Notes under the pieces: model-generated | What the model was told of the DNA's origin: nothing | The model's input: the letters and a program-made list of their open reading frames with translations, nothing else | Databases searched by the model: none | Origin: Candidatus Cloacimonadota bacterium | GTDB lineage: Bacteria > Cloacimonadota > Cloacimonadia > Cloacimonadales > Cloacimonadaceae | NCBI GenBank assembly: GCA_029561955.1 | Contig: JAKQWO010000027.1 | Coordinates: forward strand, 1 to 64,000 | Reading direction: 5' to 3' | DNA: 64,000 nt | Made by a program: the position numbers and the translations under genes | In this document: one piece after another, positions 1 to 64,000 of the stretch | How the letters are laid out: each line of letters begins with the position of its first letter | Numbering within the stretch: position 1 is the first letter of the stretch

Positions 1-1
1 G

Positions 2-76
2 ACGAATATCACAAGTGTTAAGATAATGCGCCCGGTCAATTGGCCGAACATAGATGTGAACAACGAGGAATTTTAA
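2..76 (+). CDS. possible tail of an upstream gene (partial)
   Basis: This frame is open from the left edge of the window and ends in a TAA at 74-76 after about 24 codons; the last residues are VNNEEF. The stop lies two bases before an ATG that has a good GAGGAA ribosome site, the usual spacing of neighbouring genes in an operon. Nothing in the short peptide identifies a family. It could equally be chance open frame, because both other frames in this stretch are closed by early stops and there is too little sequence to judge. Confidence 0.2.
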   Translation, partial: TNITSVKIMRPVNWPNIDVNNEEF

Positions 77-462
77 AATGTCCTCAGAGAACCGTATCAA
101 TAACAAGTTGGAATTTACACCAACAATTGAGACTCTACAGAAATATGTTTGCACAGAGTGCTTTGGGATCTATGTATAAATATGGTGTAGGAGTAGATCA
201 GGATTATTCGATGTCAGTAAAATGGTATCGTAAAGCTGCTGAACAGGGATATACAGATGCTCAGTACGAGATGGGTCTAAGCCATGTATTAGGTTTGGGT
301 TCTCTTTTGGATTTTGAAGAAGCATATTTCTGGTTGTTATTGGCATCTGCCAGCGGCAATGTAGATGCTGTTGAGCTAAGAAATGAAATATCTAATGTAC
401 TGTCTATGACACAAATGGAAAGGATTCGCAATAGAGCTAAAAGGTGGATGGAGGAACATTAG
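40..462 (+). CDS. Sel1-repeat protein, N-terminus unresolved (possible frameshift)
   Basis: From about residue 38 the frame shows Sel1-like repeats (AQSALGSMYKYGVG..., then VKWYRKAAEQGYTDAQYEMG), the alpha-solenoid repeat used for protein-protein contacts. The first ~35 residues of this frame do not look like Sel1 sequence and would need a TTG start without a ribosome site. A much better start, ATG at 78 behind GAGGAA, lies in another frame that closes at about 180, just where the Sel1 frame takes over. The simplest reading is that the gene starts at 78 and has a one-base frameshift near 130-150, or that a sequencing error sits there. The role is unknown. The Sel1 assignment is sure; the start and intactness are not. 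Confidence 0.55.
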   Translation: MAEHRCEQRGILKCPQRTVSITSWNLHQQLRLYRNMFAQSALGSMYKYGVGVDQDYSMSVKWYRKAAEQGYTDAQYEMGLSHVLGLGSLLDFEEAYFWLLLASASGNVDAVELRNEISNVLSMTQMERIRNRAKRWMEEH

Positions 463-589
463 GTAGTGCTAACTGTATTCAGCACGGCTAAGCTTGATTA
501 TCTGGGAAGCAGAGCTGGCAGAACTTAATGGTTGATTTTAGCCCACAAATTACGAGAGTAGTGCTCACAGTTAACTTTAACCCATTATC

Positions 590-1306
590 CTAATAGTCCC
601 ATTCCTCATAGCTGAGCGGCAGCTCATTCAATAACTGCCTTCTGTACCTCCAGTTTGGCAAGAACTTATCCATCAATGCCACAAATCTATCGTTGTGATG
701 CCTCTCAAGTAAATGCACCAATTCGTGGACAATGATGTATTCAAGGCATTCCTCAGGTTTTTTTGCGAGCTCCAGATTGATCCAGATTCTTCTTGCATAC
801 GTGTTGCAGGAGCCCCATTTGGTTTTCATCTTTCTTACGTCCCAGCCATTAACATGTACGCCGATTACTCCTTGCCACTTGCTGATAAGAGGCTCTATTC
901 TGGCTTTGAGTCTGGCTCTATACCATTCTTGCATCATCAAAGCGCGATGAGATACGGTTGTCCCCGGCTTCTCGTAGAGATCAATGTATTTCTTCCCTCT
1001 TATCTTAATCTGATTTATGCTTGCATTAGGTATCACATTTAAGAGATAGCGTCGCCCTTCCAAATAGTGGCTTTCGCCGCTGACATACTCTCTTTTTGGA
1101 AGTCTTTCAGCTTGCTCAAACTTGGTAATCTGTTTCTTTATCCAGCTCAGTTTGGATACAATATGCAGACGGATAGTCTCATCATCAAGATGCTTGGGTA
1201 CGGCAATTCTTATTCTGCCATTGGGGGGATAAACCGCCAGATGAAGATTCTTGATATCCTTTTTGACGACGTCTATAATGTGTTCGCCAACTGAAATCTG
1301 ATACAT
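590..1306 (-). CDS. YgjP-like zinc metallopeptidase (DUF45/WLM type)
   Basis: The 238-residue protein has the family hallmark WGSC (around residue 165) followed by the zinc site HELVH (194-198) and a nearby HH pair, as in YgjP/DUF45 gluzincin-like peptidases. These are presumed soluble zinc proteases with unknown substrates. It begins one base after the hsdR stop and is on the same strand, so it is very probably the last gene of the hsdM-hsdS-hsdR operon. YgjP-like genes are often seen behind type I restriction systems, but no mechanism is established. A protease here could act on HsdR to limit restriction of the host chromosome, as ClpXP does in E. coli; that is inference. Confidence 0.85.
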   Translation of the reverse strand: MYQISVGEHIIDVVKKDIKNLHLAVYPPNGRIRIAVPKHLDDETIRLHIVSKLSWIKKQITKFEQAERLPKREYVSGESHYLEGRRYLLNVIPNASINQIKIRGKKYIDLYEKPGTTVSHRALMMQEWYRARLKARIEPLISKWQGVIGVHVNGWDVRKMKTKWGSCNTYARRIWINLELAKKPEECLEYIIVHELVHLLERHHNDRFVALMDKFLPNWRYRRQLLNELPLSYEEWDY

Positions 1307-1307
1307 G

Positions 1308-4300
1308 TTAATACTCCGCTTGGTTCTTCACGATATCAAAGATGCGCTCCACCTCACTCAAGCTGTCTGCAATGGTGTTTTTCATCACGTTGTAAATTGC
1401 TTCCTTTATTTGTCGTTCCTTGGTTAAATTGCCACGCCATTCATCTTTTTTGGTTCTAGTGATTGCATCATGCAGGGTCAAAGCCAGCTCTTCATTGCTG
1501 TGGAGGTTGTCATAAAGTGCACGTTTGGCCTTTGTGTTCAGGTTGGGCGTATAGCGGTCGGTAGTTTCCGGTTTGCGAACCTTTATCATCAGATCAGTGA
1601 TGCGTTTCAAATATTCTTCATAACATATGGCAAGATCTTTTCTCAACTTGATTATCTCAGCAAGAAGCTTGGACATCTGCTCATAATAAATAGGGTTTTG
1701 TGGAGTTTCGTCAACGATCACCTTGCGGACGTTGTTTTCCATGGTGCCTGCAATGAGTTCTTTGTCTTCTTTGATGGTCTCCGGCAGCTCTTCGATTGCC
1801 TCTACGGGACCCTTTTGAATAAACAAGTCCACCAGTCCCAAGTCATCAAAAGCAGAGATCTTTTTAGGGTCCTCAGCCTCAATATAGTTGTCTATTAGAT
1901 GGCGCATAGCGGGTTCATACATCTTGAGGTCTATGTAGTCACCGCTGGCAAGTTTGATTACCTTTCTTAAGTTTTCATAACGAGCTACCTCTTTAGCTAT
2001 ATGATCAGCTTCCTCTTTAGTGAATCCTGCCTCTTCCATTTCGTTGGCAATCTCAACATAAACCCGTAATAGGGAGGCTGTAGTTTTGTATAACAGCAAT
2101 CTTTTTGGCTCGTTATCGACAAGGTCTTGTTCGTTATCAGTATCACCACAGAAATAGCGGACATAGTCAATCTCTTCTTGTGGGGGTTGAACCGGTTCAC
2201 ACAAAGCCCTTATACCTTCCAGCATTTCTTCAAGCCGTTCTTTCGCCTTTGTGAGCCTGTCGCTCAACAGACCTATCACATCCTTCTCATCATAACCGTC
2301 AAAGGCTCCTGATGTATAGTCTGTTACGGCCTTTTCCAAGTTAAAAAACAGGTCTTTATAGTCTACAATAAAGCCAAAGTTCTTGTCTTCTCCGTCAATA
2401 CGATTAACTCTGCAAATTGCTTGAAACAAGCCATGATCCCTCATAAACTTGTCTATGTAAAGATAGGTGGCACTGGGGGCATCGAAGCCGGTTAATAGTT
2501 TGTCTACCACAATGAGGAGCTTCATCTTTTCGGGCTCTTCTACAAAGCGCTTTTTCACCTCATCTTCAAATGCTTCCACATATCTGCCTGCCAACATCTT
2601 TCTGTAAACCCTATCTTTTACAATTTCTTCATTAACATAGCCTCTTCCTGAATCCTGAAGCTTGATATTGTTGATATCCGGTTCATATGAGGTTACGATG
2701 GCGCAATTATCAAAACCTGCAGCATTGAAGAGCTCATAAAATCTGCAAGCGTCATAGATAGAACCTGCCACCAGCATGGCATTACCCCTGCCACTGCTCA
2801 GGCGGTCTTTGATTTCCATATCTGAAACGATGTCAGCCACTATTTTTTGTAGCCGGTCTTTAGAACTCAGGACTTTATTTAAGGTAGCCCATCTGCGCTT
2901 GAGGTCTGCTTGTGCCAATTGGCTCAATCCTTTGGTTTTCTTTTGAAAAAACTCGTCAATCTTATCTTCTGAGGTGATGTGCTGGTCTATATCCCTGGCC
3001 TCATAGCTCAAGTCTACAATCACATTGTCGGCAACCGCTTCGTCAAACTTGTAAGTGTCTATATACTTGCCAAACACTTCCAAGGTGGTTTTTTTGTCTT
3101 TTCTCATGAGAGGCGTGCCTGTAAATCCTATGAATAGAGCGTCAGGCAGTATTGCTTTCATGGCTTTGTGCAATTCGCCGGATTGGGTTCGATGGCATTC
3201 GTCCACAAAGACGTGGATGTTGCCCTTTGCTTCAAATCCGGATTGCGCACTGCTGCGTAGGTCATCGATGTAAGAGAGCCAGCCGTCTTCATCTTTGTTT
3301 CTAAACTTGTGGATCAGGGAGCATATCAGCCAATCCTCACTTGAGTTGAGCCTACTGATTAAATCAGCACCGCTACTGGTGCGAACGATTTTTTCATCTA
3401 CTCCCCTAAAGACCATCTCAATTTGTTTGTCCAGCTCATCCCGATCCGTGATAATCAAAACCCTGGAATCTGTAATATTTTCTCTGATCCATTTGGCCAA
3501 CCAAACCATGATCAGGCTCTTACCGCTGCCCTGTGTGTGCCAGATGATGCCACCTTCACGCTTTAGGATGCTCTCTTGAGCTGCCTTGACTGCGTTGTAC
3601 TGATTGTGCCGGCAGAGCTTTTTGATCCCTGAATCATAAACCACAAAGTCGTGGATAAGTTCCAAAAAGCGGTCTTTGGCAAACAAAGCTGAGATGTGAT
3701 TATCTAAGGAGGACTCCGCTTCGCCTCTTTCTTTCCATTTCAGATAATACTCCTCTTTGGTTTCTATCGTGCCATAGCGTAAGCCTTGGCTATCATTACC
3801 TGCAATTACAAACTGAATGGTAGAGAAAAATAGCCTGATAAATTCTGGCTTTTGGCTGTCGATATTCTGTCTGATTCCCTCTGATAGTGATACCGTGCTA
3901 CGCTTTAATTCAATCACAGCAAGGGCGATTCCGTTTACATATATCACAAGGTCCGGACGCTTGTTGTTGACACCGATTACAGAGACTTCTTCGGCAACAG
4001 CAAAGTGGTTTGCCTCGGGATTCTTCCAGTCAACAAGATGCACCGTTACATTGTTTTCACTCACATCGGGCTGGACCTTGATTCCATAGCGCAATAGTGC
4101 GTAAACTTCCTTGTTCACGTCATACAGGCTTTTGGTTTGGTTGCTGGCAATCTGGTTTAGTTCAAATATGGCCTTATTTATAATCCCTTCAGAGTAACCA
4201 CTTTGGACTAAAAATTCACGAAGATAGATCTCCTCGATTGCCTGATTGTTTTCTCTGTGGTGCCAATCACCCAGAAAATCGTAATGAAGCCGATCCTCAA

Positions 4301-4355
4301 ACAGCCTTATTATCCTTTCCTGTGTCTTTCTTTCCGCTTGTCCTATTTGGCTCAT
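1308..4355 (-). CDS. hsdR: type I restriction enzyme, motor/endonuclease subunit HsdR
   Basis: This is the ATP-dependent translocase and endonuclease of a type I restriction complex (R2M2S). The N-terminal nuclease domain keeps the PD-(D/E)xK residues: D135 in RPDLVIYV, then E149 and K151 in VIELKRS. Walker A is QGSGKS (275-280), the DEAD-type box is DECH (385-388), and FTGTP follows as helicase motif III. The length of 1015 residues is normal for the family. The start ATG overlaps the hsdS stop (ATGA type), so translation is probably coupled. No inactivating lesion is visible. Confidence 0.96.
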   Translation of the reverse strand: MSQIGQAERKTQERIIRLFEDRLHYDFLGDWHHRENNQAIEEIYLREFLVQSGYSEGIINKAIFELNQIASNQTKSLYDVNKEVYALLRYGIKVQPDVSENNVTVHLVDWKNPEANHFAVAEEVSVIGVNNKRPDLVIYVNGIALAVIELKRSTVSLSEGIRQNIDSQKPEFIRLFFSTIQFVIAGNDSQGLRYGTIETKEEYYLKWKERGEAESSLDNHISALFAKDRFLELIHDFVVYDSGIKKLCRHNQYNAVKAAQESILKREGGIIWHTQGSGKSLIMVWLAKWIRENITDSRVLIITDRDELDKQIEMVFRGVDEKIVRTSSGADLISRLNSSEDWLICSLIHKFRNKDEDGWLSYIDDLRSSAQSGFEAKGNIHVFVDECHRTQSGELHKAMKAILPDALFIGFTGTPLMRKDKKTTLEVFGKYIDTYKFDEAVADNVIVDLSYEARDIDQHITSEDKIDEFFQKKTKGLSQLAQADLKRRWATLNKVLSSKDRLQKIVADIVSDMEIKDRLSSGRGNAMLVAGSIYDACRFYELFNAAGFDNCAIVTSYEPDINNIKLQDSGRGYVNEEIVKDRVYRKMLAGRYVEAFEDEVKKRFVEEPEKMKLLIVVDKLLTGFDAPSATYLYIDKFMRDHGLFQAICRVNRIDGEDKNFGFIVDYKDLFFNLEKAVTDYTSGAFDGYDEKDVIGLLSDRLTKAKERLEEMLEGIRALCEPVQPPQEEIDYVRYFCGDTDNEQDLVDNEPKRLLLYKTTASLLRVYVEIANEMEEAGFTKEEADHIAKEVARYENLRKVIKLASGDYIDLKMYEPAMRHLIDNYIEAEDPKKISAFDDLGLVDLFIQKGPVEAIEELPETIKEDKELIAGTMENNVRKVIVDETPQNPIYYEQMSKLLAEIIKLRKDLAICYEEYLKRITDLMIKVRKPETTDRYTPNLNTKAKRALYDNLHSNEELALTLHDAITRTKKDEWRGNLTKERQIKEAIYNVMKNTIADSLSEVERIFDIVKNQAEY

Positions 4356-5533
4356 AATAATCTTATCCTCCCGGTCAAGAGCTCTTGCATCATTGCTTTT
4401 TTGAGCAATGCATATTTACGCAATTGTTTTTCAAGAGAACGAATCTCGCAATCAGTTGTCCCAATAATGGTAGAGATAGCTACTTGCTCACTTAGATCAG
4501 GGAGCTCAATGATGATGTTTTTGATGTCCCCGCCTTGTAAGTGATAGATGGTTATTCCCTTGGTTTCCCTTGCTATTTCTTTTCGCCTTACGACGTTTAG
4601 ATACATCGCCAAAAAAGCTGAGTCCAATTCCCGCTTGGGGCGCAGAATGTTGATGTCACCTCCCAAGCTAACGTTATCTTGCAGAAGTGCTGATGCTTTT
4701 GCCAAGTCAACTCCCGTTGTGGTTGTTGAACCGGGTAAAAGAATGTCTCCCGCCCTTGAATCCACTCCCCTGTGGCTATTTGTTGAGCTATAAACAACGT
4801 CAATAACATCATTATATGTGGTGAAAAGCTCTCCGTAGAGAATACAGCTATTTGCCCCATCGGGGGTCAAGTGAGCTTTAGATAGCCCACTACCCCTTAG
4901 AACAGTAAAACATTCATCAATGGTTGTCTTTACCCATTCTCCATTGAAGCCAGAAAGACGTCTTTCCCCAGTCAGCATTTCCTGCATCATACCCTGCTTG
5001 ATGAGCTTCTTCTTCTCAATTAGTTTTTCAAGTGATGTGATCAGGTCGTTGATACCAGATATAACCTCAGCGATCGCTTTTTGTTCTCTTATGGGTGGTA
5101 AAGCGATAGGCATATTTGTTATCATTTTCAACCTTACAGAGTCTACTGATGTTTTAGCGGTGAATTGCATAATCCTTGCGTAAAAGCGGCTTTGGAAGAA
5201 CAAAAAGAAGTAATATCCATCAATTGCTTGAGAAAAATTGCTTAGGCAATATACTCTTTGATGATAGTCAAACCGACCGTTGATATAGTGAAAGACTTTC
5301 CCTGTACCAACTCCATCTCCAGCCGTCAAAACAGCTTCTCCATCAAATGAATAGCTGTTAATACGCTCTACTTCTTTTGATCTGACAAAGAAAGGGTATA
5401 ATCCATTAATTACGTTATCCTGAGTATTTCTCTTCCCAGTGGTGATCGAGCAATGATTACTCACATAATCTACACCCCAGTCTTCGGGTATGACGCCAAT
5501 TTCAGTCAGATTGTATCCGGGTTTTACTTCCAT
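4352..5533 (-). CDS. hsdS: type I restriction-modification specificity subunit HsdS
   Basis: HsdS reads the bipartite DNA target for both methylation and cleavage. The 393-residue protein has two target-recognition halves, each ending in a conserved helix: one near residues 145-185 (LPPIREQKAIAEVI, then a LIKQGMMQEMLTGERRL end) and one at the C-terminus (LPDLSEQVAISTII, then KKAMMQELLTGRIRLL). The repeated MMQE(M/L)LTG phrase marks the internal duplication. It overlaps the hsdM end by 10 bases and the hsdR start by 4. The recognition sequence cannot be read from the protein. The half-genes are places where such systems recombine, but no silent second hsdS is seen in this window. Confidence 0.95.
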   Translation of the reverse strand: MEVKPGYNLTEIGVIPEDWGVDYVSNHCSITTGKRNTQDNVINGLYPFFVRSKEVERINSYSFDGEAVLTAGDGVGTGKVFHYINGRFDYHQRVYCLSNFSQAIDGYYFFLFFQSRFYARIMQFTAKTSVDSVRLKMITNMPIALPPIREQKAIAEVISGINDLITSLEKLIEKKKLIKQGMMQEMLTGERRLSGFNGEWVKTTIDECFTVLRGSGLSKAHLTPDGANSCILYGELFTTYNDVIDVVYSSTNSHRGVDSRAGDILLPGSTTTTGVDLAKASALLQDNVSLGGDINILRPKRELDSAFLAMYLNVVRRKEIARETKGITIYHLQGGDIKNIIIELPDLSEQVAISTIIGTTDCEIRSLEKQLRKYALLKKAMMQELLTGRIRLL

Positions 5534-7905
5534 TGGAACCCCATTTGTCTGAGGTGTTCTTCCACCTTTTCGCTTCGCTCTTTTACCTCCCGTTCTATCT
5601 CAGGCAGAGGTTGTGCATAACGCTCTACCAACTCTTGCAAGCGAGAGCTGAAGCGATACGATATCTGGTCAATGATGCTGTTAAGCTCTGTTTGTAGGCT
5701 TATCATCCATTTGTCGTCCACCATTAAGGACTTAATCATATCCTCAGTAAGTTGGGCACGCCTTTGGGCCACACGTTCATCCCTTTCTTTTTCCAGTTTG
5801 CTTTGTAACTTCTTAAGAGCGGAATCCTGATCTTGGAGACGCTTCAATTCGGCGAGTAGTGCCATTTCTTCAGAATTATCGGGATAATTTTGGATTGCTT
5901 TGATACGATCCTTGACCGAGGTTTTAGTGATATTGCCCTTTTCGTTTTTTACTAACTCCAACAGATCGTCTTCAGGATCTTGTTCTTCTGCCATCTCGTT
6001 TATTATTCGGATGATCTCATCTCTCTGCTCTGTCAGCTTGTCTATCTCATTCTGCAGGTGGTTAAACCATTTTTTCACTATTAGATAATCGTCTGCCACT
6101 TCCTCTTTCCAGCCATCAACACAAATATAATAAACATCATCATGCATGATTTCTCCCCAGTACAGCATCAGCATCTGATAGACGTCGTATTTATCTATCA
6201 GTTGCAAATCTGCGAATGTGCTGAGCAGGGATTCGGAGATTTGGGTGATGATCACATCCGGCTTGTATCCGGGTTCAAGAGCTTTGAGCAGGGTGCAGGT
6301 TTGGGTTTTCCAGTTTTCAAAATGGCCGAGCAAGCTGCTTTTGAAAGCTTCAAACTCATGGTCTTCAAGGATAGTCTTGCGTAACTCCTGGGGTTCTACA
6401 TTGGGCTTCATATAATCGACCTTATCGAAGCCGGAGAATAATTTCGTCTTCAGGGATGGCATCACGCTCCAGTAGTCATCAAACCGGTGTATATCCCGAC
6501 CGGGAATGCCACCGGACAGATGGGCTTGGATGTCCTGCAATTCTTCGGGTTCGATGATGTCTATATAACGAGGGATATTGAGGTTAAAATCGTTTCTCTC
6601 AATCTCTTCATAGGATACGAGACGTGAAAACTTTTCCAGTTCAAGTTCGCGGGTAAAGACGTTAACTATCTTGTGTATATCTCTTTCTCTGAGGCGGTTT
6701 TTGTTGCCGTCTTTAACAAAGCCTTTGCTGGCGTCGATGATGAAGATGGCCTTACGATTAGCTGCATTTTCTTTGTCGATTACGATGATACTGGCTGGGA
6801 TGCCTGTGCCGTAGAATAGGTTGGCCGGTAGACCGATTATGCCTTTGATGTAACCGCGTTTGATGAGGTTTTGGCGGATCTCAGCCTCATCACCACCCCG
6901 GAACAGCACTCCATGGGGAAGTATTATAGCGCCCTTGCCCTTGCTTTTCAAGCTTTTAACGAGATGCAGCAGAAAGGCGTAATCGCCATATGAGTTCGGT
7001 GGTATTCCAAAGCCATCGAAGCGTTGATAGACATCATTGTTGGGGGTAAATCCACTCTTCCAATTCTTCATGGAAAAAGGAGGATTGGAGACAGCGAAGT
7101 CAAACCTCTTAAGACTGCCGTCTGCCTCCTTGAAGTAGGGGTCTGCAAGAGTGTTACCGTTCCGAATATCTGCTGTAGGAATACCGTGCAGGATCATGTT
7201 CATCTTAGCGAGGCCGGCCATGGAGTTGTCTATCTCTTGCCCAAAAACGCTGAGCTCAAGCTCGGATTCTGAATCTGCTTTGATGAGTAATGAACCGGAG
7301 CCGCAGGTGGGGTCATAGACCGTTTGGCTGGAGCTTGTAGCTTTGCTTACTCCAATCACCTTGCTCATCACCCTTGAGACTTCTGCGGGGGTGTAGAATT
7401 GACCTTTGCTTTTGCCGGACTGGACGGCAAAGTTCTTCATCAGATATTCATAAGCGTCGCCGAGCAGGTCATCACCCTCAGCTCTATTCCTACTGAAATC
7501 GAGATCTGGTTTTTCGAAGATGGCTATCAGTTCAGTGAGACGGTCAACCATATCTTTACCCTTGCCCAACAGATTGCTGTCATTGAAGTCTGCAACATCG
7601 ATCACGCCTTTGAGATTATTGGCCTCTGCCAGGCGGAGGATGATCTTGTTCATCTGATCTCCAATCTCCGCTTTGCCTTTCCAAAAACGCATATCATCGA
7701 AGCTGCCGCCTTTGCCAGGTTCATCATCTTTAGGTATGCTTATCACAGAAAATGGTGACGAATCTTTGCCGTATTTATCGGAAACGTATTTTACAAATAG
7801 CAGGACAAGGACGTAATTCTTGTATTGAGAGGCATCCATGCCTCCCCGAAGTTCATCGCATGCTTTCCAAATTGAGCTGTAAAGTTCGCTCTTTTTTAGT
7901 GCCAT
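5524..7905 (-). CDS. hsdM: type I restriction-modification methyltransferase subunit HsdM
   Basis: This is the N6-adenine methyltransferase subunit. The AdoMet site is DPTCGSG (198-204) and the catalytic motif is NPPF (274-277). An HsdM N-terminal helical domain precedes them (LYSSIWKACDELRGGM...). At 793 residues it is much longer than the usual ~500. The extra C-terminal ~280 residues are rich in charged heptad-like stretches (around 640-730 and 740-793) that look like coiled coil. It is the first gene of the hsdM-hsdS-hsdR-peptidase operon, with a CAGGAG ribosome site and a likely sigma-70 promoter upstream. Confidence 0.95.
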   Translation of the reverse strand: MALKKSELYSSIWKACDELRGGMDASQYKNYVLVLLFVKYVSDKYGKDSSPFSVISIPKDDEPGKGGSFDDMRFWKGKAEIGDQMNKIILRLAEANNLKGVIDVADFNDSNLLGKGKDMVDRLTELIAIFEKPDLDFSRNRAEGDDLLGDAYEYLMKNFAVQSGKSKGQFYTPAEVSRVMSKVIGVSKATSSSQTVYDPTCGSGSLLIKADSESELELSVFGQEIDNSMAGLAKMNMILHGIPTADIRNGNTLADPYFKEADGSLKRFDFAVSNPPFSMKNWKSGFTPNNDVYQRFDGFGIPPNSYGDYAFLLHLVKSLKSKGKGAIILPHGVLFRGGDEAEIRQNLIKRGYIKGIIGLPANLFYGTGIPASIIVIDKENAANRKAIFIIDASKGFVKDGNKNRLRERDIHKIVNVFTRELELEKFSRLVSYEEIERNDFNLNIPRYIDIIEPEELQDIQAHLSGGIPGRDIHRFDDYWSVMPSLKTKLFSGFDKVDYMKPNVEPQELRKTILEDHEFEAFKSSLLGHFENWKTQTCTLLKALEPGYKPDVIITQISESLLSTFADLQLIDKYDVYQMLMLYWGEIMHDDVYYICVDGWKEEVADDYLIVKKWFNHLQNEIDKLTEQRDEIIRIINEMAEEQDPEDDLLELVKNEKGNITKTSVKDRIKAIQNYPDNSEEMALLAELKRLQDQDSALKKLQSKLEKERDERVAQRRAQLTEDMIKSLMVDDKWMISLQTELNSIIDQISYRFSSRLQELVERYAQPLPEIEREVKERSEKVEEHLRQMGFQWK

Positions 7906-7961
7906 CTATGGTCTCCTGTCGGTTTCTAATTCTACCATCAAGCGGTTTTCACGATGAGGGC

Positions 7962-7990
7962 ATACAACGCGGAGTGGGGATTGTTGTCAA
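7962..7990 (-). promoter_or_regulatory. likely sigma-70 promoter of the hsd operon
   Basis: Read on the minus strand, a perfect TTGACA (7985-7990) is followed after 17 bases by TTGTAT (7962-7967). This would start transcription about 50 bases ahead of the hsdM ATG. The -10 match is only partial (3 of 6). Confidence 0.45.
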
Positions 7991-8221
7991 GGGAAAAGTA
8001 AGAGGCTTTGAATAGTTTAGAAATTGAAGCTAACTGGGTATACAAGCAATCTATATCTAGCTGAGAGACGTTGTTGGTAGTCTAAAGGGAGGGGAAATAT
8101 GTCAAAGACCTCGTTCAACAGATTGTATATGATCACGTAGAATTCCAGTCCCGGACGAATTCTATCAGTGGTGCAGTATTGTATGCTAAGGTTACAAAGT
8201 TTCACCGGAGCAGGATGGCTA
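7991..8221. other. gap with no recognisable gene
   Basis: About 230 bases lie between the hsd promoter and the end of the protease gene. A 62-codon minus-strand frame lies here, but it has no family signature and no clear ribosome site. I see no RNA gene, terminator or repeat of the types found elsewhere in the window. Confidence 0.4.
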
Positions 8222-9076
8222 CTACCGTTTTATTCTACTTTCGTATTTTTTAAATACCTCATCACGTAATACATTCAGCTCTTTGGCTTTGATGTAATAA
8301 CCCAGATTCAAGTATTCATCACTTGAGGCAGTTTCACTATTAGTAGAGCTCTTGTGTAGGCTAGATTTTGGTACTTTAGTAAATATCTCACCTTCGTCAT
8401 TTGCGCATAATAGTGCAAAGAATATGCCCAGTAACTTAGGCTCATTATATCCAATTTTGACACCCTCTTTTTTGGAATATTTCGTGATTCCGGGATAAAT
8501 GAATAGAGGGGAGCCTGAAGAGCCATAATAACAACTCATATCTATCATTCCGATGCTTTTTCCATTAAAGTCAATTGCGGGGTGAGTAGCTGTGCTTCCC
8601 TTCCGAACAATTGGAAGAAAATGCTTTTTGTCAATAATCCTATCAGGATAGCCAACCATTATAACATCGTTGACTGTTTGCATATCGTTCAGTTCATCTT
8701 CAGTATACACTGCGTAATCTGGACAGATCTTATAGTATAAACTATACCCTTGTCCTTGAGCTGACTCTACAATCGGTTGTAATAATGTACAGCATAAGTC
8801 TGTCTCACTGTTTGGATGCATAACCCATTCTGATCCATGTGTGATATGAACGATGCTGTCCAACAAATTACCTTTAGCGTCCTTTTGATGCATTGCGAAT
8901 CTAACGGTTGGGTTTGATTCGTAGTTAATGACGTGCTTATTCGTAACTATGACGGGGACATGTAGGTCATCATCTACTGTGAATCCATAAATGAAACCTG
9001 TACCAGCTCCACTATTCAATTCTAACAAGACTGTGTGGAAAAGTATTTTTTCCGTAAAGTAAGTTGGATTAAGCAT
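8222..9076 (-). CDS. trypsin-like serine protease, apparently cytosolic
   Basis: The 284-residue protein has a chymotrypsin-fold triad: H48 in VTNKHVI, D93 in SETDLCC, and the nucleophile S187 in YYGSSGSPLF, preceded by the oxyanion-forming Gly. There is no signal peptide or membrane segment, unlike most bacterial trypsin-like proteases such as DegP, so it should stay in the cytoplasm. There is no PDZ domain. It stands alone, just upstream of the hsd operon on the same strand, with its own AAGGAG ribosome site. Cytosolic trypsin-like proteases do occur as effector or sensor parts of phage-defence systems. That role here is inferred only from location and the missing secretion signal. Confidence 0.85.
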   Translation of the reverse strand: MLNPTYFTEKILFHTVLLELNSGAGTGFIYGFTVDDDLHVPVIVTNKHVINYESNPTVRFAMHQKDAKGNLLDSIVHITHGSEWVMHPNSETDLCCTLLQPIVESAQGQGYSLYYKICPDYAVYTEDELNDMQTVNDVIMVGYPDRIIDKKHFLPIVRKGSTATHPAIDFNGKSIGMIDMSCYYGSSGSPLFIYPGITKYSKKEGVKIGYNEPKLLGIFFALLCANDEGEIFTKVPKSSLHKSSTNSETASSDEYLNLGYYIKAKELNVLRDEVFKKYESRIKR

Positions 9077-9401
9077 GATAGCTCCTTTATACTATATGAT
9101 CATCGTTGGGTCTAAGCTTTTGATTAAAACACCAACCAATTGATTTTGGGGCTTTATGAGAGGTATTCGGCTCTTCCCACCAGTCCATGGCGTTTATAGG
9201 ACCCGCAAGTGGCGCGTTATGTTGATAACGCCGATATATGTCAAGCAAAATATGGCTAAGGGTGTATTGCTGCAGTATGTATTTTGCAACAAGATAAAGC
9301 TAGCCCATGATGAGCTGGCTTTTTGGGTACGGTTGCTCGCTGCGCACCGAAGGTACCGGCTTTGCCGCAATTGTGAGTTGCCTTGTACGGGCGACCGCCG
9401 G
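9077..9401. other. gap with type A/C repeats at its right end
   Basis: The first ~250 bases show nothing recognisable apart from the upstream region of the protease gene, with a TATAGT-like -10 box just ahead of its ribosome site. From about 9338 the sequence changes into repeat material shared with other gaps: GCTCGCTGCGCACCGA, TTGTGAGTTG, and TGTACGGGCGACCGCCGGC. Confidence 0.5.
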
Positions 9402-10262
9402 CTACTTGGTTTTGCTGATCCAGCAGAAGTAAGGGGAGGTTTTCAGGTGTTGGGATACGTAGGTGTTCAGATCGGGGTTGTGCTTTTTGAGGAGTTTACG
9501 GAGGCGGCTGATGCTGGCACAAAGGGCTTGGTAGGGGCGGCGGCTGACGCTGTTGAAGCTGCGCAGTTGGCCATTTGCCTGGCTGCATTCGAGGAGGTAT
9601 TTCTTGAGTTGCTTGAGTTCCGCGTCCATTTCGGCGCAATCCAGCTCGCGGTTTTTGAGTTCGGCTTTGGCGGCGATGAGTTGTTCGATGCGTTTTCTCA
9701 CCTGATCGAGGGTAGTTTCATCGGTCATGATGAGAGGTGTTTCCTGTAGGATGTCACGTTCTTCCGGGGCTTGCTGCATGTGGTCGAAGGGGATGTATTT
9801 TTCGTAACCAATGGTGCCGGAAAGGATTTGGATCAGGGTTTGAGCGGTGAATTCTTCATCCGGATGTTGGGTGAGGAAGCGCAGGGCGCGGGCACCTTCC
9901 AGATGGAAGTGGTTTAGGAGGAAGGAGTCGAGGCCGGCGAGGCCGGCAGTTGTTAGTTGCCAGTTGTTAGTTGTTAGTGCTTCGCAAGCTGCGGAGATGG
10001 GCGACTTCGTCGCAGTTGTGAGTAGTGAGTTGTGAGTTGTGAGTTGCTGCGCAAGTTGTGGAGATGGGCGTGGTTTGTGGTGTTGATGCGTATAAGTATG
10101 GAGTTCTTTTTGAAGCAAGCGGTGCTTGCTTGCGGCGGTTCGGCGACCGCCGGCTACATTGCAGGTGTCAGTTTCCATTTGTAAACGTTGAGAATTCAAG
10201 CGTGAGAAGCATTCAGCATAGTGTTGCAATTGGGTAGCGAAGTCTTTGTGGTTCTGTTTCAT
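9402..10262 (-). CDS. unknown protein with repeat DNA inserted in its frame
   Basis: No family is recognised. The 286-residue frame starts with a GGAGA ribosome site and MKQNHKDFATQLQHYAECF. Residues ~36-110 are translated intergenic repeat (AGGRRTAASKH, then QQLTTHNSLLTT and LTTNNWQLTTAGLAG), matching repeat types A and C found between genes elsewhere. After that the protein is normal-looking and helical: FLLNHFHLEGARALRFL, a LSGTIGYEKYIPFDHM phrase, a charged coiled coil around 185-225, and a basic C-terminus with RRPYQAL and RLRKLLKKH. The stop codon TAG is itself the first base triplet of another type A repeat. The original protein was probably about 210 residues. Whether the present product is functional is unknown. 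Confidence 0.6.
   Translation of the reverse strand: MKQNHKDFATQLQHYAECFSRLNSQRLQMETDTCNVAGGRRTAASKHRLLQKELHTYTHQHHKPRPSPQLAQQLTTHNSLLTTATKSPISAACEALTTNNWQLTTAGLAGLDSFLLNHFHLEGARALRFLTQHPDEEFTAQTLIQILSGTIGYEKYIPFDHMQQAPEERDILQETPLIMTDETTLDQVRKRIEQLIAAKAELKNRELDCAEMDAELKQLKKYLLECSQANGQLRSFNSVSRRPYQALCASISRLRKLLKKHNPDLNTYVSQHLKTSPYFCWISKTK
9945..10156. repeat. repeat cluster (types A and C) inside a coding frame
   Basis: This stretch contains AGTTGTTAGTTGCCAGTTG, GTGAGTTGTGAGTTGTGAG, two copies of a GCGCAAG/GCAAGCTGCGGAGATGGGC phrase, AAGCAAGCGGTGCTTGCTTG and GGCGGTTCGGCGACCGCC. The same units sit in non-coding gaps at 12.1, 33.5, 36.9, 55.5 and 61.5 kb. Here they keep the surrounding minus-strand frame open. 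Confidence 0.8.
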
Positions 10263-10993
10263 TTAGATTGTCTCCGTAATTTTGTATTTGAAGCGGAGAG
10301 GAAGGGGATATTGTATTTAGTGGCAATAAAATATCTGCTTTCCTGTAGCTTCATGGGGACAGGATAGTAGTGTCGCTTATTTTGTCAATAGGAAATATGG
10401 AGCAGTGCTGAAGTTGTGAGTTGTGAGTTGTGAGCTCTGGCGCAGGTTGCATGGATGCGGGTGGTTGTGGCGAAGATCGAGGCTGCGGTGGAGCTTTTTA
10501 GTTTTTCCACGGATGTACACGGATGGGCACGGATGGGTTTTAAGAAAGGCCACAAATGAACATGGGTAACACGTAGCTTTTGGATTGAGCGAAGCCGCTA
10601 ACAACTAACAACTAAGAACTATGAAAAAGGCAGACGCAGTCAGCCTTTTCAGGTATTTAACTACTGACAAGAAAGAGACAATATTTGCCCAATTTTGTTA
10701 CGTTAACTGTGGCAAGAAGTTACGAGATTGGTTTTTCTGATTTTTCGCCATGGGAGCAACATCGTCAGAGTATATTATGAAGGCTTGTTTTTCCTCAAGG
10801 GCATTCCAATTTTAGCAACGCTTACATTTTGGCGGCGACTGGGCGGCTTTGCTTCATTAGTGAGTTGTGAGCAGCCTGTCGACAGGGTGGAGCTGACGGT
10901 TGGCAGTTAATTATGGTGGAGCGGGTGCTGGGTTATGGGCTTTTGGGATGAGCAGCCTATCAAAAAATACGTCATAATTGGAGTGATAGACAA
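10263..10993. repeat. repeat-rich gap upstream of the micro-operon
   Basis: This gap carries type C units (GTTGTGAGTTGTGAGTTGTGAG near 10410, AACTAACAACTAAGAACT near 10600), type B units (CCACGGATGTACACGGATGG near 10504) and a hairpin at 10622-10651. Nothing reads convincingly as a gene. A CATAAT box at about 10973-10978 is a candidate -10 for the operon that starts at 10994, but no good -35 partner is visible. Confidence 0.6.
10622..10651. terminator. terminator-like hairpin
   Basis: The arms GAAAAAGGC-GAC and GTC-GCCTTTTC fold around a GCA loop with short bulges. The A- and T-rich ends would serve as a terminator tail on either strand. No gene of this window ends next to it, so it may be a remnant or part of a repeat. 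Confidence 0.35.
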
Positions 10994-11449
10994 ATGAAAG
11001 TAAAATTCAAGTATGGTATCCGGACCTATTCCGGCACAGTTGATGAGATGACCTATGGCAGCTATCGCAAGGGGAGGCTTTGCATTGGTCGTCAATACGT
11101 GATTCCCAAGGCAACAATCCAAAACGAGAAAATGGGTAACGCAGCCAAGAATCTGGCTCTTCTTTGGAAATCTGCTTCCGATGAGTTCAGAGCAGACTAC
11201 AAGATCTATGCCGGTCTGTATGCGACCTACGTGAGCAAGGCAAACGAGATGCCACCCACCTGCTATGCGCTGTTTACCAAGGCGATGCACAACTGGGCAA
11301 AAGGTGAAGACCCCGCTTTGGATCTGGCCGATGTGCAAGTGGAAGACATCACTACCCTGGGCGCAGGCATCAGCAGCATTGCAAACTGCGTGAACCATAA
11401 CCACCTACCCGCCGTTCCCGGTTACAACAACCTAAACAACAGCTACTAA
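10994..11449 (+). CDS. unknown 151-residue protein, first gene of a micro-operon
   Basis: No family is recognised with confidence. The N-terminal half is basic and aromatic-rich (FKYGIRTYSGTVDEM, then YGSYRKGRLCIGRQYVIP). The middle is helical (NAAKNLALLWKSASDEFRADYK, shortened here), followed by YAGLYATYV. The C-terminus turns acidic and then low-complexity (GYNNLNNSY). There is no signal peptide. The GSYRKGR...R and AAKNLALL pattern loosely recalls small basic proteins of unknown function in Bacteroidota (DUF6266-like), a weak resemblance. A GGAG ribosome site precedes the ATG. It is followed after 18 bases by a 55-codon gene with a very strong ribosome site, then a 24-codon gene and a terminator. 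Repeats flank the unit on both sides. Confidence 0.8.
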   Translation: MKVKFKYGIRTYSGTVDEMTYGSYRKGRLCIGRQYVIPKATIQNEKMGNAAKNLALLWKSASDEFRADYKIYAGLYATYVSKANEMPPTCYALFTKAMHNWAKGEDPALDLADVQVEDITTLGAGISSIANCVNHNHLPAVPGYNNLNNSY

Positions 11450-11467
11450 TCCTAAAAGGAGGGAAAA

Positions 11468-11635
11468 ATGCAGAGCGATGTAATGAAAGCCCTGGCCAAA
11501 GAACTGGCCACCCGTATCAACAGAGTAGTGGATATTCCACTGATCAGCGAAGAGAATGAACAGGCCTTCTTTGAGATGGTCATCCTGATGATCCTGGATC
11601 TGATCTTCTCGAGAATGAGCAAGGAGAGCCTCTAA
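11468..11635 (+). CDS. unknown 55-residue protein, second gene of the micro-operon
   Basis: ATG at 11468 follows an excellent AAAGGAGGG ribosome site by 4-5 bases. The product starts MQSDVMKALAKELATRI and ends in a strongly hydrophobic helix (FFEMVILMILDLIF) before SRMSKESL. The helix contains E and D, so it is more likely an amphipathic or packing helix than a simple membrane anchor, though membrane contact is possible. The stop TAA shares its last A with the ATG of the next small gene, so the two are probably translationally coupled. No family is recognised. Confidence 0.7.
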   Translation: MQSDVMKALAKELATRINRVVDIPLISEENEQAFFEMVILMILDLIFSRMSKESL

Positions 11636-11709
11636 TGTACTACCTGCAGTTCATCCGGGACTGGCTCTCGAAAGTGCGTAACAAACTGGGCGGTCTCTTC
11701 AGGAGATAA
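11635..11709 (+). CDS. 24-residue cationic amphipathic peptide, third gene of the micro-operon
   Basis: The frame starts inside the stop of the preceding gene (TAATG) and has AAGGAG nine bases upstream, a proper ribosome site. The peptide (YYLQFIRDWLSK, then VRNKLGGLFRR) has six basic and one acidic residue, and its hydrophobic residues are spaced to lie on one face of a helix. This is the profile of a membrane-active or nucleic-acid-binding small peptide. The frame ends 15 bases ahead of a terminator. Because it is so short, coding status rests on the ribosome site, the coupling and the operon position. Confidence 0.55.
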   Translation: MYYLQFIRDWLSKVRNKLGGLFRR

Positions 11710-11723
11710 AGCCTGGGTAAGCC

Positions 11724-11754
11724 AAAAAGCCCTGCCGTGATGGTGGGGCTTTTT
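11724..11754 (+). terminator. rho-independent terminator of the micro-operon
   Basis: AAAAAGCCC pairs with GGGCTTTTT around a partly paired TGCC...GG loop, and the T run completes the signal. It lies directly after the 24-codon gene and closes the three-gene unit. Confidence 0.8.
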
Positions 11755-12105
11755 ATGAGTCGTCAGTCGTCAGTCGTCAGTAGTCAGTCGCTGCGCAAGT
11801 GATTGAGATGCGGATGGTTGCGTTATGGAACGACGCCGCGATTGGGCTTTTTTTGGTTTTCCCACGAATTACACAAATTAAGGGGCCAGCGGGGGCCGGC
11901 TGCGCCGTCCAGTTGTCAGTAGCCAGTGGTCAGTAGTCAGTCGCTGCGCAAGTGATTGAGATGCGGATGGTTGCGGAATGGAACGAGGCCGCGATTGGGC
12001 TTTTTTTGGTTTTCCCACGAATTACACGAATTACACAAATTAAGGGGCCAGCGGGGGCCGGCTGCGCCGTCCAGTTGTCAGTAGCCAGTGGTCAGTAGTC
12101 AGTCG
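11755..12105. repeat. tandemly duplicated composite repeat (about 153 and 162 bp units)
   Basis: Unit 1 begins at 11778 and unit 2 at 11931, each opening with CAGTAGTCAGTCGCTGCGCA, and a third, truncated copy begins at 12093. The units contain type C, type B (CACGAATTACACAAATTAAG) and a GGGGCCAGCGGGGGCCGGC block. They are nearly identical. Unit 2 is longer by a nine-base ACACGAATT step, and there are scattered single-base differences. No gene is present. Confidence 0.85.
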
Positions 12106-12513
12106 CTGCGCTGGCAGTGTAGATGCGGGTGCTCTATGTATGGTCGCTTGCCACAGCTACCTTGTACGGGCGGTCGCCGAACCGCCGTTGTAGGGTCGGT
12201 CGCCGGACCGACCAAATAGGTGTCTGGCAGTGTAGATACGGGTGGTTGTGGTGGAGGTGCGCATGGTTCTGAGGCTCTCATTGTTGCCCACGAATTACAC
12301 GAATTAACACGAATTATGATAAAGGAAGTCCACGGATGGACACGGATGGGTTATATGAAAGTCTGCAAATGTGCATGGGTAAACACATAGTCTTTGGATT
12401 GAGCGAAGCGACTGGCTACTGACGACTGGCTACTGACGACTGCAGCAAAGCTGCCGCGTACTTTTTGGTTGACAATAAAGACAGAGTCAGATTTGGTGGC
12501 TTACAATGGTAAA
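12106..12513. repeat. mosaic of type A, B and C repeats before the ABC exporter
   Basis: It includes GGGCGGTCGCCGAACCGCC and GGTCGGTCGCCGGACCGACC (12163-12214), CACGAATTACACGAATTAAC (12288 on), ACGGATGGACACGGATGG (about 12333 on) and CTGGCTACTGACGACTGGC (about 12411 on). A TTGACA occurs at 12469, but its best downstream TACAAT is 27 bases away, too far for a normal promoter. Confidence 0.7.
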
Positions 12514-13194
12514 ATGTTTATGGAAATCATAAAAACAAAAGGATTGGTCAAGGATTACGAGCTTGGCAAGATAAAAGTCAGAGCTCTCAATGGAGTGGAT
12601 CTCAGCATTGAGACGGGGGAGTTTGTGGCCATAATGGGGCCTTCCGGAAGCGGTAAGAGCACCTTGATGCACATCATCGGCTGTTTGGATAGTCCTACGG
12701 AAGGAGATTATTATCTGGATGGCACTTTGGTGAGCAAGATGCGCCGGAATGAGCTGGCGGCGATCCGCAATGCCAAGATAGGCTTTGTTTTCCAGAGTTT
12801 CAATCTCTTGCCGCATCTCAACATCCTCAAAAATGTGGAGCTACCGCTGATGTATGCCGGTATTGCGGGTAAGAAGCGCAGCTTGAGGGCGAGGGAGATC
12901 CTGGATAGTGTGGGCTTGAGCGATAGATTGAGGCACAAGCCGGGCGAGCTTTCCGGTGGTCAGCGTCAGAGGGTGGCGATAGCGCGTGCGATTGTGAATA
13001 ATCCTTCCATCGTGTTGGCGGATGAGCCTACGGGCAATCTGGACAGCACTTCGGGAGGTGACATTTTGGAGATTTTTGAGCAGTTGCACTCTTTGGGCAA
13101 TACCGTGATCATGGTCACACACGATGCTGCTGTGGCGGCGCGGGCGGACAGGATAATCCAGATTCATGATGGTAAGATAGAAGATGGCGATTAG
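12514..13194 (+). CDS. ABC exporter ATPase, MacB/LolD type
   Basis: This is the ATP-binding subunit of a MacB/LolCDE-like transporter (type VII ABC), which uses ATP in the cytoplasm to drive a periplasm-facing permease. It has Walker [10 protein letters not shown] (about residues 42-50), a Q-loop in [10 protein letters not shown], the signature LSGGQ, Walker B IVLADEP and an H-loop in VTHD. I take ATG 12514 (or 12520) as the start, because the upstream in-frame TTG would add 15 residues that this family does not have. It overlaps the permease gene by 11 bases. The substrate may be a lipoprotein, peptide or macrolide-like compound. No MacA-type adaptor gene is adjacent. Confidence 0.9.
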
Positions 13195-14416
13195 TCTGGC
13201 GGAATCCCTGCACATCGGTTTGGCCGATATTGCCACACGTAAGGTGAGAACGGCGGTGACGCTGTTTGGCATCGTGTTGGGTGTGATGAGCATCATGGTG
13301 GTATTGGCGATCGTGAACGGGATGAATGCCGTGACTTTGGACTGGATGCAGCAGCGGGGCGGGCTGAACAAGATAGAGATAGAGCCAAACTGGAGCTATG
13401 ACTATAGCCGGGGTGGTGAGGCAACGCTCAGCATCAGGGAAGTGGACTATCTGCGAAGTCAACTTGAAGGAGTGGAAGCCTTTAACCCACAGGTGATGTC
13501 TTGGGGCTCGATCGTGCAATATCGGGATCAGGATTTTGATGCCAGCACGTTTGGCGTGTATCCGGATTTGCAGAAGGTGGAAGATTGGGGGCTGGAGAAG
13601 GGACGCTTTATCAATCTGGAGGACATCCGCAATCACAACAACGTGATTGTACTGGGTTCCACGGTGGCGAAGAGTCTCTTTGGCAACCGTAATCCTCTGG
13701 GACAGTATGTGACGCTCAATAAGCAGCAGTTGATGGTGATTGGCGTTTTACAGAGCAAGTATTGGAAAAACCAGGGGGGTGGCGCTTTCAGCGGCAATGT
13801 GTTGGAATATATGAACCGGCAGGCATTTGTTCCGCTTTCCACGATGATCGCCAAGATAAACCCCAATCTCGATATAACCAGCGTGGAGATCAAGGTTTTG
13901 TCGGATGAGGACATCTCCAAGATCAGGCGTCAGATAGAGGGAGTTTTGCTGAATATCAAGGGGGGTAAAGATCTCTTTCGGGTGTCGAGTGCGAAAGAGG
14001 AGATGCAGATGATGCAGAAAAATATGATGATCTTTTCTGTGATCTTCTTCTTGATTGCGGTGATCTCGCTCTTGGTGGGTGGGATCGTGATCACGAATAT
14101 CATGCTGGCTTCGGTGAAGGAGCGCACCCGCGAGATAGGCGTGAGGATGGCAGTGGGAGCCAGAGGTAAAGACATCCTGATCCAGTTTTTGGTGCAGACG
14201 ATGCTGATCACCACTTTGGGCGGTGTGTTTGGCATCCTGGCAGGTTTAAGCGTCCTGAACGTGGTGCAGGACTTTTTGGATATCACGGTGAAAGCGGCGC
14301 CCAATATGGTGTGGGTGGCGCTGTTGGTATCTGCATCCACGGGTCTGATGTTTGGCATCGGGCCGGCTTATAAGGCCAGTAAGTTGGATCCGGTCAAGGC
14401 GTTAATGGAGGACTGA
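13184..14416 (+). CDS. ABC exporter permease, MacB/FtsX family
   Basis: The 410-residue protein has the MacB layout. Transmembrane segment 1 follows a short N-terminal helix ([18 protein letters not shown]), then comes a ~220-residue periplasmic MacB_PCD domain, then the FtsX domain with three transmembrane segments (starting about residues 283, 333 and 373). The typical [12 protein letters not shown] coupling loop and a DPVKALMED end are present. With the preceding ATPase it forms the exporter, probably as a dimer of each. Without an adaptor or outer-membrane partner nearby, the exported substrate cannot be named. Confidence 0.9.
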
Positions 14417-14418
14417 GG

Positions 14419-15465
14419 ATGAAAAAGAGGAAAAGCTTGGTTGCCTCTCTGGTGAAGACGCTCTGCGAGAAGATTCGCACGGTGTATGAGACCCTGAGGA
14501 GTCCGGAAAAGCTGAAGCAGGTGATGCTGAGGATTTGGGATTTTGTCAAGGTGCTATACAAGCGGATCACAAACGATGGAGTGCTCAAGGAATCGGCGTC
14601 GCTCACCTATATCACGCTGCTGGGTTTTGTGCCCTTTATCACCTTTGTGTTTATGATCGTGCCGGATCTGCCTTTCCTCAATGTCAAGGATAAGATTCGG
14701 GAGATATTGGCGGCCAATATGGTGCCCGGCTCTGCTTCGGCGATCATGGGCTATCTGGATGATTTTATCAAGAATCGCACCGCTTTCAATATCATCAGCT
14801 TTGTGATCTTGATCGTGAGCTCGTATTCGCTGTTTCGCAATATCCGCAATGCCTTTGACCGCATCCTGAACGTGAGGATGGCCAATTCTCAAGACCTGAT
14901 CTCGCAGATGATCAAGTATCTGGGAACCTTGATCTTTGGATTTGTCATCATGGTGGTGCTGTTTTCCGCATCCTCGCTGCCGGTGATCGGGCTGATCTTT
15001 AACCTGCCCATCCTCAAGCAGGTCAGCTACGTGTTGCCCTTTGTGGTACAGTTTTTGGGCATCAGCCTGCTCTATAGCCTGATTCCCACGATCAGGGTGG
15101 GGCGCAGGGCGGTAATGCAGGGCGCATTTTGGACGAGCGTGGTCTGGGCTTTGGTCAAAAACCTCTTCGACATCTATATCTACAATCTGACCAGCATCCA
15201 GGCGGTGTATGGCGTGATGGCAGCGTTGCCGATCTTTTTGACGTGGATCTACTTTAACTGGGTGATCATCATGGGCGGCATCGTGCTTGTGAGCGTGTTG
15301 GACAGCAATGGCGAACTGGATGAGATGGAGAAGGAACCGCGGCGCACAGTGCGTTTGACGGTGGAGATGTATAGCGACAATAGTTTGAACCGCAGGTTGG
15401 AAGGCTTGGTGGACAAGCAAGACCTGCTGGAAGTATTAAAAGAAGATTTGGAAAAGGAAGAGTAA
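14419..15465 (+). CDS. YihY/BrkB-family inner-membrane protein
   Basis: The 348-residue protein has about six transmembrane helices and the YihY/BrkB pattern, including SASLTYITLLGFVPFITFVF near residue 60 and LPIFLTWIYFNWVIIMGG near the end. It was once mis-called ribonuclease BN; members are membrane proteins of unclear transport function. It starts two bases after the permease stop and abuts purH, so the four genes from the ATPase to purH may be co-transcribed. The C-terminal ~50 residues are a charged cytoplasmic tail. Confidence 0.88.
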   Translation: MKKRKSLVASLVKTLCEKIRTVYETLRSPEKLKQVMLRIWDFVKVLYKRITNDGVLKESASLTYITLLGFVPFITFVFMIVPDLPFLNVKDKIREILAANMVPGSASAIMGYLDDFIKNRTAFNIISFVILIVSSYSLFRNIRNAFDRILNVRMANSQDLISQMIKYLGTLIFGFVIMVVLFSASSLPVIGLIFNLPILKQVSYVLPFVVQFLGISLLYSLIPTIRVGRRAVMQGAFWTSVVWALVKNLFDIYIYNLTSIQAVYGVMAALPIFLTWIYFNWVIIMGGIVLVSVLDSNGELDEMEKEPRRTVRLTVEMYSDNSLNRRLEGLVDKQDLLEVLKEDLEKEE

Positions 15466-17013
15466 ATGAAGAGATACGCTTTATTCTCGTTGAGTGACAA
15501 GACAAACGTGGAGACCTTGGCGATGGGGCTGGAAAAGCAAGGCTTTACCATCCTGTCCACCTCAAACACGGCCAAGCACCTGAGGCAGTTTTGCAATCAG
15601 GTGGTGGAGGTGTCGGATGTCACCGGTTTTGAAGAGATTCTGGGTGGCAGGGTCAAGACTTTGCATCCGGTGATCCATGCAGGTATTTTGGCAGACAGGG
15701 ACGAGCCGACGCACGTGCAAACCCTGGCTGACAAGGAAATTGGGCAGATTGACGTGGTGGTGGTGAACCTCTATCCTTTTGCGCAGAAGCGAATTGAAAA
15801 CAGGGGAGACCACAACCTGATCATCGAAAACATCGATGTCGGCGGGCCGGCGATGATCCGCGCTGCAGCCAAGAACTATCGCCATGTGTTGGTGCTGGTC
15901 GATCCACTGGATTATCCGCCCACCTTGGAGATGTTGGAAAGCGAGGCGGGCGTGCCGGAGGCTTGGAGATTGTATCTGGCGCACAAGGCTTTTGAGCTGA
16001 CTTCGGCTTACGATTATCAGATCATGGATTACCTCTCCGAACATCATCTGGATACCGCTCCCAGCACCTTCATGCCGCATGGTTTGGATTTGGCTTACAC
16101 GCTGAGCCGGGAGTTGCGCTACGGTGAGAATCCGCATCAAAAAGCCGGACTTTACGTAAACCGCAAAGAGGGCTGGAAATGCCTGCACGGTAAGGAGCTG
16201 TCGCTGAACAACATCCTTGATATCGACTCCTCTCTGAGATTGGTGCGCCTCTTTGAAGAGCCCACGGTGGTGATCACCAAACACAACCAACCCTGCGGTG
16301 TCGGCAGTGACAGCAAGCTGGCGGAGGCATATCGCAAAGCCTTTGCAGCGGATAACATCTCGCCCTTTGGCGGCATCGTGGCGGTGAACCGGACTCTGGA
16401 CTTGGAGACGGCGGTGTGTATCAACAGCATCTTCACCGAGATCATCATTGCGCCGGATTATGAGCCGGGTGTGTTGGAGGTTTTGGTGAAGAAAAAGAAC
16501 CGGCGCTTGATCCAATATGATCCACAACTCTTGGTCAAACCTGCTCACCCATATGAACTTAAGACCTTGTGGTGGGGTATTTTGGCGCAGGAATGGGACA
16601 AGATCGAATCGGATTATTCAAACTGGAAGGTGGTGACACGTGAGAAGCCATCCTCGGATCAGTTTGAAGCGATGATCTGGGGCTGGAAAGTGGTGTCACA
16701 ACTGCGTTCCAATGCAATTGCCCTCACTACCAAGGATCAAACTTTGGGCTTGGGCATGGGGCAGACCAGCCGCGTGGACTCTGCGGAAATCGCCATCTGG
16801 AAGGCGAGGAAGTTTGGGCACGATCTCAGCTCTGCGGTGTGTGCCTCAGATGGTTTCTTCCCCTATCGGGATTCCGTGGACAAGCTGTATCAGGCCGGCG
16901 TGCGGGCAATCATCCAGCCGGGTGGTTCCAAGGCGGATGACGAGATCATCCAAGCCTGCAATGAGCTGGATATAGCGATGGTTTTTACAGGTGTCAGGCA
17001 CTTTAGACACTAA
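15466..17013 (+). CDS. purH: bifunctional AICAR transformylase / IMP cyclohydrolase
   Basis: PurH catalyses the last two steps of purine synthesis: formylation of AICAR by 10-formyl-THF, then ring closure to IMP. The N-terminal MGS-like cyclohydrolase domain (FSLSDKTNVETLAMGLEK..., GGRVKTLHPVIHAGIL) is followed by the transformylase domain with the catalytic KHNQPCGVG motif and SPFGGIVAVN. Length of 515 residues is normal, and the C-terminal GGSKADDEIIQACNELDIAMVFTGVRHFRH (here cited in part) is complete. It starts directly at the end of the YihY gene. No purine riboswitch is seen. Confidence 0.97.
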   Translation: MKRYALFSLSDKTNVETLAMGLEKQGFTILSTSNTAKHLRQFCNQVVEVSDVTGFEEILGGRVKTLHPVIHAGILADRDEPTHVQTLADKEIGQIDVVVVNLYPFAQKRIENRGDHNLIIENIDVGGPAMIRAAAKNYRHVLVLVDPLDYPPTLEMLESEAGVPEAWRLYLAHKAFELTSAYDYQIMDYLSEHHLDTAPSTFMPHGLDLAYTLSRELRYGENPHQKAGLYVNRKEGWKCLHGKELSLNNILDIDSSLRLVRLFEEPTVVITKHNQPCGVGSDSKLAEAYRKAFAADNISPFGGIVAVNRTLDLETAVCINSIFTEIIIAPDYEPGVLEVLVKKKNRRLIQYDPQLLVKPAHPYELKTLWWGILAQEWDKIESDYSNWKVVTREKPSSDQFEAMIWGWKVVSQLRSNAIALTTKDQTLGLGMGQTSRVDSAEIAIWKARKFGHDLSSAVCASDGFFPYRDSVDKLYQAGVRAIIQPGGSKADDEIIQACNELDIAMVFTGVRHFRH

Positions 17014-17019
17014 ATATGT

Positions 17020-17048
17020 TTGACAAAAAGAGCCCCTGCAAATTCATT
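17020..17048 (+). promoter_or_regulatory. possible promoter of the tRNA-Ser gene
   Basis: A perfect TTGACA (17020-17025) is followed after 17 bases by TTCATT, a weak -10. A start point near 17055 would leave a short leader before the tRNA. Confidence 0.35.
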
Positions 17049-17062
17049 GAGCCCACTCCTGC

Positions 17063-17156
17063 GGAGATGTGTCCGAGCTGGCTGAAGGAGCACGATTGGA
17101 AATCGTGTGTATGTGCAAAACGCGTACCCTGGGTTCGAATCCCAGCATCTCCGCCA
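17063..17156 (+). tRNA. tRNA-Ser (anticodon GGA), CCA encoded
   Basis: The acceptor stem GGAGATG (17063-17069) pairs exactly with CATCTCC (17146-17152). The discriminator base is G, as in serine tRNAs, and CCA is encoded at 17154-17156. The anticodon stem CACGATT/AATCGTG holds GGA, the T arm reads CTGGG-TTCGAAT-CCCAG, and the long variable arm (TGTATGTGC...GCGTAC region) is the class II feature of tRNA-Ser. It reads UCC/UCU serine codons. Confidence 0.97.
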
Positions 17157-17259
17157 CTTTTACCCGCTATGAAGGCCATGATATGCAAGGGCAGACGGTG
17201 TTTTTCCACCTTGATGAGTGGAATCCCCATCATTTTAACCGACTTGAGGTAGAATCAAA

Positions 17260-18972
17260 ATGAAGAAAAGCAATAAACCCATCCTGATAGGCTGTTTGGT
17301 GTTTCCTATAGTCCTGATCATCGTCTTTGCGATCAGCTTTAGCCTGAGTTATAAAAAGCTGGATTTGAAGGTGAGTGTGCCCTCCAATGCGTGGTTGGTG
17401 TTGGACCTCTCTGGAGGTGTGCCGGATTATGCAGAATATAGTGCGCCGTCATTTATGGATATAACCTCAAACAGTTGCCGTGAATTGGTGGATAAGATCA
17501 ACGCAGCCGCCAAGGACAAGCGCATCTGCGGCATCCTGATCAAACCGGATGGCGTGCAGATCAATATGGCCAATCTGAACGAAATAGGCGAGGCACTTAA
17601 AGCTTTTAAGCAGAGCAAGAAGCCGGTGCTGGCCTACGGTGAATCCCTGTGGCAAGGCGACTATCTCTTGGCTGCATATGCAGATAGCATCTGGATCAAT
17701 CCTTCGGCATCCGCCGGCATCATGCTGGATGGAGTGAGCGCAAACATCCTCTTTTACAAAGAAGCGCTGCAGAAGCTGGGGATCAAGATGCACGTGATGC
17801 AGGAAGGTGACTTTAAGGGAGCGGGCGAGCCTTTCACCAGAACCGATCTTACTCCCGGCACCAGAGAGAATATCGAAAAGGTGTTGAAAGCACGCTATGA
17901 CATGATCATAGACCGGATTGCAGTGAGCCGGAAGATCGGTCTTGAACAGGTGAAGAACGTCTATGAGGCCAGAGAAGAGCTGTTTATCACGGGTGACAAG
18001 GCGGTCAGTTATGGTTTGGTGGATAAGCTGGGCAGCCTGGACGCCTTTAAACAGCACTATGGCATCACAGAAGATAACGCTTTGAAGATCGGAGACTACA
18101 AGCCCAAGATCAAGCTATCCAAAGCGCAAAACGTGGCCGTGATCAACCTGATCGGCGACATCAATGGAACTGGCGAATACACGCAGAATAGCATCTCTTT
18201 GGCCAAATTGGAGCGGAGTCTCAAGGATTTGGAGGACGACAAGAGCATCAAAGCTGTGGTGCTGAGAGTCAACAGCCCGGGCGGTTCTGCCCTGGAAAGT
18301 GAGCTGATCTATCAGCGGTTGATGGAGCTGAAGAAGAAGTATCCACTGGTGGTTTGGATGGGTGGAACTGCTGCCAGCGGAGGATATTACATCTCCTGTG
18401 CTGCGGATTATATCGTGGCGGATCCAGCTTGCGTGACCGGGTCTATCGGAGTGATCATGGCTGTGCCCGAGACCAAGGGATTGGGCGACAAGCTGGGCTT
18501 AAGCAGCCAGGTATTGCGCTATGGCAAATACGCCGGCGCACTCGAACTTTTTAACACATACCAGCCTTCGGTGCTTGATGCGATCAGGCAAAGCTCGGCG
18601 GCTGTATATACGGAATTTAAACAACGCGTCTCAGACTCCCGCAAGATACCCATGGAAGAGATTCCCGCCCTGGCAGAGGGAAGGATTTTCAGCGCTGAAG
18701 ACGCCCTCAAACTCAAGCTGATAGACGCTATCGGCAGTCAAAATGAAGCCATCAATAAAGCAGCGGCTTTAGCTAAGATAAAAGATTATGGGGTGGTGCA
18801 TTATCCGCATCAAGTGTCCTTTATGGATTTGCTCAAGGGAAGTGGGTTCTTTAAAACCTTGAGCAAAATGGCGGCAGATAGGACCACACCCGAAGAGATG
18901 CTGCAAGAGCAACTGGAAGAGCGCTTCAGCCCCAATGAGTGGCTGTATCGCTGCCCCTGGAATCTGCCTTGA
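17260..18972 (+). CDS. sppA: signal peptide peptidase SppA, long two-domain type
   Basis: SppA is a membrane-anchored serine/lysine protease that degrades cleaved signal peptides. One N-terminal transmembrane helix (residues ~8-30) is followed by two ClpP-like domains. The general base K186 lies in EGDFKGAGEPFTR of the first domain, and the nucleophile S373 lies in TAASGGYY of the second. This split active site is typical of the 67-kDa type (the E. coli protein has 618 residues; this one has 570). The start follows a GAGGTAG ribosome site. RNase E/G follows after about 30 bases, so the two may share a transcript. Confidence 0.96.
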   Translation: MKKSNKPILIGCLVFPIVLIIVFAISFSLSYKKLDLKVSVPSNAWLVLDLSGGVPDYAEYSAPSFMDITSNSCRELVDKINAAAKDKRICGILIKPDGVQINMANLNEIGEALKAFKQSKKPVLAYGESLWQGDYLLAAYADSIWINPSASAGIMLDGVSANILFYKEALQKLGIKMHVMQEGDFKGAGEPFTRTDLTPGTRENIEKVLKARYDMIIDRIAVSRKIGLEQVKNVYEAREELFITGDKAVSYGLVDKLGSLDAFKQHYGITEDNALKIGDYKPKIKLSKAQNVAVINLIGDINGTGEYTQNSISLAKLERSLKDLEDDKSIKAVVLRVNSPGGSALESELIYQRLMELKKKYPLVVWMGGTAASGGYYISCAADYIVADPACVTGSIGVIMAVPETKGLGDKLGLSSQVLRYGKYAGALELFNTYQPSVLDAIRQSSAAVYTEFKQRVSDSRKIPMEEIPALAEGRIFSAEDALKLKLIDAIGSQNEAINKAAALAKIKDYGVVHYPHQVSFMDLLKGSGFFKTLSKMAADRTTPEEMLQEQLEERFSPNEWLYRCPWNLP

Positions 18973-19003
18973 GTTTGGGTAAGACCAATCAACTTTAGGA
19001 ACC

Positions 19004-20521
19004 ATGAGAAAAGACAACTTTAACACCGAGATCATCATCGATGTGCATCCGTTGGAAAAGCGCATCGCCGTTCTCGAAGATAACAGACTGGTGGAGCTCT
19101 TTGTGGAGCGTAAAGACCGCCAAAACATCGTGGGAAACATCTATAAGGGCTTTGTGAAAGACGTGCTTCCCGGCATGGGAGCCGCTTTCATCGAGATCGG
19201 GTTGGAACGCACGGCCTTCCTGCATTATGCGGATATCGTGCAGGACTTCCTTGATCTCTTTGAAAATGAGAAGCCCAAAAAGAAGATCGACCCCAAGGAT
19301 TCCTCGCAAATCGGCAGCCTGCTCAAGCCCAATCAGGAGATCATCGTTCAGGTGCATAAGGGGCCGCTGGGCAGCAAAGGAGCGAGGCTGACGGGGCAGA
19401 TCTCCATTCCGGGCAAGTATTTGGTGCTTTTTCCCAACAAGAGCCGCGTCGCCATTTCCCGCAAGATTTACAACCAGGGCGAGCGAACCCGCATCCGTAA
19501 GATACTCACCGAGATCAAAGACCCAAATTATGGGTTGATCGTGCGCACGGAGGCGGAAGGCTGTGATGAGGAGGATTTCCGCAGCGAATACAAGGCATTG
19601 GCCAAGACTTGGAAGCTGATCGAAAAGCAGATCAAGTATGCCAAGGGGCCGGTGTGCGTCTTTGATGAAAATGCGCTGGAAAACTACCTCATCCGTGACC
19701 TCTTTGACGATCACGTGGATCGCTTGGTGGTCAATGATAAAGCCTTTTACAAAAAGCTGGTCTCGCAATTGGAAGATGTGTCGCCGGAGCTGATTCCGCA
19801 CGTGGAACTGTATAAAGAAGACAGTCCCATCTTTGATGCCTGGAACATCGAGAAGAAGATCGAAACCGTGTTCCGCTCACGCATTTACCTGCCCAGCGGT
19901 GGAAATATCAGGATCGAGCAGACCGAGGCTTTGGTGGCGATCGACATCAATACGGGCAGCTTTACCGGCAAAACCAACTATGAAGAGACGATCCGGCGCA
20001 CCAACCTGGAAGCGGCAGCGGAATGCGCCCGACAGATACGGCTGCGTGACCTCAGCGGCGTGATAATCGTCGACTTTATCGATATGAGCAGCTCGGATAA
20101 CCGGCAGGAAGTGCTGGACTTGCTGCGCAAAGGACTGAGGCGGGACCGGGCGAAGACCAAGCTCTACAACTTCACCGAGCTGGGCTTGGTGGAGATCACA
20201 CGTAAACGCATGCGTGCTACGTTGATCGCCAACTTTTCGGATCCCTGCCCCTGCTGTCACGGCACAGGTAGGATCATCTCCCGAGACGCCATGACCATGA
20301 GGATACACCGTTGGCTGACACGGGCGGAATACTTTACCAGAAACCAAAAGCTGCGCATCACGGTTGATCCCAATCTCTATGCGCACATCATGGAAAATGA
20401 GGAGTATTTCATCGCCTTCAAGGATCAGGTGGAGATGGCCAGCGATAGCAATATGAGACACGATCAATTCATCGTGCAGAAGCTGCCCGGTTTGGAGGAT
20501 ATCACCTCGAGATTCAGTTGA
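19004..20521 (+). CDS. rng: ribonuclease E/G family endoribonuclease
   Basis: This single-strand-specific endoribonuclease acts in RNA decay and rRNA/tRNA processing. The S1 domain begins around residue 39 (VGNIYKGFVKDVLPGMGAAF). The catalytic Mg-binding aspartates are D314 in VAIDINTG and D357 in VIIVDFIDM. The zinc-link CPCC (415-418) for dimer-dimer contact is present. At 505 residues it matches RNase G and lacks the long scaffold tail of RNase E. The gene ends 24 bases before a strong shared terminator that faces the zinc-transporter genes. Confidence 0.95.
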   Translation: MRKDNFNTEIIIDVHPLEKRIAVLEDNRLVELFVERKDRQNIVGNIYKGFVKDVLPGMGAAFIEIGLERTAFLHYADIVQDFLDLFENEKPKKKIDPKDSSQIGSLLKPNQEIIVQVHKGPLGSKGARLTGQISIPGKYLVLFPNKSRVAISRKIYNQGERTRIRKILTEIKDPNYGLIVRTEAEGCDEEDFRSEYKALAKTWKLIEKQIKYAKGPVCVFDENALENYLIRDLFDDHVDRLVVNDKAFYKKLVSQLEDVSPELIPHVELYKEDSPIFDAWNIEKKIETVFRSRIYLPSGGNIRIEQTEALVAIDINTGSFTGKTNYEETIRRTNLEAAAECARQIRLRDLSGVIIVDFIDMSSSDNRQEVLDLLRKGLRRDRAKTKLYNFTELGLVEITRKRMRATLIANFSDPCPCCHGTGRIISRDAMTMRIHRWLTRAEYFTRNQKLRITVDPNLYAHIMENEEYFIAFKDQVEMASDSNMRHDQFIVQKLPGLEDITSRFS

Positions 20522-20544
20522 TTTCCGGGCTGAAAAGAGTATTG

Positions 20545-20582
20545 GGCGTTATCCACTCGCTCAAGTGGGTAACGCCTGTTTT
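20545..20582. terminator. bidirectional terminator between rng and znuB
   Basis: GGCGTTATCCACT pairs with AGTGGGTAACGCC (one T-G wobble) around a CGCTCA loop. A TTTT run follows on the plus strand, and A-rich sequence on the other side serves the minus strand. It sits exactly between the two convergent gene ends and overlaps the start of the znuB stop region. Confidence 0.85.
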
Positions 20583-21372
20583 ATGAGCGTTTTCTCAGCG
20601 TCAGGCTGATGAGAAAGAAGACAAATTCCAACATCACGATGCTGGCACCGGTGGGGATATTGAGCCACCAAGAGAGGGCAAAGCCGCCGATCGCTGCGAT
20701 GATAGCCAGCACGGCACTGAGGAAGATCACCACAGGTAACCGTCTTACGAGATTGAAGATAGTGGCAGCGGGCAGGATGAGCTGAGCGCTCACCAAGATG
20801 ATGCCGGCTGCTTTGAGGTTGATCACGATGTTGGTGGCGAGTAGGATTAAGAAGAGGTGGTTTGTAAAAGTGACGGGGATGCGCAGGAATTGCGCCATTT
20901 CAGCGTTGTAGGAGAGGTAGAAAAGCTGGTGGTAAAAGATGAGGATGAAAGCCAGGGAAAGCGCTGCCATAATGCCCACTAAGATCAGGTCAGCGGAGCT
21001 CACAAGCAGCACATTGCCAAAGAGATAGGAGGAGAGGTCGAAGGCGTAAGCGGAGCTGAGGCTGATCAGGATGATAGCGAAGGCCATGGAGACGCTCAGG
21101 AAGATGGTGATGGTGTTGGTTTCTTCCAGTTTGTAACGCTTGGAGAGCCAACCGATCAGGTAAGCGAGCACGATGACAAAGATGAGCGTAACTAAGCGGC
21201 CACTCAGTCCGGCAACCAAGGCGATGGCGATACCGGCAAAAGCCATGTGCGAAAAGGCTTCACCCAGATAGGAGATACGTCTGAGGCTGACGAAAGGTGA
21301 GAAGATGGCCAAAGACAGCGAGGAGAGCACGGAGGCGATCAGGGCACGGATGAGGAAATCGAAAGTAAACAT
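20581..21372 (-). CDS. znuB: zinc/manganese ABC transporter permease, ZnuB type
   Basis: This is the membrane channel of a cluster A-1 metal importer. The 263-residue protein has about eight hydrophobic helices and the family phrase SYLGEAFSHMAFAGIAIAL near residue 35. Its start overlaps the end of znuC by one base. The order pepA-znuA-znuC-znuB is read on the minus strand. Manganese or iron cannot be excluded for this family, but the partner binding protein has a His-rich loop typical of zinc. Confidence 0.92.
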   Translation of the reverse strand: MFTFDFLIRALIASVLSSLSLAIFSPFVSLRRISYLGEAFSHMAFAGIAIALVAGLSGRLVTLIFVIVLAYLIGWLSKRYKLEETNTITIFLSVSMAFAIILISLSSAYAFDLSSYLFGNVLLVSSADLILVGIMAALSLAFILIFYHQLFYLSYNAEMAQFLRIPVTFTNHLFLILLATNIVINLKAAGIILVSAQLILPAATIFNLVRRLPVVIFLSAVLAIIAAIGGFALSWWLNIPTGASIVMLEFVFFLISLTLRKRS

Positions 21373-22100
21373 CAGTAGCTCTTGTGCACGATTTTGGTGG
21401 TTTCGCCAAAGAAGTCGTGGACGATGTCGGCATTGATCAGTTCGGTTTTATCGTGGCAATGCAGGGTTTTATTGAGGCAGATGAGGAAGGAGCAAAAGCT
21501 GGTGAGTGTGTGCAGGTCATGCGAGATGGTGATGATGGTGCGGCCTTGCTGGTTGAGCTCTTTGAGCAGGACAAAGAAGTTCTTCACCCCGGCTTGATCC
21601 ACGGAGGCTTCTGGTTCGTCCAAAAAGAGGTATTTACTGCCGCCTACGATGGCTCTGGCCAACATCACGCGCTGCATTTCGCCTCCGGAGAGGGCGCCGA
21701 TGGGCTTCTTGGCCTGTTCCCAGCAGCCGGTCTGTTGCATCGCTTCTCTGGCTCGTTCTTTTTGGGAAGTGCTGAAGCGCTGGGCGGGTTTGAGCTCGGC
21801 TGCCAAGCCCATCAATACTATATCCTTGGCGGTGGCCGGGAAGCGGCGGTCAAACTTCTCATCCTGAGGCAGGTAGCCCATGGGATGGTGTTTGAGCCAG
21901 TTCAGGTGCGGCACTCCGTCTATCTCGATCCTGCCTTCCTGCAGCGGGAGGAGGCCCAGGATGAGCTTGATGAGGGTGGATTTACCTGCGCCGTTGGGTC
22001 CGATAATGGCGGCAAATTCACCCTCGGCGATGTCCAAATTGATGTCCTGCAAGATGGCATGCTCGCCAATGCGGTAGTTTAGCTCTGAGATGCTGATCAT
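21372..22100 (-). CDS. znuC: zinc ABC transporter ATPase, ZnuC type
   Basis: The 242-residue ATPase powers metal import. Walker A is GPNGAGKST (about residues 35-43), the Q-loop lies in GYLPQDEKFDRRFP, the signature is LSGGE, Walker B is YLFLDEPEASVD and the H-loop is ISHDL. The Q-loop sequence with an RRFP phrase fits metal (ZnuC/MntB) ATPases. It starts one base after the znuA stop. The C-terminal tail contains a CHDK motif that might bind metal, as His-rich tails do in other ZnuC proteins; that is inference. Confidence 0.94.
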   Translation of the reverse strand: MISISELNYRIGEHAILQDINLDIAEGEFAAIIGPNGAGKSTLIKLILGLLPLQEGRIEIDGVPHLNWLKHHPMGYLPQDEKFDRRFPATAKDIVLMGLAAELKPAQRFSTSQKERAREAMQQTGCWEQAKKPIGALSGGEMQRVMLARAIVGGSKYLFLDEPEASVDQAGVKNFFVLLKELNQQGRTIITISHDLHTLTSFCSFLICLNKTLHCHDKTELINADIVHDFFGETTKIVHKSY

Positions 22101-23030
22101 TTAGGGAAGTATATCTACTCCTAACAGTGCGATCTTGATGTTTTGCCAGTTTGTCCAGATCAGGTCGGTGATGCGTTTGACTTTAAACTCGTGACCTAAG
22201 GGATCCAGCGTCAGGATATCGAGCGTAAATTCATCTGCCAAGACCTTGGCTGAGCGCTTATCCATCTGCGGCTCCACGAAGATGGTGGTGATATTGTTGG
22301 CTTTGATGATCTTGCCCAGAGCAGCCAACTCTTTACTGGTGGGCTCTTTGCCGGGTGAAGGCTGCACGGTGGCGGCCACCTTGATGTCGTAATCCTTGGC
22401 AAAATGATGGAAGCTGTCATGGTAGGTGATGATGACGGGATTGTCCATCGTTGCCCTGTCCTTGCTGATCTGCTGGTGCATGGAGCTGAGGTTGTTGACC
22501 AAGGTCATGGTGTTTTGGTTGATGGCGGCGGTTTGCTCTGGGAAGTGGCTCTGCAACTGGTCTGCCAGCATCATTGCCATCCGGATCAAATACTGCGGCG
22601 AGAGCCAGATATGCGGGTTGATGTCGCCATGATGATGGCCTTCAGCATGCTGATGTTTCTCAGTTGCTTCGGCCTGTTGCACACCAATCAAGGCAGAGAG
22701 GTCTATCAGCTTGTCGGATCGCTGCTTGAAGGCATCCGTGAGCTGCTCTTCGAGTCCAAGTCCGTTCATGATCAAGAGCTTTGCTTCATCCAGCTTCTTG
22801 ATGTCTTTGGCCTTGGGGCTCCAGGTGTGAGGTGAGGCGGATGCGGGGATGAGGCTTTGCACCCTCACACCGTCTCCCACCATTTCCTGCAACAGCATCT
22901 CGTAGGGGTAGATGGAGGTGATGATCAGGGGCCTTTCATCCTTTGGTTTGGCTTTGCAGCCGCTACTGATGATCAACAGCAGCAGCACTCCTGCCAACAA
23001 GAGGCAAGAGCTTACTTTACGTCTTTTCAT
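22101..23030 (-). CDS. znuA: zinc-binding lipoprotein of the ABC importer, ZnuA type
   Basis: This is the periplasmic metal-capture protein, probably lipid-anchored: the signal sequence ends in IISSGC (cysteine about residue 25). A histidine-rich loop EKHQHAEGHHHGDINPHIW (residues ~140-158) is the zinc-specific feature of ZnuA and includes the metal-binding H of NPHIW. Further ligands are in TYHDSFHHF (about 204) and the late FVEPQMD. Its ATG overlaps the pepA stop (ATGA). No Zur-like palindrome was found ahead of the gene, since it lies inside the operon. Confidence 0.94.
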   Translation of the reverse strand: MKRRKVSSCLLLAGVLLLLIISSGCKAKPKDERPLIITSIYPYEMLLQEMVGDGVRVQSLIPASASPHTWSPKAKDIKKLDEAKLLIMNGLGLEEQLTDAFKQRSDKLIDLSALIGVQQAEATEKHQHAEGHHHGDINPHIWLSPQYLIRMAMMLADQLQSHFPEQTAAINQNTMTLVNNLSSMHQQISKDRATMDNPVIITYHDSFHHFAKDYDIKVAATVQPSPGKEPTSKELAALGKIIKANNITTIFVEPQMDKRSAKVLADEFTLDILTLDPLGHEFKVKRITDLIWTNWQNIKIALLGVDILP

Positions 23031-24514
23031 GATTGTTGCTCCATTTCGCGTAGGAGTTGCGTGATGAGGCGCACTCCCACGCCTGTGGCTCCAACGCTGT
23101 ACATTCCGGCTTCGCTGTCACGTGAGGCGGTGCCGGCGATGTCGATGTGGATCCAGGGTTTTTTGTCTACAAATTCTTGGATAAACAAGGCAGCGGAGAT
23201 GGTTCCTGCGACGGGGCCGCCTGAGTTTTTGAGGTCGGCTATCTGGCTCTTGATCAGCTCTTTATACTCTTCGTGGGCGGGAAGTTGCCAGATCTTCTCT
23301 CCGGTAAATTCGGAGGCTTTTTTCAGCATTTCCAGCCAGGCGTCGTCGTTGGTGACCACGGCAGAAATCCTGTTTCCCAAAGCAGTTACCGCAGCGCCTG
23401 TCAGCGTGGCGATATCGAGGACTTTATGCACCTTCTCCCTGCTGATGGCATAGTGGATGGCGTCCACCAAGGTGAGGCGTCCTTCCGCATCGGTATTGAT
23501 CACTTCGATGGTCTTGCCGTTCATGCTGCGGATGAGGTCGCCGGTGTGGTAAGCTTCGCCGGAGATCATGTTTTCGCAGGCTGCCACGATGGCCACGAGG
23601 TTCACCTTGAGTTTGAGGCTGGTGACGGCGATCATGGTGCCGATCACAGCCGCTGCTCCAGCCATATCGCTCTTCATGCTCACCATGCCTTGCGGGCTTT
23701 TGATGCAATAGCCGCCGCTGTCGTAGGTGAGCCCTTTACCGATCAGGCCGATGGTCTTGTTGCGGAGGTCTGGATTTCCCTGATAGCGCATGATGATGAG
23801 GCGTGGTTCGGACTTGGAACCTTTGCCCACCGCTAAGAAGGCGTCCATTTTGAGGCGGCGCAGCTTTTCGGCATTGAAGATTTCGATATTGAAGCCATAT
23901 TTGAGGGCTGCTTTCTTGGTGAGATCCGCCAGGCTTTCGGGGAAGATGACGTTGGCCGGCTCGTTCACCAGATCACGGGCGAAGTTTGTGCTTTCGGCAA
24001 ATATGCGTCCTTCCAGCACACCACAGTTGAATTGGCGGTTATTCTTGATTTTCTTGACCAGATGCAGGGCGTCGATTTCGTGCTTGTCATCGCTGCTGAG
24101 GTATTTGAAAAACCTGTATTCGGTGAGCAGAGCCGCTTCCGCCAGGGCGTGTCCATAGGCCTCTTCTCCGATGCTGATCGGGAAGGACTGATAAAGGTAT
24201 AAGGTCTTGGCTTTCAGCTTGATAGCCGCTCTCACCACGGTGGCGAAGAGCCGGCGCATCTTGTCTACAGACATAGCCTTCGTCTCTCCCGCACCACAGA
24301 TGATGAGATTGTATTTTTTGCCTTTATGCACGGCTGTAGCGCTTTGGACGGCGGCAAAGTCGGCCTTGAAGTTAGAATGCTCTATCCAGGCTTCGGCAAG
24401 CTCTTTCACATGAGGCGGCAGAAGCTCAAAGGAATCGAGTTTGTAGCCTTCTCCGAGGAGAAGAATGATGGTATCCATGTGTTGAGGGATCTTTTTTAGC
24501 AGATCTATCTTCAT
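23027..24514 (-). CDS. pepA: leucyl aminopeptidase, M17 family
   Basis: This two-metal aminopeptidase removes N-terminal residues from peptides in the cytoplasm. The active-site block GKGLTYDSGGYCIKSP contains the first metal ligands and the catalytic Lys. MKSDMAGAAAV and the signature NTDAEGRL follow. Length of 495 residues is standard. It is the first gene of an operon with the zinc importer, a neat match of a zinc-dependent peptidase and its metal supply. A ribosome site (AGGAG) and a TATAAT box (24541-24546, minus strand) lie ahead of it in the short gap. Confidence 0.95.
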   Translation of the reverse strand: MKIDLLKKIPQHMDTIILLLGEGYKLDSFELLPPHVKELAEAWIEHSNFKADFAAVQSATAVHKGKKYNLIICGAGETKAMSVDKMRRLFATVVRAAIKLKAKTLYLYQSFPISIGEEAYGHALAEAALLTEYRFFKYLSSDDKHEIDALHLVKKIKNNRQFNCGVLEGRIFAESTNFARDLVNEPANVIFPESLADLTKKAALKYGFNIEIFNAEKLRRLKMDAFLAVGKGSKSEPRLIIMRYQGNPDLRNKTIGLIGKGLTYDSGGYCIKSPQGMVSMKSDMAGAAAVIGTMIAVTSLKLKVNLVAIVAACENMISGEAYHTGDLIRSMNGKTIEVINTDAEGRLTLVDAIHYAISREKVHKVLDIATLTGAAVTALGNRISAVVTNDDAWLEMLKKASEFTGEKIWQLPAHEEYKELIKSQIADLKNSGGPVAGTISAALFIQEFVDKKPWIHIDIAGTASRDSEAGMYSVGATGVGVRLITQLLREMEQQS

Positions 24515-24540
24515 GGGTTTGCTCCTATATATTGTTATTT

Positions 24541-24546
24541 ATTATA
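24541..24546 (-). promoter_or_regulatory. candidate -10 box for pepA-znuACB
   Basis: A perfect TATAAT on the minus strand lies 27 bases ahead of the pepA ATG. No convincing -35 sits at 16-18 bases, so it is a tentative internal promoter separating the peptidase/zinc genes from the upstream surface-protein gene. Confidence 0.3.
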
Positions 24547-24568
24547 GTTAGGTTATGAGGGCTGATGC

Positions 24569-27500
24569 TCAAAAGTCCTCCATCAGGCTCATGTAATATG
24601 CTGGTTTGGAGTAGTTTCTCAAGTCCGTTGCCCAGGCGATATCGACTCTAAACACCACGTAGCCGAGGTTGATGCGCGGGCCAAAGCCAAAGCCCAGCTT
24701 GAGGTCTTTCAGATGTTGGTTTTCAAAGACCCTCACCTGCTTCCAGTCGTCACAAACCAGGCCCAGATCGGCAAAGAGAGTGCCTCTGATGTTAGGGATG
24801 GTGATCGGAACGGGGAAGTTCATGGCGATGTATTCAAAGAAGGGGAAGCGCAATTCCATGCTGCCCAAAAGCTTGTTGTGTCCATAGTCCTCGCTGTCGT
24901 GACCACGAACGCCGTTGAAGCCGTAGAGGTCATAATAGAGGGCTTTTATATCGTCTTTAAAATCGGTGCTGGTTCCGGCAAAGAGGCGTGCCGCAAAGCC
25001 GTAACGCTTGTTGAAAAGCGTGTAAGAACGGAGGTCAGTATAGGCAGTGAGGTAGTCAAAATCGGTGCCGCTGAAGCTGGCGCTGATGCCTGTGTTGCTG
25101 CGCATGCCCAAAAGCGGGCCTGTGGAACCCCAAAGCGCTGTATCATGCACGAGGCTGACGCCCGGCGAGCTCACCCAGTTGTATTCCGGATCGCTGAATT
25201 GAACCCAATTGCCGTCATCTCCTTGCTTCCTCCATTTATCCCAGCGGTTCTTGCGTTGTTGAACGCTCTGCTCAAATTCCAGCCTCAAGAAACGGCTGAA
25301 GGGATAGCGCAAGAGCAGCATCAATCCTGTCTCTCTCTGGATATAGCGATAATACTCTGGCTGGGGCGAGGTGTCGTCTTTAAATACCGCATCGTTGAAG
25401 ATGTTGAAGGCTCCAAAGCCAAGATCGGTGCGCTTTTTGAGGTAGAGATAGCTGAGGATGAGGTTGTTTTCTTCCCATTCTCCTGAGAGGCCGGCACTCA
25501 AACCGATGGCGTGATTGCCCATGATGTCCGCCACGCCGGTTTCGATAAAACCCACTGCTCCCAAAGACGAGGAGTAGGCCAGCCCACCCCAGAGGTGTTC
25601 TATCGCCATGCTGCTGCGGTATTTCTCCACTTTGGGTGGCTTGTTGCTGGGCTGTGTCGGTTTATCGTCGAAGCTGAAATCCTGCTGTGCCAAAAGGGAT
25701 TCCAAGGGTGAGAGCTGCGGTCGGCGCGGGTTGATATTGGTTTCGGTAGTTTTGCTGCGTTTTATTTTGCCCTTGCCGCCATAATAGTCCAACCGACTCA
25801 AATCTATATCTTCAAAGAGGTCAGTATCCTGCACCCAGGCGATATTTGCGTCGTATTCTCTCCACTGCAGCGAATCCAGCGGATTGTAGTCAAAATAGAT
25901 GTCCCAAGCACCGTCAAAGTAGTTGGAAAGCACCAAGTGGCGTGCATCCGGAGAGATGTCTCCCGTATAGACACCCGCCAAGATCTTGGTCACGTCCGCC
26001 TTCTGATTGTTTTCCAAATCCACGATGCGATAGTTATTCACACCCTCCATATTGCTGAGATACATGATCTTATCGGCGGATTGCACATACATGGGAAAGC
26101 TGCACTGTTCGTTTTCATCGTTGATCTTCCTCAGCTCCCGTGTTTCCAGATTGAGGCTGAAGATGCCGCTGCGGTAGTTGGCAAAGAAGCCCTGCCGCTT
26201 GCCTTCCGCATTCAGGATGCGCTCTGAGGTGAAGACGATGCTCTTGCCATCCGGCGCCCATCTCGCCTGCGCATCCCAATAGTGATCATCCGTGATCCTT
26301 TCCAGCTCCTCAGATTCCATATGATAGACGAAGATGTCGCTCTGCAAGCCCTGATTGCCACAGATGAGTATTTTGCTGCCATCCGGCGAGACGTCTATCT
26401 CATAGATGGAATTTAAGGAGTCCGGCCTGATGGACTGCGTGATCTTGGCATTCTGTGTATCCAGGATGTGGATGACATCGCCACGTGTTTCTTTGGCAGA
26501 AAAGGCCACAAGGCGGCTATCCGGAAACCAGCTCAGATTGGCTCGATAATAGTGAAATTCCTGCATCTTACCGCTGCGCTCACCCGTGATCAGCTTCCTG
26601 GCGCCCGTGAGTCCGTAAGTGGAGGAAAGCCAGATGCTATAACGCGCTCCCGCATTGGAAAAGTAGATATAGCTATTGCCATCCGGCGAAAAGCGCGGCA
26701 TATAGTTGAAATAGGAGCCATCCTTAGCGCTGAAGGTGCGCTGCTCCATCTTGTCCGTGGGTGCATCGTAGAGGCTGACGCTGGGGTAGTAAACCTTCTT
26801 GAGATAAAAGTGCCAGCGCCGCTCCAACTGCTCAAAATCCATGCCAAAGACCTGATTGGTCGCCTCGTCCGTGCCATGTGCATTCCGCAGCGCAAAGTAG
26901 TATTCGCTCACCTTCTCACGTCCCCATTCATCGGCGATAAACTTCAAAAAGCTCTCACCCATCCGATAGGCGAGGTAGCCATCCGAATACTCCAAGGGCT
27001 GTATCCTGTCGTTGAGCACCATATCGAGGATAAACATGTTATTGAAGTCATCTTCGCCGCCGATGGAGAGGAATTCCGGCAGTCCTTCCGAAAACCAAAA
27101 CGGGAAGGAATGCGGCCGCATATAGCGCAGCAGCCCGGTGGAAGACCGATCCAGTGCATTGGTATAGGCATGCGTAAGCTCATGCACCAAAAGCTCTTCC
27201 AGCTTGGGGTAGCTACCCTCAAAAGGCACCACCACCCTGTTTCTCAGGCTTTCGGTAAAACCGCCTATGCCTTCCGTGAGCAGGGGAAAGACGATGTTGG
27301 TATTGAGGAATTCCTTCTGCGTTTCATAGACGATGAGCGGGATGCGTGAGCGGATCGGGAAGCGCAGGTCTTCCTTGAGCCGATAGTAGATTTCCTCGCT
27401 CATCAGGCTCACCAAGCGGCCAAAATCGTCATTCCCCGCCGGGAAATACAGGTCAAAGTGCATGCTGCGGATCATGCTCCAGCGCGAATCCACCACGTTC

Positions 27501-27598
27501 ACTTTGTTTTGCCCAAAGGTATAGGCCCTGAGGCTAAACGCCGCCACCAGAATCAGCAGCAGCAACAAAGACTTTTTAGAAGAGGCTAAATTTAACAT
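24569..27598 (-). CDS. surface protein: gluzincin-like domain, TolB-type propeller, outer-membrane barrel
   Basis: Three parts are visible in 1009 residues. After a signal peptide (to about residue 25) comes a peptidase-MA-like domain with HELTH (139-143) and a likely third ligand at E171 in WFSEGLPEF. A TolB/WD40-like beta-propeller follows (~285-600), with repeated phrases FSPDGNSYIYFSN, VSPDGSKILI, WAPDGKSIVFTS and ISPDARHLVL. From ~680 there is an Omp85/D15-like beta-barrel ending in a terminal strand with aromatic F. The protein should sit in the outer membrane with the peptidase domain in the periplasm or outside. The metal residues look intact. The function is unknown; assembly, peptide cleavage or both are possible. 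Confidence 0.85.
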   Translation of the reverse strand: MLNLASSKKSLLLLLILVAAFSLRAYTFGQNKVNVVDSRWSMIRSMHFDLYFPAGNDDFGRLVSLMSEEIYYRLKEDLRFPIRSRIPLIVYETQKEFLNTNIVFPLLTEGIGGFTESLRNRVVVPFEGSYPKLEELLVHELTHAYTNALDRSSTGLLRYMRPHSFPFWFSEGLPEFLSIGGEDDFNNMFILDMVLNDRIQPLEYSDGYLAYRMGESFLKFIADEWGREKVSEYYFALRNAHGTDEATNQVFGMDFEQLERRWHFYLKKVYYPSVSLYDAPTDKMEQRTFSAKDGSYFNYMPRFSPDGNSYIYFSNAGARYSIWLSSTYGLTGARKLITGERSGKMQEFHYYRANLSWFPDSRLVAFSAKETRGDVIHILDTQNAKITQSIRPDSLNSIYEIDVSPDGSKILICGNQGLQSDIFVYHMESEELERITDDHYWDAQARWAPDGKSIVFTSERILNAEGKRQGFFANYRSGIFSLNLETRELRKINDENEQCSFPMYVQSADKIMYLSNMEGVNNYRIVDLENNQKADVTKILAGVYTGDISPDARHLVLSNYFDGAWDIYFDYNPLDSLQWREYDANIAWVQDTDLFEDIDLSRLDYYGGKGKIKRSKTTETNINPRRPQLSPLESLLAQQDFSFDDKPTQPSNKPPKVEKYRSSMAIEHLWGGLAYSSSLGAVGFIETGVADIMGNHAIGLSAGLSGEWEENNLILSYLYLKKRTDLGFGAFNIFNDAVFKDDTSPQPEYYRYIQRETGLMLLLRYPFSRFLRLEFEQSVQQRKNRWDKWRKQGDDGNWVQFSDPEYNWVSSPGVSLVHDTALWGSTGPLLGMRSNTGISASFSGTDFDYLTAYTDLRSYTLFNKRYGFAARLFAGTSTDFKDDIKALYYDLYGFNGVRGHDSEDYGHNKLLGSMELRFPFFEYIAMNFPVPITIPNIRGTLFADLGLVCDDWKQVRVFENQHLKDLKLGFGFGPRINLGYVVFRVDIAWATDLRNYSKPAYYMSLMEDF

Positions 27599-28478
27599 AC
27601 TTTTTGGGGTGCTTCTTGATATCTTGCACCAAGGCGTCCAGATTTTCTATGGATTGGATTGCTTTTGTATAGAGTTCATCATCGTTCACCAGCTTTCCGG
27701 CTGTGCCCGAGGAGGAATTGATCTTGCCCATGGTTTGGCTCACTTTTGCGCTCAAAACCCGCAGGCTGTCCAAAGTGCCATGCAAGCCGGCGAGCGCAGC
27801 GGGAGTGCCTCCAATGGCCTTGTTGAGGCTGTCTGCATTGCTGGCGAGCAGGGCATCGATATTGCCGCTCAGCTTTTCCAGCTTTTTGAGCGTGAGCGAG
27901 AAGTCCGCCGCCAGTTGATCCGCCTTGCCATCCACGTTTCTGATGGTGGAGGAGGCATCATCGATCAGCCTTTCACCCTTGTCTATCATGCCAGATTCCT
28001 CCTGCAGCCGCAACAGGATATCTTCCAGACTCTTGATCGCCGTTCCCGCTTGAGAGACTATATTCATGATACCCGCAGCAGGACTGCCGGACTGTATCTG
28101 ACTCAAATCCAGCCACTTGTCCCCTTCACCCGGGATGATGTTCAGCGCCACGCCGCCCATCAAAGAAGAGCTGTCGATGCTGAAACTGCTGCCTTCTTTG
28201 AGACGGACGTCCCGGCGGATACGTGAGCTCACGACCACCCTTTCACCCTGCTGCTCCACCGCTCTCACGCGCCCCACCTCCATGCCTCTAAACATCACCT
28301 TATCACCCACTTCCAGGCCGGCGACGTTTTCAAAGCTCACCCTCAAATCTTGCTGAGAGCTTGTGCTGAGGCGATTGGTAAACCACAGGTAGGAGATTAC
28401 GAAGACGATGATGATCACCACCGTGAAGATGCCCACTTTGAGCTGCACGCTCTTGATATTGGGATAAAACTTTTTCAT
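27576..28478 (-). CDS. MCE-domain lipid-transport protein, MlaD type
   Basis: One N-terminal transmembrane helix (GIFTVVIIIVFVISYLWF, residues ~17-34) is followed by an MCE domain (DLRVSFENVAGLEVGDKVMFRGMEVGRV, cited in part). A ~150-residue helical/coiled-coil tail contains DSLNKAIGG and LDSLRVLSAKV. MCE proteins form hexameric rings that move phospholipids between the membranes. The usual MlaE permease and MlaF ATPase genes are not beside it here. It overlaps the surface-protein gene by 23 bases, and the two are probably co-translated. Length of 300 residues fits single-MCE proteins. Confidence 0.88.
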   Translation of the reverse strand: MKKFYPNIKSVQLKVGIFTVVIIIVFVISYLWFTNRLSTSSQQDLRVSFENVAGLEVGDKVMFRGMEVGRVRAVEQQGERVVVSSRIRRDVRLKEGSSFSIDSSSLMGGVALNIIPGEGDKWLDLSQIQSGSPAAGIMNIVSQAGTAIKSLEDILLRLQEESGMIDKGERLIDDASSTIRNVDGKADQLAADFSLTLKKLEKLSGNIDALLASNADSLNKAIGGTPAALAGLHGTLDSLRVLSAKVSQTMGKINSSSGTAGKLVNDDELYTKAIQSIENLDALVQDIKKHPKKYVKFSLF

Positions 28479-28494
28479 GACTCTGCCTCCCTCT

Positions 28495-29745
28495 TTAGGT
28501 CTTGAGCTCTTTTTTCTGAGCTGCGGGGAAGAGGATGTTGTTGAGGATCAAGCGGTAACCCGGCGAGGTCTTATGCAGTTCTAGGATGGTCTCCGGATCG
28601 CCGATCCTGTGTTGATAATCCTCCGGATCGTGCCCGCCATAAAAGGTGAAAGTGCCTTTGCCGATGTTGCCGTGAATGTATTTAACTTCATTTGCACCAG
28701 GGACTTCGGCTAAGATAATCACGCTCTTTTTGACCTTGTCCTTAAAGAAGGAAGTGGTCTGCCCCAAAAAGCCATTGACGATATTGGTGTGGCATTGCGT
28801 GAGCATGGTGGGCACGGGATCATACTTGGCGCTGAAGTCAAAGAGCTGGAAATAATCACCTTCCGCACCCCGCAGCCTCGAGTAGTCACTGGCATCGATA
28901 TCCGAAAACTCATAGACATAGGGATCCGTGATCAGATTGAAGTTTTCAAAGGCAAAACAGCGGCTGTAGTCCAGCTTTTGCTTATACTGCGGATCGATGC
29001 CGTCTCCATCGATCAGCGAATGCACGATGTCCACACCATAGGCAGCCATGGAGATGTCGAAGGTATCCGTCGCAGCGCACATGGCAAACATAAATCCACC
29101 CTCAAACACAAACTCCCTAATCTTCTGCGCCACAGCGTGTTTGAGCTTCCAAACCTTGTCATATCCATGCCTCTGCGCCATGGCGGTGTTGACGTTCACA
29201 TCGTTTTGATACCAGGCGCTGTTACGATAGGAGCCATAAAACTTGCCATATTGCCCGGTAAAATCCTCATGATGCAGGTGCAGCCAGTCATAATCCTTGA
29301 GCCTGCCGTCCAATACCTCGTCGTCCCAAAACCGGTCATATTCTATCTCGGCATACTCCAAAGCCAGCGTTACAGCGTCATCCCAGGGCAAGGCATTGGG
29401 CGGGATGTAGACTGCGATCTTCGGCTCTTTTTCCAGCACGACCGCTTCCATATTGGCGTTCTGGATTTCGCCCATGATGGCGGCCACATCGCCGGAGCCG
29501 ATCACTTCAAAGCGCACGCCCCGGATATTGCACAAAGCTTGCAGCGAAGCATCGTCATTCATCAAAAAGCTGCCGCCACGGTAGTTTAGCAGCCATTGAA
29601 CCACGTGCTGCTGTTTGAGGGCAGCGAAGGCCACGCCATAGGCTTTGAGGTGATTTGTCTGACTGAGATCCATCGGTATCAACAGCTCGGCACTCAAAGA
29701 GCTACAGACGATCATCAGCAGCACAATCTGCAAAATTCTTTTCAA
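28495..29745 (-). CDS. secreted protein of unknown role (often annotated asparagine synthetase B-like)
   Basis: A signal peptide (IVLLMIVCSSLSAE) leads into a 400-residue domain beginning LLIPMDLSQTNHLKAYGVAF. Proteins of this type in the FCB group are commonly labelled asparagine synthetase B. I see neither the N-terminal Cys of the glutaminase domain nor the PP-loop SGGxDS of AsnB, and the signal peptide argues against it. A later part resembles class I amidotransferase-like folds (FEGGFMFAMCAATDTF; GKGTFTFYGGHDPEDYQHRIG, cited in part). The enzyme activity is unknown. It ends 16 bases ahead of the MCE gene and overlaps the cca end by four bases. Confidence 0.7.
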   Translation of the reverse strand: MKRILQIVLLMIVCSSLSAELLIPMDLSQTNHLKAYGVAFAALKQQHVVQWLLNYRGGSFLMNDDASLQALCNIRGVRFEVIGSGDVAAIMGEIQNANMEAVVLEKEPKIAVYIPPNALPWDDAVTLALEYAEIEYDRFWDDEVLDGRLKDYDWLHLHHEDFTGQYGKFYGSYRNSAWYQNDVNVNTAMAQRHGYDKVWKLKHAVAQKIREFVFEGGFMFAMCAATDTFDISMAAYGVDIVHSLIDGDGIDPQYKQKLDYSRCFAFENFNLITDPYVYEFSDIDASDYSRLRGAEGDYFQLFDFSAKYDPVPTMLTQCHTNIVNGFLGQTTSFFKDKVKKSVIILAEVPGANEVKYIHGNIGKGTFTFYGGHDPEDYQHRIGDPETILELHKTSPGYRLILNNILFPAAQKKELKT

Positions 29746-31130
29746 GACATCTCCTTATCGTTTTCCACCCAAGGTCGCAGGATCTCCAGCAACTGATTTT
29801 TACCCAAACCGGGGTCATCATACCAAGCCTGTTTGGCGCGCTGCAAGAGCTCTCCCACCTTTTTGGAGGCTGAAATATCAAACTCCTGCAACAAGTCCCT
29901 ACCTGTCAAGTTAAATCTCGGTAAGCTCGCTTTTAACTCCGCAAAACGGCGTCTGAGGCAGACCACCTGCTTGGGCATCCGATACTCCGGTGCATGCGCC
30001 GAATTATCCGCCTCCACCAAGTCAAGCAGCAGCCAAAGATCGTCTTTATATCTATCTGCCATCCTCAGCAGCGTGCTGTCTTTGATACGTGATCCATCCT
30101 CGCCGCTTTGCTTGAAAACCATATGCCCGCCCACTAACATGGAGATGAGCTCCCGTGCTCTTTTGGGCAGGGAAAAGTGCTTCAAGAGCTCGTAAGCCAT
30201 GGTAGAGCCCAGCTTATCATGCCCGATGAAGGTGACAGAGCCATCTGTTTTATAGCTTTTGGCTTGCGGTTTGCCAATATCGTGCAACAGCGCAGCCCAA
30301 CGTGCGATCTGGCTTGGCTCGCTCTTTTCCAATACCAAAAGCGTGTGCTCAAAGGCATCCAAATGATGATACTTGTTCTGCTTAAGTCCTCGTAGCGCAT
30401 CCACTTCCGGCAGGATGATGGCCAAGATGCCCGTCTTTGTCAAAAGCCGCAGTGCCGCGATCACCTTTTGCGCATCCGCTTCCAGCAGCATCGCCTCAAA
30501 TTCCATCGCAATGCGTTCCTTCGAAATGTGCTCAAGCTGATCCCTGTCTCTGACGATCGCCTCATAGGTCTTTGCTTCGATCTCAAAACCCAAACGTGAA
30601 GCGAAACGGATCGCCCGCAACAGCCGCAGCGGGTCTTCACTGAACACGCGTCCCGGATCATCCACGCAGGCGATGACCCTGTTTTCTATATCCGGCAAGC
30701 CTTTACCGCTGGGATCGAGGATGCTGCCATCCGAAATCTTCATATACAGCGCATTGATGCCAAAATCCCGCCGCTGAGCGTCTTCCTGCAGCGTGCCAAA
30801 GCTCACCTCCGGCTTGCGATCGTGCTTGCGGTAGGATTCCCGGCGCGTGTGCACAAATTCCAGGCTCAGGCCATTCAAGCTAACCGCTGCTGTGCCAAAA
30901 CTCTTGTATACCACCGGGTTAGTGGTTCCCAGTCTCTCATGGATCAGCCTCGCCAAAAGCTCGCCTCCTTTGGGAACTTCAACCGCAATATCCACATCCA
31001 AGACCAGCTCTTTTTTATCTTTAAACAGCACGTAGTCCCGCACTGCCCCACCGGCAAAATAGCTCTTCTCCAGCAGCTCTGAGCCTTTCAACGCCTCAGC
31101 CAGAAGCAGACGCAGCTCATTCAGCGTCAC
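29742..31130 (-). CDS. cca: CCA tRNA nucleotidyltransferase / poly(A) polymerase family, HD-domain type
   Basis: This class II nucleotidyltransferase adds or repairs the 3' CCA of tRNAs (or polyadenylates RNA). Near the N-terminus the motif YFAGGAVRDYVL is followed by LDVDIAVE, giving the catalytic D-x-D pair. RREx(Y)RK and the RDFGINALYMKI block follow. RFASRLGFEI is the nucleotide-recognition helix. An HD domain with HDIGKP and a late VGGHM phrase suggests an extra phosphohydrolase activity. The 462-residue length fits. The tRNA-Ser in this window already encodes CCA, so the role would be repair. Confidence 0.9.
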   Translation of the reverse strand: MTLNELRLLLAEALKGSELLEKSYFAGGAVRDYVLFKDKKELVLDVDIAVEVPKGGELLARLIHERLGTTNPVVYKSFGTAAVSLNGLSLEFVHTRRESYRKHDRKPEVSFGTLQEDAQRRDFGINALYMKISDGSILDPSGKGLPDIENRVIACVDDPGRVFSEDPLRLLRAIRFASRLGFEIEAKTYEAIVRDRDQLEHISKERIAMEFEAMLLEADAQKVIAALRLLTKTGILAIILPEVDALRGLKQNKYHHLDAFEHTLLVLEKSEPSQIARWAALLHDIGKPQAKSYKTDGSVTFIGHDKLGSTMAYELLKHFSLPKRARELISMLVGGHMVFKQSGEDGSRIKDSTLLRMADRYKDDLWLLLDLVEADNSAHAPEYRMPKQVVCLRRRFAELKASLPRFNLTGRDLLQEFDISASKKVGELLQRAKQAWYDDPGLGKNQLLEILRPWVENDKEMS

Positions 31131-32269
31131 AAGAGCTCCCCGATCACGACATTAGAGATAAACATTGCGTTCTCTCTCAGGCGCAGCCAGTTGTCGTCCA
31201 GCTCTATCAGCTCGAAGAACAACAGCTTAGCCATCACTTCATGCTTGCCATCGACCACATCACGGCCAAAACGCCGCTTAAAATCATCCCGATTTATCCC
31301 TTTGGTCAGCCGCAAGCCCATCATCAGATAATCTTCCTCTTCAGCCTTGCCTCGCCTCAGCTTTTTGCCGGGCATCAACACTTGCTTGCGGATGTTGTTT
31401 TGATGTTTGCGGATGGAAGCCGGATTGTCGTAACGCCAGGGCGGTAGCCAACCGGAGGCCGAAGTGCCGATAGCCAGATAGGGCTCGCTGCGCCAATAGC
31501 TTAGATTGTGTTTGCTTTCGTAACCGGGCCGGGCGAAGTTGCTGATCTCATAGTGGGTATAGCGTGCCTTTCGCAGCAGCTTACAGACCAATTCATACAT
31601 ATCCGCCGCCAGCTCATCATCCGCCAGCGGAGGTATTTTGCCGCTTTCTATCTCGGCTAACATGGGGCTATCCTCCTCCAAAGTAAGCAGATAGGTTGAG
31701 ATGTGCTGGGGTTTCAGCTTCAACAGCTCTTCCACGTCACGCTTCAGCATCTCCAGCGTCTGTGCCGGCAGTCCGTAGAGGAGGTCCAGACTTATATTCT
31801 TGTATCCAGCCTTGCGCAGCAGCTTCATTTTAGCCGGAATATCCGCAGCACGATGCCTGCGTCCCAGCACACTAAGCATCTCATCATCAAAGGATTGCAA
31901 GCCCAGGGAGATGCGGTTGATGGGTGTGGTCTGCAGCTCTTCGATAAAAGCGGGTGTGATCTGGATCGGATTGATCTCCAAAGTCAGCTCCGCTTCCGCC
32001 TCTATCTGCAGTTCTTGCAGTATGTTACTGATCCCCTCAGCCGTCAGAAGAGCGGGCGTCCCACCTCCAAAGTAGACGCTTTTTGCCTTTATCTCCCGTC
32101 CGATCTTATGCTTCCACAACCGGAGCTCATCGATCAGGAGCTGCAGATACTCTGCTTGTTGCTTTTGGTGGTAGGCGACGCGGTAAAAAGAACAGTAGGA
32201 GCAGGGCCTCAAGCAAAAGGGATTGTGCAGATAGATAGCTATCGGGCTAAGCGGAAAAACCTGTTCCAT
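31127..32269 (-). CDS. hemW: radical SAM heme chaperone HemW
   Basis: This is a radical SAM protein of the HemN/HemW family. The 4Fe-4S site is CxxxCxxC with C19, C23 and C26 (FCLRPCSYCSFYR). GGGTPALL and the ISLGLQSFDDEMLSVLGRRH block (cited in part) are typical. HemW carries heme to respiratory proteins and lacks HemN's coproporphyrinogen oxidase activity. The 380-residue length and the absence of the HemN N-terminal extension favour HemW. Its first 31 bases overlap the lepB end, and it ends over the start of cca by four bases. Confidence 0.92.
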   Translation of the reverse strand: MEQVFPLSPIAIYLHNPFCLRPCSYCSFYRVAYHQKQQAEYLQLLIDELRLWKHKIGREIKAKSVYFGGGTPALLTAEGISNILQELQIEAEAELTLEINPIQITPAFIEELQTTPINRISLGLQSFDDEMLSVLGRRHRAADIPAKMKLLRKAGYKNISLDLLYGLPAQTLEMLKRDVEELLKLKPQHISTYLLTLEEDSPMLAEIESGKIPPLADDELAADMYELVCKLLRKARYTHYEISNFARPGYESKHNLSYWRSEPYLAIGTSASGWLPPWRYDNPASIRKHQNNIRKQVLMPGKKLRRGKAEEEDYLMMGLRLTKGINRDDFKRRFGRDVVDGKHEVMAKLLFFELIELDDNWLRLRENAMFISNVVIGELL

Positions 32270-33183
32270 CTGGTGTGAGGCACGTCATATAGCTTGTTGT
32301 ATTCGATGCCTTTGGAAAAGAAGATCACCCACGGCGTGCCGGTGATGTCAGCCCTGTCCAAAAACCCCCAATAACGGCTGTCCTCGCTCACATCGCGGTT
32401 ATCTCCCAAAACAAAGTATTTGCCTTCCGGTATCCTGATCGGGCCAAACCAATCACGATTGAAGATACCGGTATTGATCAAAACTCCTGTGCTATCAGAG
32501 GTTTCCGGCCGCACCACGTAGTCCTTGTACCAATGATTGTGGCTGATGTAATCCATATCCCCGGGGCGATAGCGGTGTTCATAAATCTTTACGGGAGGAT
32601 AAGGTGGAGGTGGTTCGGCCACATCGTAACACTCATAGCCGCGCTCAAAGCGTTTGCCATTGATATAGACGATCTTGTCTCGCACCTCTAAAGTGTCTCC
32701 GGGCATGCCTATCACCCGCTTTACCACATTTTTACGTGCATAGTAGGTGATGTGCATAAAGGTGAGCGGAAACTTGCTGAAGGCGGTGGCTTTGTTGATG
32801 TAAATGGGGTGGAAAATCTTGATGAAATTGGCTTTGGAATCGGGATGCTCGGGAGTGTCCTCTTCGATCTTGGGATAGCGGAAGGTGACGATGTCCTCGC
32901 GCTTGGGATCGGTGAAGAAATACTTGAGCTTGTTGGCCACCAAATAGTCGCCTACCAAAAGCGTCTTCTCCATTGAGGAAGAAGGGATTACGAAGTTTTG
33001 GAAGGTGTAGTTGCGGATGATCATGGCCACCACAAAGGCAAACAAAATGGCCTCAATCCAATCCTGCAGCCAAGGCTTGCGCCGGCGCACCTTCACACCC
33101 TCCGGCAGCGGCGTGATCGTGTAGTCCTGCCTGGCCGGATCTATCTTTTTTCTCAATGACTTACGGTCTTTCTTTTCTCTCAT
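32239..33183 (-). CDS. lepB: signal peptidase I
   Basis: LepB cleaves signal peptides of exported proteins at the outer face of the inner membrane. A basic N-terminus is followed by one transmembrane helix (WIEAILFAFVVAMIIRNY, residues ~42-59). The nucleophile S70 lies in IPSSSMEKTL and the general base K155 in NVVKRVIGMPGD. The later GDNRDVSEDSRYWGF block completes the family signature. Length of 314 residues is normal. It is the first gene of the long minus-strand run that continues through hemW, cca and the surface-protein genes. Confidence 0.96.
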   Translation of the reverse strand: MREKKDRKSLRKKIDPARQDYTITPLPEGVKVRRRKPWLQDWIEAILFAFVVAMIIRNYTFQNFVIPSSSMEKTLLVGDYLVANKLKYFFTDPKREDIVTFRYPKIEEDTPEHPDSKANFIKIFHPIYINKATAFSKFPLTFMHITYYARKNVVKRVIGMPGDTLEVRDKIVYINGKRFERGYECYDVAEPPPPYPPVKIYEHRYRPGDMDYISHNHWYKDYVVRPETSDSTGVLINTGIFNRDWFGPIRIPEGKYFVLGDNRDVSEDSRYWGFLDRADITGTPWVIFFSKGIEYNKLYDVPHTRWNRFFRLAR

Positions 33184-33727
33184 GCTAATGTATATACCTG
33201 ATGGTTTTTATTACTTTAGGTCAAATTATGGGTAGGCGGCCATTTGTCAAGCGATTCTGTGGAAAGCCTGCTATCTGCGATGGAACTTTCCTTTATCCAT
33301 TTCCCACTTCACAAAAAACTCCCTTCATAATGTACTCTGACGATGTTGCTCTGACGACGGAAAATCAAAAACCCCAAGTATGTAACTTCCTGTCAAAGCT
33401 AAGGCTACAGGATCAGTCAAATGTTGTCTCTTTCTTTACCGGAGTGTAATACATATGAACGGTCGCTCGCTCGCTGTACGGGCGGTCGCCGAACCGCCGC
33501 TATAGGGTCGCTTGCTGCGCACCGACCAAAGGAACCAACTATGCGAACCCACACCGCAAAACACACCCATTTCCGAAACCTGCGCAGCGGCTCACAACCC
33601 ACAACTGGACGGCAAAGCCGGCCCCCGCTGGCCCCCCAAATTCGTGATGATTCGTGCAATTCGTGGAAAGAATCAAAAAGCCCCGAGATGGGCTCCCGAG
33701 GCTTATGTTAGGGCATTCTATAGGATT
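33184..33727. repeat. gap with type A, C-like and B repeats between lepB and a secreted-protein gene
   Basis: The right-hand part holds CTGTACGGGCGGTCGCCGAACC with a following TAGGGTCGCTTGCTGCGCACCGACC (33460-33526), GGCCGGCCCCGCTGGCCCCC-type sequence near 33620, and the type B string ATTCGTGCAATTCGTGG (33650-33668). The left 270 bases carry the upstream region of lepB, with a TATATA box near 33190, and nothing else recognised. A terminator for the next gene lies at 33675-33705. Confidence 0.65.
33675..33705 (-). terminator. terminator of the secreted-protein gene
   Basis: On the minus strand AGCCTCGGGAG and CTCGGGGCT fold around CCCAT with minor mismatches and are followed by five T. It lies about 20 bases past the gene's stop. 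Confidence 0.65.
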
Positions 33728-36205
33728 CTATTTTTGTAATACCAGCTTCTTGGTGCCGCTGTATTTGCCACTTGTCATCTTGTAGAGATACACACCGGAA
33801 GCCAAGGCTCTGCCGGAGCTGTCGCAACCATCCCAGAGGATGTTGTAATATCCGGCTGCATCGTGGTTTTGGCTGAAGCTGCGCACGATCTGGCCTTTGG
33901 TATTATAGATGTCTATCTCCACCCTACCGGGACTTTCAAGCTGATAACGGATAGTGGTATTGGGGTTGAAGGGGTTGGGGTAAGCATCTTCCAATTTGGT
34001 AACCTTGGGGATAGAAGGAGTACCCGCATCACCTGTGATGCTGAAGACCACGCTGGCAGGACCATGGAAGCCAGTGGTGCCGTCCATGTCTACGTTTTGC
34101 AGCCAGTAGTAATAGGTGCCATCTTCCACCAATTCCTTATCTAAGTAGGTATAGGTCTGAGCTTGGGAAGTGTTGGTTGCGGCGATCATGGGGCAGATCT
34201 GCATGGCTGAGCCCAGATCTTCGCTATTGCCACGTAATACATTATAACCCATGAGGTTGGTCTCAGTCTGGGAGACCCAGGTGAGGTTTACGTAGTTCTG
34301 TGCAGTCATGGTGGCAGAGAAGTGCGAGAGTGTCACGGGAAGGGTGGGGTCGCCAGGTTTGGAACCGCTGCCGAGGACCAATTCTATTCCAGCTCCTAGG
34401 TCATATTGACCCGTATATTTAGGGATGTATATTTCATATTGGACAGTCCCGCTACCCAAATCATAGGTGTCCCACGGTTCCTCATCATAATACTTAAAAG
34501 CCACCCAAGATCCAAGCGGACCTGTAACGTCAAATATCCAAGGACCAGTACCACCAAACAGATCCAAACAATGTTGATAAGCGATGGTGCTGCCTGTGCC
34601 GGATAAATCGGTAACAGCTACATCTTTGGCGATATTGGCAGGGCCACCATCATTACCAACCGTGAGGGTTATCGTGTAATCGCCTACCACTTTAGTCTCA
34701 TCAACGAAAATGTCATGATAGTCTGTAAGTTGGATGTTGTCAATATTCAGGCGTCCTCCGGAAATGGGGTCTGCATTTGTCCTTAAGATACGCAGACGTG
34801 AGTGGCGTGATTCTCCGATATGGGCGCTGAATGTTTGGACTTGGTTCGAAGCCGTGAAAGGATCACCTGCCGGATACCAATTGATGCCACCATCGTAACT
34901 GTATTCCACCTTCCACTGTGCCTGGGCATCTGAACCATAACTGCGATATTTAAATGTTACATCGCCAATACCCCACATCTTATCCACCAACATGGTCATA
35001 TTGGCCGAGGCATTGTTTCCATCCAGACGTGCGCTTCTTGTGCCTTCATAATAATCATTTTGATCGTTTCCAATCAAGCACTGGTCCAGCATCCAATCCA
35101 AGCCGCTTACAACAACAACTCCGGGGGTAAAACCTGTCTTTGGTTCGCTGATGGCTTCAAAATCGGCAACGTACACAAGGGGAGGTGGGGGAGGTGTGGG
35201 CGGAGGTGTGGCTGGCTGGGTGACCGAGCCACTACAACTTATGGTTTTATCGGCAAATCCGGTCCTTGTAACCGTAATAATATCATTGTAGTCACCAATA
35301 GCTAACCCTGCTTTCAAACGCACGCTTACATCGGCCACATAAAAATCACCACTCATTCTGTTAAGGTTACACGTCAAAGTGTTGGTAAAAGAAGAACCGG
35401 GGGTATTAATCTCATACTTACTATCAGCGGGCAGACTAACCGTAACACTTCCATATGTCGATCCTCCGCATATTCGGAGAAGCTTAGTGTATGATGGGCC
35501 GGCACCATGTTCATATCTAAACCCCGAAAGAGAATTCGTAGAAACGTCAAGTGAACCTGAACTACCTGTGTACCGGACAACTCCGTTGATTTCAATTGAA
35601 TAGGGAAAACCAGCAGTACCACCCGGGTGTTCAGCATGATGCATATACATCCTGAAACCACAGCTTGTGAGATTCTCGTAAGTAGTGCCGGGGTATAGAA
35701 CTCCTCCAAAATAGCGATGTTCTGCGGGCCATCCCCATTGGTATACGTCTTCATTGTGCAAAACGCCTCCGATATTGTCCAAGCAATACAAATATGAGTA
35801 GTTGGCAAAAGACGCATTATAGTTATCTGCGCTACCTCTCCATTCGGTTTGCCTTGTACCGGTTCCACTTCTGCATATCCAAAAATTGATATAGTTAACG
35901 GTAAACTCATAATCTGTATCGGCAGTGATCGTGAAGCCAATGTATTTGTCCTCATCAAGATTGCCGCCGTTGGCATCGTTAACATGAGGCCAGTTTGATG
36001 CTGTGAAGTTTCCGGGGCTGGAGACCGGGGTCACTCCCACTCTCTGTAAGGGGCTGATGGTTATCCCTGCAAAAGAGTCACCATTGTAGGCGAGATCCTG
36101 CAGATAATCGCCAGTTCCGCCAATTTCAAAAACGGCATGAAAAGCTTGTGCAAAGCCTGCTGACAGGGTCAGGGCTAGCAAAAGAACAAAGATTAGTTTT
36201 CTCAT
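33728..36205 (-). CDS. large secreted protein with C-terminal YPNPF sorting domain
   Basis: I take ATG 36205 as the start (AGGAGG four bases upstream). The product opens MRKLIFVLLLALTLSAGFAQA, a clear signal peptide. A ~300-residue N-terminal region of beta-sandwich character is joined by a proline linker (TPPPTPPPPP) to a second beta-rich region. The last ~85 residues form the sorting/FlgD-Ig-like domain: AYPNPFNPNTTIRYQL, VEIDIYNTKGQIVRS, WDGCDSSGRALASGVYLYK, and the end KKLVLQK. This C-terminal domain directs proteins through type IX secretion in Bacteroidota. Its use in Cloacimonadota is inferred. The ligand or substrate is unknown. The promoter contains a ten-C tract. Confidence 0.85.
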   Translation of the reverse strand: MRKLIFVLLLALTLSAGFAQAFHAVFEIGGTGDYLQDLAYNGDSFAGITISPLQRVGVTPVSSPGNFTASNWPHVNDANGGNLDEDKYIGFTITADTDYEFTVNYINFWICRSGTGTRQTEWRGSADNYNASFANYSYLYCLDNIGGVLHNEDVYQWGWPAEHRYFGGVLYPGTTYENLTSCGFRMYMHHAEHPGGTAGFPYSIEINGVVRYTGSSGSLDVSTNSLSGFRYEHGAGPSYTKLLRICGGSTYGSVTVSLPADSKYEINTPGSSFTNTLTCNLNRMSGDFYVADVSVRLKAGLAIGDYNDIITVTRTGFADKTISCSGSVTQPATPPPTPPPPPLVYVADFEAISEPKTGFTPGVVVVSGLDWMLDQCLIGNDQNDYYEGTRSARLDGNNASANMTMLVDKMWGIGDVTFKYRSYGSDAQAQWKVEYSYDGGINWYPAGDPFTASNQVQTFSAHIGESRHSRLRILRTNADPISGGRLNIDNIQLTDYHDIFVDETKVVGDYTITLTVGNDGGPANIAKDVAVTDLSGTGSTIAYQHCLDLFGGTGPWIFDVTGPLGSWVAFKYYDEEPWDTYDLGSGTVQYEIYIPKYTGQYDLGAGIELVLGSGSKPGDPTLPVTLSHFSATMTAQNYVNLTWVSQTETNLMGYNVLRGNSEDLGSAMQICPMIAATNTSQAQTYTYLDKELVEDGTYYYWLQNVDMDGTTGFHGPASVVFSITGDAGTPSIPKVTKLEDAYPNPFNPNTTIRYQLESPGRVEIDIYNTKGQIVRSFSQNHDAAGYYNILWDGCDSSGRALASGVYLYKMTSGKYSGTKKLVLQK

Positions 36206-36255
36206 AATTCCTCCTGAGAATAACAAATTATTAGAAAACCTGATCGTTTTCTGGA

Positions 36256-36282
36256 GCCATATTTGCGGGGGGGGGGTGTCAA
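36256..36282 (-). promoter_or_regulatory. promoter with a ten-C spacer tract (candidate phase-variable)
   Basis: Minus strand: a perfect TTGACA (36277-36282) is followed at once by ten C (36267-36276), then GCAAA, then TATGGC (36256-36261). The spacer is 15 bases as written. Two added C would give the optimal 17. The tract lies 62-71 bases ahead of the ATG of a secreted protein. The -10 match is only TAT---, so promoter function is inferred. Confidence 0.45.
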
Positions 36283-37178
36283 GAGATATTTTACATTTAT
36301 TAACATGAATGGCAAGGTCAATAGCCGTAAAACTATGGTGGCAGGCCAGTTCGATATGTTGTCATGAATGCGATTCAGTTTTGCATCGTTGATGTAAAAA
36401 TGCAAAAAGCTCTTTTCTCAGGTTGAGTTTTTTTACTCTGTTGCACAAAATTACGGTCGCTCCGGCGAGCGACCGTACATCCCATAATTCGTGTCAATTC
36501 GTGTAATTCGTGGAAAAAGCAAAAGCTCCAAAACTGGGTGTATCCCCACCGCAAGTACCTGTATCTCTGCCACTTGCGCAGCTACTGACTACTGATGACT
36601 TGGGATGCAGCGTTCCAGCGACCGCCCGTACAACCTCTAACGGGTCACGGGTGCCAGCTTTAAAAACACACGCAAGCCAATCAAGCAAAGTCTCCCAACT
36701 ATCCACTATCGTGAGGTAGCTAACAAACCACAACCGGTTGGGCGGTTCAGGATGAGTCCTTACCAACTGCAGCGAAGCTTCCCCTTCCTTACTTACCCGC
36801 AGGGCGATGCCGTGCAGATACTCGGGTTTTTCCCGAAAGGCACCGAGTAATCACCGGGCGGCTAAGCAAGGAAGAGGTAGGGGTCGCTCGCTGAAGCGAC
36901 CAAGAAACAAGTAACCGGCGGTCGCCGAACCGCCGCCAGCAAGCACCGCTTGCTTCCCAAAAAAGAAACCAACCATGTGAATTCTCACTATAACCACACG
37001 TATCTCCACCATCAGTGAAGCAAATGGCAACAGTCTGTACTTTTTGGTCGGTACGGCTAATGGAGGCTACGGGGTAGAAAGGGATGCAGGCTGAGCCTGC
37101 AGGCGGCGCTACGTCTAACGCCGGCCACGATTTTGGTCGCTCCGGCGACCGCCCGTACAGCGAAGCTGTTTAAACCTA
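36283..37178. repeat. repeat-rich gap before cardiolipin synthase
   Basis: The gap contains type B (CGTGTCAATTCGTGTAATTC, from about 36488), type C (ACTGACTACTGATGACTTGG near 36585), type A units near 36620, 36881-36960 (GGCGGTCGCCGAACCGCC, AAGCACCGCTTGCTT) and 37133-37160 (GGTCGCTCCGGCGACCGCC), and one copy of palindromic element D. No gene is convincing; the short frames here are translated repeats. Confidence 0.75.
36788..36879 (+). repeat. palindromic element D, copy 1
   Basis: About 92 bases fold end to end. CCTTACTTACCCGC at the left pairs with GCGGCTAAGCAAGG at the right, GCAG/GATG segments pair imperfectly, and ACTCGGGTTTTTCCCGA forms the tip. A near-identical copy in the opposite orientation lies at 45166-45258. 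No transposase is encoded. Confidence 0.85.
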
Positions 37179-37208
37179 TTGACACAAATCCAGCCCCATT
37201 ATTATCTT
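37179..37208 (+). promoter_or_regulatory. promoter of the cardiolipin synthase gene
   Basis: TTGACA (37179-37184) and TATCTT (37203-37208) are separated by 18 bases and lie 34 bases ahead of the GTG start. The TTGACA coincides with an in-frame TTG, which explains why a longer, false start could be called. Confidence 0.6.
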
Positions 37209-37241
37209 GGACTTTGTAATCAAAAAAGCCAAGGAGTTGCG

Positions 37242-38807
37242 GTGTTTACTCAGAAAATCTGGGATAGCGTTTTGCTGATCATGATCCTGTTGATCGCTCT
37301 GCTACTGATCGCGAGCCTGTCATATTGGATCATAGGGGGAGAGATTGCCTTTGTTTTTACCAATCTGACGATCAAGATCTTGAACACCATCTTTGCCAGC
37401 ACGATTGTGTTGATGATCGTGGTGTTGGTGTTGGAAAACGACAATCCGGTACACACCTTGGCCTGGATTTTGGTGTTGATTTACATTCCGGTGGTGGGCT
37501 TTATCTTCTATCTCTTTTTTGGGCGCAACTGGCGTAAGGAGCGTCTTTTCAACCGCAAAGGTTTGGAGGACTCGCTCAGTTTGGATGAGCTGTGGTTGCC
37601 GGGTGATGATTGCCGGACGGACACTCTTTCACCTCTGGCTTCAAGGATCAATGGTCTGCTCAAATCCAATAGCAAAGCCATTCTCACCTGCCACAACCAG
37701 GTGGAAATCTATTCGGACACCAGAGAGGCGCTGGATTGCATCCTCAAGGACATCGCCGAGGCCAGGGATCACGTGCATCTGGAGTATTTCTCTGTGGCCA
37801 ATGACGAGACGGGTCAGGAGCTCAAGCAGGCGCTGATCCGCAAGGTGAAAGAAGGCGTGCGTGTCCGCTTTATCTATGATGATGTGGGTTGTTGGAAGTT
37901 GGGGCGCAAGTATAAGAAGGAGTTGCGCCGTGCGGGAGTGGAGTTTGTGCCCTTCATGCCAGCCTGGATTCCGCTGCTCAACAGCCGGGCAAACTATCGA
38001 AATCACCGTAAGATCGTGGTGGTGGATGGTCACATCGGCTACTTGGGCGGGCTCAATATCGGCGACAAATACATGAGCAAAGACAAGTATTATGGCTACT
38101 GGCGTGACAGCGTGCTGCGCATCCGCGGCGAGGGAGCCATCAGTCTGCAGGCTCTTTTCTTGTCGGATTGGTTCTTTGTGAGCAAGCAAAACCTCTTTAC
38201 TCCAGACGAAGTGACCCGATACCTGAGGCTGCCGGCTGAGGAGATTAAGCTCCTTGCAGACATCCCCATCCAGATCACCGCCAGCGGGCCGGATACAGAC
38301 CATGCCAGCATCATGCAGGCATACTTTCTGGCCATCAGCAATGCGCGGCGCAGTATCCGCATCTCTTCGCCCTATCTGATCCTCAATGAAAGCCTGCTGA
38401 TGGCATTCAAGACGGCTGTTTTAAGCGGCGTCAAGATAGACGTCATCCTGCCGGGTAAGCCGGATCACAAAATCGTTTGGTATGGCAGCCGCTCCTATTT
38501 CAAAGAGCTTTTGGAAGTGGGCGTCAATATCTACGACTACCAGGCGGGCTTTCTGCATGCCAAAATTCTGATCGTGGACGACGAAATCCTCTCCATCGGC
38601 ACGGCAAATATGGACATGCGCAGCTTCAACCACAATTTCGAGGCCACGGCGATGATCTACCACCCGCCCACCGTGGCGCAGGCTTTGCAGGCTTTCAATG
38701 AAGATTTGGCCAATAGCACGCAGGTGACTCTGGAGCAGCTCAAGCAGAAAAACATCTTTGTCCGCTCGATCGAGTCCATCTGCCGGCTCTTCTCACCTCT
38801 TTTATAA
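37242..38807 (+). CDS. cls: cardiolipin synthase (phospholipase D superfamily)
   Basis: Cls joins two phosphatidylglycerol molecules to cardiolipin at the inner membrane. Two N-terminal transmembrane helices (VLLIMILLIALLLIASL; TIVLMIVVLVL) are followed by two PLD active-site HKD motifs: HRKIVVVDG at about residue 255 and HAKILIVDDE at about 439. The GTG start at 37242 follows an AAGGAG ribosome site by 5 bases. The in-frame TTG 63 bases upstream is the -35 box and not a start. Length of 521 residues is normal. addB follows after 14 bases on the same strand. Confidence 0.93.
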   Translation: MFTQKIWDSVLLIMILLIALLLIASLSYWIIGGEIAFVFTNLTIKILNTIFASTIVLMIVVLVLENDNPVHTLAWILVLIYIPVVGFIFYLFFGRNWRKERLFNRKGLEDSLSLDELWLPGDDCRTDTLSPLASRINGLLKSNSKAILTCHNQVEIYSDTREALDCILKDIAEARDHVHLEYFSVANDETGQELKQALIRKVKEGVRVRFIYDDVGCWKLGRKYKKELRRAGVEFVPFMPAWIPLLNSRANYRNHRKIVVVDGHIGYLGGLNIGDKYMSKDKYYGYWRDSVLRIRGEGAISLQALFLSDWFFVSKQNLFTPDEVTRYLRLPAEEIKLLADIPIQITASGPDTDHASIMQAYFLAISNARRSIRISSPYLILNESLLMAFKTAVLSGVKIDVILPGKPDHKIVWYGSRSYFKELLEVGVNIYDYQAGFLHAKILIVDDEILSIGTANMDMRSFNHNFEATAMIYHPPTVAQALQAFNEDLANSTQVTLEQLKQKNIFVRSIESICRLFSPLL

Positions 38808-38821
38808 TCTAAGGAGAAACT

Positions 38822-41695
38822 ATGCTCAAGTGCATCTATGTACCCTTCAATCAGGACCTCCATTCTGAGGCCCTGAAGCAGATAGTCGACGGCTGCGGCC
38901 TGATTTTCCCCACGCATCCCTCCAAAAACCGGGCAATGCAGGAGTTTTTACCGCGGTGGAAGTTGGAAAGCATCGCTTGGTTTACCATCGAGGAATTTGT
39001 AGATTGGCTCATTGTGCCGCCCAAACCTGCTCTCACGGATGAAAAGCGGCTGCTCTGCCTCTGGCAGGTCTTAAATGAGGAGGACAAAAAAACCTTCCAC
39101 CTGGAAAACTATGACGATTTGGTGAGCTGGGGAAACAGCTTCTTTGCCTTCTTCAAGGAGATGAGGGATGAGCAGGTGCCGCTGACTGCGCTGCAGGAAA
39201 ACCCCAATCTAAACACCCGCGAGTGGCAGGAAGAACACATCAAGCTCATCTTGGACATCCTGGCCAGATATGAGGGTTTCATCGGCGAGAAAGGCTTTAC
39301 CGATACGGTTTTCTACCTGGGTCTGGACAACCTGATCCCTTTGAATGAACCGCAAAAGCTGATCTTTGTAAATCAATACTACTACAGCAAATTGGAGCGG
39401 GAGCTGATCCGGCGGTTGGATGAGGCGGGATTTGAGATCGTGATCCTGCATCAGGGCATTCCGGACAGCTTTGACGTGGACAAGCTTGAAGCCAAGCCTT
39501 TGGAGCTCAGCCAAATACCGGGTGAACAGATAGATCTGGAAAAGCTGAGCGTGGTGCATTGTCGCAGCTTGGCTGAGATGAGTGTGAGCTGCCTGAACGA
39601 TTATGGCTCGCAGAAAGAGGCTCTCTTGGCGGAGGAAAAGCCACGTGTTTTGATCGATTCCGGCATGCAGAAAAGTGGCTATAGCCGCCTCTTTGATCCC
39701 GTCCACTTCGGCTTCAGCAGCAATATCAGCATGCCCAAGACTCAGCTTTTCTCGCTGCTCAAGCTCTATGAAAGCCATCTTGCTGCCCTGAATCAATATG
39801 GGGAAAAGGGCTATCTGCTTCTTTCTGAGGTGGCTAAAGCGGTTGCTACGCCGGGATTTATCCAGATTTACAACCATCAGGACAGACGGAAGTTGCTGGA
39901 TCAACTGCGCCTCTTGGCAGAAAAATCCGTACTCTATATAGATAAGCAGCTCAAGGTCTTTGAGCTCAAGGAGTTTGAGGACAAAGACCTCGCCGACCTT
40001 TGCATCCTGCTGCGGGCTCACTTTAGCATCCTCGAAAGCTTGCAAAAGATCACATGTATCAAGGACATGGTGGCTCTCTTTGATGGGCAGAGCGGCCTCA
40101 GGCTGGACAAGCTCTGCAGTGCGGAAGAGCTTGAATTTACAGACATCATTTCCAGCTTTTATGAGCGGCTGGCAAACTTCCAAAGTGCGGAAGAATTGGG
40201 CATCGTGAGCGATTGGGGAGAAATCTTCCCTGCTGCGGGAAACTCTTTGCCCCAGAAGATTTTCAAGCTGTGGCTGGACTTTTTGGCCGCTGCCAAGGTG
40301 AGACGCAAGCTCAAGAAAGACAGGGTCTTGTATCAGGTCAGCAACCTGCTGGACAGCCGCAATCTCCGCTATGATGAGGTGATAATCTTCAACTGCATGG
40401 AAGGCATTTTGCCCCAGAACCCGGAGCCGGTGTGGCTGCTGAATCAGGCGCAAAAGCAAAGGCTGGGACTCAAAAACTACGACGTCATCCGCGACTGGGA
40501 ACGCTATTACTTCCTCAGGCTCATCTTGGGCAGCGCCAAGACTACCCTCTACTGCTACAGCGAACAGGAAAACGACCTGGAACCCAGTTCCTACCTCAAT
40601 GAATTAGTGCAACACCTTGATCCTGAGCGTAGCGAGCCCCGGCTGCAGAAACAGGTAAAGCTGGAATACCTTCAGGCCGTCGTAGACCCCGCTCTCTTGC
40701 CTCAGGCGCAAAGCGAGGTCTACCAAGGCGAAATACTGCATCCCGTGTTGCGGGAATCTGATCAATACGACTTTGCCAAAAGCCCTGATGAGGACTTCTT
40801 TGTGCTGCCCTGCGATGAGAGCAAGGATTTTGGCACAGAGCTGAAGTTCAATTCCTACAGCCTGAGCCACTTTACCTCCAATCCCTTCTCTTGGTATATC
40901 ACTCAGCACAGGCGGATCGAGCCGGTGGAACTGCATCCGGAAGAGACAGTTAGCCCGCTGCTCTTTGGTAATATCACGCATGAGTTTATGGGCAAAATAC
41001 TGAAGCAGGTGGCGGGACGAAACAGCAACCTCAGCCGGCTTGAGACGCTCTTTGGCAACTCTGAAGCACTGAAAGAGGAGCTGATACGGTCCCTGCAACA
41101 TGAAGCTTTGGATTTTATGATGCCACAAAACTACAATCGGGAGTTCCTGTTTGAGGTGATTGCGGATTGTTTGGTGGACAGTGTGCAGCAGTTTTACCTG
41201 CGCTGGCTGGAGCCGAATCTAAGAAATGAAGCCTTTGAATTGCTGCCTGAGGATGTTGATTTCAGGCCGGAAAAGATAGAGCTGACTCACTTGGGCGAAG
41301 ATTTCCGGTTTTCCGTCATGCTCAGCGGCAGAGCGGATTTGCGCATCTTAAGCCCCGGAAAGGATTATATCGTGGACTTTAAGACCGGCTCTGCGGATGT
41401 GGATCAGCTCATCTTTTATGAGCATTATTACTACAATTTTTACAAGTATTCCGATCCTTTTGAGGATGATGAAATCCATTCCCTCTTTTGGATGGTGCTG
41501 GAAGGGAAGGCCGAGAGAGAAGGTGCCAAGATCGACAGGTGGAGGGATTGGCGCCATCAGATAGGCGATACGCTCTCAGACTGCATCAGATCGGGCTATC
41601 ACACAGGTGAATCTCAGGCTGATAAAAAGAAATCCCAGACCATCACCAGAGCAGACTTGCAAAAAGCAACCAAGAAGCAGAAGGAGGAGTCATGA
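38822..41695 (+). CDS. addB: AddB/RexB-like nuclease subunit of a double-strand-break repair complex
   Basis: The 957-residue protein is partner of the helicase-nuclease encoded next. The C-terminal RecB-type nuclease is intact: LFGNITHEFMGK (His), GRADLRIL (Asp) and YIVDFKTG (Asp and Lys), followed by an aromatic YEHYYY stretch where AddB nucleases have a Q/Y motif. No Walker A is visible, as expected for the inactivated helicase of AddB. The cysteine set for the AddB 4Fe-4S cluster is not seen: the C-terminal ~200 residues have essentially one Cys. The stop overlaps the addA start (ATGA). Together the two resect DNA ends for RecA. Confidence 0.82.
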   Translation: MLKCIYVPFNQDLHSEALKQIVDGCGLIFPTHPSKNRAMQEFLPRWKLESIAWFTIEEFVDWLIVPPKPALTDEKRLLCLWQVLNEEDKKTFHLENYDDLVSWGNSFFAFFKEMRDEQVPLTALQENPNLNTREWQEEHIKLILDILARYEGFIGEKGFTDTVFYLGLDNLIPLNEPQKLIFVNQYYYSKLERELIRRLDEAGFEIVILHQGIPDSFDVDKLEAKPLELSQIPGEQIDLEKLSVVHCRSLAEMSVSCLNDYGSQKEALLAEEKPRVLIDSGMQKSGYSRLFDPVHFGFSSNISMPKTQLFSLLKLYESHLAALNQYGEKGYLLLSEVAKAVATPGFIQIYNHQDRRKLLDQLRLLAEKSVLYIDKQLKVFELKEFEDKDLADLCILLRAHFSILESLQKITCIKDMVALFDGQSGLRLDKLCSAEELEFTDIISSFYERLANFQSAEELGIVSDWGEIFPAAGNSLPQKIFKLWLDFLAAAKVRRKLKKDRVLYQVSNLLDSRNLRYDEVIIFNCMEGILPQNPEPVWLLNQAQKQRLGLKNYDVIRDWERYYFLRLILGSAKTTLYCYSEQENDLEPSSYLNELVQHLDPERSEPRLQKQVKLEYLQAVVDPALLPQAQSEVYQGEILHPVLRESDQYDFAKSPDEDFFVLPCDESKDFGTELKFNSYSLSHFTSNPFSWYITQHRRIEPVELHPEETVSPLLFGNITHEFMGKILKQVAGRNSNLSRLETLFGNSEALKEELIRSLQHEALDFMMPQNYNREFLFEVIADCLVDSVQQFYLRWLEPNLRNEAFELLPEDVDFRPEKIELTHLGEDFRFSVMLSGRADLRILSPGKDYIVDFKTGSADVDQLIFYEHYYYNFYKYSDPFEDDEIHSLFWMVLEGKAEREGAKIDRWRDWRHQIGDTLSDCIRSGYHTGESQADKKKSQTITRADLQKATKKQKEES

Positions 41696-44600
41696 CCCAG
41701 TTTAAGCCACTCATCATCACCGCCAGCGCAGGCACAGGCAAGACCTACCGCCTTGCCCTCGAATACATCCGTCTGGTATTGCAATACTATCGCCCGGATC
41801 GGAGGCCGGAATTTGATCTGGATGGCATATTGGTGCTCACCTTCACGCGTAAAGCCACTGCCGAGATCAAGGAACGCATCCAACAGCACATCAAAATCTT
41901 ATGCTCCACAAAAGAAAAAGACCAGAAAGAGCGCAATAGTCTGATACAGCAGATCAAAGACAATGAAAACGCCACCCTGAGCGATAAAGAAGACGCCATC
42001 CTCACCAGCGTGAACCTGGCTATCATGTCCGACCGCAGGCTCCTGCAAGTGATGACCATAGACAGTTACATCGCCTCCATCTTCCGCAATATCGTGCGTC
42101 CCATGCGCAGCATCGGCGATATCGAGATAGACACGCTTGCCGTGCAAAAGCGCATGCCCTACCTGCTGAGCGAGCTGATGACAGACGAGCTCAAAGCCCG
42201 GGTGGATAGCCTCTTGAGACGCAAAATGAAGCGTTCTTTGGATGAATATGCCCAGTTTTTCGCCTCGTTGATCTATAACCGCTGGCTGTATCAAATGATC
42301 TTTCAAAACCTTGATGTGGAGAGGTTGGACGAGCATATCGAGGCGGCCAACAACTTAGCTCGGCACAAGATGGAGGAGACTTGGGAGCAGCTTACGCCAA
42401 ACCTGAAAGCAATCCTCAGCCTGGTACAGATGATCGCAGCAGAGAAAAACAGGACTTGGGACCAATACTTCAGTCCCACAGTTCAAAGGCTCTTTTACCG
42501 CAGCTTTCCCGTTGATCCGCAGGACTTTGTCGATCGGCTCAAAGAAATGCTGTCAAACTCGCATCAGGCGATGACTTTCTTTGATAATGTCGCAGATTTA
42601 AAGCTCTATGATGGCAGAAGAATCAACAAGAATAACCAGCACCATGACGAGCTCACCACGATGAAGGAAAAACTCAGAATCGAGCTCTCAGAGCATCTTT
42701 ACTATCGCTATTTCCTGCCTGAGCAGTATGAAATTCTACAGATCTGGGCAGGTATACTCGAGAAGTATGACCAGCTCATCTATCGCTACAAAAACATGAC
42801 TTATGACGACATTTCCTGGTTTACCCTGGAGGCTCTCTTTGGTGGCGAACCGCCCGCTTTCCCCATGGATGAGGCGGGTGTGGCCAACGAGTTTTATCAG
42901 TTCCTTACGCATCGCAGCCGCTTTATCCTGATCGACGAATTTCAGGACACCTCGATCATGCAGTTTAAAATCCTCAAACCCATCATCGATGAGGTGTGTT
43001 CCGGCGCAGGCAGCAAGGATTTTGGCGGGCTGATCGTGGTGGGAGATGAAAAGCAATCCATCTTTGGCTGGAGGGGCGGAGAGCGGGAGCTGCTGATCGA
43101 ACTGAAAAACCTCATCCCCTCCATCAAGGGCAATGTGAGCGAGACAAGCCTCAAGACGTCCTACCGCACTTCACCCACCCTGATGGAATTGATCAATAGT
43201 ATCTTCAGTGCCCCCGGGTTGCACAACTATCTGGAAAACAACAAAATGGAATGGGATTATGACAAGGTGGAAAGTGCCGTGAAGGGCATTGACCACCTCA
43301 GCCATATCTCATTTCAGGCCTTGCCTTATCAAACCAGAGGGAACGTAACGCAGAGTTTGGACGATGTGCGCAAGAAATGGGTGGAAGAATACCTGATCCA
43401 TGAGCTGGCTACAGAGAAGAGCATCGCCATTATCTGCAGAAGTAACAACGAACTGGTGCAGATGCAGGACATCTTGGACGAGGCGGGCATTACCAGCGTG
43501 TATCAGCCCAATGCCGAGCTGCCTGATCATCCCTTGGTGCAGCCTCTGATCAGCTATCTGAAGTGGATCGCCTATGGAGATTGGACAGACTGGCTGATCT
43601 GGCTGCGCAGCGACTACATCCGCATCAAACCGGCACTGCTCAAAAAGGTTTTGGATCAGATTCACCTGAGCGGCAAAGCCAATATCGAAGCGAATTTCTC
43701 CCACTTTGACCCTCATCTGCAAAGCCTCTATCAAGAGCGACCGAAAGATGAAAGCTGTCCCCACTCCATCTGCCAAGAGCTGATAATCAGATATTTGGAT
43801 CGCAACGAACTAAACGATAGGGATCAGCTCAACCTGGACGCCTTTTTGAGCTTGGCCAAGGAGTTTGAGCTGGACAGCACCGTCGCCGATACCGGCATCC
43901 CTTCCTTTTTGGCTTATCTGGAAGACCTGAGGGCACAGGATAAACTCAAGCAGATTTCCATCGAAAGCAAGGGCGGCGTGCAACTGCTAAGCATCCACAA
44001 ATCCAAAGGCTTACAGTTTGACAGCGTCTTTTTCTTTTACAATCTCAGCACCAGAGGCGGCGGCTGGGATGACAGCCTGGATTGGTATCTGAGCTACGAG
44101 GGTAACAACTTTACCAGACTGGAGGACTATGCCCTCAGTTACCACTATGGCAAGGTCTTGGAGTATTCCCACAAAGGCAAACTCTATGCAAACAAGATAA
44201 AAACCGAGCACTTGGAGGAAATGAACAACCTCTACGTGGCGCTCACCCGTGCCAAAACCTCGCTGCACGTGCTCTTTGCCTATGAATATAGTGAAAGCAA
44301 GCAAAAAACGGTAGTCGAGAAGGCAAAAGAAGAGAAAACCTTTGTGCCGGGACTTGAGGCAGCCATCTGTTGGGATGCCTATATAAAAGAGAAGAATAAT
44401 CCAGATGAAAAACCGGATAGAAACCTGCTGCCCTACCTGATCTGCGACGCCGGCATGAAGTGGATCGATGAACACGGCCAAAACTATGAAGTGATAGGCT
44501 CTTTGGAGGCGGAGGCTGAGAAGCCCGAAGCTGAAAAGTCCGAGGCCAAAGCCAAAGAACAGCCGGCTCTTGCCGTTGTCAAAGCGGAGAACCTTGAGCA

Positions 44601-45108
44601 AGCCCTGGATTTCGCCGCCCGTGAGCCCGAGGCGATCAAGGAAGAGGACAAGCTCAGCCCCGAAGCAGCCAAGCAGAAATACCTTGTCGAGCGAGACCTG
44701 CTGTTAGGCAACCTGCGTCACGACTACCTCAGTCACCTCACTTACAACACCGAGTCCGAGCAGGAAACAGCCCTGAAAAGAACCATGAACACCTACGCCT
44801 CGCTGCTCAGCCCGGATCAGATCAAAGCCGAAATCGAGCAGCTCAAAGCCAAGATTTCCCAATTTGACCGACTCTTTGATGCCCGCTGGGATAAAGTGTT
44901 TAACGAGATTGAGTTGGTGACGGACTCAGGAACGCTGAGGCTGGACAGGCTGATGATAGACACTGAGCAAAAGCAGGCGCTGATCGTGGACTACAAGAGC
45001 GGCAAAGAGCCTGACTCCACGCAGTTGGATACCTATCAGCAAGCTCTGCAGCGGTTGCCTGTCTTCACAGGATATGAGATCAAAACCGAGTATCTGAGCC
45101 TCAAATAA
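41692..45108 (+). CDS. addA: AddA/RecB-like UvrD-family helicase-nuclease
   Basis: This 1138-residue SF1A helicase carries a C-terminal nuclease. Walker A is ITASAGTGKTYRLALEYI near residue 10. Motif II is LIDEFQDTS, motif III VVGDEKQSIFGWRGGE, motif V-like LLSIHKSKGLQFDSVFF, and motif VI NNLYVALTRAKTSLHVLF (cited in part). A variable acidic stretch of EAEKPEAEKSEAKAKEQ repeats links helicase to nuclease. The RecB-type nuclease has LDRLMID and IVDYKSG, then a Q-x-Y helix. Both AddA and AddB nucleases look active, so each strand can be cut. No Chi recognition can be inferred. Confidence 0.9.
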   Translation: MTQFKPLIITASAGTGKTYRLALEYIRLVLQYYRPDRRPEFDLDGILVLTFTRKATAEIKERIQQHIKILCSTKEKDQKERNSLIQQIKDNENATLSDKEDAILTSVNLAIMSDRRLLQVMTIDSYIASIFRNIVRPMRSIGDIEIDTLAVQKRMPYLLSELMTDELKARVDSLLRRKMKRSLDEYAQFFASLIYNRWLYQMIFQNLDVERLDEHIEAANNLARHKMEETWEQLTPNLKAILSLVQMIAAEKNRTWDQYFSPTVQRLFYRSFPVDPQDFVDRLKEMLSNSHQAMTFFDNVADLKLYDGRRINKNNQHHDELTTMKEKLRIELSEHLYYRYFLPEQYEILQIWAGILEKYDQLIYRYKNMTYDDISWFTLEALFGGEPPAFPMDEAGVANEFYQFLTHRSRFILIDEFQDTSIMQFKILKPIIDEVCSGAGSKDFGGLIVVGDEKQSIFGWRGGERELLIELKNLIPSIKGNVSETSLKTSYRTSPTLMELINSIFSAPGLHNYLENNKMEWDYDKVESAVKGIDHLSHISFQALPYQTRGNVTQSLDDVRKKWVEEYLIHELATEKSIAIICRSNNELVQMQDILDEAGITSVYQPNAELPDHPLVQPLISYLKWIAYGDWTDWLIWLRSDYIRIKPALLKKVLDQIHLSGKANIEANFSHFDPHLQSLYQERPKDESCPHSICQELIIRYLDRNELNDRDQLNLDAFLSLAKEFELDSTVADTGIPSFLAYLEDLRAQDKLKQISIESKGGVQLLSIHKSKGLQFDSVFFFYNLSTRGGGWDDSLDWYLSYEGNNFTRLEDYALSYHYGKVLEYSHKGKLYANKIKTEHLEEMNNLYVALTRAKTSLHVLFAYEYSESKQKTVVEKAKEEKTFVPGLEAAICWDAYIKEKNNPDEKPDRNLLPYLICDAGMKWIDEHGQNYEVIGSLEAEAEKPEAEKSEAKAKEQPALAVVKAENLEQALDFAAREPEAIKEEDKLSPEAAKQKYLVERDLLLGNLRHDYLSHLTYNTESEQETALKRTMNTYASLLSPDQIKAEIEQLKAKISQFDRLFDARWDKVFNEIELVTDSGTLRLDRLMIDTEQKQALIVDYKSGKEPDSTQLDTYQQALQRLPVFTGYEIKTEYLSLK

Positions 45109-45165
45109 CGATAGACTCCAAAGACATAAACCCAAATAATGCAGTAGCCTCAGTGTGATCTTGCC

Positions 45166-45258
45166 TGCCTCTTCCTTGCTTAGCCGCCCGGTGATTACTC
45201 GGTGATACTCGGGAAAAACCCGAGTATCTGCACGGCATCACCCTGCGGGTAAGTAAGG
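45166..45258 (-). repeat. palindromic element D, copy 2 (inverted relative to copy 1)
   Basis: The reverse complement matches copy 1 at nearly every position. The tip is more complete here: GATACTCGGG-TTTTT-CCCGAGTATC, a perfect hairpin, where copy 1 has lost part of one arm. It lies between the converging addA and nucleotide-sugar dehydrogenase genes. Confidence 0.85.
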
Positions 45259-45320
45259 GCGAAGCAGGTGACGGGCTGGAAAGCTCCACCTCAGAGAAAT
45301 AGTCTATCGCATTATCCGGG

Positions 45321-45355
45321 ATAAAAAAAGCCCCAACCTCTCAGGTTGGGGCTTC
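45321..45355. terminator. strong terminator of the nucleotide-sugar dehydrogenase gene
   Basis: AAGCCCCAACCT and AGGTTGGGGCTT form a perfect 12-base stem with a CTC loop. Seven T follow on the minus strand, and a T/C-rich run follows on the plus strand, so it can also stop transcription from addA. Confidence 0.92.
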
Positions 45356-45379
45356 TTCTTTCGTAGGAGGCGAAATGAA

Positions 45380-46912
45380 TTAGACGATGTGTCCTTTACC
45401 AACGCCGCGGACCTTGCAGCCCAAAGCCTTGTATTCTGCTATCTTCTCATCGGTGAGGAAGTTTGAGCAGTCTACGATCAGGGGTTTGGTGCCGCAGATG
45501 TCGAGGACTTCTTTGGGTTTCAGGACTTTATATTCATCGTGTCCCACAGCGAAGACCACTACGTCTGCGCCGGGGAGCACTTGATGGATATCGCTTTCCA
45601 CTTTGACGTCTTCCAGCTCCGGCCATGATTCCACGTAAGGATCGCAGCACTTGACTGTGGCCATTTCCTTGCGCAGGAAGGTGACCAAAGTCTCGGAGGG
45701 AGAGTGTCGTGTATCGCCCACATTTTCCAGGTAGGAAACACCCAAGAGGGCGATCTTGATGTTGTTCAGGTTACCAAGCTCTTTTTTGATGATCTCAACC
45801 GTGTGCAGAGGCATGGTGTCGTTGATATTGACGCTGTTGATCGCCACATCCAAGCCGCCTTCCAGACCGAAGAGGCTCTGCATTGACCAGTTTGCCAGCA
45901 CGGGGTCTTTGGTGAGGCAGTAGCCACCTACTCCCAAGCTGGGGCGCAACATATTGTCATGGGTGCCTTTGCGTTTGCGGATGGCATCACGGACTTTGAA
46001 GATGTCCACACCAATCTGCTCGGCAAAACGTGCCCATTCCAAAGTGAGGGCAATGTTGGTAGCACGGTAGGAGTTTTCCATAGTCTTGGCCATCTCGGAA
46101 GCGTTAGTGCTATCCAACTGGGTGAGCGGGAACTCATCCACGTTGAGACAGTTGGTCAAGAACTCACGGCATAGCTTTATACTCTGGGGATTTACGCCAC
46201 TAAATACACGCCAGAAATCACGGATCGAACTTACATATTTGCTGCCCGGCATCACTCTTTCATAGGAGTGAGCGATCAGTGGGGGATTGGTCTTGATATC
46301 TATGCCACGTTTGGTAAACTCTTCTTCCAGGATGGGTTTCACTACCTTTTCACAGGTTCCGGGAGGAACGGTAGTCTCCACCAACACCATGCAATGAGGC
46401 TGGATCAATTGACCCAGGGTGCGCATGCCTTCACGGAAATGGGTGAGGTCGCAATATCCCTTCTCCGCTTCGCCAAAGGCTGGCTTGGTGGCATCTAACT
46501 GAATATCCACCACCACCACATCTGCCAAAGTGTAGACAAATTCTTCGCTGGTGGCGCGGAAAGTCTTCTTTTCTACCACGGTACGGTGAAAAATCTCGGG
46601 CACTTCCGGGTCTGAAGATGCCACAGGTGGAACTCCGGTGTTGATCACAGGAACTTTCCAAAAGGAACGCTTGGAGGCACGCTGGTGCCCATGTACAAAA
46701 TAATAGGGATTGCCGTCTTTGTCAGCCGCATCGGCAACAACTGCTGCCATCACGCAACCCACAAAGCCTAAACCTTGAACGGCTACAATCTTGCGACCCA
46801 TTTTGCGTTGCTCTTCGGTAATCTTAACGAGTAAATCTCGTTCTGCAGCGCTTTCTTCTGCAGTGGGAATGGGGTATTCCCTGCCGTCGGGGGCAATTGA
46901 CACGTTTTTCAT
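45380..46912 (-). CDS. nucleotide-sugar dehydrogenase (UDP-glucose/UDP-ManNAc dehydrogenase family)
   Basis: The enzyme oxidises C6 of a nucleotide sugar twice with NAD to a uronic acid. After a 40-residue lead the Rossmann site reads VAVQGLGFVGCVMAAVVAD. The central domain has LVETTVPPGTCEKVV and the substrate helix NASEMAKTMENSYRATNIAL (cited as in the sequence). The catalytic Cys is in GVGGYCLTKDP. The C-terminal domain has VSYLENVGDTRHSPS. The N-terminal Rossmann domain has an insertion (GNPYYFVHGHQRASKRSFW), so the 510 residues exceed the usual ~430. It stands alone, not in a polysaccharide cluster, and the exact sugar cannot be named. Confidence 0.85.
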   Translation of the reverse strand: MKNVSIAPDGREYPIPTAEESAAERDLLVKITEEQRKMGRKIVAVQGLGFVGCVMAAVVADAADKDGNPYYFVHGHQRASKRSFWKVPVINTGVPPVASSDPEVPEIFHRTVVEKKTFRATSEEFVYTLADVVVVDIQLDATKPAFGEAEKGYCDLTHFREGMRTLGQLIQPHCMVLVETTVPPGTCEKVVKPILEEEFTKRGIDIKTNPPLIAHSYERVMPGSKYVSSIRDFWRVFSGVNPQSIKLCREFLTNCLNVDEFPLTQLDSTNASEMAKTMENSYRATNIALTLEWARFAEQIGVDIFKVRDAIRKRKGTHDNMLRPSLGVGGYCLTKDPVLANWSMQSLFGLEGGLDVAINSVNINDTMPLHTVEIIKKELGNLNNIKIALLGVSYLENVGDTRHSPSETLVTFLRKEMATVKCCDPYVESWPELEDVKVESDIHQVLPGADVVVFAVGHDEYKVLKPKEVLDICGTKPLIVDCSNFLTDEKIAEYKALGCKVRGVGKGHIV

Positions 46913-47041
46913 AAACTTAGGTCTGACTCCTTAAATGATCATTAGTCTAAAGCCTAAAAATAACAGGGGCTTATCTTGTCAAGAACTATCTTAACAAAAG
47001 TGTAGGAACCAAGCCGCAGGAGGGGCTTTTTAGGTGAATGC

Positions 47042-47072
47042 AAAAAAGCCGACCCTGAATCCGAGCCGGCTT
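47042..47072 (-). terminator. terminator of the second secreted-protein gene
   Basis: On the minus strand AAGCCGGCTCGG and AGGGTCGGCTT fold with a central ATTC loop and are followed by six T. It lies about 20 bases past the stop at 47094. Confidence 0.75.
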
Positions 47073-47093
47073 GATCCATCATCCTAAGGAGTT

Positions 47094-48440
47094 TTATCTG
47101 ATCAGTGTAACTTTCTTGCTGCTTAAGGTTTTGCCGTTTTCCAGCAGATTGATAAAGTAGATCCCATTGGCGCATTGTTTGTTGGCGGTATCGCGTCCAT
47201 CCCAAGAGGCTGACTGCTCACCATTCCCACTAAGATCGAGGGCTATCGTCTTGACCTTCTGCCCTTTGAGGTTGTAGATTTCCAGCTTGCCATTTCGCTC
47301 AGTTGCACCCTTTATCTCCATAACAATTTCATTTTTAAAGGGATTGGGGTAGGCGAAGATTGATGTCACCGCTGCGGACACATTGCCGTTGGAGTCGGTC
47401 CTGATCAGATACATGGTCTGATCATTACCTACGATGTAATATGGGAAGAGTAAACCGCCATCCGGCAAAACTACCATTCTCTTCGAGCCTCCCCCAAAGG
47501 TGATGGTTCCGGGAGGCAAATTGTATGATCTGCTCCATTGATGCTGGCCATCAGGACTATAGCAGTGGAGTATCTCACCTGTGTCAGCTTGGCCATTATA
47601 CACGATATTGCCATTCGGAAGGATGACTATAGACCTGCTTAGGAAGGGATCAAATCCACAGGGAGGTTCCTCAACAAACACAGTCGGGGAATGAAGCGTC
47701 ATATCCATTTCCCATATTTTGTGATAACCAAGCAGAAAGACCCTGTTGTCAGAAGATACAACGCAATCTTCCAAATCTGAGCCCGGGCAGCTCCAGAGCA
47801 GATTCCCTTCTGAAGACAAGCTTACAAACAAATGGTTGGCGGTGCAGAGCCAGCCATCTTCATAGGGATCAATCGAGCAAAATATCTCATACCCATAAGC
47901 CTCACTCTGCCAGATAGTGTTAAACTGAAAATCTGTTTTGATCGCTATGCCCTGAAAGCCTGATGTCATTCCGGATAAGATCAGGCCATCATCAAGGTAA
48001 TGCATATCAAACAAGGAGATGTATTCTTTGTAGTAGGAATCCAACACGTTCAATTCATTATCAAAGACGGTCAGTGTCGACCACGGGCCCTGATTGCCTT
48101 CTGAAAGCAGATAATACCTGTCAACTCCGTTGGAGACCAGAGAAAAAGGTTTGCCAAATCCGGATGGCGTTTTCCTCCAGATAATGTTGCCGTCTTCATC
48201 GACTTTCCAGAATACACTCCTACGGGGTGAAAAGGTCCCCTCTTCAATGCTATTATACCTAATAAACCCCTGCACCAGATAACCACCTCCATTTGCAGGG
48301 ATAATATTGCCCACTTCGTTGTAGATGTAATCATAATGGGATTCACACAATCCACTGCAGTCCAGGTGGCGCGTCCAAGTCAGACCCGCAAGCAGGCCAA
48401 AAGCCACCAAAAACAGCATAACTAAACATTGCTTCCTCAT
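47094..48440 (-). CDS. secreted protein with propeller-like repeats and YPNPF sorting domain
   Basis: The signal peptide is MRKQCLVMLFLVAFGLLAGL. The 448-residue product has repeated short beta-strand units of the type found in beta-propellers (WKVDEDGNIIWRKTP, SLSSEGNLLWSC, ILPNGNIVYNG, VLPDGGLLFPY). The last ~75 residues are the sorting domain: FAYPNPFKNEIVMEI, LEIYNLKGQKVKTI, SWDGRDTANKQCANGIYF, and the end KKVTLIR. A TCAGGAGGATAAG ribosome site precedes the ATG, similar to the site of the secreted protein at 33.7 kb. The protein is probably exported to the cell surface or outside. The ligand is unknown. Confidence 0.85.
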   Translation of the reverse strand: MRKQCLVMLFLVAFGLLAGLTWTRHLDCSGLCESHYDYIYNEVGNIIPANGGGYLVQGFIRYNSIEEGTFSPRRSVFWKVDEDGNIIWRKTPSGFGKPFSLVSNGVDRYYLLSEGNQGPWSTLTVFDNELNVLDSYYKEYISLFDMHYLDDGLILSGMTSGFQGIAIKTDFQFNTIWQSEAYGYEIFCSIDPYEDGWLCTANHLFVSLSSEGNLLWSCPGSDLEDCVVSSDNRVFLLGYHKIWEMDMTLHSPTVFVEEPPCGFDPFLSRSIVILPNGNIVYNGQADTGEILHCYSPDGQHQWSRSYNLPPGTITFGGGSKRMVVLPDGGLLFPYYIVGNDQTMYLIRTDSNGNVSAAVTSIFAYPNPFKNEIVMEIKGATERNGKLEIYNLKGQKVKTIALDLSGNGEQSASWDGRDTANKQCANGIYFINLLENGKTLSSKKVTLIR

Positions 48441-48625
48441 CTTATCCTCCTGACAGGAAAGTTATTGGTATGATTCGATGCATAATCCGTTCCAATTCAG
48501 GATAATAAACCCGGCAAGTCGATCCGGTTTCAGGGACTTATCATCGCCTCTGGAGAAAGTGCTTGACCGATAACGCCGGCGCCGAGACAATGCCCGCAAT
48601 CCACCCAAACAGGAGACCCCAAGCT

Positions 48626-50884
48626 ATGAAGCAATCTATCTACATCCTCTGCGTCCTGTGCCTGTTCATGCTCAGCTCAGTGCTCAGCGGCCAGGTCACG
48701 CAATTGCAAGTTCAGGAGATCAGCAGGTTTGCCCATGTCTCAAATGATATGGCAGACACCAGGCTGCCCGTCATCAGGTATCCCTATGTGTATCTGCCCA
48801 ACAGCTATGGTTTTCAGGTGTGTGAGTGGGACAGCACTGCCGGCAGCTTTGCTGAAATCGCCAATTTTGGAGTCGAAGGTGCCGCCAAAGAGATGGTGGC
48901 TTGGGGAAATTATCTATTTATCGCTGTGTTTCAGAAGGATGCGTATTCCTCGACGCAGCCGGATTTTGGCATGCTGCACAAGGTCGACATCAGCAATCCC
49001 AGCCAGCCCGTTTTGGTGGGCAGCATCGCAGCCGGTGCCAATAATACCAGCTTCGGCAACCTTCGGATTTTGAACGATGTCTTGATCTCGTATGAACAGA
49101 TTGACTCCACCCTCAGGTCTATGCTTTTGATAGACCCACACACGCTGGAAATTACCCATAGATATCCGGCTTACTACCGCTATGATGTGATCCAGGATGC
49201 TTATCTCATCACCAGGCTCAGCAATGTCTCAAGCTTTAGGCTCTTCAGCGTAGACTCCGATCAGGGTTTGGTTCCGGTGGCAGAAATTTCTTTGCCCTAT
49301 CCTGCCAACACCTTTCCAGATTTCATCGCCATCGACGATTCCACTCTGGCGACTCAATGCGGCTCAGGGATCAATATCTGGCGGACTTCTGAGCTATTCC
49401 AGTGGCAGCTTTTATCCACCATCTCATTTCAGACTTATGGAAGGGCGGCCATCTGCAATGGTTATCTGGTCTGTGGTGTGGCCGAAGAAAATGGGCAATA
49501 CCTCAGCCAAGCCTTCCAAATCTATGATATAACTGATCCCAGTTTACCCAGCCTGATCTGTCAAAGCCCCTATCCTCCCGGCTTGGGTTCAACACCGGTA
49601 GTGCGCATGATGCGAGCCTACAACGCCTATCTCTTCCATCCGGATATGACCTATGGCTGTCTTTGCCTCAAAGTAACCGACACAGGGCAGCTTGAATTTG
49701 TCGCCAAGTGTTATCGCTACAGCCTCTATACCAGTGGCGGACGCCGCTATGGAAATTATGCCCTGCAACCCATGCAATATAGCGGGATTGTGGTGTTTGA
49801 CATCTCCGATCCCGCCAATCCGCACTATGCCTTTTCGCTGTTTGAGGGCTCCACCACCCAGATAGACCTGCTGGGAGATTTGCTCTATGTCTTGATCTGG
49901 CAGAAGGATGGTATCTTTGAGCGCATCTACAACATCTCAGACCTCCAAAATCCCGTCTTGGTGCATGAGCTGCCATTCAACGCTACTGTGGCACTGTATT
50001 TCAACCACAATGAGCTGGATTGCTTTTACCATGTGGACGAAACCAATTTCTGGATAGATAAATACGCCGTAATCGGCGACGAAACAGAGCTGGTCTTCCG
50101 CTTTCCCATCAGCCAGAGCTTTGTGTCCAAGGCATTTGCCAACGACCGGTTTTATGCCTCGGTTAGAAACGCTATCGGAGCCTATGATCTCTATACCTAC
50201 AGCGGTTTTGCAGATAATTCGCCGCAACAGCCAACGATTGTTTCAGGCTTAGTGCCGTTTCCGGGGTATATCTATGGAGTGGGCGACTATCTCTATCTCT
50301 ACAACATCAGCCCTTTTCCCACCTTGAGCACTTTTTACCATGAACAATCAAGTTTTCAGGTGGATACGGGGCATCCTGTCTTTGATTTTTTGACCTACGT
50401 CTGCATCGGCAGGGAAAACGGGATAAGCCTCTACAATACCAATGGCTTCCCTTCCGGCTATCTGACTGCGGAACACTTCTTGCCCCAGTTTTCCCGAGCG
50501 ATCCATATCGACTGGGATGCTGACTACTTCTATCTTTTTTCCGGAGACAACATCGCCATCTATTCCTATCAATACACCGGCGTTGATGATGACCTCGCTC
50601 CGCCTGCTGTTCCGACGGTGAATTGCTACCCAAATCCCTTTACGGATGCGCTCAAGCTGGATTTTAGCTTGGATGTTCCCGCCGAAGTCCGCCTGGAAAT
50701 CTATAACATCAAGGGACAATTGGTGAAACGGCTCACTCCAGCAGCAAACACAGGCGGGAAGTATCACTCAACCTGGACCGCAATTGATGAATCCGGCTCA
50801 AGCGTTCCCAATGGTGTGTACATAGTGAAGCTGTCTGTAAATGGCATATTGACCGGCTCGAAGAAAGTGACGCTGGTCAAGTAG
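48626..50884 (+). CDS. secreted propeller-like protein with sorting domain
   Basis: ATG 48626 is chosen because it follows AGGAGA by nine bases and opens a clean signal peptide (MKQSIYILCVLCLFMLSSVLSG). The upstream in-frame start would bury it behind 21 odd residues. The 753-residue product carries LVIVD-type repeats: KVDISNPSQPVLVGS, YDITDPSLPSLICQ, VFDISDPANPHYAFS, YNISDLQNPVLVHEL. Such units form beta-propellers. The C-terminus has NCYPNPFTDALKLDF, LEIYNIKGQLVKRL and the end KKVTLVK. The stop codon is followed at once by type C repeats. Confidence 0.85.
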   Translation: MKQSIYILCVLCLFMLSSVLSGQVTQLQVQEISRFAHVSNDMADTRLPVIRYPYVYLPNSYGFQVCEWDSTAGSFAEIANFGVEGAAKEMVAWGNYLFIAVFQKDAYSSTQPDFGMLHKVDISNPSQPVLVGSIAAGANNTSFGNLRILNDVLISYEQIDSTLRSMLLIDPHTLEITHRYPAYYRYDVIQDAYLITRLSNVSSFRLFSVDSDQGLVPVAEISLPYPANTFPDFIAIDDSTLATQCGSGINIWRTSELFQWQLLSTISFQTYGRAAICNGYLVCGVAEENGQYLSQAFQIYDITDPSLPSLICQSPYPPGLGSTPVVRMMRAYNAYLFHPDMTYGCLCLKVTDTGQLEFVAKCYRYSLYTSGGRRYGNYALQPMQYSGIVVFDISDPANPHYAFSLFEGSTTQIDLLGDLLYVLIWQKDGIFERIYNISDLQNPVLVHELPFNATVALYFNHNELDCFYHVDETNFWIDKYAVIGDETELVFRFPISQSFVSKAFANDRFYASVRNAIGAYDLYTYSGFADNSPQQPTIVSGLVPFPGYIYGVGDYLYLYNISPFPTLSTFYHEQSSFQVDTGHPVFDFLTYVCIGRENGISLYNTNGFPSGYLTAEHFLPQFSRAIHIDWDADYFYLFSGDNIAIYSYQYTGVDDDLAPPAVPTVNCYPNPFTDALKLDFSLDVPAEVRLEIYNIKGQLVKRLTPAANTGGKYHSTWTAIDESGSSVPNGVYIVKLSVNGILTGSKKVTLVK

Positions 50885-51235
50885 CCGACTGTGTCGGCAA
50901 GTTGCCAGTTGTCAGTAGTCAGTCGCTGCGCTGGTGGTGGGAATACGGGTGTTCGCAGCCAAGATCCATACAGCTCTGGGGCTCTTTGATTTTCCCACGA
51001 ATTACACGAATTAACACGAATTTAGGGGCCAGCTACCGCTGGCTCTATTTTTCACGGGTGCACAATGCTGTTCACGTATTATGAGGTAACCGGCGGTTGT
51101 CATGCCGCCGCATGCAGACTGCGCCCACATCTTCCTCTCTCCACCGTGGCCTCAATCTACATCACAAAAAACACCTATCCCCGAAACCTGCGCAGCGACT
51201 GACTACTGACAACTGGCTACTGGCAACTGACCGAC
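50885..51235. repeat. gap made of type A, B and C repeats
   Basis: It holds CCGACTGTGTCGGC (50885 on), AGTTGTCAGTAGTCAGTCGC (50905 on), CACGAATTACACGAATTAAC (50996 on), CCGGCGGTTGTCATGCCGCC and ACTACTGACAACTGGCTAC (51201 on). The repeats run from one stop codon (50884) to the next (51236) with almost nothing else between. Confidence 0.8.
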
Positions 51236-52348
51236 TTAGTCGGTCTTCTGGTACATCTTCAAGAGCGTCATGATATCCTCATAACTCAACATCGCTCTGC
51301 CTTTATCTATGGGTATCCGGAAGTTTTCAGGAGGCTTAAACGACTCAATATGTTTATTGACCTTGCAATCCTGGATTGAGACGCTGTTTCTCTCGCTCAA
51401 AGTGATGTTGAAGGTGAACAAAAATGGCTCTCCATCCTCGAATATGGTAAAGATGGGCAGCTTGAACTTGCGTTCACCCGTCATCGAGATGTTCCAATCC
51501 ATTATATGTCTTATCCTTTTTACGGCTTCTTTGTGCTCCGGACTCAGTAAATTCAGCCAATCCGGCTCCTCGTCGCCTCTTAACTCTTTTAGCAGCTCGC
51601 GCATAAACTTACGCATCGCACTGTATTGCTTATTGTCCAAGATAGCGGGTGTATCTTTCCAACCCATTAGGCGCAGGGACAATGACTTCAGGTTGCGGTA
51701 GATCTTCTCTTTTCGCTTTTGTGCCACCTTCGTAGTGATATTTTGAGCAGCGGCATATTCTTTGAGGTTGTCAAAAGATGTCAGTTCATGATACTGGCGG
51801 TATTCTTCGGTTTTCAAAAGCAGGTCTACCACATCGGGACTCAATTCTTTCAGCTCCATTGGGTCGCCGGACATGAGCCACTTTTCATAAGCAGTGGCTT
51901 CCAAAGAGAGCTTCAGATACATCAGTTCCTCTTTTTGCGTCTCTTCGTAGTGCTTACAGAGGAGATTGTAGGTCACTTGCATGAGCCAGGCACCGACGCA
52001 GTCTATCTTGTTTGGGGATTGCAGCAGCAATTTGAGGGCTTCCTGAGCGATGTCTTCCGAGATTTCCGGGTCTTGAGTCTTGGCCAAACAAAACCGGAAG
52101 CAATCCATCTGATAGGCTGTAAATACACGGGTTACCGCCTTGGGAAAGAGAGTGTTGGCGACAAACTCCGGGGTGAACTCTGCCGCATCTTGAGGAAATG
52201 TGTTCTTCAGAAGCAACACCTGAGCCGCTTCCACCAGAGTGGCAGAAAGATCTATATTGCGAAATGTCTGAGCTGACAACTCTGCTATCTGCCCAAAGAT
52301 GGCCTCGCCCTGCTGCTGGCTCAGGTCTGTTGTTTGTAAATCTTGCAT
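51236..52348 (-). CDS. sigma-70-like protein with a long C-terminal extension
   Basis: The 370-residue product looks like an ECF-type sigma factor. Region 2 covers about residues 72-140 (FTAYQMDCFRFCLAKTQD, EISEDIAQEALKLLL, VGAWLMQVTYNLLCKHYEE). A region-4-like helix-turn-helix lies at ~190-220 (LKEYAAAQNITTKVAQKRKEK). About 140 residues follow that ECF sigmas lack; they are part helical, part beta (LPIFTIFEDGEPFLFTFNIT), with no transmembrane segment. A divergent HTH could also make it a sigma-like transcription regulator. No anti-sigma gene is adjacent. AGGAG lies ahead of the ATG at a long spacing. Confidence 0.7.
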   Translation of the reverse strand: MQDLQTTDLSQQQGEAIFGQIAELSAQTFRNIDLSATLVEAAQVLLLKNTFPQDAAEFTPEFVANTLFPKAVTRVFTAYQMDCFRFCLAKTQDPEISEDIAQEALKLLLQSPNKIDCVGAWLMQVTYNLLCKHYEETQKEELMYLKLSLEATAYEKWLMSGDPMELKELSPDVVDLLLKTEEYRQYHELTSFDNLKEYAAAQNITTKVAQKRKEKIYRNLKSLSLRLMGWKDTPAILDNKQYSAMRKFMRELLKELRGDEEPDWLNLLSPEHKEAVKRIRHIMDWNISMTGERKFKLPIFTIFEDGEPFLFTFNITLSERNSVSIQDCKVNKHIESFKPPENFRIPIDKGRAMLSYEDIMTLLKMYQKTD

Positions 52349-53055
52349 TTATCTCACAGCTCCTTTGTGCTACTATTGAAGCCCAGTTTTTGATCCTTGA
52401 CCCTGGCCGCCAAGTTCTCAAAAAAACTGTTCTCAATGCCACAACGGGATGCAAGATTCGTGCCAAAGTCCAATGAATGTCTCCAAGCCCTGGTATTAAA
52501 TTTGGGACGGCTTTATGTTATTATTACTGTCAAACACCTACTAAAATAGTAGGCGTTCTTGGCCGAGTGCGGCTGATGGGAAAGTAGGCCTTTTTGCAAA
52601 ATTTGACTGCCGGACGGGAAAAAGTAACAGGAAAAGGCCATTTTTGACACCCCTTAAAGTCGCTGTTTATGCGGCGTCCCTGCCCCGCCCCTGCTCGGCT
52701 CCTCCTCCATCGAGCAGGAATGGCATAGGATACCAAGAGGTTACACGTTTGGGCGGAGTAGGCGCCCAGAAAGAAGTGAACCTTTTCAAAAAGGCAAATG
52801 TTGAGTCAAGGATCCGGTTTTTTGAAGGAGTTTTTGCCCACTAATTAACACGGACGGGGGATGTACGGGCGGTCGCTGAACCGCCGCTGTAGGGTCGCTC
52901 GCTGCGCACCGACCTTTGTACGGGCGAAAATGGAGTTTCCCCAAGCACGTTTTATCTCCTCTCCGGAAAACTTTCCTTATCCTTCGGGCGACGAAGAATC
53001 TCATTGACAAATAAGGCGATTCTCCAAAAAAGGGAGGCACACTATAGAAGGAACT
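52349..53055. other. gap with structured region and type A repeats before the type II methylase
   Basis: The first ~190 bases are the upstream region of the sigma-like gene. Positions 52535-52717 hold three inverted repeats. Positions 52860-52930 hold type A units (GTACGGGCGGTCGCTGAACC, GGGTCGCTCGCTGCGCACCG). A TTGACA occurs near 53004 without a good -10. The arginine-rich minus-strand frame across 52530-52736 is not supported as a gene. Confidence 0.6.
52535..52717. repeat. structured region with three inverted repeats
   Basis: CACCTACT/AGTAGGCG with an AAAAT loop (52535-52555), GGCCTTTT (52587-52594) with AAAAGGCC (52632-52639), and CTGCTCG (52691-52697) with CGAGCAG (52711-52717). It could be an RNA leader, a dispersed repeat or a degraded element. 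Confidence 0.5.
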
Positions 53056-54663
53056 TTGGACACAATAATGAACGCAAATGATCAGATCACCATCAAAGAA
53101 GCCAGCTCCTGGGCCAGCGAGCTGATGGGCAAGAAGATAACTGCATCCAACATCAGCTATTTGATCCAATATGGCAGGATAAAGAAAATCTCAGAAAACG
53201 GCTCTACCTATGTATCCAAAGAGGAGTTATCGCGCTATTATAAAAGCACTTATAAAAGCAGAAAGGACGAGTGGAAGCAGATCTTGGGCGATGACCTCAA
53301 TTGGTCACTTTCCTTTGAGCAATACAAGGAATCCCAGACCACCAAACACGTTCATCGTTTGCATCCCTATAAGGGCAAGTTCATTCCTCAATTGGTGGAG
53401 TATTTCCTGGATACTCACACCGATAACTTCAAGAAGGAAGTTTACTTCCGGCCCGGCGATATAGTGCTTGATCCTTTCGTTGGCAGCGGCACGACCCTGG
53501 TTCAGGCAGCCGAACTGGGTTTGCACAGTATTGGCGTTGACGTTTCTGCCTTTAACGTGATGATCGCAGCCTGTAAGCTCCAGAGATATGATTACGCCGA
53601 GCTGCAAAAGCAGATCAAACACATCACCTCAGTCTTGGAAGAACATCTGCAGTCGACAAATGCCTTGGAGTTTGAACAGCGCCTTTTGCAGGAGCTTTAC
53701 GACTTCAATTCCAAATACTTCCCCTCTCCAGACTACAAGTATTGGTTGAAAAACAAGGAGATAGACGACAAGCAATACGGTGCTGAAAAGGAGAAGATGT
53801 TTTTGCCCATCTATGAGGATTTGCTGCATAAGTACCAGATCAAGCTACTGACAGAAAACCCAAAAAGCTTTTTGGATAAATGGTTTATCCATCCCATCCG
53901 GGAAGAGATGGAGCTCGTCTTTGAACAGATTCGCAAGATCGAAGACGTCAACACCAAGAGACTCTTGGCTCTGATCCTGAGCCGAACCATCAGAAGCTGC
54001 AGAGCCACTACGCATGCGGACTTGGCTACCCTGATCGAGCCGTTGACCACCACCTATTATTGCCGTAAACACGGTAAGATCTGCAAGCCTCTCTTCTCGA
54101 TGCTCAAATGGTGGAACACCTACACCAAAGACACCATCAAACGCTTGCAGCAGTTTGAAAAGCTAAGAAAAAACACCTTCCAAGCTTGTATTGCAGACGA
54201 TAGCAGAACGGTGGATTTGATCGCTAAGATCAGAGAATTCAATCCTGCATTTGCTGAAATGGTGCAGACGCAGAAGATTAAGGGCATCTTCACGTCACCG
54301 CCCTATGTGGGCTTGATAGATTACCACGAACAGCACGCCTATGCCTATGACCTCTTTGGCTTTGAACGCAAAGATGAGCTGGAAGTGGGGCCGCTCTACA
54401 AGGGTCAAGGCTTGGAAGCCCAGGAAAGCTATGTTCAGGGCGTTTCTGAGGTGCTGATTAACTCCAAAAAGTATCTGCAAGAGGATTACGACGTGTTTTT
54501 GGTGTCCAACGATAAATACAACCTCTATCCCGAAATTGCCAAAAAGGCCGGCATGAAGATCGTAAATAGATTCAAAAGACCGGTCTTAAATAGAACCGAA
54601 AAAGATAAAAACGCCTATTCAGAAATCATTTTCCACCTGAAAGAAGATGGGGAGAACAAATGA
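53056..54663 (+). CDS. type II DNA methyltransferase with N-terminal helix-turn-helix
   Basis: Two parts are visible. Residues ~10-60 look like a MerR/excisionase-style winged helix (ITIKEASSWASELMGKK, LIQYGRIKKISENGSTYVSKEEL). The rest is an amino-methyltransferase with the AdoMet motif DPFVGSGTTLVQAAELG (about residue 138) and catalytic TSPPYVGLIDYHEQ (about 415), order I then IV. SPPY fits N4-cytosine or N6-adenine methylation. A possible TRD lies between or after. Start: TTG 53056 or ATG 53068, neither with an ideal ribosome site (AAGGA at 53048). Its stop overlaps the endonuclease start. The HTH may repress its own promoter, as in other R-M systems; that is inference. Confidence 0.88.
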   Translation: MDTIMNANDQITIKEASSWASELMGKKITASNISYLIQYGRIKKISENGSTYVSKEELSRYYKSTYKSRKDEWKQILGDDLNWSLSFEQYKESQTTKHVHRLHPYKGKFIPQLVEYFLDTHTDNFKKEVYFRPGDIVLDPFVGSGTTLVQAAELGLHSIGVDVSAFNVMIAACKLQRYDYAELQKQIKHITSVLEEHLQSTNALEFEQRLLQELYDFNSKYFPSPDYKYWLKNKEIDDKQYGAEKEKMFLPIYEDLLHKYQIKLLTENPKSFLDKWFIHPIREEMELVFEQIRKIEDVNTKRLLALILSRTIRSCRATTHADLATLIEPLTTTYYCRKHGKICKPLFSMLKWWNTYTKDTIKRLQQFEKLRKNTFQACIADDSRTVDLIAKIREFNPAFAEMVQTQKIKGIFTSPPYVGLIDYHEQHAYAYDLFGFERKDELEVGPLYKGQGLEAQESYVQGVSEVLINSKKYLQEDYDVFLVSNDKYNLYPEIAKKAGMKIVNRFKRPVLNRTEKDKNAYSEIIFHLKEDGENK

Positions 54664-55430
54664 ACGCTCAACAAGTAGCCGAATTGCAAGGCATCATCAC
54701 CAATTCCTTGCGCAACAAGCTGGCTAACTACAATCCTGAAAGTAAACACATGCCTTTTCACACCCGGCTTTTGGGCAAAGATAGGATGGCACTTTATTCC
54801 TTTATTCAGTCTCTAAATACCACCTTTGGAATCTCGATTTTTGAACCTGTGGCTGTGTATTTGGGTAGCACCAGATTCAGGGAATCACTAAGAAACCAAG
54901 TTGCAGGATCTACAATATCTTCAGAAGCCTCAGCTTTGATCGAGAGAACGATGAATGAACTCGTAGCGGGTAACACTCGCACCAACAAACTCGAAGAAAT
55001 AGAGCGCATTAGAGAGGTTTGCCAAAGCGGAAGCCCAATTGAGGTAAAGCCTGTTAGAGTAGACCTGAAACTGGTCAATGAAGACAGGCAAGTGTACCTG
55101 ATTGATCTTAAGACCGCAAAGCCCAATATCAATGAGTTCAAGGCATACAAACGCACATTATTGGAGTGGGTAGCTGCCTCCCTATATCAAGATCCCAGCC
55201 TGCAGATTCATACCCTTTTGGCAATTCCCTACAACCCTTATGAGCCAAAACCATATGAGCGGTGGACAATAAACTCCTTGATAGACACCGATCATGAGCT
55301 AATGGTAGGTAAGCAATTCTGGGATTTTTTGGCTGGTTCTGGCACCTATGAGCTTCTTTTGGATGCCTTTGAAACGGTGGGGATTGAGATGCGAGATGAG
55401 ATAGACGCTCGTTTTGCAGAACTTGAATGA
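54660..55430 (+). CDS. type II restriction endonuclease, TdeIII-like
   Basis: The 256-residue protein resembles the TdeIII family (HTRLLGKDRMALYSFIQSL; then RTLLEWVAASLY). The catalytic PD-(D/E)xK pattern is VRVDLKL with D135, then YLIDLKTAKPN with D149 and K151. TdeIII cuts GGNCC; whether this enzyme has the same target is unknown, since family membership is from recollected pattern and not a search. It overlaps the methylase stop by four bases (ATGA), so methylase translation comes first. The gene is visibly more AT-rich than the housekeeping genes that follow, consistent with transfer. Confidence 0.82.
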   Translation: MNAQQVAELQGIITNSLRNKLANYNPESKHMPFHTRLLGKDRMALYSFIQSLNTTFGISIFEPVAVYLGSTRFRESLRNQVAGSTISSEASALIERTMNELVAGNTRTNKLEEIERIREVCQSGSPIEVKPVRVDLKLVNEDRQVYLIDLKTAKPNINEFKAYKRTLLEWVAASLYQDPSLQIHTLLAIPYNPYEPKPYERWTINSLIDTDHELMVGKQFWDFLAGSGTYELLLDAFETVGIEMRDEIDARFAELE

Positions 55431-55560
55431 GAGCTTGCCTGTCAGGGCTGCGCTGCAGTACGGGCGGTCGATGAACCGCCGCTGAACGGTCGCTCGCCGA
55501 AGCGACCAAGCAAGCACCGCTTGCTTTCTATTCAAAGCCATTCCATTCCCTCCCCAGCCA
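55431..55560. repeat. type A repeats after the restriction gene
   Basis: The stretch has GTACGGGCGGTCGATGAACC, GGTCGCTCGCCGAAGCGACC and AAGCAAGCACCGCTTGCTT, the same set as at 36.9 and 61.5 kb. Confidence 0.75.
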
Positions 55561-55573
55561 AGCCAGCATGATT

Positions 55574-55625
55574 TTTCACTTGCCATAAAAGTGCCTGTTA
55601 CAGATTATGGCACTCAACTGTGAAA
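55574..55625. repeat. nested inverted repeat upstream of queD
   Basis: TTTCAC (55574-55579) pairs with GTGAAA (55620-55625), and inside it GCCATAA (55582-55588) pairs with TTATGGC (55605-55611). The structure lies 28 bases ahead of the queD ATG and could be an operator or leader hairpin. Confidence 0.55.
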
Positions 55626-55653
55626 TCGTGATTTAAGCGTATCTTAGGAGATA

Positions 55654-56028
55654 ATGATGTATAGACTGAGTGTGAGTGACAGCTTCAGTGCTGCCCACAA
55701 ATTGTGTGGCTATGAAGGTGCCTGCAAAAACCTGCACGGCCACAATTGGAAGGTGAAGGTTACTCTGGCCTGTGATGTTCTTGATGACATCGGTATGGCC
55801 TTGGATTTTGGGGTGATCAAGCGGCTCCTGGGAGAGATTCTGGGTGAGCTGGATCACAGTTATCTCAATGATCTGCCCTATTTTAAAGAGAAGAACCCCA
55901 CCAGCGAAAACTTATCACGTTATATCTATGAGCGTTTTGAGGCGGCTTTGACACAGCTTCCCGGCAGGGTGGAAAGCGTGGAAGTCTTTGAATCAGAACG
56001 CAGTTCGGTGACTTATAGCTATGTTTAG
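55654..56028 (+). CDS. queD: 6-carboxytetrahydropterin synthase
   Basis: QueD converts dihydroneopterin triphosphate to 6-carboxytetrahydropterin in queuosine and preQ0 synthesis. Zinc ligands are H15, H28 and H30 (FSAAHKLCGYEGACKNLHGH), and catalytic Cys is C24. The later LDHSYLND and PTSENLSRYIYE are typical. Length of 124 residues is normal. AGGAG precedes a double ATG (55654 or 55657). It overlaps engB by eight bases and opens an operon that also contains the tRNA-modification gene mnmG. Confidence 0.94.
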   Translation: MMYRLSVSDSFSAAHKLCGYEGACKNLHGHNWKVKVTLACDVLDDIGMALDFGVIKRLLGEILGELDHSYLNDLPYFKEKNPTSENLSRYIYERFEAALTQLPGRVESVEVFESERSSVTYSYV

Positions 56029-56635
56029 ATTAGTTCAGAGCTTTTTCGTCAAATCTGCGGTTGATCCTGCAGATTATCCCGCCAGCGCTTTCAGTGAATT
56101 TGCCTTTGTGGGTAGGAGCAATGTGGGTAAATCCACACTCATCAACCTGATAACCGGAATGAACAAACTGGCCAAGACCAGCTCTACACCCGGAAAGACC
56201 AAGCTGCTCAATTTCTTTTTGACGCGCTACAAAGACGATGAAACCGGCACCGAGGGGCGGCTGCAACTCACAGACTTGCCCGGCTATGGATATGCCTCGG
56301 TGAGCCAGGCTGAGATGGAGAAGTGGCGCAGGATGGTGATGCGTTATTTTGAGGAGCGTGAGTCTTTGAAAGCCATCCTCGTTTTGGTGGATATCCGGCA
56401 TGAAGCGGATCCCAAGGACGTCCTGATGTTGGAGATCCTGCAAGCCAGAGAGATGCCCTATTGCGTGGTGGCTACCAAGGCGGACAAGATTCCCAAGACC
56501 AAGATCAAGAGCACAGTGGAGCTTTTGGCCAAGGGTTTGGGGCTGGAGCCGGAAGAGATTTTCCCCGTTTCCGCTCTGAAGAAGACGGGGCTGGAGAAGG
56601 TCTATGAGTGGATGCGCAGTCACGTGATCGGCTAA
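56021..56635 (+). CDS. engB: ribosome-biogenesis GTPase EngB (YihA/YsxC)
   Basis: This essential GTPase helps assemble the large ribosomal subunit. G1 is GRSNVGKST (about residues 31-39), G3 is DLPGYGYASV, G4 is TKADK, and the SALKKTGL segment is G5-like. Length of 204 residues is standard. Its ATG lies within the queD end, showing coupled translation. mnmG follows after ten bases. Confidence 0.95.
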   Translation: MFRLVQSFFVKSAVDPADYPASAFSEFAFVGRSNVGKSTLINLITGMNKLAKTSSTPGKTKLLNFFLTRYKDDETGTEGRLQLTDLPGYGYASVSQAEMEKWRRMVMRYFEERESLKAILVLVDIRHEADPKDVLMLEILQAREMPYCVVATKADKIPKTKIKSTVELLAKGLGLEPEEIFPVSALKKTGLEKVYEWMRSHVIG

Positions 56636-56645
56636 GAGCTTGTAA

Positions 56646-58460
56646 GTGAACAGATACGAGGTTCTGGTGGTGGGTGCGGGCCATGCCGGCATCGAAGCGG
56701 GCTTGGCGAGTGCCAGAAGAGGAGTCAAAACGGCTGTCTTTACCATCAAGCTGGAAAATGTGGGCGTCATGAGCTGCAACCCCAGCATCGGCGGGCCGGC
56801 CAAGGGGCATCTGGCCAAAGAAATCGACGCTTTGGGCGGCGAACTGGGCTACTGCGCAGACTTGAGCGGTATCCACTTCAGAATGCTAAACAAGAAGAAG
56901 GGTCCGGCGGTGTGGGCGCCACGCAGCCAAAACGACAGGCGGCTCTATAGCACGCACATGCACAAGGTGCTGGAGGAGCAGGAAAACCTTACCTTGATCG
57001 AGGCCACCATCACCAAAATCTTGGTCAAGGATGGCGAGGTATACGGTCTGGAGAGTCAGATCGGCTCGCAATACTTTGCGCCCAAGGTGATTTTGGCGAT
57101 GGGGACCTTCCTCAGGGGAACGCTGCATGTGGGCGAAAGCGTGGTTTCCGGCGGACGCAGCGGTGAGCCGGCGTCCATCGAGCTGAGCGACTCGCTGAAG
57201 TCTTTGGGCTTTGAACTGCTGCGTTTCAAGACGGGGACGCCCCCACGGGTGGACTTGCGCAGCCTGGATTACAGCGTTTTGGAGGAGCAGCCCGGTGATG
57301 CGGAGCCCAGCGGATATTCATATTATCGGGATGTGGAGCTGAAGAATCTGGCATCCTGTTACATCACACGCACCACGCCTGAGACGCATCGCTTGATCAG
57401 CGAAAACATCGGCCTGTCCTCGCTCTATGGGGGCATGATAGAGGGCGTGGGGGCGAGGTACTGTCCTTCCATCGAGGATAAGATCGTAAAGTTTCCGCAG
57501 CGGGACAGCCATCAGATTTTCATCGAGCCGGAAGGGCTTTACACTTTTGAGGGTTATGTGAATGGCATTTCTACCTCATTGCCGGCGGATATTCAGGAAC
57601 AGATTGTGCACAGCATCCCGGGTTTGGAGCAGGCACGCATCATGCGCTATGCCTATGCGATTGAATATGATTGCATCCCGGCGGCGGAGATAGACAGCTC
57701 GCTGGAATCCAAGCGGATAGAGGGTTTGTATCTTGCGGGGCAGATCAATGGAACTTCGGGCTATGAAGAGGCGGCGGCGCAGGGGCTGATGGCGGGCATC
57801 AATGCCACGCTGGCCTTGGAAGGCAAGGAACCGCTCATCCTCAGCCGGTCGCAGGCTTATATCGGTGTTTTGGTGGATGATCTGGTCACGCGGGGCACCA
57901 ACGAGCCCTATCGGATGTTCACTTCCCGAGCGGAATATAGGCTGATGCTGAGGCAGGATAATGCGGACGAGCGGCTGATGGAGCTGGGCTATAAGCTGGG
58001 TTTGGTGAGTGAGATCAGATACAGTCGCTTTTGTGAGATGCTGGAGCTCAAAGAGCGGGAGATGCAGCGGCTCAAGACAGAGAAGAGCCGTGAGTCCATT
58101 CCCTTTGCGACGCTGCTCAAGCGGCCGGAGATCACTTTTGAGAGTTTGAAAGAGCATGGTTATCAGCCCTCGCCTTTTCTGGACAGGGACGTGGCCTCAC
58201 GCATCGAGTTGGCCATCAAATATGAGGGTTACCTCAAGCGGGCGCAGGAGGAGATCGAGCGTTTCAGCTCTTCGGAAGACGTCCTGCTGCCCAGTGAAAT
58301 CGACTATTTGAGCATTTCCACATTGGCGACCGAAGCCAGGGAAAAACTGGCGAAGATTCGTCCCAGAAACTTGGCGCAGGCTTTGCGTGTGCCGGGTGTA
58401 AATTATACGGATGCAAGTGCGCTCATGGTTTGGTTGCGCAAGCATAAGGAAACTAAATGA
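56646..58460 (+). CDS. mnmG: tRNA uridine 5-carboxymethylaminomethyl modification enzyme
   Basis: MnmG (GidA) with MnmE adds carboxymethylaminomethyl to wobble U34. FAD site: [12 protein letters not shown] (residues 8-19). [24 protein letters not shown] and the KTGTPPRVD signature follow. The C-terminal helical domain ends [20 protein letters not shown]. The gene starts with GTG at 56646. The 604 residues are close to the family norm. The stop overlaps the next ATG (ATGA). No mnmE is in this window. Confidence 0.96.
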
Positions 58461-59263
58461 AAAGAATATCGCTTTTGTTGATGATCGTGATCAGCTTGGC
58501 TGCCTGTGCGAATCATAAGGTGATGCCGGTGGTTGCGGAGCCGGAAGCTCTGGTGGAGATCGGTGATTTTGAGGCGCCGGCTTGGCTGTGGCAGGTGCCT
58601 TCCGGTAGCTATGCCATCGGTTTTGCCTACACGGATACGCATCTGGAGGCCAAAGCTGATTCCATCGCCAGAGAATATGCCGCGGTGGTGCTTTCCCGCA
58701 ATCACAGCAGCTTTGTGGTGGATAAAAAGGCCGTCTATGAGTGGGCGGATGAGGTGAATTCAGGCTCCAAAGAAGCAAAGCTCAATCTGGTGGTGAGTGC
58801 GGATATAGAGTATCTGCAGAAGGCGCATCAGGAGCTGATCAAGCTGGATTCGATCGATGTGATGGGCTATTACCTGGCGCTGTATGGCTTTATCGATGGA
58901 ACGGTGGACGGACAAGCCAGGCTGATGAGAGGAAATCAAGTGCCGGCTTGGTGTGAAGACGCCAGTGTGACCCAAGATGGCAAGGTGATCAACGTGGTGT
59001 CATCAGGTTTGGCAGCTTCGCTCCCGGATGCCTGGTCTATGGCACATGAAAAAGCGCTGACTCTGATGGGAAAATACAGGCTGCAAAAGATAGCGGGATC
59101 GCATGAGAGCTCGGAGGAGTTGGACATCCGCAAGTTTGTGGATGAAACGGTGACCATCTCCTATAAGGCATACTTGGATAAATGCTTTATCGTGCCCATC
59201 AAAACAGATGGGATGCAAAGCTTTAGGGTGTATCTGAGTTTAAGGAGTCAGGACGGACAATGA
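58457..59263 (+). CDS. lipoprotein, LPP20-like
   Basis: A lipoprotein signal ([12 protein letters not shown], cysteine about residue 17) leads into a ~250-residue domain with [18 protein letters not shown] and [17 protein letters not shown], like LPP20-family outer-membrane lipoproteins, whose function is poorly known. Two LPP20-style halves may be present (a second one at [10 protein letters not shown]... [12 protein letters not shown]). It overlaps mnmG and kdsB by four bases each, so it belongs to the same transcript. Confidence 0.75.
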
Positions 59264-59979
59264 GAGCAGCAGCGATAATTCCGGCCCGTTTGGGCAGTAC
59301 GAGATTTCCGGAAAAGCCGCTTGCTATGCTGGGCGGGAAATGCCTCATCACCCGCGTGTGGGAGGCGGTGGTCAAGACGGCGCTCTTTGACGAGGTGATC
59401 GTGGCGACGGATGATGAGCGCATCCTAGAGGTGGTCTTGGCAGCCGGAGGCAAGGCGCAGATGACCCGCAGCGACCATCCGAGCGGTTCGGATCGCGTGG
59501 CAGAGGTGGCATCCGGCTTGGAGGCAGACATCATCGTAAACGTGCAGGGAGACGAGCCTTTCATTTCTGCGGAAGTCTTGAAGCCGCTTCTGGAGAGCTT
59601 CCGTGATGACGAGGTGCAGATGGCTTCGCTGATGACGCCTATTTTGGATGATAAGATGTTGCATGATCCCGGCTGCGTAAAGGTGGTGACGGATGCGTCT
59701 GGTAGAGCGCTCTACTTTTCGCGCAGTCTGATTCCCTATGACCGGGATGGTAAAAGTGGCTATAAGTATATGCGCCACATCGGGGTATATGCGTGGCGCA
59801 AGGAGACCTTGCTTGAGTTTGTGAGCCTGAGCGTGGGCAAGCTGGAGAGCGTGGAAAAGCTGGAGCAATTGCGGGTGCTGGAGAATGGAATCGGCATCTA
59901 TATGGTGGAGACGGACTATCAGGGCATTGGCATCGACACACTGGAGGATTTGGAGAGGGCTGAGAGGATGATCAAATGA
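59260..59979 (+). CDS. kdsB: CMP-Kdo synthetase (3-deoxy-manno-octulosonate cytidylyltransferase)
   Basis: KdsB activates Kdo with CTP for lipid A-core synthesis, direct evidence of a lipopolysaccharide-type outer membrane. Motif IPARLGSTRFPEKPLA is the nucleotide-binding start; NVQGDEPF and HIGVYAWRKETLLEF complete the family pattern. 239 residues is typical. It overlaps both neighbours (ATGA at each end). Confidence 0.96.
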   Translation: MRAAAIIPARLGSTRFPEKPLAMLGGKCLITRVWEAVVKTALFDEVIVATDDERILEVVLAAGGKAQMTRSDHPSGSDRVAEVASGLEADIIVNVQGDEPFISAEVLKPLLESFRDDEVQMASLMTPILDDKMLHDPGCVKVVTDASGRALYFSRSLIPYDRDGKSGYKYMRHIGVYAWRKETLLEFVSLSVGKLESVEKLEQLRVLENGIGIYMVETDYQGIGIDTLEDLERAERMIK

Positions 59980-61373
59980 GAAGATTTGCGATTTTACTTG
60001 TATTGAGCGTGTTTGTTATCGGTCTGCCGGCGGTGGCTTTGCGCATCCTGCATACCAACGACAGCCACGGCGCATATCACAGCGTGCCAGGCGCTTGCGG
60101 CTCTTATGAAAGCCTCTGGGAACACTTGGATCACAACCGCAGCACGGCGGAGCGAAGCATCTATCTGGATGCCGGAGACCAGCAGACGGGCTCGGCTTTT
60201 TCTGCCAGGAAATACGCCGGAGCGGTGGGTGGAGCGGTGATAGCTGTATTCAACCGTTTGGGCTTGGATGCCGCCACCTTGGGCAATCATGAATACGATC
60301 AGAGTCCGGCCAATTTGGTGCGGCTCACAAATCTGGCAAACTATCCCTTCATCAGCAGCAATATCGTGAATAAGGCCGATGGGAAGCCACGCTTTAAGCC
60401 TTGGCATATCATTGAGAGGGATGGAGTGAAGGTGGGGATTTTGGGGCTGACGACGCTGGATTTGGGTGAGAAGGTGAAGGCTCAAAACGTGGCGGATATC
60501 AGGCTGTTGCCCTATAAACAAGCGGTGGAACTCTATCTGGATGAGGTGGATAGAGCTTCTGACCTGGTGGTGCTGCTCACGCATAACGGTTTTGAGGCGG
60601 ATAGTCTCTTGGCGACGCAGCTCGATGAGCGGGTGGATCTGATCATCGGTGGGCACAGTCATCATGTTTTGGAGCCGGCGGTGCAGGTGAATGGCATCTG
60701 GATCGCTCAGGCAGGCAGTCATCTGCGCTTTTTGGGCGTGCTGGATCTGGAGGTGGAGGACGACTGCATCGTGTCGCTTCAGAGCCGCTTGGAGCCCATC
60801 ACCTTGGAAGCATCCAGAGAGAATCCGGTGAGGCTGTTTGTGAAGCAGGTCTCGGATGAGATTGAGGCTCATCTGGGCAGGGTGATAGCGCATCTGCCCG
60901 TGGATTGGCAGCCGAATAAGTATGAATCCACCGTCCTGTCCAAATGGATGGCCAATGCACTCTACAAGCAGTATCAGGACAGCGCGGACATCGCTATCCT
61001 CAACAACGGCGGTTTTCGCCGCTTCATCCCCGCGGGAGATGTGACGCTGCGGGATATGCACGAGATGCTGCCTTTTGAAAACTATGTAAATATCTTTAGT
61101 TGCTATGGACGTGACCTCATCGCCTGGCTGGGCTTAAACGAAGCGGATCCGATCGCCAGGGCTTTTGACGTCTGCGATTATTCGGATTTTGACACTTCCA
61201 AGATTCAGGCGGATAAGCTCTATCGGGTGGTGAGCCACGACTTCATCGTGGGGCAGTGGGAAAAGTATCTGGCATTTGAGCCCTTTGACGTCTTTGACAC
61301 GGGCGAGCTGATCCTGGATGCGATCTTGCGGCAGTTGGTGTCGGAGTACGGGGTGGCAGCTTCGCTGGAGTAG
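59976..61373 (+). CDS. secreted 5'-nucleotidase / metallophosphoesterase (UshA family)
   Basis: A signal peptide (FAILLVLSVFVIGLPAVA) precedes a two-metal phosphoesterase domain: ILHTNDSHGAY, LDAGDQQTG, TLGNHEYD, LTHNG and IIGGHSHH carry the metal and phosphate ligands. A C-terminal 5'-nucleotidase domain follows (LNNGGFRRFIPAGDVTLRDM, MLPFENYVNIF). The likely site is the periplasm, releasing nucleosides or phosphate. Length of 465 residues fits. The TAG stop is directly followed by type C repeats. Confidence 0.92.
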   Translation: MRRFAILLVLSVFVIGLPAVALRILHTNDSHGAYHSVPGACGSYESLWEHLDHNRSTAERSIYLDAGDQQTGSAFSARKYAGAVGGAVIAVFNRLGLDAATLGNHEYDQSPANLVRLTNLANYPFISSNIVNKADGKPRFKPWHIIERDGVKVGILGLTTLDLGEKVKAQNVADIRLLPYKQAVELYLDEVDRASDLVVLLTHNGFEADSLLATQLDERVDLIIGGHSHHVLEPAVQVNGIWIAQAGSHLRFLGVLDLEVEDDCIVSLQSRLEPITLEASRENPVRLFVKQVSDEIEAHLGRVIAHLPVDWQPNKYESTVLSKWMANALYKQYQDSADIAILNNGGFRRFIPAGDVTLRDMHEMLPFENYVNIFSCYGRDLIAWLGLNEADPIARAFDVCDYSDFDTSKIQADKLYRVVSHDFIVGQWEKYLAFEPFDVFDTGELILDAILRQLVSEYGVAASLE

Positions 61374-61662
61374 TGAGTTGCGAGTTGTGAGTTGTGAGCG
61401 GCTGCGCTGGCTTCGGAGCTTTTTAGTTTTTCCACGGATGCACACGGATTAACACGGATGAAGAATAAAAGTCCACGAATTACACGAATTATGGGATGTA
61501 CGGTCGTTAGTCGTAGCGACCAAAGCCGCACCGACCTTGTACGGGCGGTCGCCGAACCGCCGCTTCCCAAGTAGTCGGTTGTCAGTCGTCAATAGTGTCG
61601 TTAGCCGTACCGACTGAACTACCGCGCAAACATCAAGCTACCACCATAAACGAAATACCCTA
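61374..61662. repeat. gap of type C, B and A repeats after the 5'-nucleotidase gene
   Basis: Starting at the stop codon: TGAGTTGCGAGTTGTGAG, CCACGGATGCACACGGATTA (about 61431), CACGAATTACACGAATTATG (about 61473), TTGTACGGGCGGTCGCCGAA (61534 on) and GTCGGTTGTCAGTCGTC (about 61573). No gene is visible. Confidence 0.8.
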
Positions 61663-61702
61663 AACAAAAAAAGCCTCCACCCGTATGCAGGGCAGAGGCT
61701 TA
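61663..61702 (-). terminator. terminator of the zinc-ribbon gene
   Basis: On the minus strand AAGCCTCTGCCC and GGGTGGAGGCTT pair (two internal mismatches) and are followed by seven T, about 20 bases after the stop. Confidence 0.85.
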
Positions 61703-61720
61703 AGTCTATGTGCCTTCTAT

Positions 61721-61894
61721 TTATTGACGGTTTTTAGGGGCACGGTTACGGAAGGCTGCTTTCTTTGCCTTGCGGCAATCAGGGCAGCGTTGAGGCTCAT
61801 TTTGCAGACCCTTTTCACGGTAGAAATCCTGTTCACCTTCGGTGAAGACGAATTCCTTGCCGCAGTCTTTGCAGGTGAGGTTCTTGTCTGGCAT
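61721..61894 (-). CDS. 57-residue zinc-ribbon protein
   Basis: The protein starts MPDKNLTCKDCGKEFVF and has two CxxC pairs (CKDC at residues 8-11 and CPDC at 37-40), then a basic tail (RKAKKAAFRNRAPKNRQ). This is the probable zinc-ribbon (zf-trcl) family; the FTEGEQDFYREKGL phrase between the pairs is characteristic. It has a clean AGGAG ribosome site and its own terminator. The function is unknown, and the basic tail suggests nucleic acid or ribosome contact. Confidence 0.9.
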   Translation of the reverse strand: MPDKNLTCKDCGKEFVFTEGEQDFYREKGLQNEPQRCPDCRKAKKAAFRNRAPKNRQ

Positions 61895-62029
61895 GGGTAT
61901 CTCCTGTTTTAGTTTGGGGATTTAGACATTACTGAGGTGCGCCCCAAAAAGCGGAGAAACTCATGGAATGTTAAATCACACTGATTTGCGCACATTTAAA
62001 GATGGCACATTTTTGTCAATCACAATTTA

Positions 62030-63307
62030 TCAGAAGGTGGTTTTATCCACGAAATTGAAGTTGTCGATCAGCAGCGAGGGCAGCATGGCTGAGCAGGCAG
62101 TGGGGATGGAAGGCCCCAAAGCGAGGATGCGGCGCGTGGCCAGGTGCGGTATCTCGTTGAAGCGGAAGTTGTTTACCGCATGGCGGATTTTTCCGTCTTC
62201 AAAGTAGAGCACTCCGTCACGGGTCATGCCCGTAAGCTCGCCTGCTTTGGCGTCCACACTGCGGATATACCAAAACTGGTTGAGGATCAAGCCGCGGGGC
62301 ACCATTTGCATCATCTGCTCTTCAGTGGCATCACCGCCCGATAGATACATGTTGAAGATATGGTTGGGTTCGAGGTTGTTGGCTTTAGCCCAATAGCGGT
62401 TGGTGGGCATGTTGCGGATCATTCCATTTTCAATCCAGGTGGTGTTTTTGGAAGCGATGCCATCACGGTAGGGGACGGCCTTGATGGCGGGAATGTCCAA
62501 GGTGCTGTAGAGGCTGAACTTTTCGCCAAAGAAGAGCTTGCCCATCTGACCGGTGAAGGGTGTGAAGCCTTCGTCACTCATGCGTCTGTCCATCATCCAA
62601 GTCATATACCAGATCAGGTCTTGCAGGGCGTAAGGGCGCAGGATCACGGCGATGGGAGCGGCGTCCATGTCACGCTTGTCTGCCAGGCTGATGGCTTGCT
62701 CTTTGAGGCGGTTGAATTCTGCTGCCTGATCAAAGCGGGCCAGGCCCTTGGAATCATAGCTTACCTTGGTCTCAACGGTGCCCTTCTTCAGCGTCATGGA
62801 GTGGCCAAAGTCGGTGGATTCATCATAGCCGACGAAGCCGTTTTTGGTGATCAGCATGCGCTGGGAATAGTGCTTTTCCGTCAGGCCGGAAACCGTGGCG
62901 TCAAAGGCTTTGGCCTGGTCTATCATATATTGGACGATGTCCACCATCTTGGCGGGCTCAAGCTCCTGCGCAGCGGGATCGCAGTTTTGCACCTGGGGAA
63001 GCTCTTTGGGGCCTTCCGAGGGTACAAATTCCGGGTCGGGCTGGTTGAGGCTGGCGATGTCGCAGGCGGTTTGGATCAGTTTGTCCAGACTGGCGGGGTC
63101 GTCCTGCGTCACGGAGGCGCTACCGGTGCGGTTTTCAAAGGCAACGGTGAGGTTGATCGAGAAGGTTGGGCCTGCCAGGTGCTGGGTTATTCTATTCTGG
63201 GCAAAGCGTGTTTCATGGCTTTCTACGTGCCCGATGTGGAGACTGAAGTCGTCTGCGTGACAGTGTTGCTTGATGTAAGCGGCTATCTTTTCGAAGTTTG
63301 CGTTCAT
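62030..63307 (-). CDS. pmbA: TldE/PmbA-like subunit of the TldD/TldE protease
   Basis: TldD/TldE is a heterodimeric metalloprotease that trims peptides such as microcin B17 precursor and CcdA; TldE has no metal site of its own. The sequence fits (ESHETRFAQNRITQHLAG; GKLFFGEKFSLYSTLDIPA; GGDATEEQMMQMVPRGLILNQFWYIR, cited in part). The start is ATG 63307 with a GGGAGGA ribosome site; a longer in-frame start upstream would lie within tldD. It overlaps the tldD stop (ATGA). Downstream is a 135-base gap before the zinc-ribbon gene. Confidence 0.92.
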   Translation of the reverse strand: MNANFEKIAAYIKQHCHADDFSLHIGHVESHETRFAQNRITQHLAGPTFSINLTVAFENRTGSASVTQDDPASLDKLIQTACDIASLNQPDPEFVPSEGPKELPQVQNCDPAAQELEPAKMVDIVQYMIDQAKAFDATVSGLTEKHYSQRMLITKNGFVGYDESTDFGHSMTLKKGTVETKVSYDSKGLARFDQAAEFNRLKEQAISLADKRDMDAAPIAVILRPYALQDLIWYMTWMMDRRMSDEGFTPFTGQMGKLFFGEKFSLYSTLDIPAIKAVPYRDGIASKNTTWIENGMIRNMPTNRYWAKANNLEPNHIFNMYLSGGDATEEQMMQMVPRGLILNQFWYIRSVDAKAGELTGMTRDGVLYFEDGKIRHAVNNFRFNEIPHLATRRILALGPSIPTACSAMLPSLLIDNFNFVDKTTF

Positions 63308-64000
63308 TGTGATCCTCCCACTCTGATATTTCTGAATCTTGCAGGTGCTGAACCGTGGGTCATGCGCGCCGTCTGAGAAGGCTGGCCTTTGCCGCAATTG
63401 ATCACGCCAAAGGGACGCCAGAATCTCTCGTCACAGATGGCGTCGCAACTGTTCCAAAATTCAGGATTGCAGGATTTGTAGAGCACCTTCTTCAAGGGAC
63501 GGTGCAGCTTGCCGTTTTTGATCTCCCAAAAGTAGTCGCCACCAAACTGGAAGTTGAGGCGATGCTGGTCTATGCTGAAGGAGCCGCGGCCTTGGATGTA
63601 GACACCGTCTTCGGTGTCGGCGATGAGCTCAGCGGGTGTGAGCGGCTTGGTGCCGGGCATCAGGTAGAGATTTGGGATGCGGTTGATGGGTTGATCGTAG
63701 TAGTAGGTGGCACGATTGCAGCCGCGGGAGTAGTCGAGACCGATCTCCATAGCGGTGTCACGCGTGCTGCCGTATTCCTTGAGGATGCCATCTTTGATGA
63801 TGTGCCATTTCTGGGCGGGGACGCCATCGTCGTCAAAGCCCAAGCTGGCCAGACCTTCTTCCAGGGTATTGTCGCCCATGAAGTTGACGATCTCGGAGCC
63901 ATAGCGGTAGTTGCCCAGCTTTTCGGGAGTGGCGAAGGAGATGCCGGCATAGTCGGCTTCCCAGCCCAGCACGCGGTCGAGCTCGGTGGGATGACCGACG
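63304..64000 (-). CDS. tldD: TldD metalloprotease subunit (partial, runs off the right edge)
   Basis: The frame is open to the end of the window. Its first visible residues read VGHPTELDRVLGWEADYAG, where the His belongs to the HExxxH zinc motif of TldD; the preceding HE lies beyond the edge. Later blocks are typical: GILKEYGSTRDTAMEIG, NLYLMPGTKPLTPAELI, DGVYIQGRGSFSID, NFQFGGDYFWEIKNGKL, and the C-terminal CDAICDERFW. About the C-terminal half is present. It is upstream of, and overlaps, the TldE gene. Confidence 0.93.
   Translation of the reverse strand, partial: VGHPTELDRVLGWEADYAGISFATPEKLGNYRYGSEIVNFMGDNTLEEGLASLGFDDDGVPAQKWHIIKDGILKEYGSTRDTAMEIGLDYSRGCNRATYYYDQPINRIPNLYLMPGTKPLTPAELIADTEDGVYIQGRGSFSIDQHRLNFQFGGDYFWEIKNGKLHRPLKKVLYKSCNPEFWNSCDAICDERFWRPFGVINCGKGQPSQTARMTHGSAPARFRNIRVGGSQ

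Follow-up and report, generated by a model that had tools for sequence, protein, structure and literature searches.

The locus lies in a stretch of 64,000 nucleotides (the window) from a genome of Candidatus Cloacimonadota, a 2.1-Mb assembly in 81 contigs. Two small genes, here called A and B, stand close together, with a third gene, D, pointing away from them. The features are as follows.

9402..10262, minus strand: gene D, 286 aa, divergent partner of A and putative regulator
10263..10993, no strand: D/A intergenic region with repeat-like stretches in its sequence; would hold any divergent promoters
10994..11449, plus strand: gene A, 151 aa, of an unnamed Cloacimonadota protein family
11456..11464, plus strand: Shine-Dalgarno site of B, AAAGGAGGG, read from the sequence; comparable sites precede B in most relatives
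11468..11635, plus strand: gene B, 55 aa, predicted helical hairpin; by profile comparison a homologue of a phage lysis-region protein
11635..11709, plus strand: ORF C, 24 codons, overlapping B in TAATG, probably outside the conserved unit
11725..11753, plus strand: terminator-like hairpin with T5 in its 3' arm, from RNA folding
11759..12120, no strand: intergenic repeats at the 3' border of the unit, recurring genome-wide

A sequence-only reading had described a three-gene operon closed by a terminator, bounded on both sides by repeats and with nothing else nearby. The three ORFs (10994-11449, 11468-11635 and 11635-11709) are indeed present, as are the very strong ribosome site of B and the TAATG overlap. 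A terminator-like hairpin stands at 11725-11753; the 56-nt stretch around it (11707-11762) folds with a dG of -20.8 kcal/mol and a z of -2.4. A simple terminator scan did not list the hairpin, probably because its T run sits within the stem. In most relatives a T-run hairpin follows directly 3' of B, although a few loci have no obvious one by eye. The repeats are clear on the 3' side, where CAGTAGTCAGTCGCTGCGC occurs seven times in the window against 0.01 expected, with further copies genome-wide; on the 5' side the interval 10263-10993 carries repeat-like stretches. A promoter scan of that interval gave no sigma-70-like site above chance, and Rfam gave no match for the locus. A DNA match to contig C73 of the same genome was discarded as short, chance-like and within an unrelated ORF.

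Two parts of that description had to be given up. Gene D begins 0.7 kb upstream of A, is divergent from it and recurs at the locus, and the unit comprises two genes and this divergent partner, not three genes in a row. ORF C was dropped as its third member because it has no counterpart after B in any of the relatives examined; it is probably not part of the conserved unit and, seen in one genome only, may be a recent addition. Flanking D, the genes at 590-9076 on the minus strand resemble a type I restriction-modification operon, a YgjP-like gene and a gene for a trypsin-like protein (PF13365 just under cut-off). The genes yihY-purH-sppA-rng stand beside D-A-B both in the window (14419-20521) and, in opposite orientation, at L215 7435-12970 of genome G027, a neighbourhood common to two genera.

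Gene A and the A-B pair across the Cloacimonadota

A-family genes were recovered by protein search from 44 of 61 related genomes and, phylum-wide, from 61 of 115, including all 48 genomes of the window's family with 1-29 copies each; all named relatives are Candidatus Cloacimonadota. No family of Pfam, NCBIfam, PHROGs or PADLOC matched A above cut-off; weak matches such as HMG-box, UBA and TIGR, met in the family searches for the locus, were scattered, below cut-offs and rejected. The A family is absent from the databases searched, yet none of the genomes checked in one bacterial family is without it. AlphaFold2 (pLDDT 82.8) predicts, with fair confidence, strands at residues 13-16, 19-24 and 29-34 followed by helices; residues 1-13 are conserved, yet unplaced in the model. 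Fold searches against viral and PDB libraries gave no significant match. A may resemble DUF6266 (PF19781) in a G-x-x-strand-R pattern and multi-copy occurrence, but this family was rejected, as its Pfam model matched nothing in the window's genome at E <= 10.

No A homologue was found in annotated phages, and the single match of A to a viral contig looks like host DNA flanking a Mu-like prophage. Genes for a Mu-like transposase and repressor lie near A-family genes at L246 12041-16386 (G035) and at L338 4466-9635, an IMG/VR contig in which the A gene resembles a host copy, L084, and is perhaps flanking host DNA.

Of the 30 loci fetched from relatives, 26 have B downstream of A, as do 23 of the 25 loci from named genomes in which A is complete. 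B occurs in 39 of the 48 genomes of the window's family, usually in one copy and in up to three, and most copies without A are near contig ends. Closely related pairs gave dN/dS values of 0.16-0.29 for A and 0.04-0.19 for B, indicating purifying selection on both. To judge by their conservation in frame and order, which goes far beyond chance, A and B evidently form a real operon, and we infer that they act as one functional unit. Their loci occupy differing genomic positions, often beside restriction or defence-like genes.

The bias towards synonymous substitutions that the sequence-only reading had named as support is seen in both genes (dN/dS 0.04-0.29), and the conserved gene order it asked for recurs in dozens of genomes for A-B, with C missing; the 55-codon frame is conserved and the 24-codon frame is not. 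The locus is an undescribed and conserved small system, but not one of three genes, and of its supposedly unrecognised products A has no database family, while B has relatives in phages.

A tree built from 113 A proteins places the A-B type in a 100/100 group (54 rows), where distant rows of other families may be misplaced; the subclades of this group broadly track host genera. A-B-type copies linked to D or to the primase-helicase gene R described below fall within the subclades of their own genus, although some labels in the tree depend on the length of flank fetched. This pattern points to long residence, during which D and R were captured or lost repeatedly. Most A-family copies are without D, R and B, and stand-alone A subfamilies persist across genomes. 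One subfamily, starting MKATVKEG or MKVTVKEG, has a TTAATCAAGCGTTAAT-type palindrome-like stretch upstream in L071, L167 and L181 (three genomes), and L345 1084-2063 holds two tandem divergent A-family genes with MAKVFFAP and MAKIFLAP starts, an N-terminus variant seen once.

Many A-family genes of related genomes are preceded by a pair of TTTGTC-type repeats, spaced at a nearly constant 19-21 nt, and then by a TATA-like stretch (L044, L052, L058, L068, L069, L080, L081, L173, L175, L183, L184, L195 and L201). Genome-wide, all 4 sites of the pattern in G014, all 4 in G019 and 6 of the 7 in G030 stand before A-family genes; G027 has 29 sites, most of them before other genes (one mreB-like) or no obvious gene. 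A reversed-pattern control gave 0-2 sites per genome. Since the repeats come from different loci and genera, they amount to a pattern, not a test. The window copy of A has no such repeat pair, nor has any of the D-linked upstream regions listed.

Divergent partners and primase-helicase genes

Homologues of D lie directly upstream of A and divergent from it in the window, in 7 of the 25 named-genome loci and in further loci, while a few share A's strand. Among the 18 best D matches across the phylum, about 15 adjoin an A-family gene by coordinate comparison. This count leans towards A, as several of the matched sequences had gone into the search alignment after being found close to A in the first place; D-like genes with lower scores often lie away from A. 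D belongs to no Pfam family. A tblastn lead to Streptomyces and Nonomuraea (E 0.006-0.04) found support in profile comparisons, where the C-terminal domain of an actinobacterial AAA/TPR protein and a similar ORF scored 41-55 bits, and from this domain homology and the divergent layout we regard D as a putative regulator.

In the middle of the window's D an intergenic repeat is read through in frame (QLTTHNSLLTTA, NNWQLTTA), while the start and C-terminal domain of this D match a D of the same genus in G003. Peptide repeats of the GVQPNAPT type occur at L079 6663-7217, in a REP-associated-transposase-like gene, and at L215 4176-4664 and 2743-4179, in primase-helicase genes of G027, as if an intergenic repeat had entered coding frames.

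Inspection of the D loci revealed primase-helicase genes (R) beyond D. PriCT_2 (PF08707) is found at 19 places in the window's family, 15 of them no more than 5 kb from an A or B gene, where about 4% would be expected by chance (a hand estimate from roughly nine A genes per 2.3 Mb, for a link noticed before it was counted). Seventeen of the 19 lie within 11 kb of A or B, many divergent from A. The domain sets of R are BT4734-like_N, PriCT_2 and DUF3987, split forms with D5_N/DUF5906, or Prim-Pol and PriCT_2 with DUF3987. Primases of the PriCT_2 type are nearly exclusive to integrated mobile elements, cryptic ones included (Kazlauskas 2018, PMC5862659), and DUF3987/DUF5906 primases serve to detect PICMI satellites, which use them (PMC10803314). 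PriCT_2 is missing from the window's genome, and inspection by eye showed no recognisable integrase among the translated neighbours of the fuller R-D-A-B units.

Relatives of gene B in uncultured phages

AlphaFold2 models B as a helical hairpin (pLDDT 82), for which a fold search of the viral library gave no significant match. Searching IMG/VR with the B alignment gave 432 matching stretches, of which 248 were confirmed; the best 80 of these 248 (L258-L337) were studied. All 80 hold a B-like ORF, with hmm E-values down to about 1e-16, and the phage proteins have a near-invariant IDIPFVSEEKEQ core. Profile comparison with B gave an hhalign E of 1.5e-15 and 50% identity over 42 columns, by which measure B and the phage protein are homologues. 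Annotated phage records contained no match to B, though it is abundant in IMG/VR.

A small protein with a hydrophobic stretch is encoded upstream of the phage B in all 36 loci checked, namely those in which the gene caller placed B and upstream sequence existed. Downstream, an endolysin lies within 1.5 kb in 43 of the 80 loci (40 M15C and 3 GH108, types checked against PDB sequences), and in 20 of these 43 the gap from the end of B to the start of the profile match is 0-2 bases. In 33 phage loci with enough sequence neither M15C nor GH108 was found within 1.5 kb, and other loci have a tail-like or basic protein next to B. The membrane-type proteins and endolysins make it fair to place the phage relatives in a lysis region, whereas the label lysis protein would go further. 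This ties B to a lysis-region gene of phages that is itself uncharacterised, and the phage relatives offer a first handle on the function of B.

Interpretation and comparison with known systems

We posit that the locus is a fragment of a cassette derived from a mobile element, retained by the host and typical of one Cloacimonadota family, a reading to which, taken whole, we give about an even chance. The fuller form would have two divergent arms, with R and/or D on one side and A, often followed by B, on the other. R would be a primase-helicase (BT4734-like primase, PriCT_2 and DUF3987 or D5 helicase); it is absent here, where D and A-B would be what is left. Judging from layout and domain homology, D may control the divergent promoters, and A and B may be translated from one mRNA ending at the hairpin, as read from the sequence. 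The weakest step is that B, together with A, may provide the element's late function at the envelope, either setting the timing of lysis or interfering with lysis by a helper or incoming phage. Such an envelope or lysis role of A and B is something we infer, and the lysis step by itself we hold to be much less probable than the whole. Distinctly unlikely, in our estimate, is the more specific account of a minimal integrated element or domesticated cassette in which A and B form an envelope unit that controls or sabotages phage lysis and the dispersed A paralogues share promoters.

The conservation of A-B, the recurrence of D, the linkage to primases, the phage homology of B and an A tree that broadly tracks genera speak for an origin in an element. 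Against it stand the window without a primase, the lack of a recognised integrase, an A without a phage homologue, the many A copies without D, R and B and the 33 phage loci without an endolysin of the two types nearby; B alone is no proof of lysis. Kept family-wide and under purifying selection, A-B seems by now to serve the host. The pair may show how bacteria keep pieces of parasitic elements, and the links of A to mobile-element primases and of B to a phage gene make both genes testable.

The strongest rival reading is an ordinary pair of host proteins, for instance a small cytosolic or envelope assembly, beside which elements inserted or of which they captured copies. The presence of A genes in 48 of 48 family genomes, the broadly vertical A-B tree, the promoter-like signature common to A-family genes of related genera and the stand-alone A subfamilies kept across genomes would all suit such a pair, but the recurrent close linkage to element-type primases, the homologues of B in phages and the differing positions of the loci, often near restriction or defence-like genes, make it rather unlikely. 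We consider improbable an anti-phage module in which A-B, with D, interferes with or senses phage lysis through a copied lysis-region protein. B is related to such a protein, the window copy adjoins the type I restriction operon and the trypsin-like protein, and other copies lie near methylase/restriction or CRISPR-like genes, named by eye; however, PADLOC models gave only weak partial matches (E 0.02 or worse), defence and mobile elements occupy the same sites anyway, and the neighbourhood was assessed by inspection. A toxin-antitoxin or toxin-antidote operon (A the toxin and B the antidote, or the reverse), of the kind that the sequence-only reading gave as one example and in keeping with two small co-directional genes of net charge +4 (A) and -3 (B) in the window, is very improbable because A genes without B greatly outnumber A-B pairs (up to 29 A against usually one B per genome), and moreover the charge contrast is missing in pair L043 and no toxin or antitoxin family of Pfam, NCBIfam or PADLOC scored above cut-off.

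The preferred reading, a retained element fragment, can be set beside several known systems. The unnamed small protein of phage lysis regions (L258-L337) has the same two-helix core as B, but also an extra N-terminal part and no adjacent A; it adjoins membrane-type proteins and often endolysins, whereas the neighbours of B in the window are A and intergenic repeats. D is related to the C-terminal domain of actinobacterial AAA/TPR (STAND-like) regulators, with an alignment over about 100-160 residues, but has no ATPase and TPR parts. Bacteroidota loci with VirE, HU and small proteins may be a further parallel, of which our literature search found no direct description. Integrated elements with BT4734-like / PriCT_2 primases have the domain set seen in R of the related loci, although A, B and D are undescribed among the elements of PMC5862659 and element ends were not found at the present loci. 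Compared with PICMI/PICI satellites, no integrase or AlpA was recognised here, no helper phage is known, the window copy is without a primase and A is dispersed in up to 29 copies; what the related loci share with these satellites is a compact unit in which a primase of the DUF3987/DUF5906 type stands with a regulator-like gene and small genes of unknown function.
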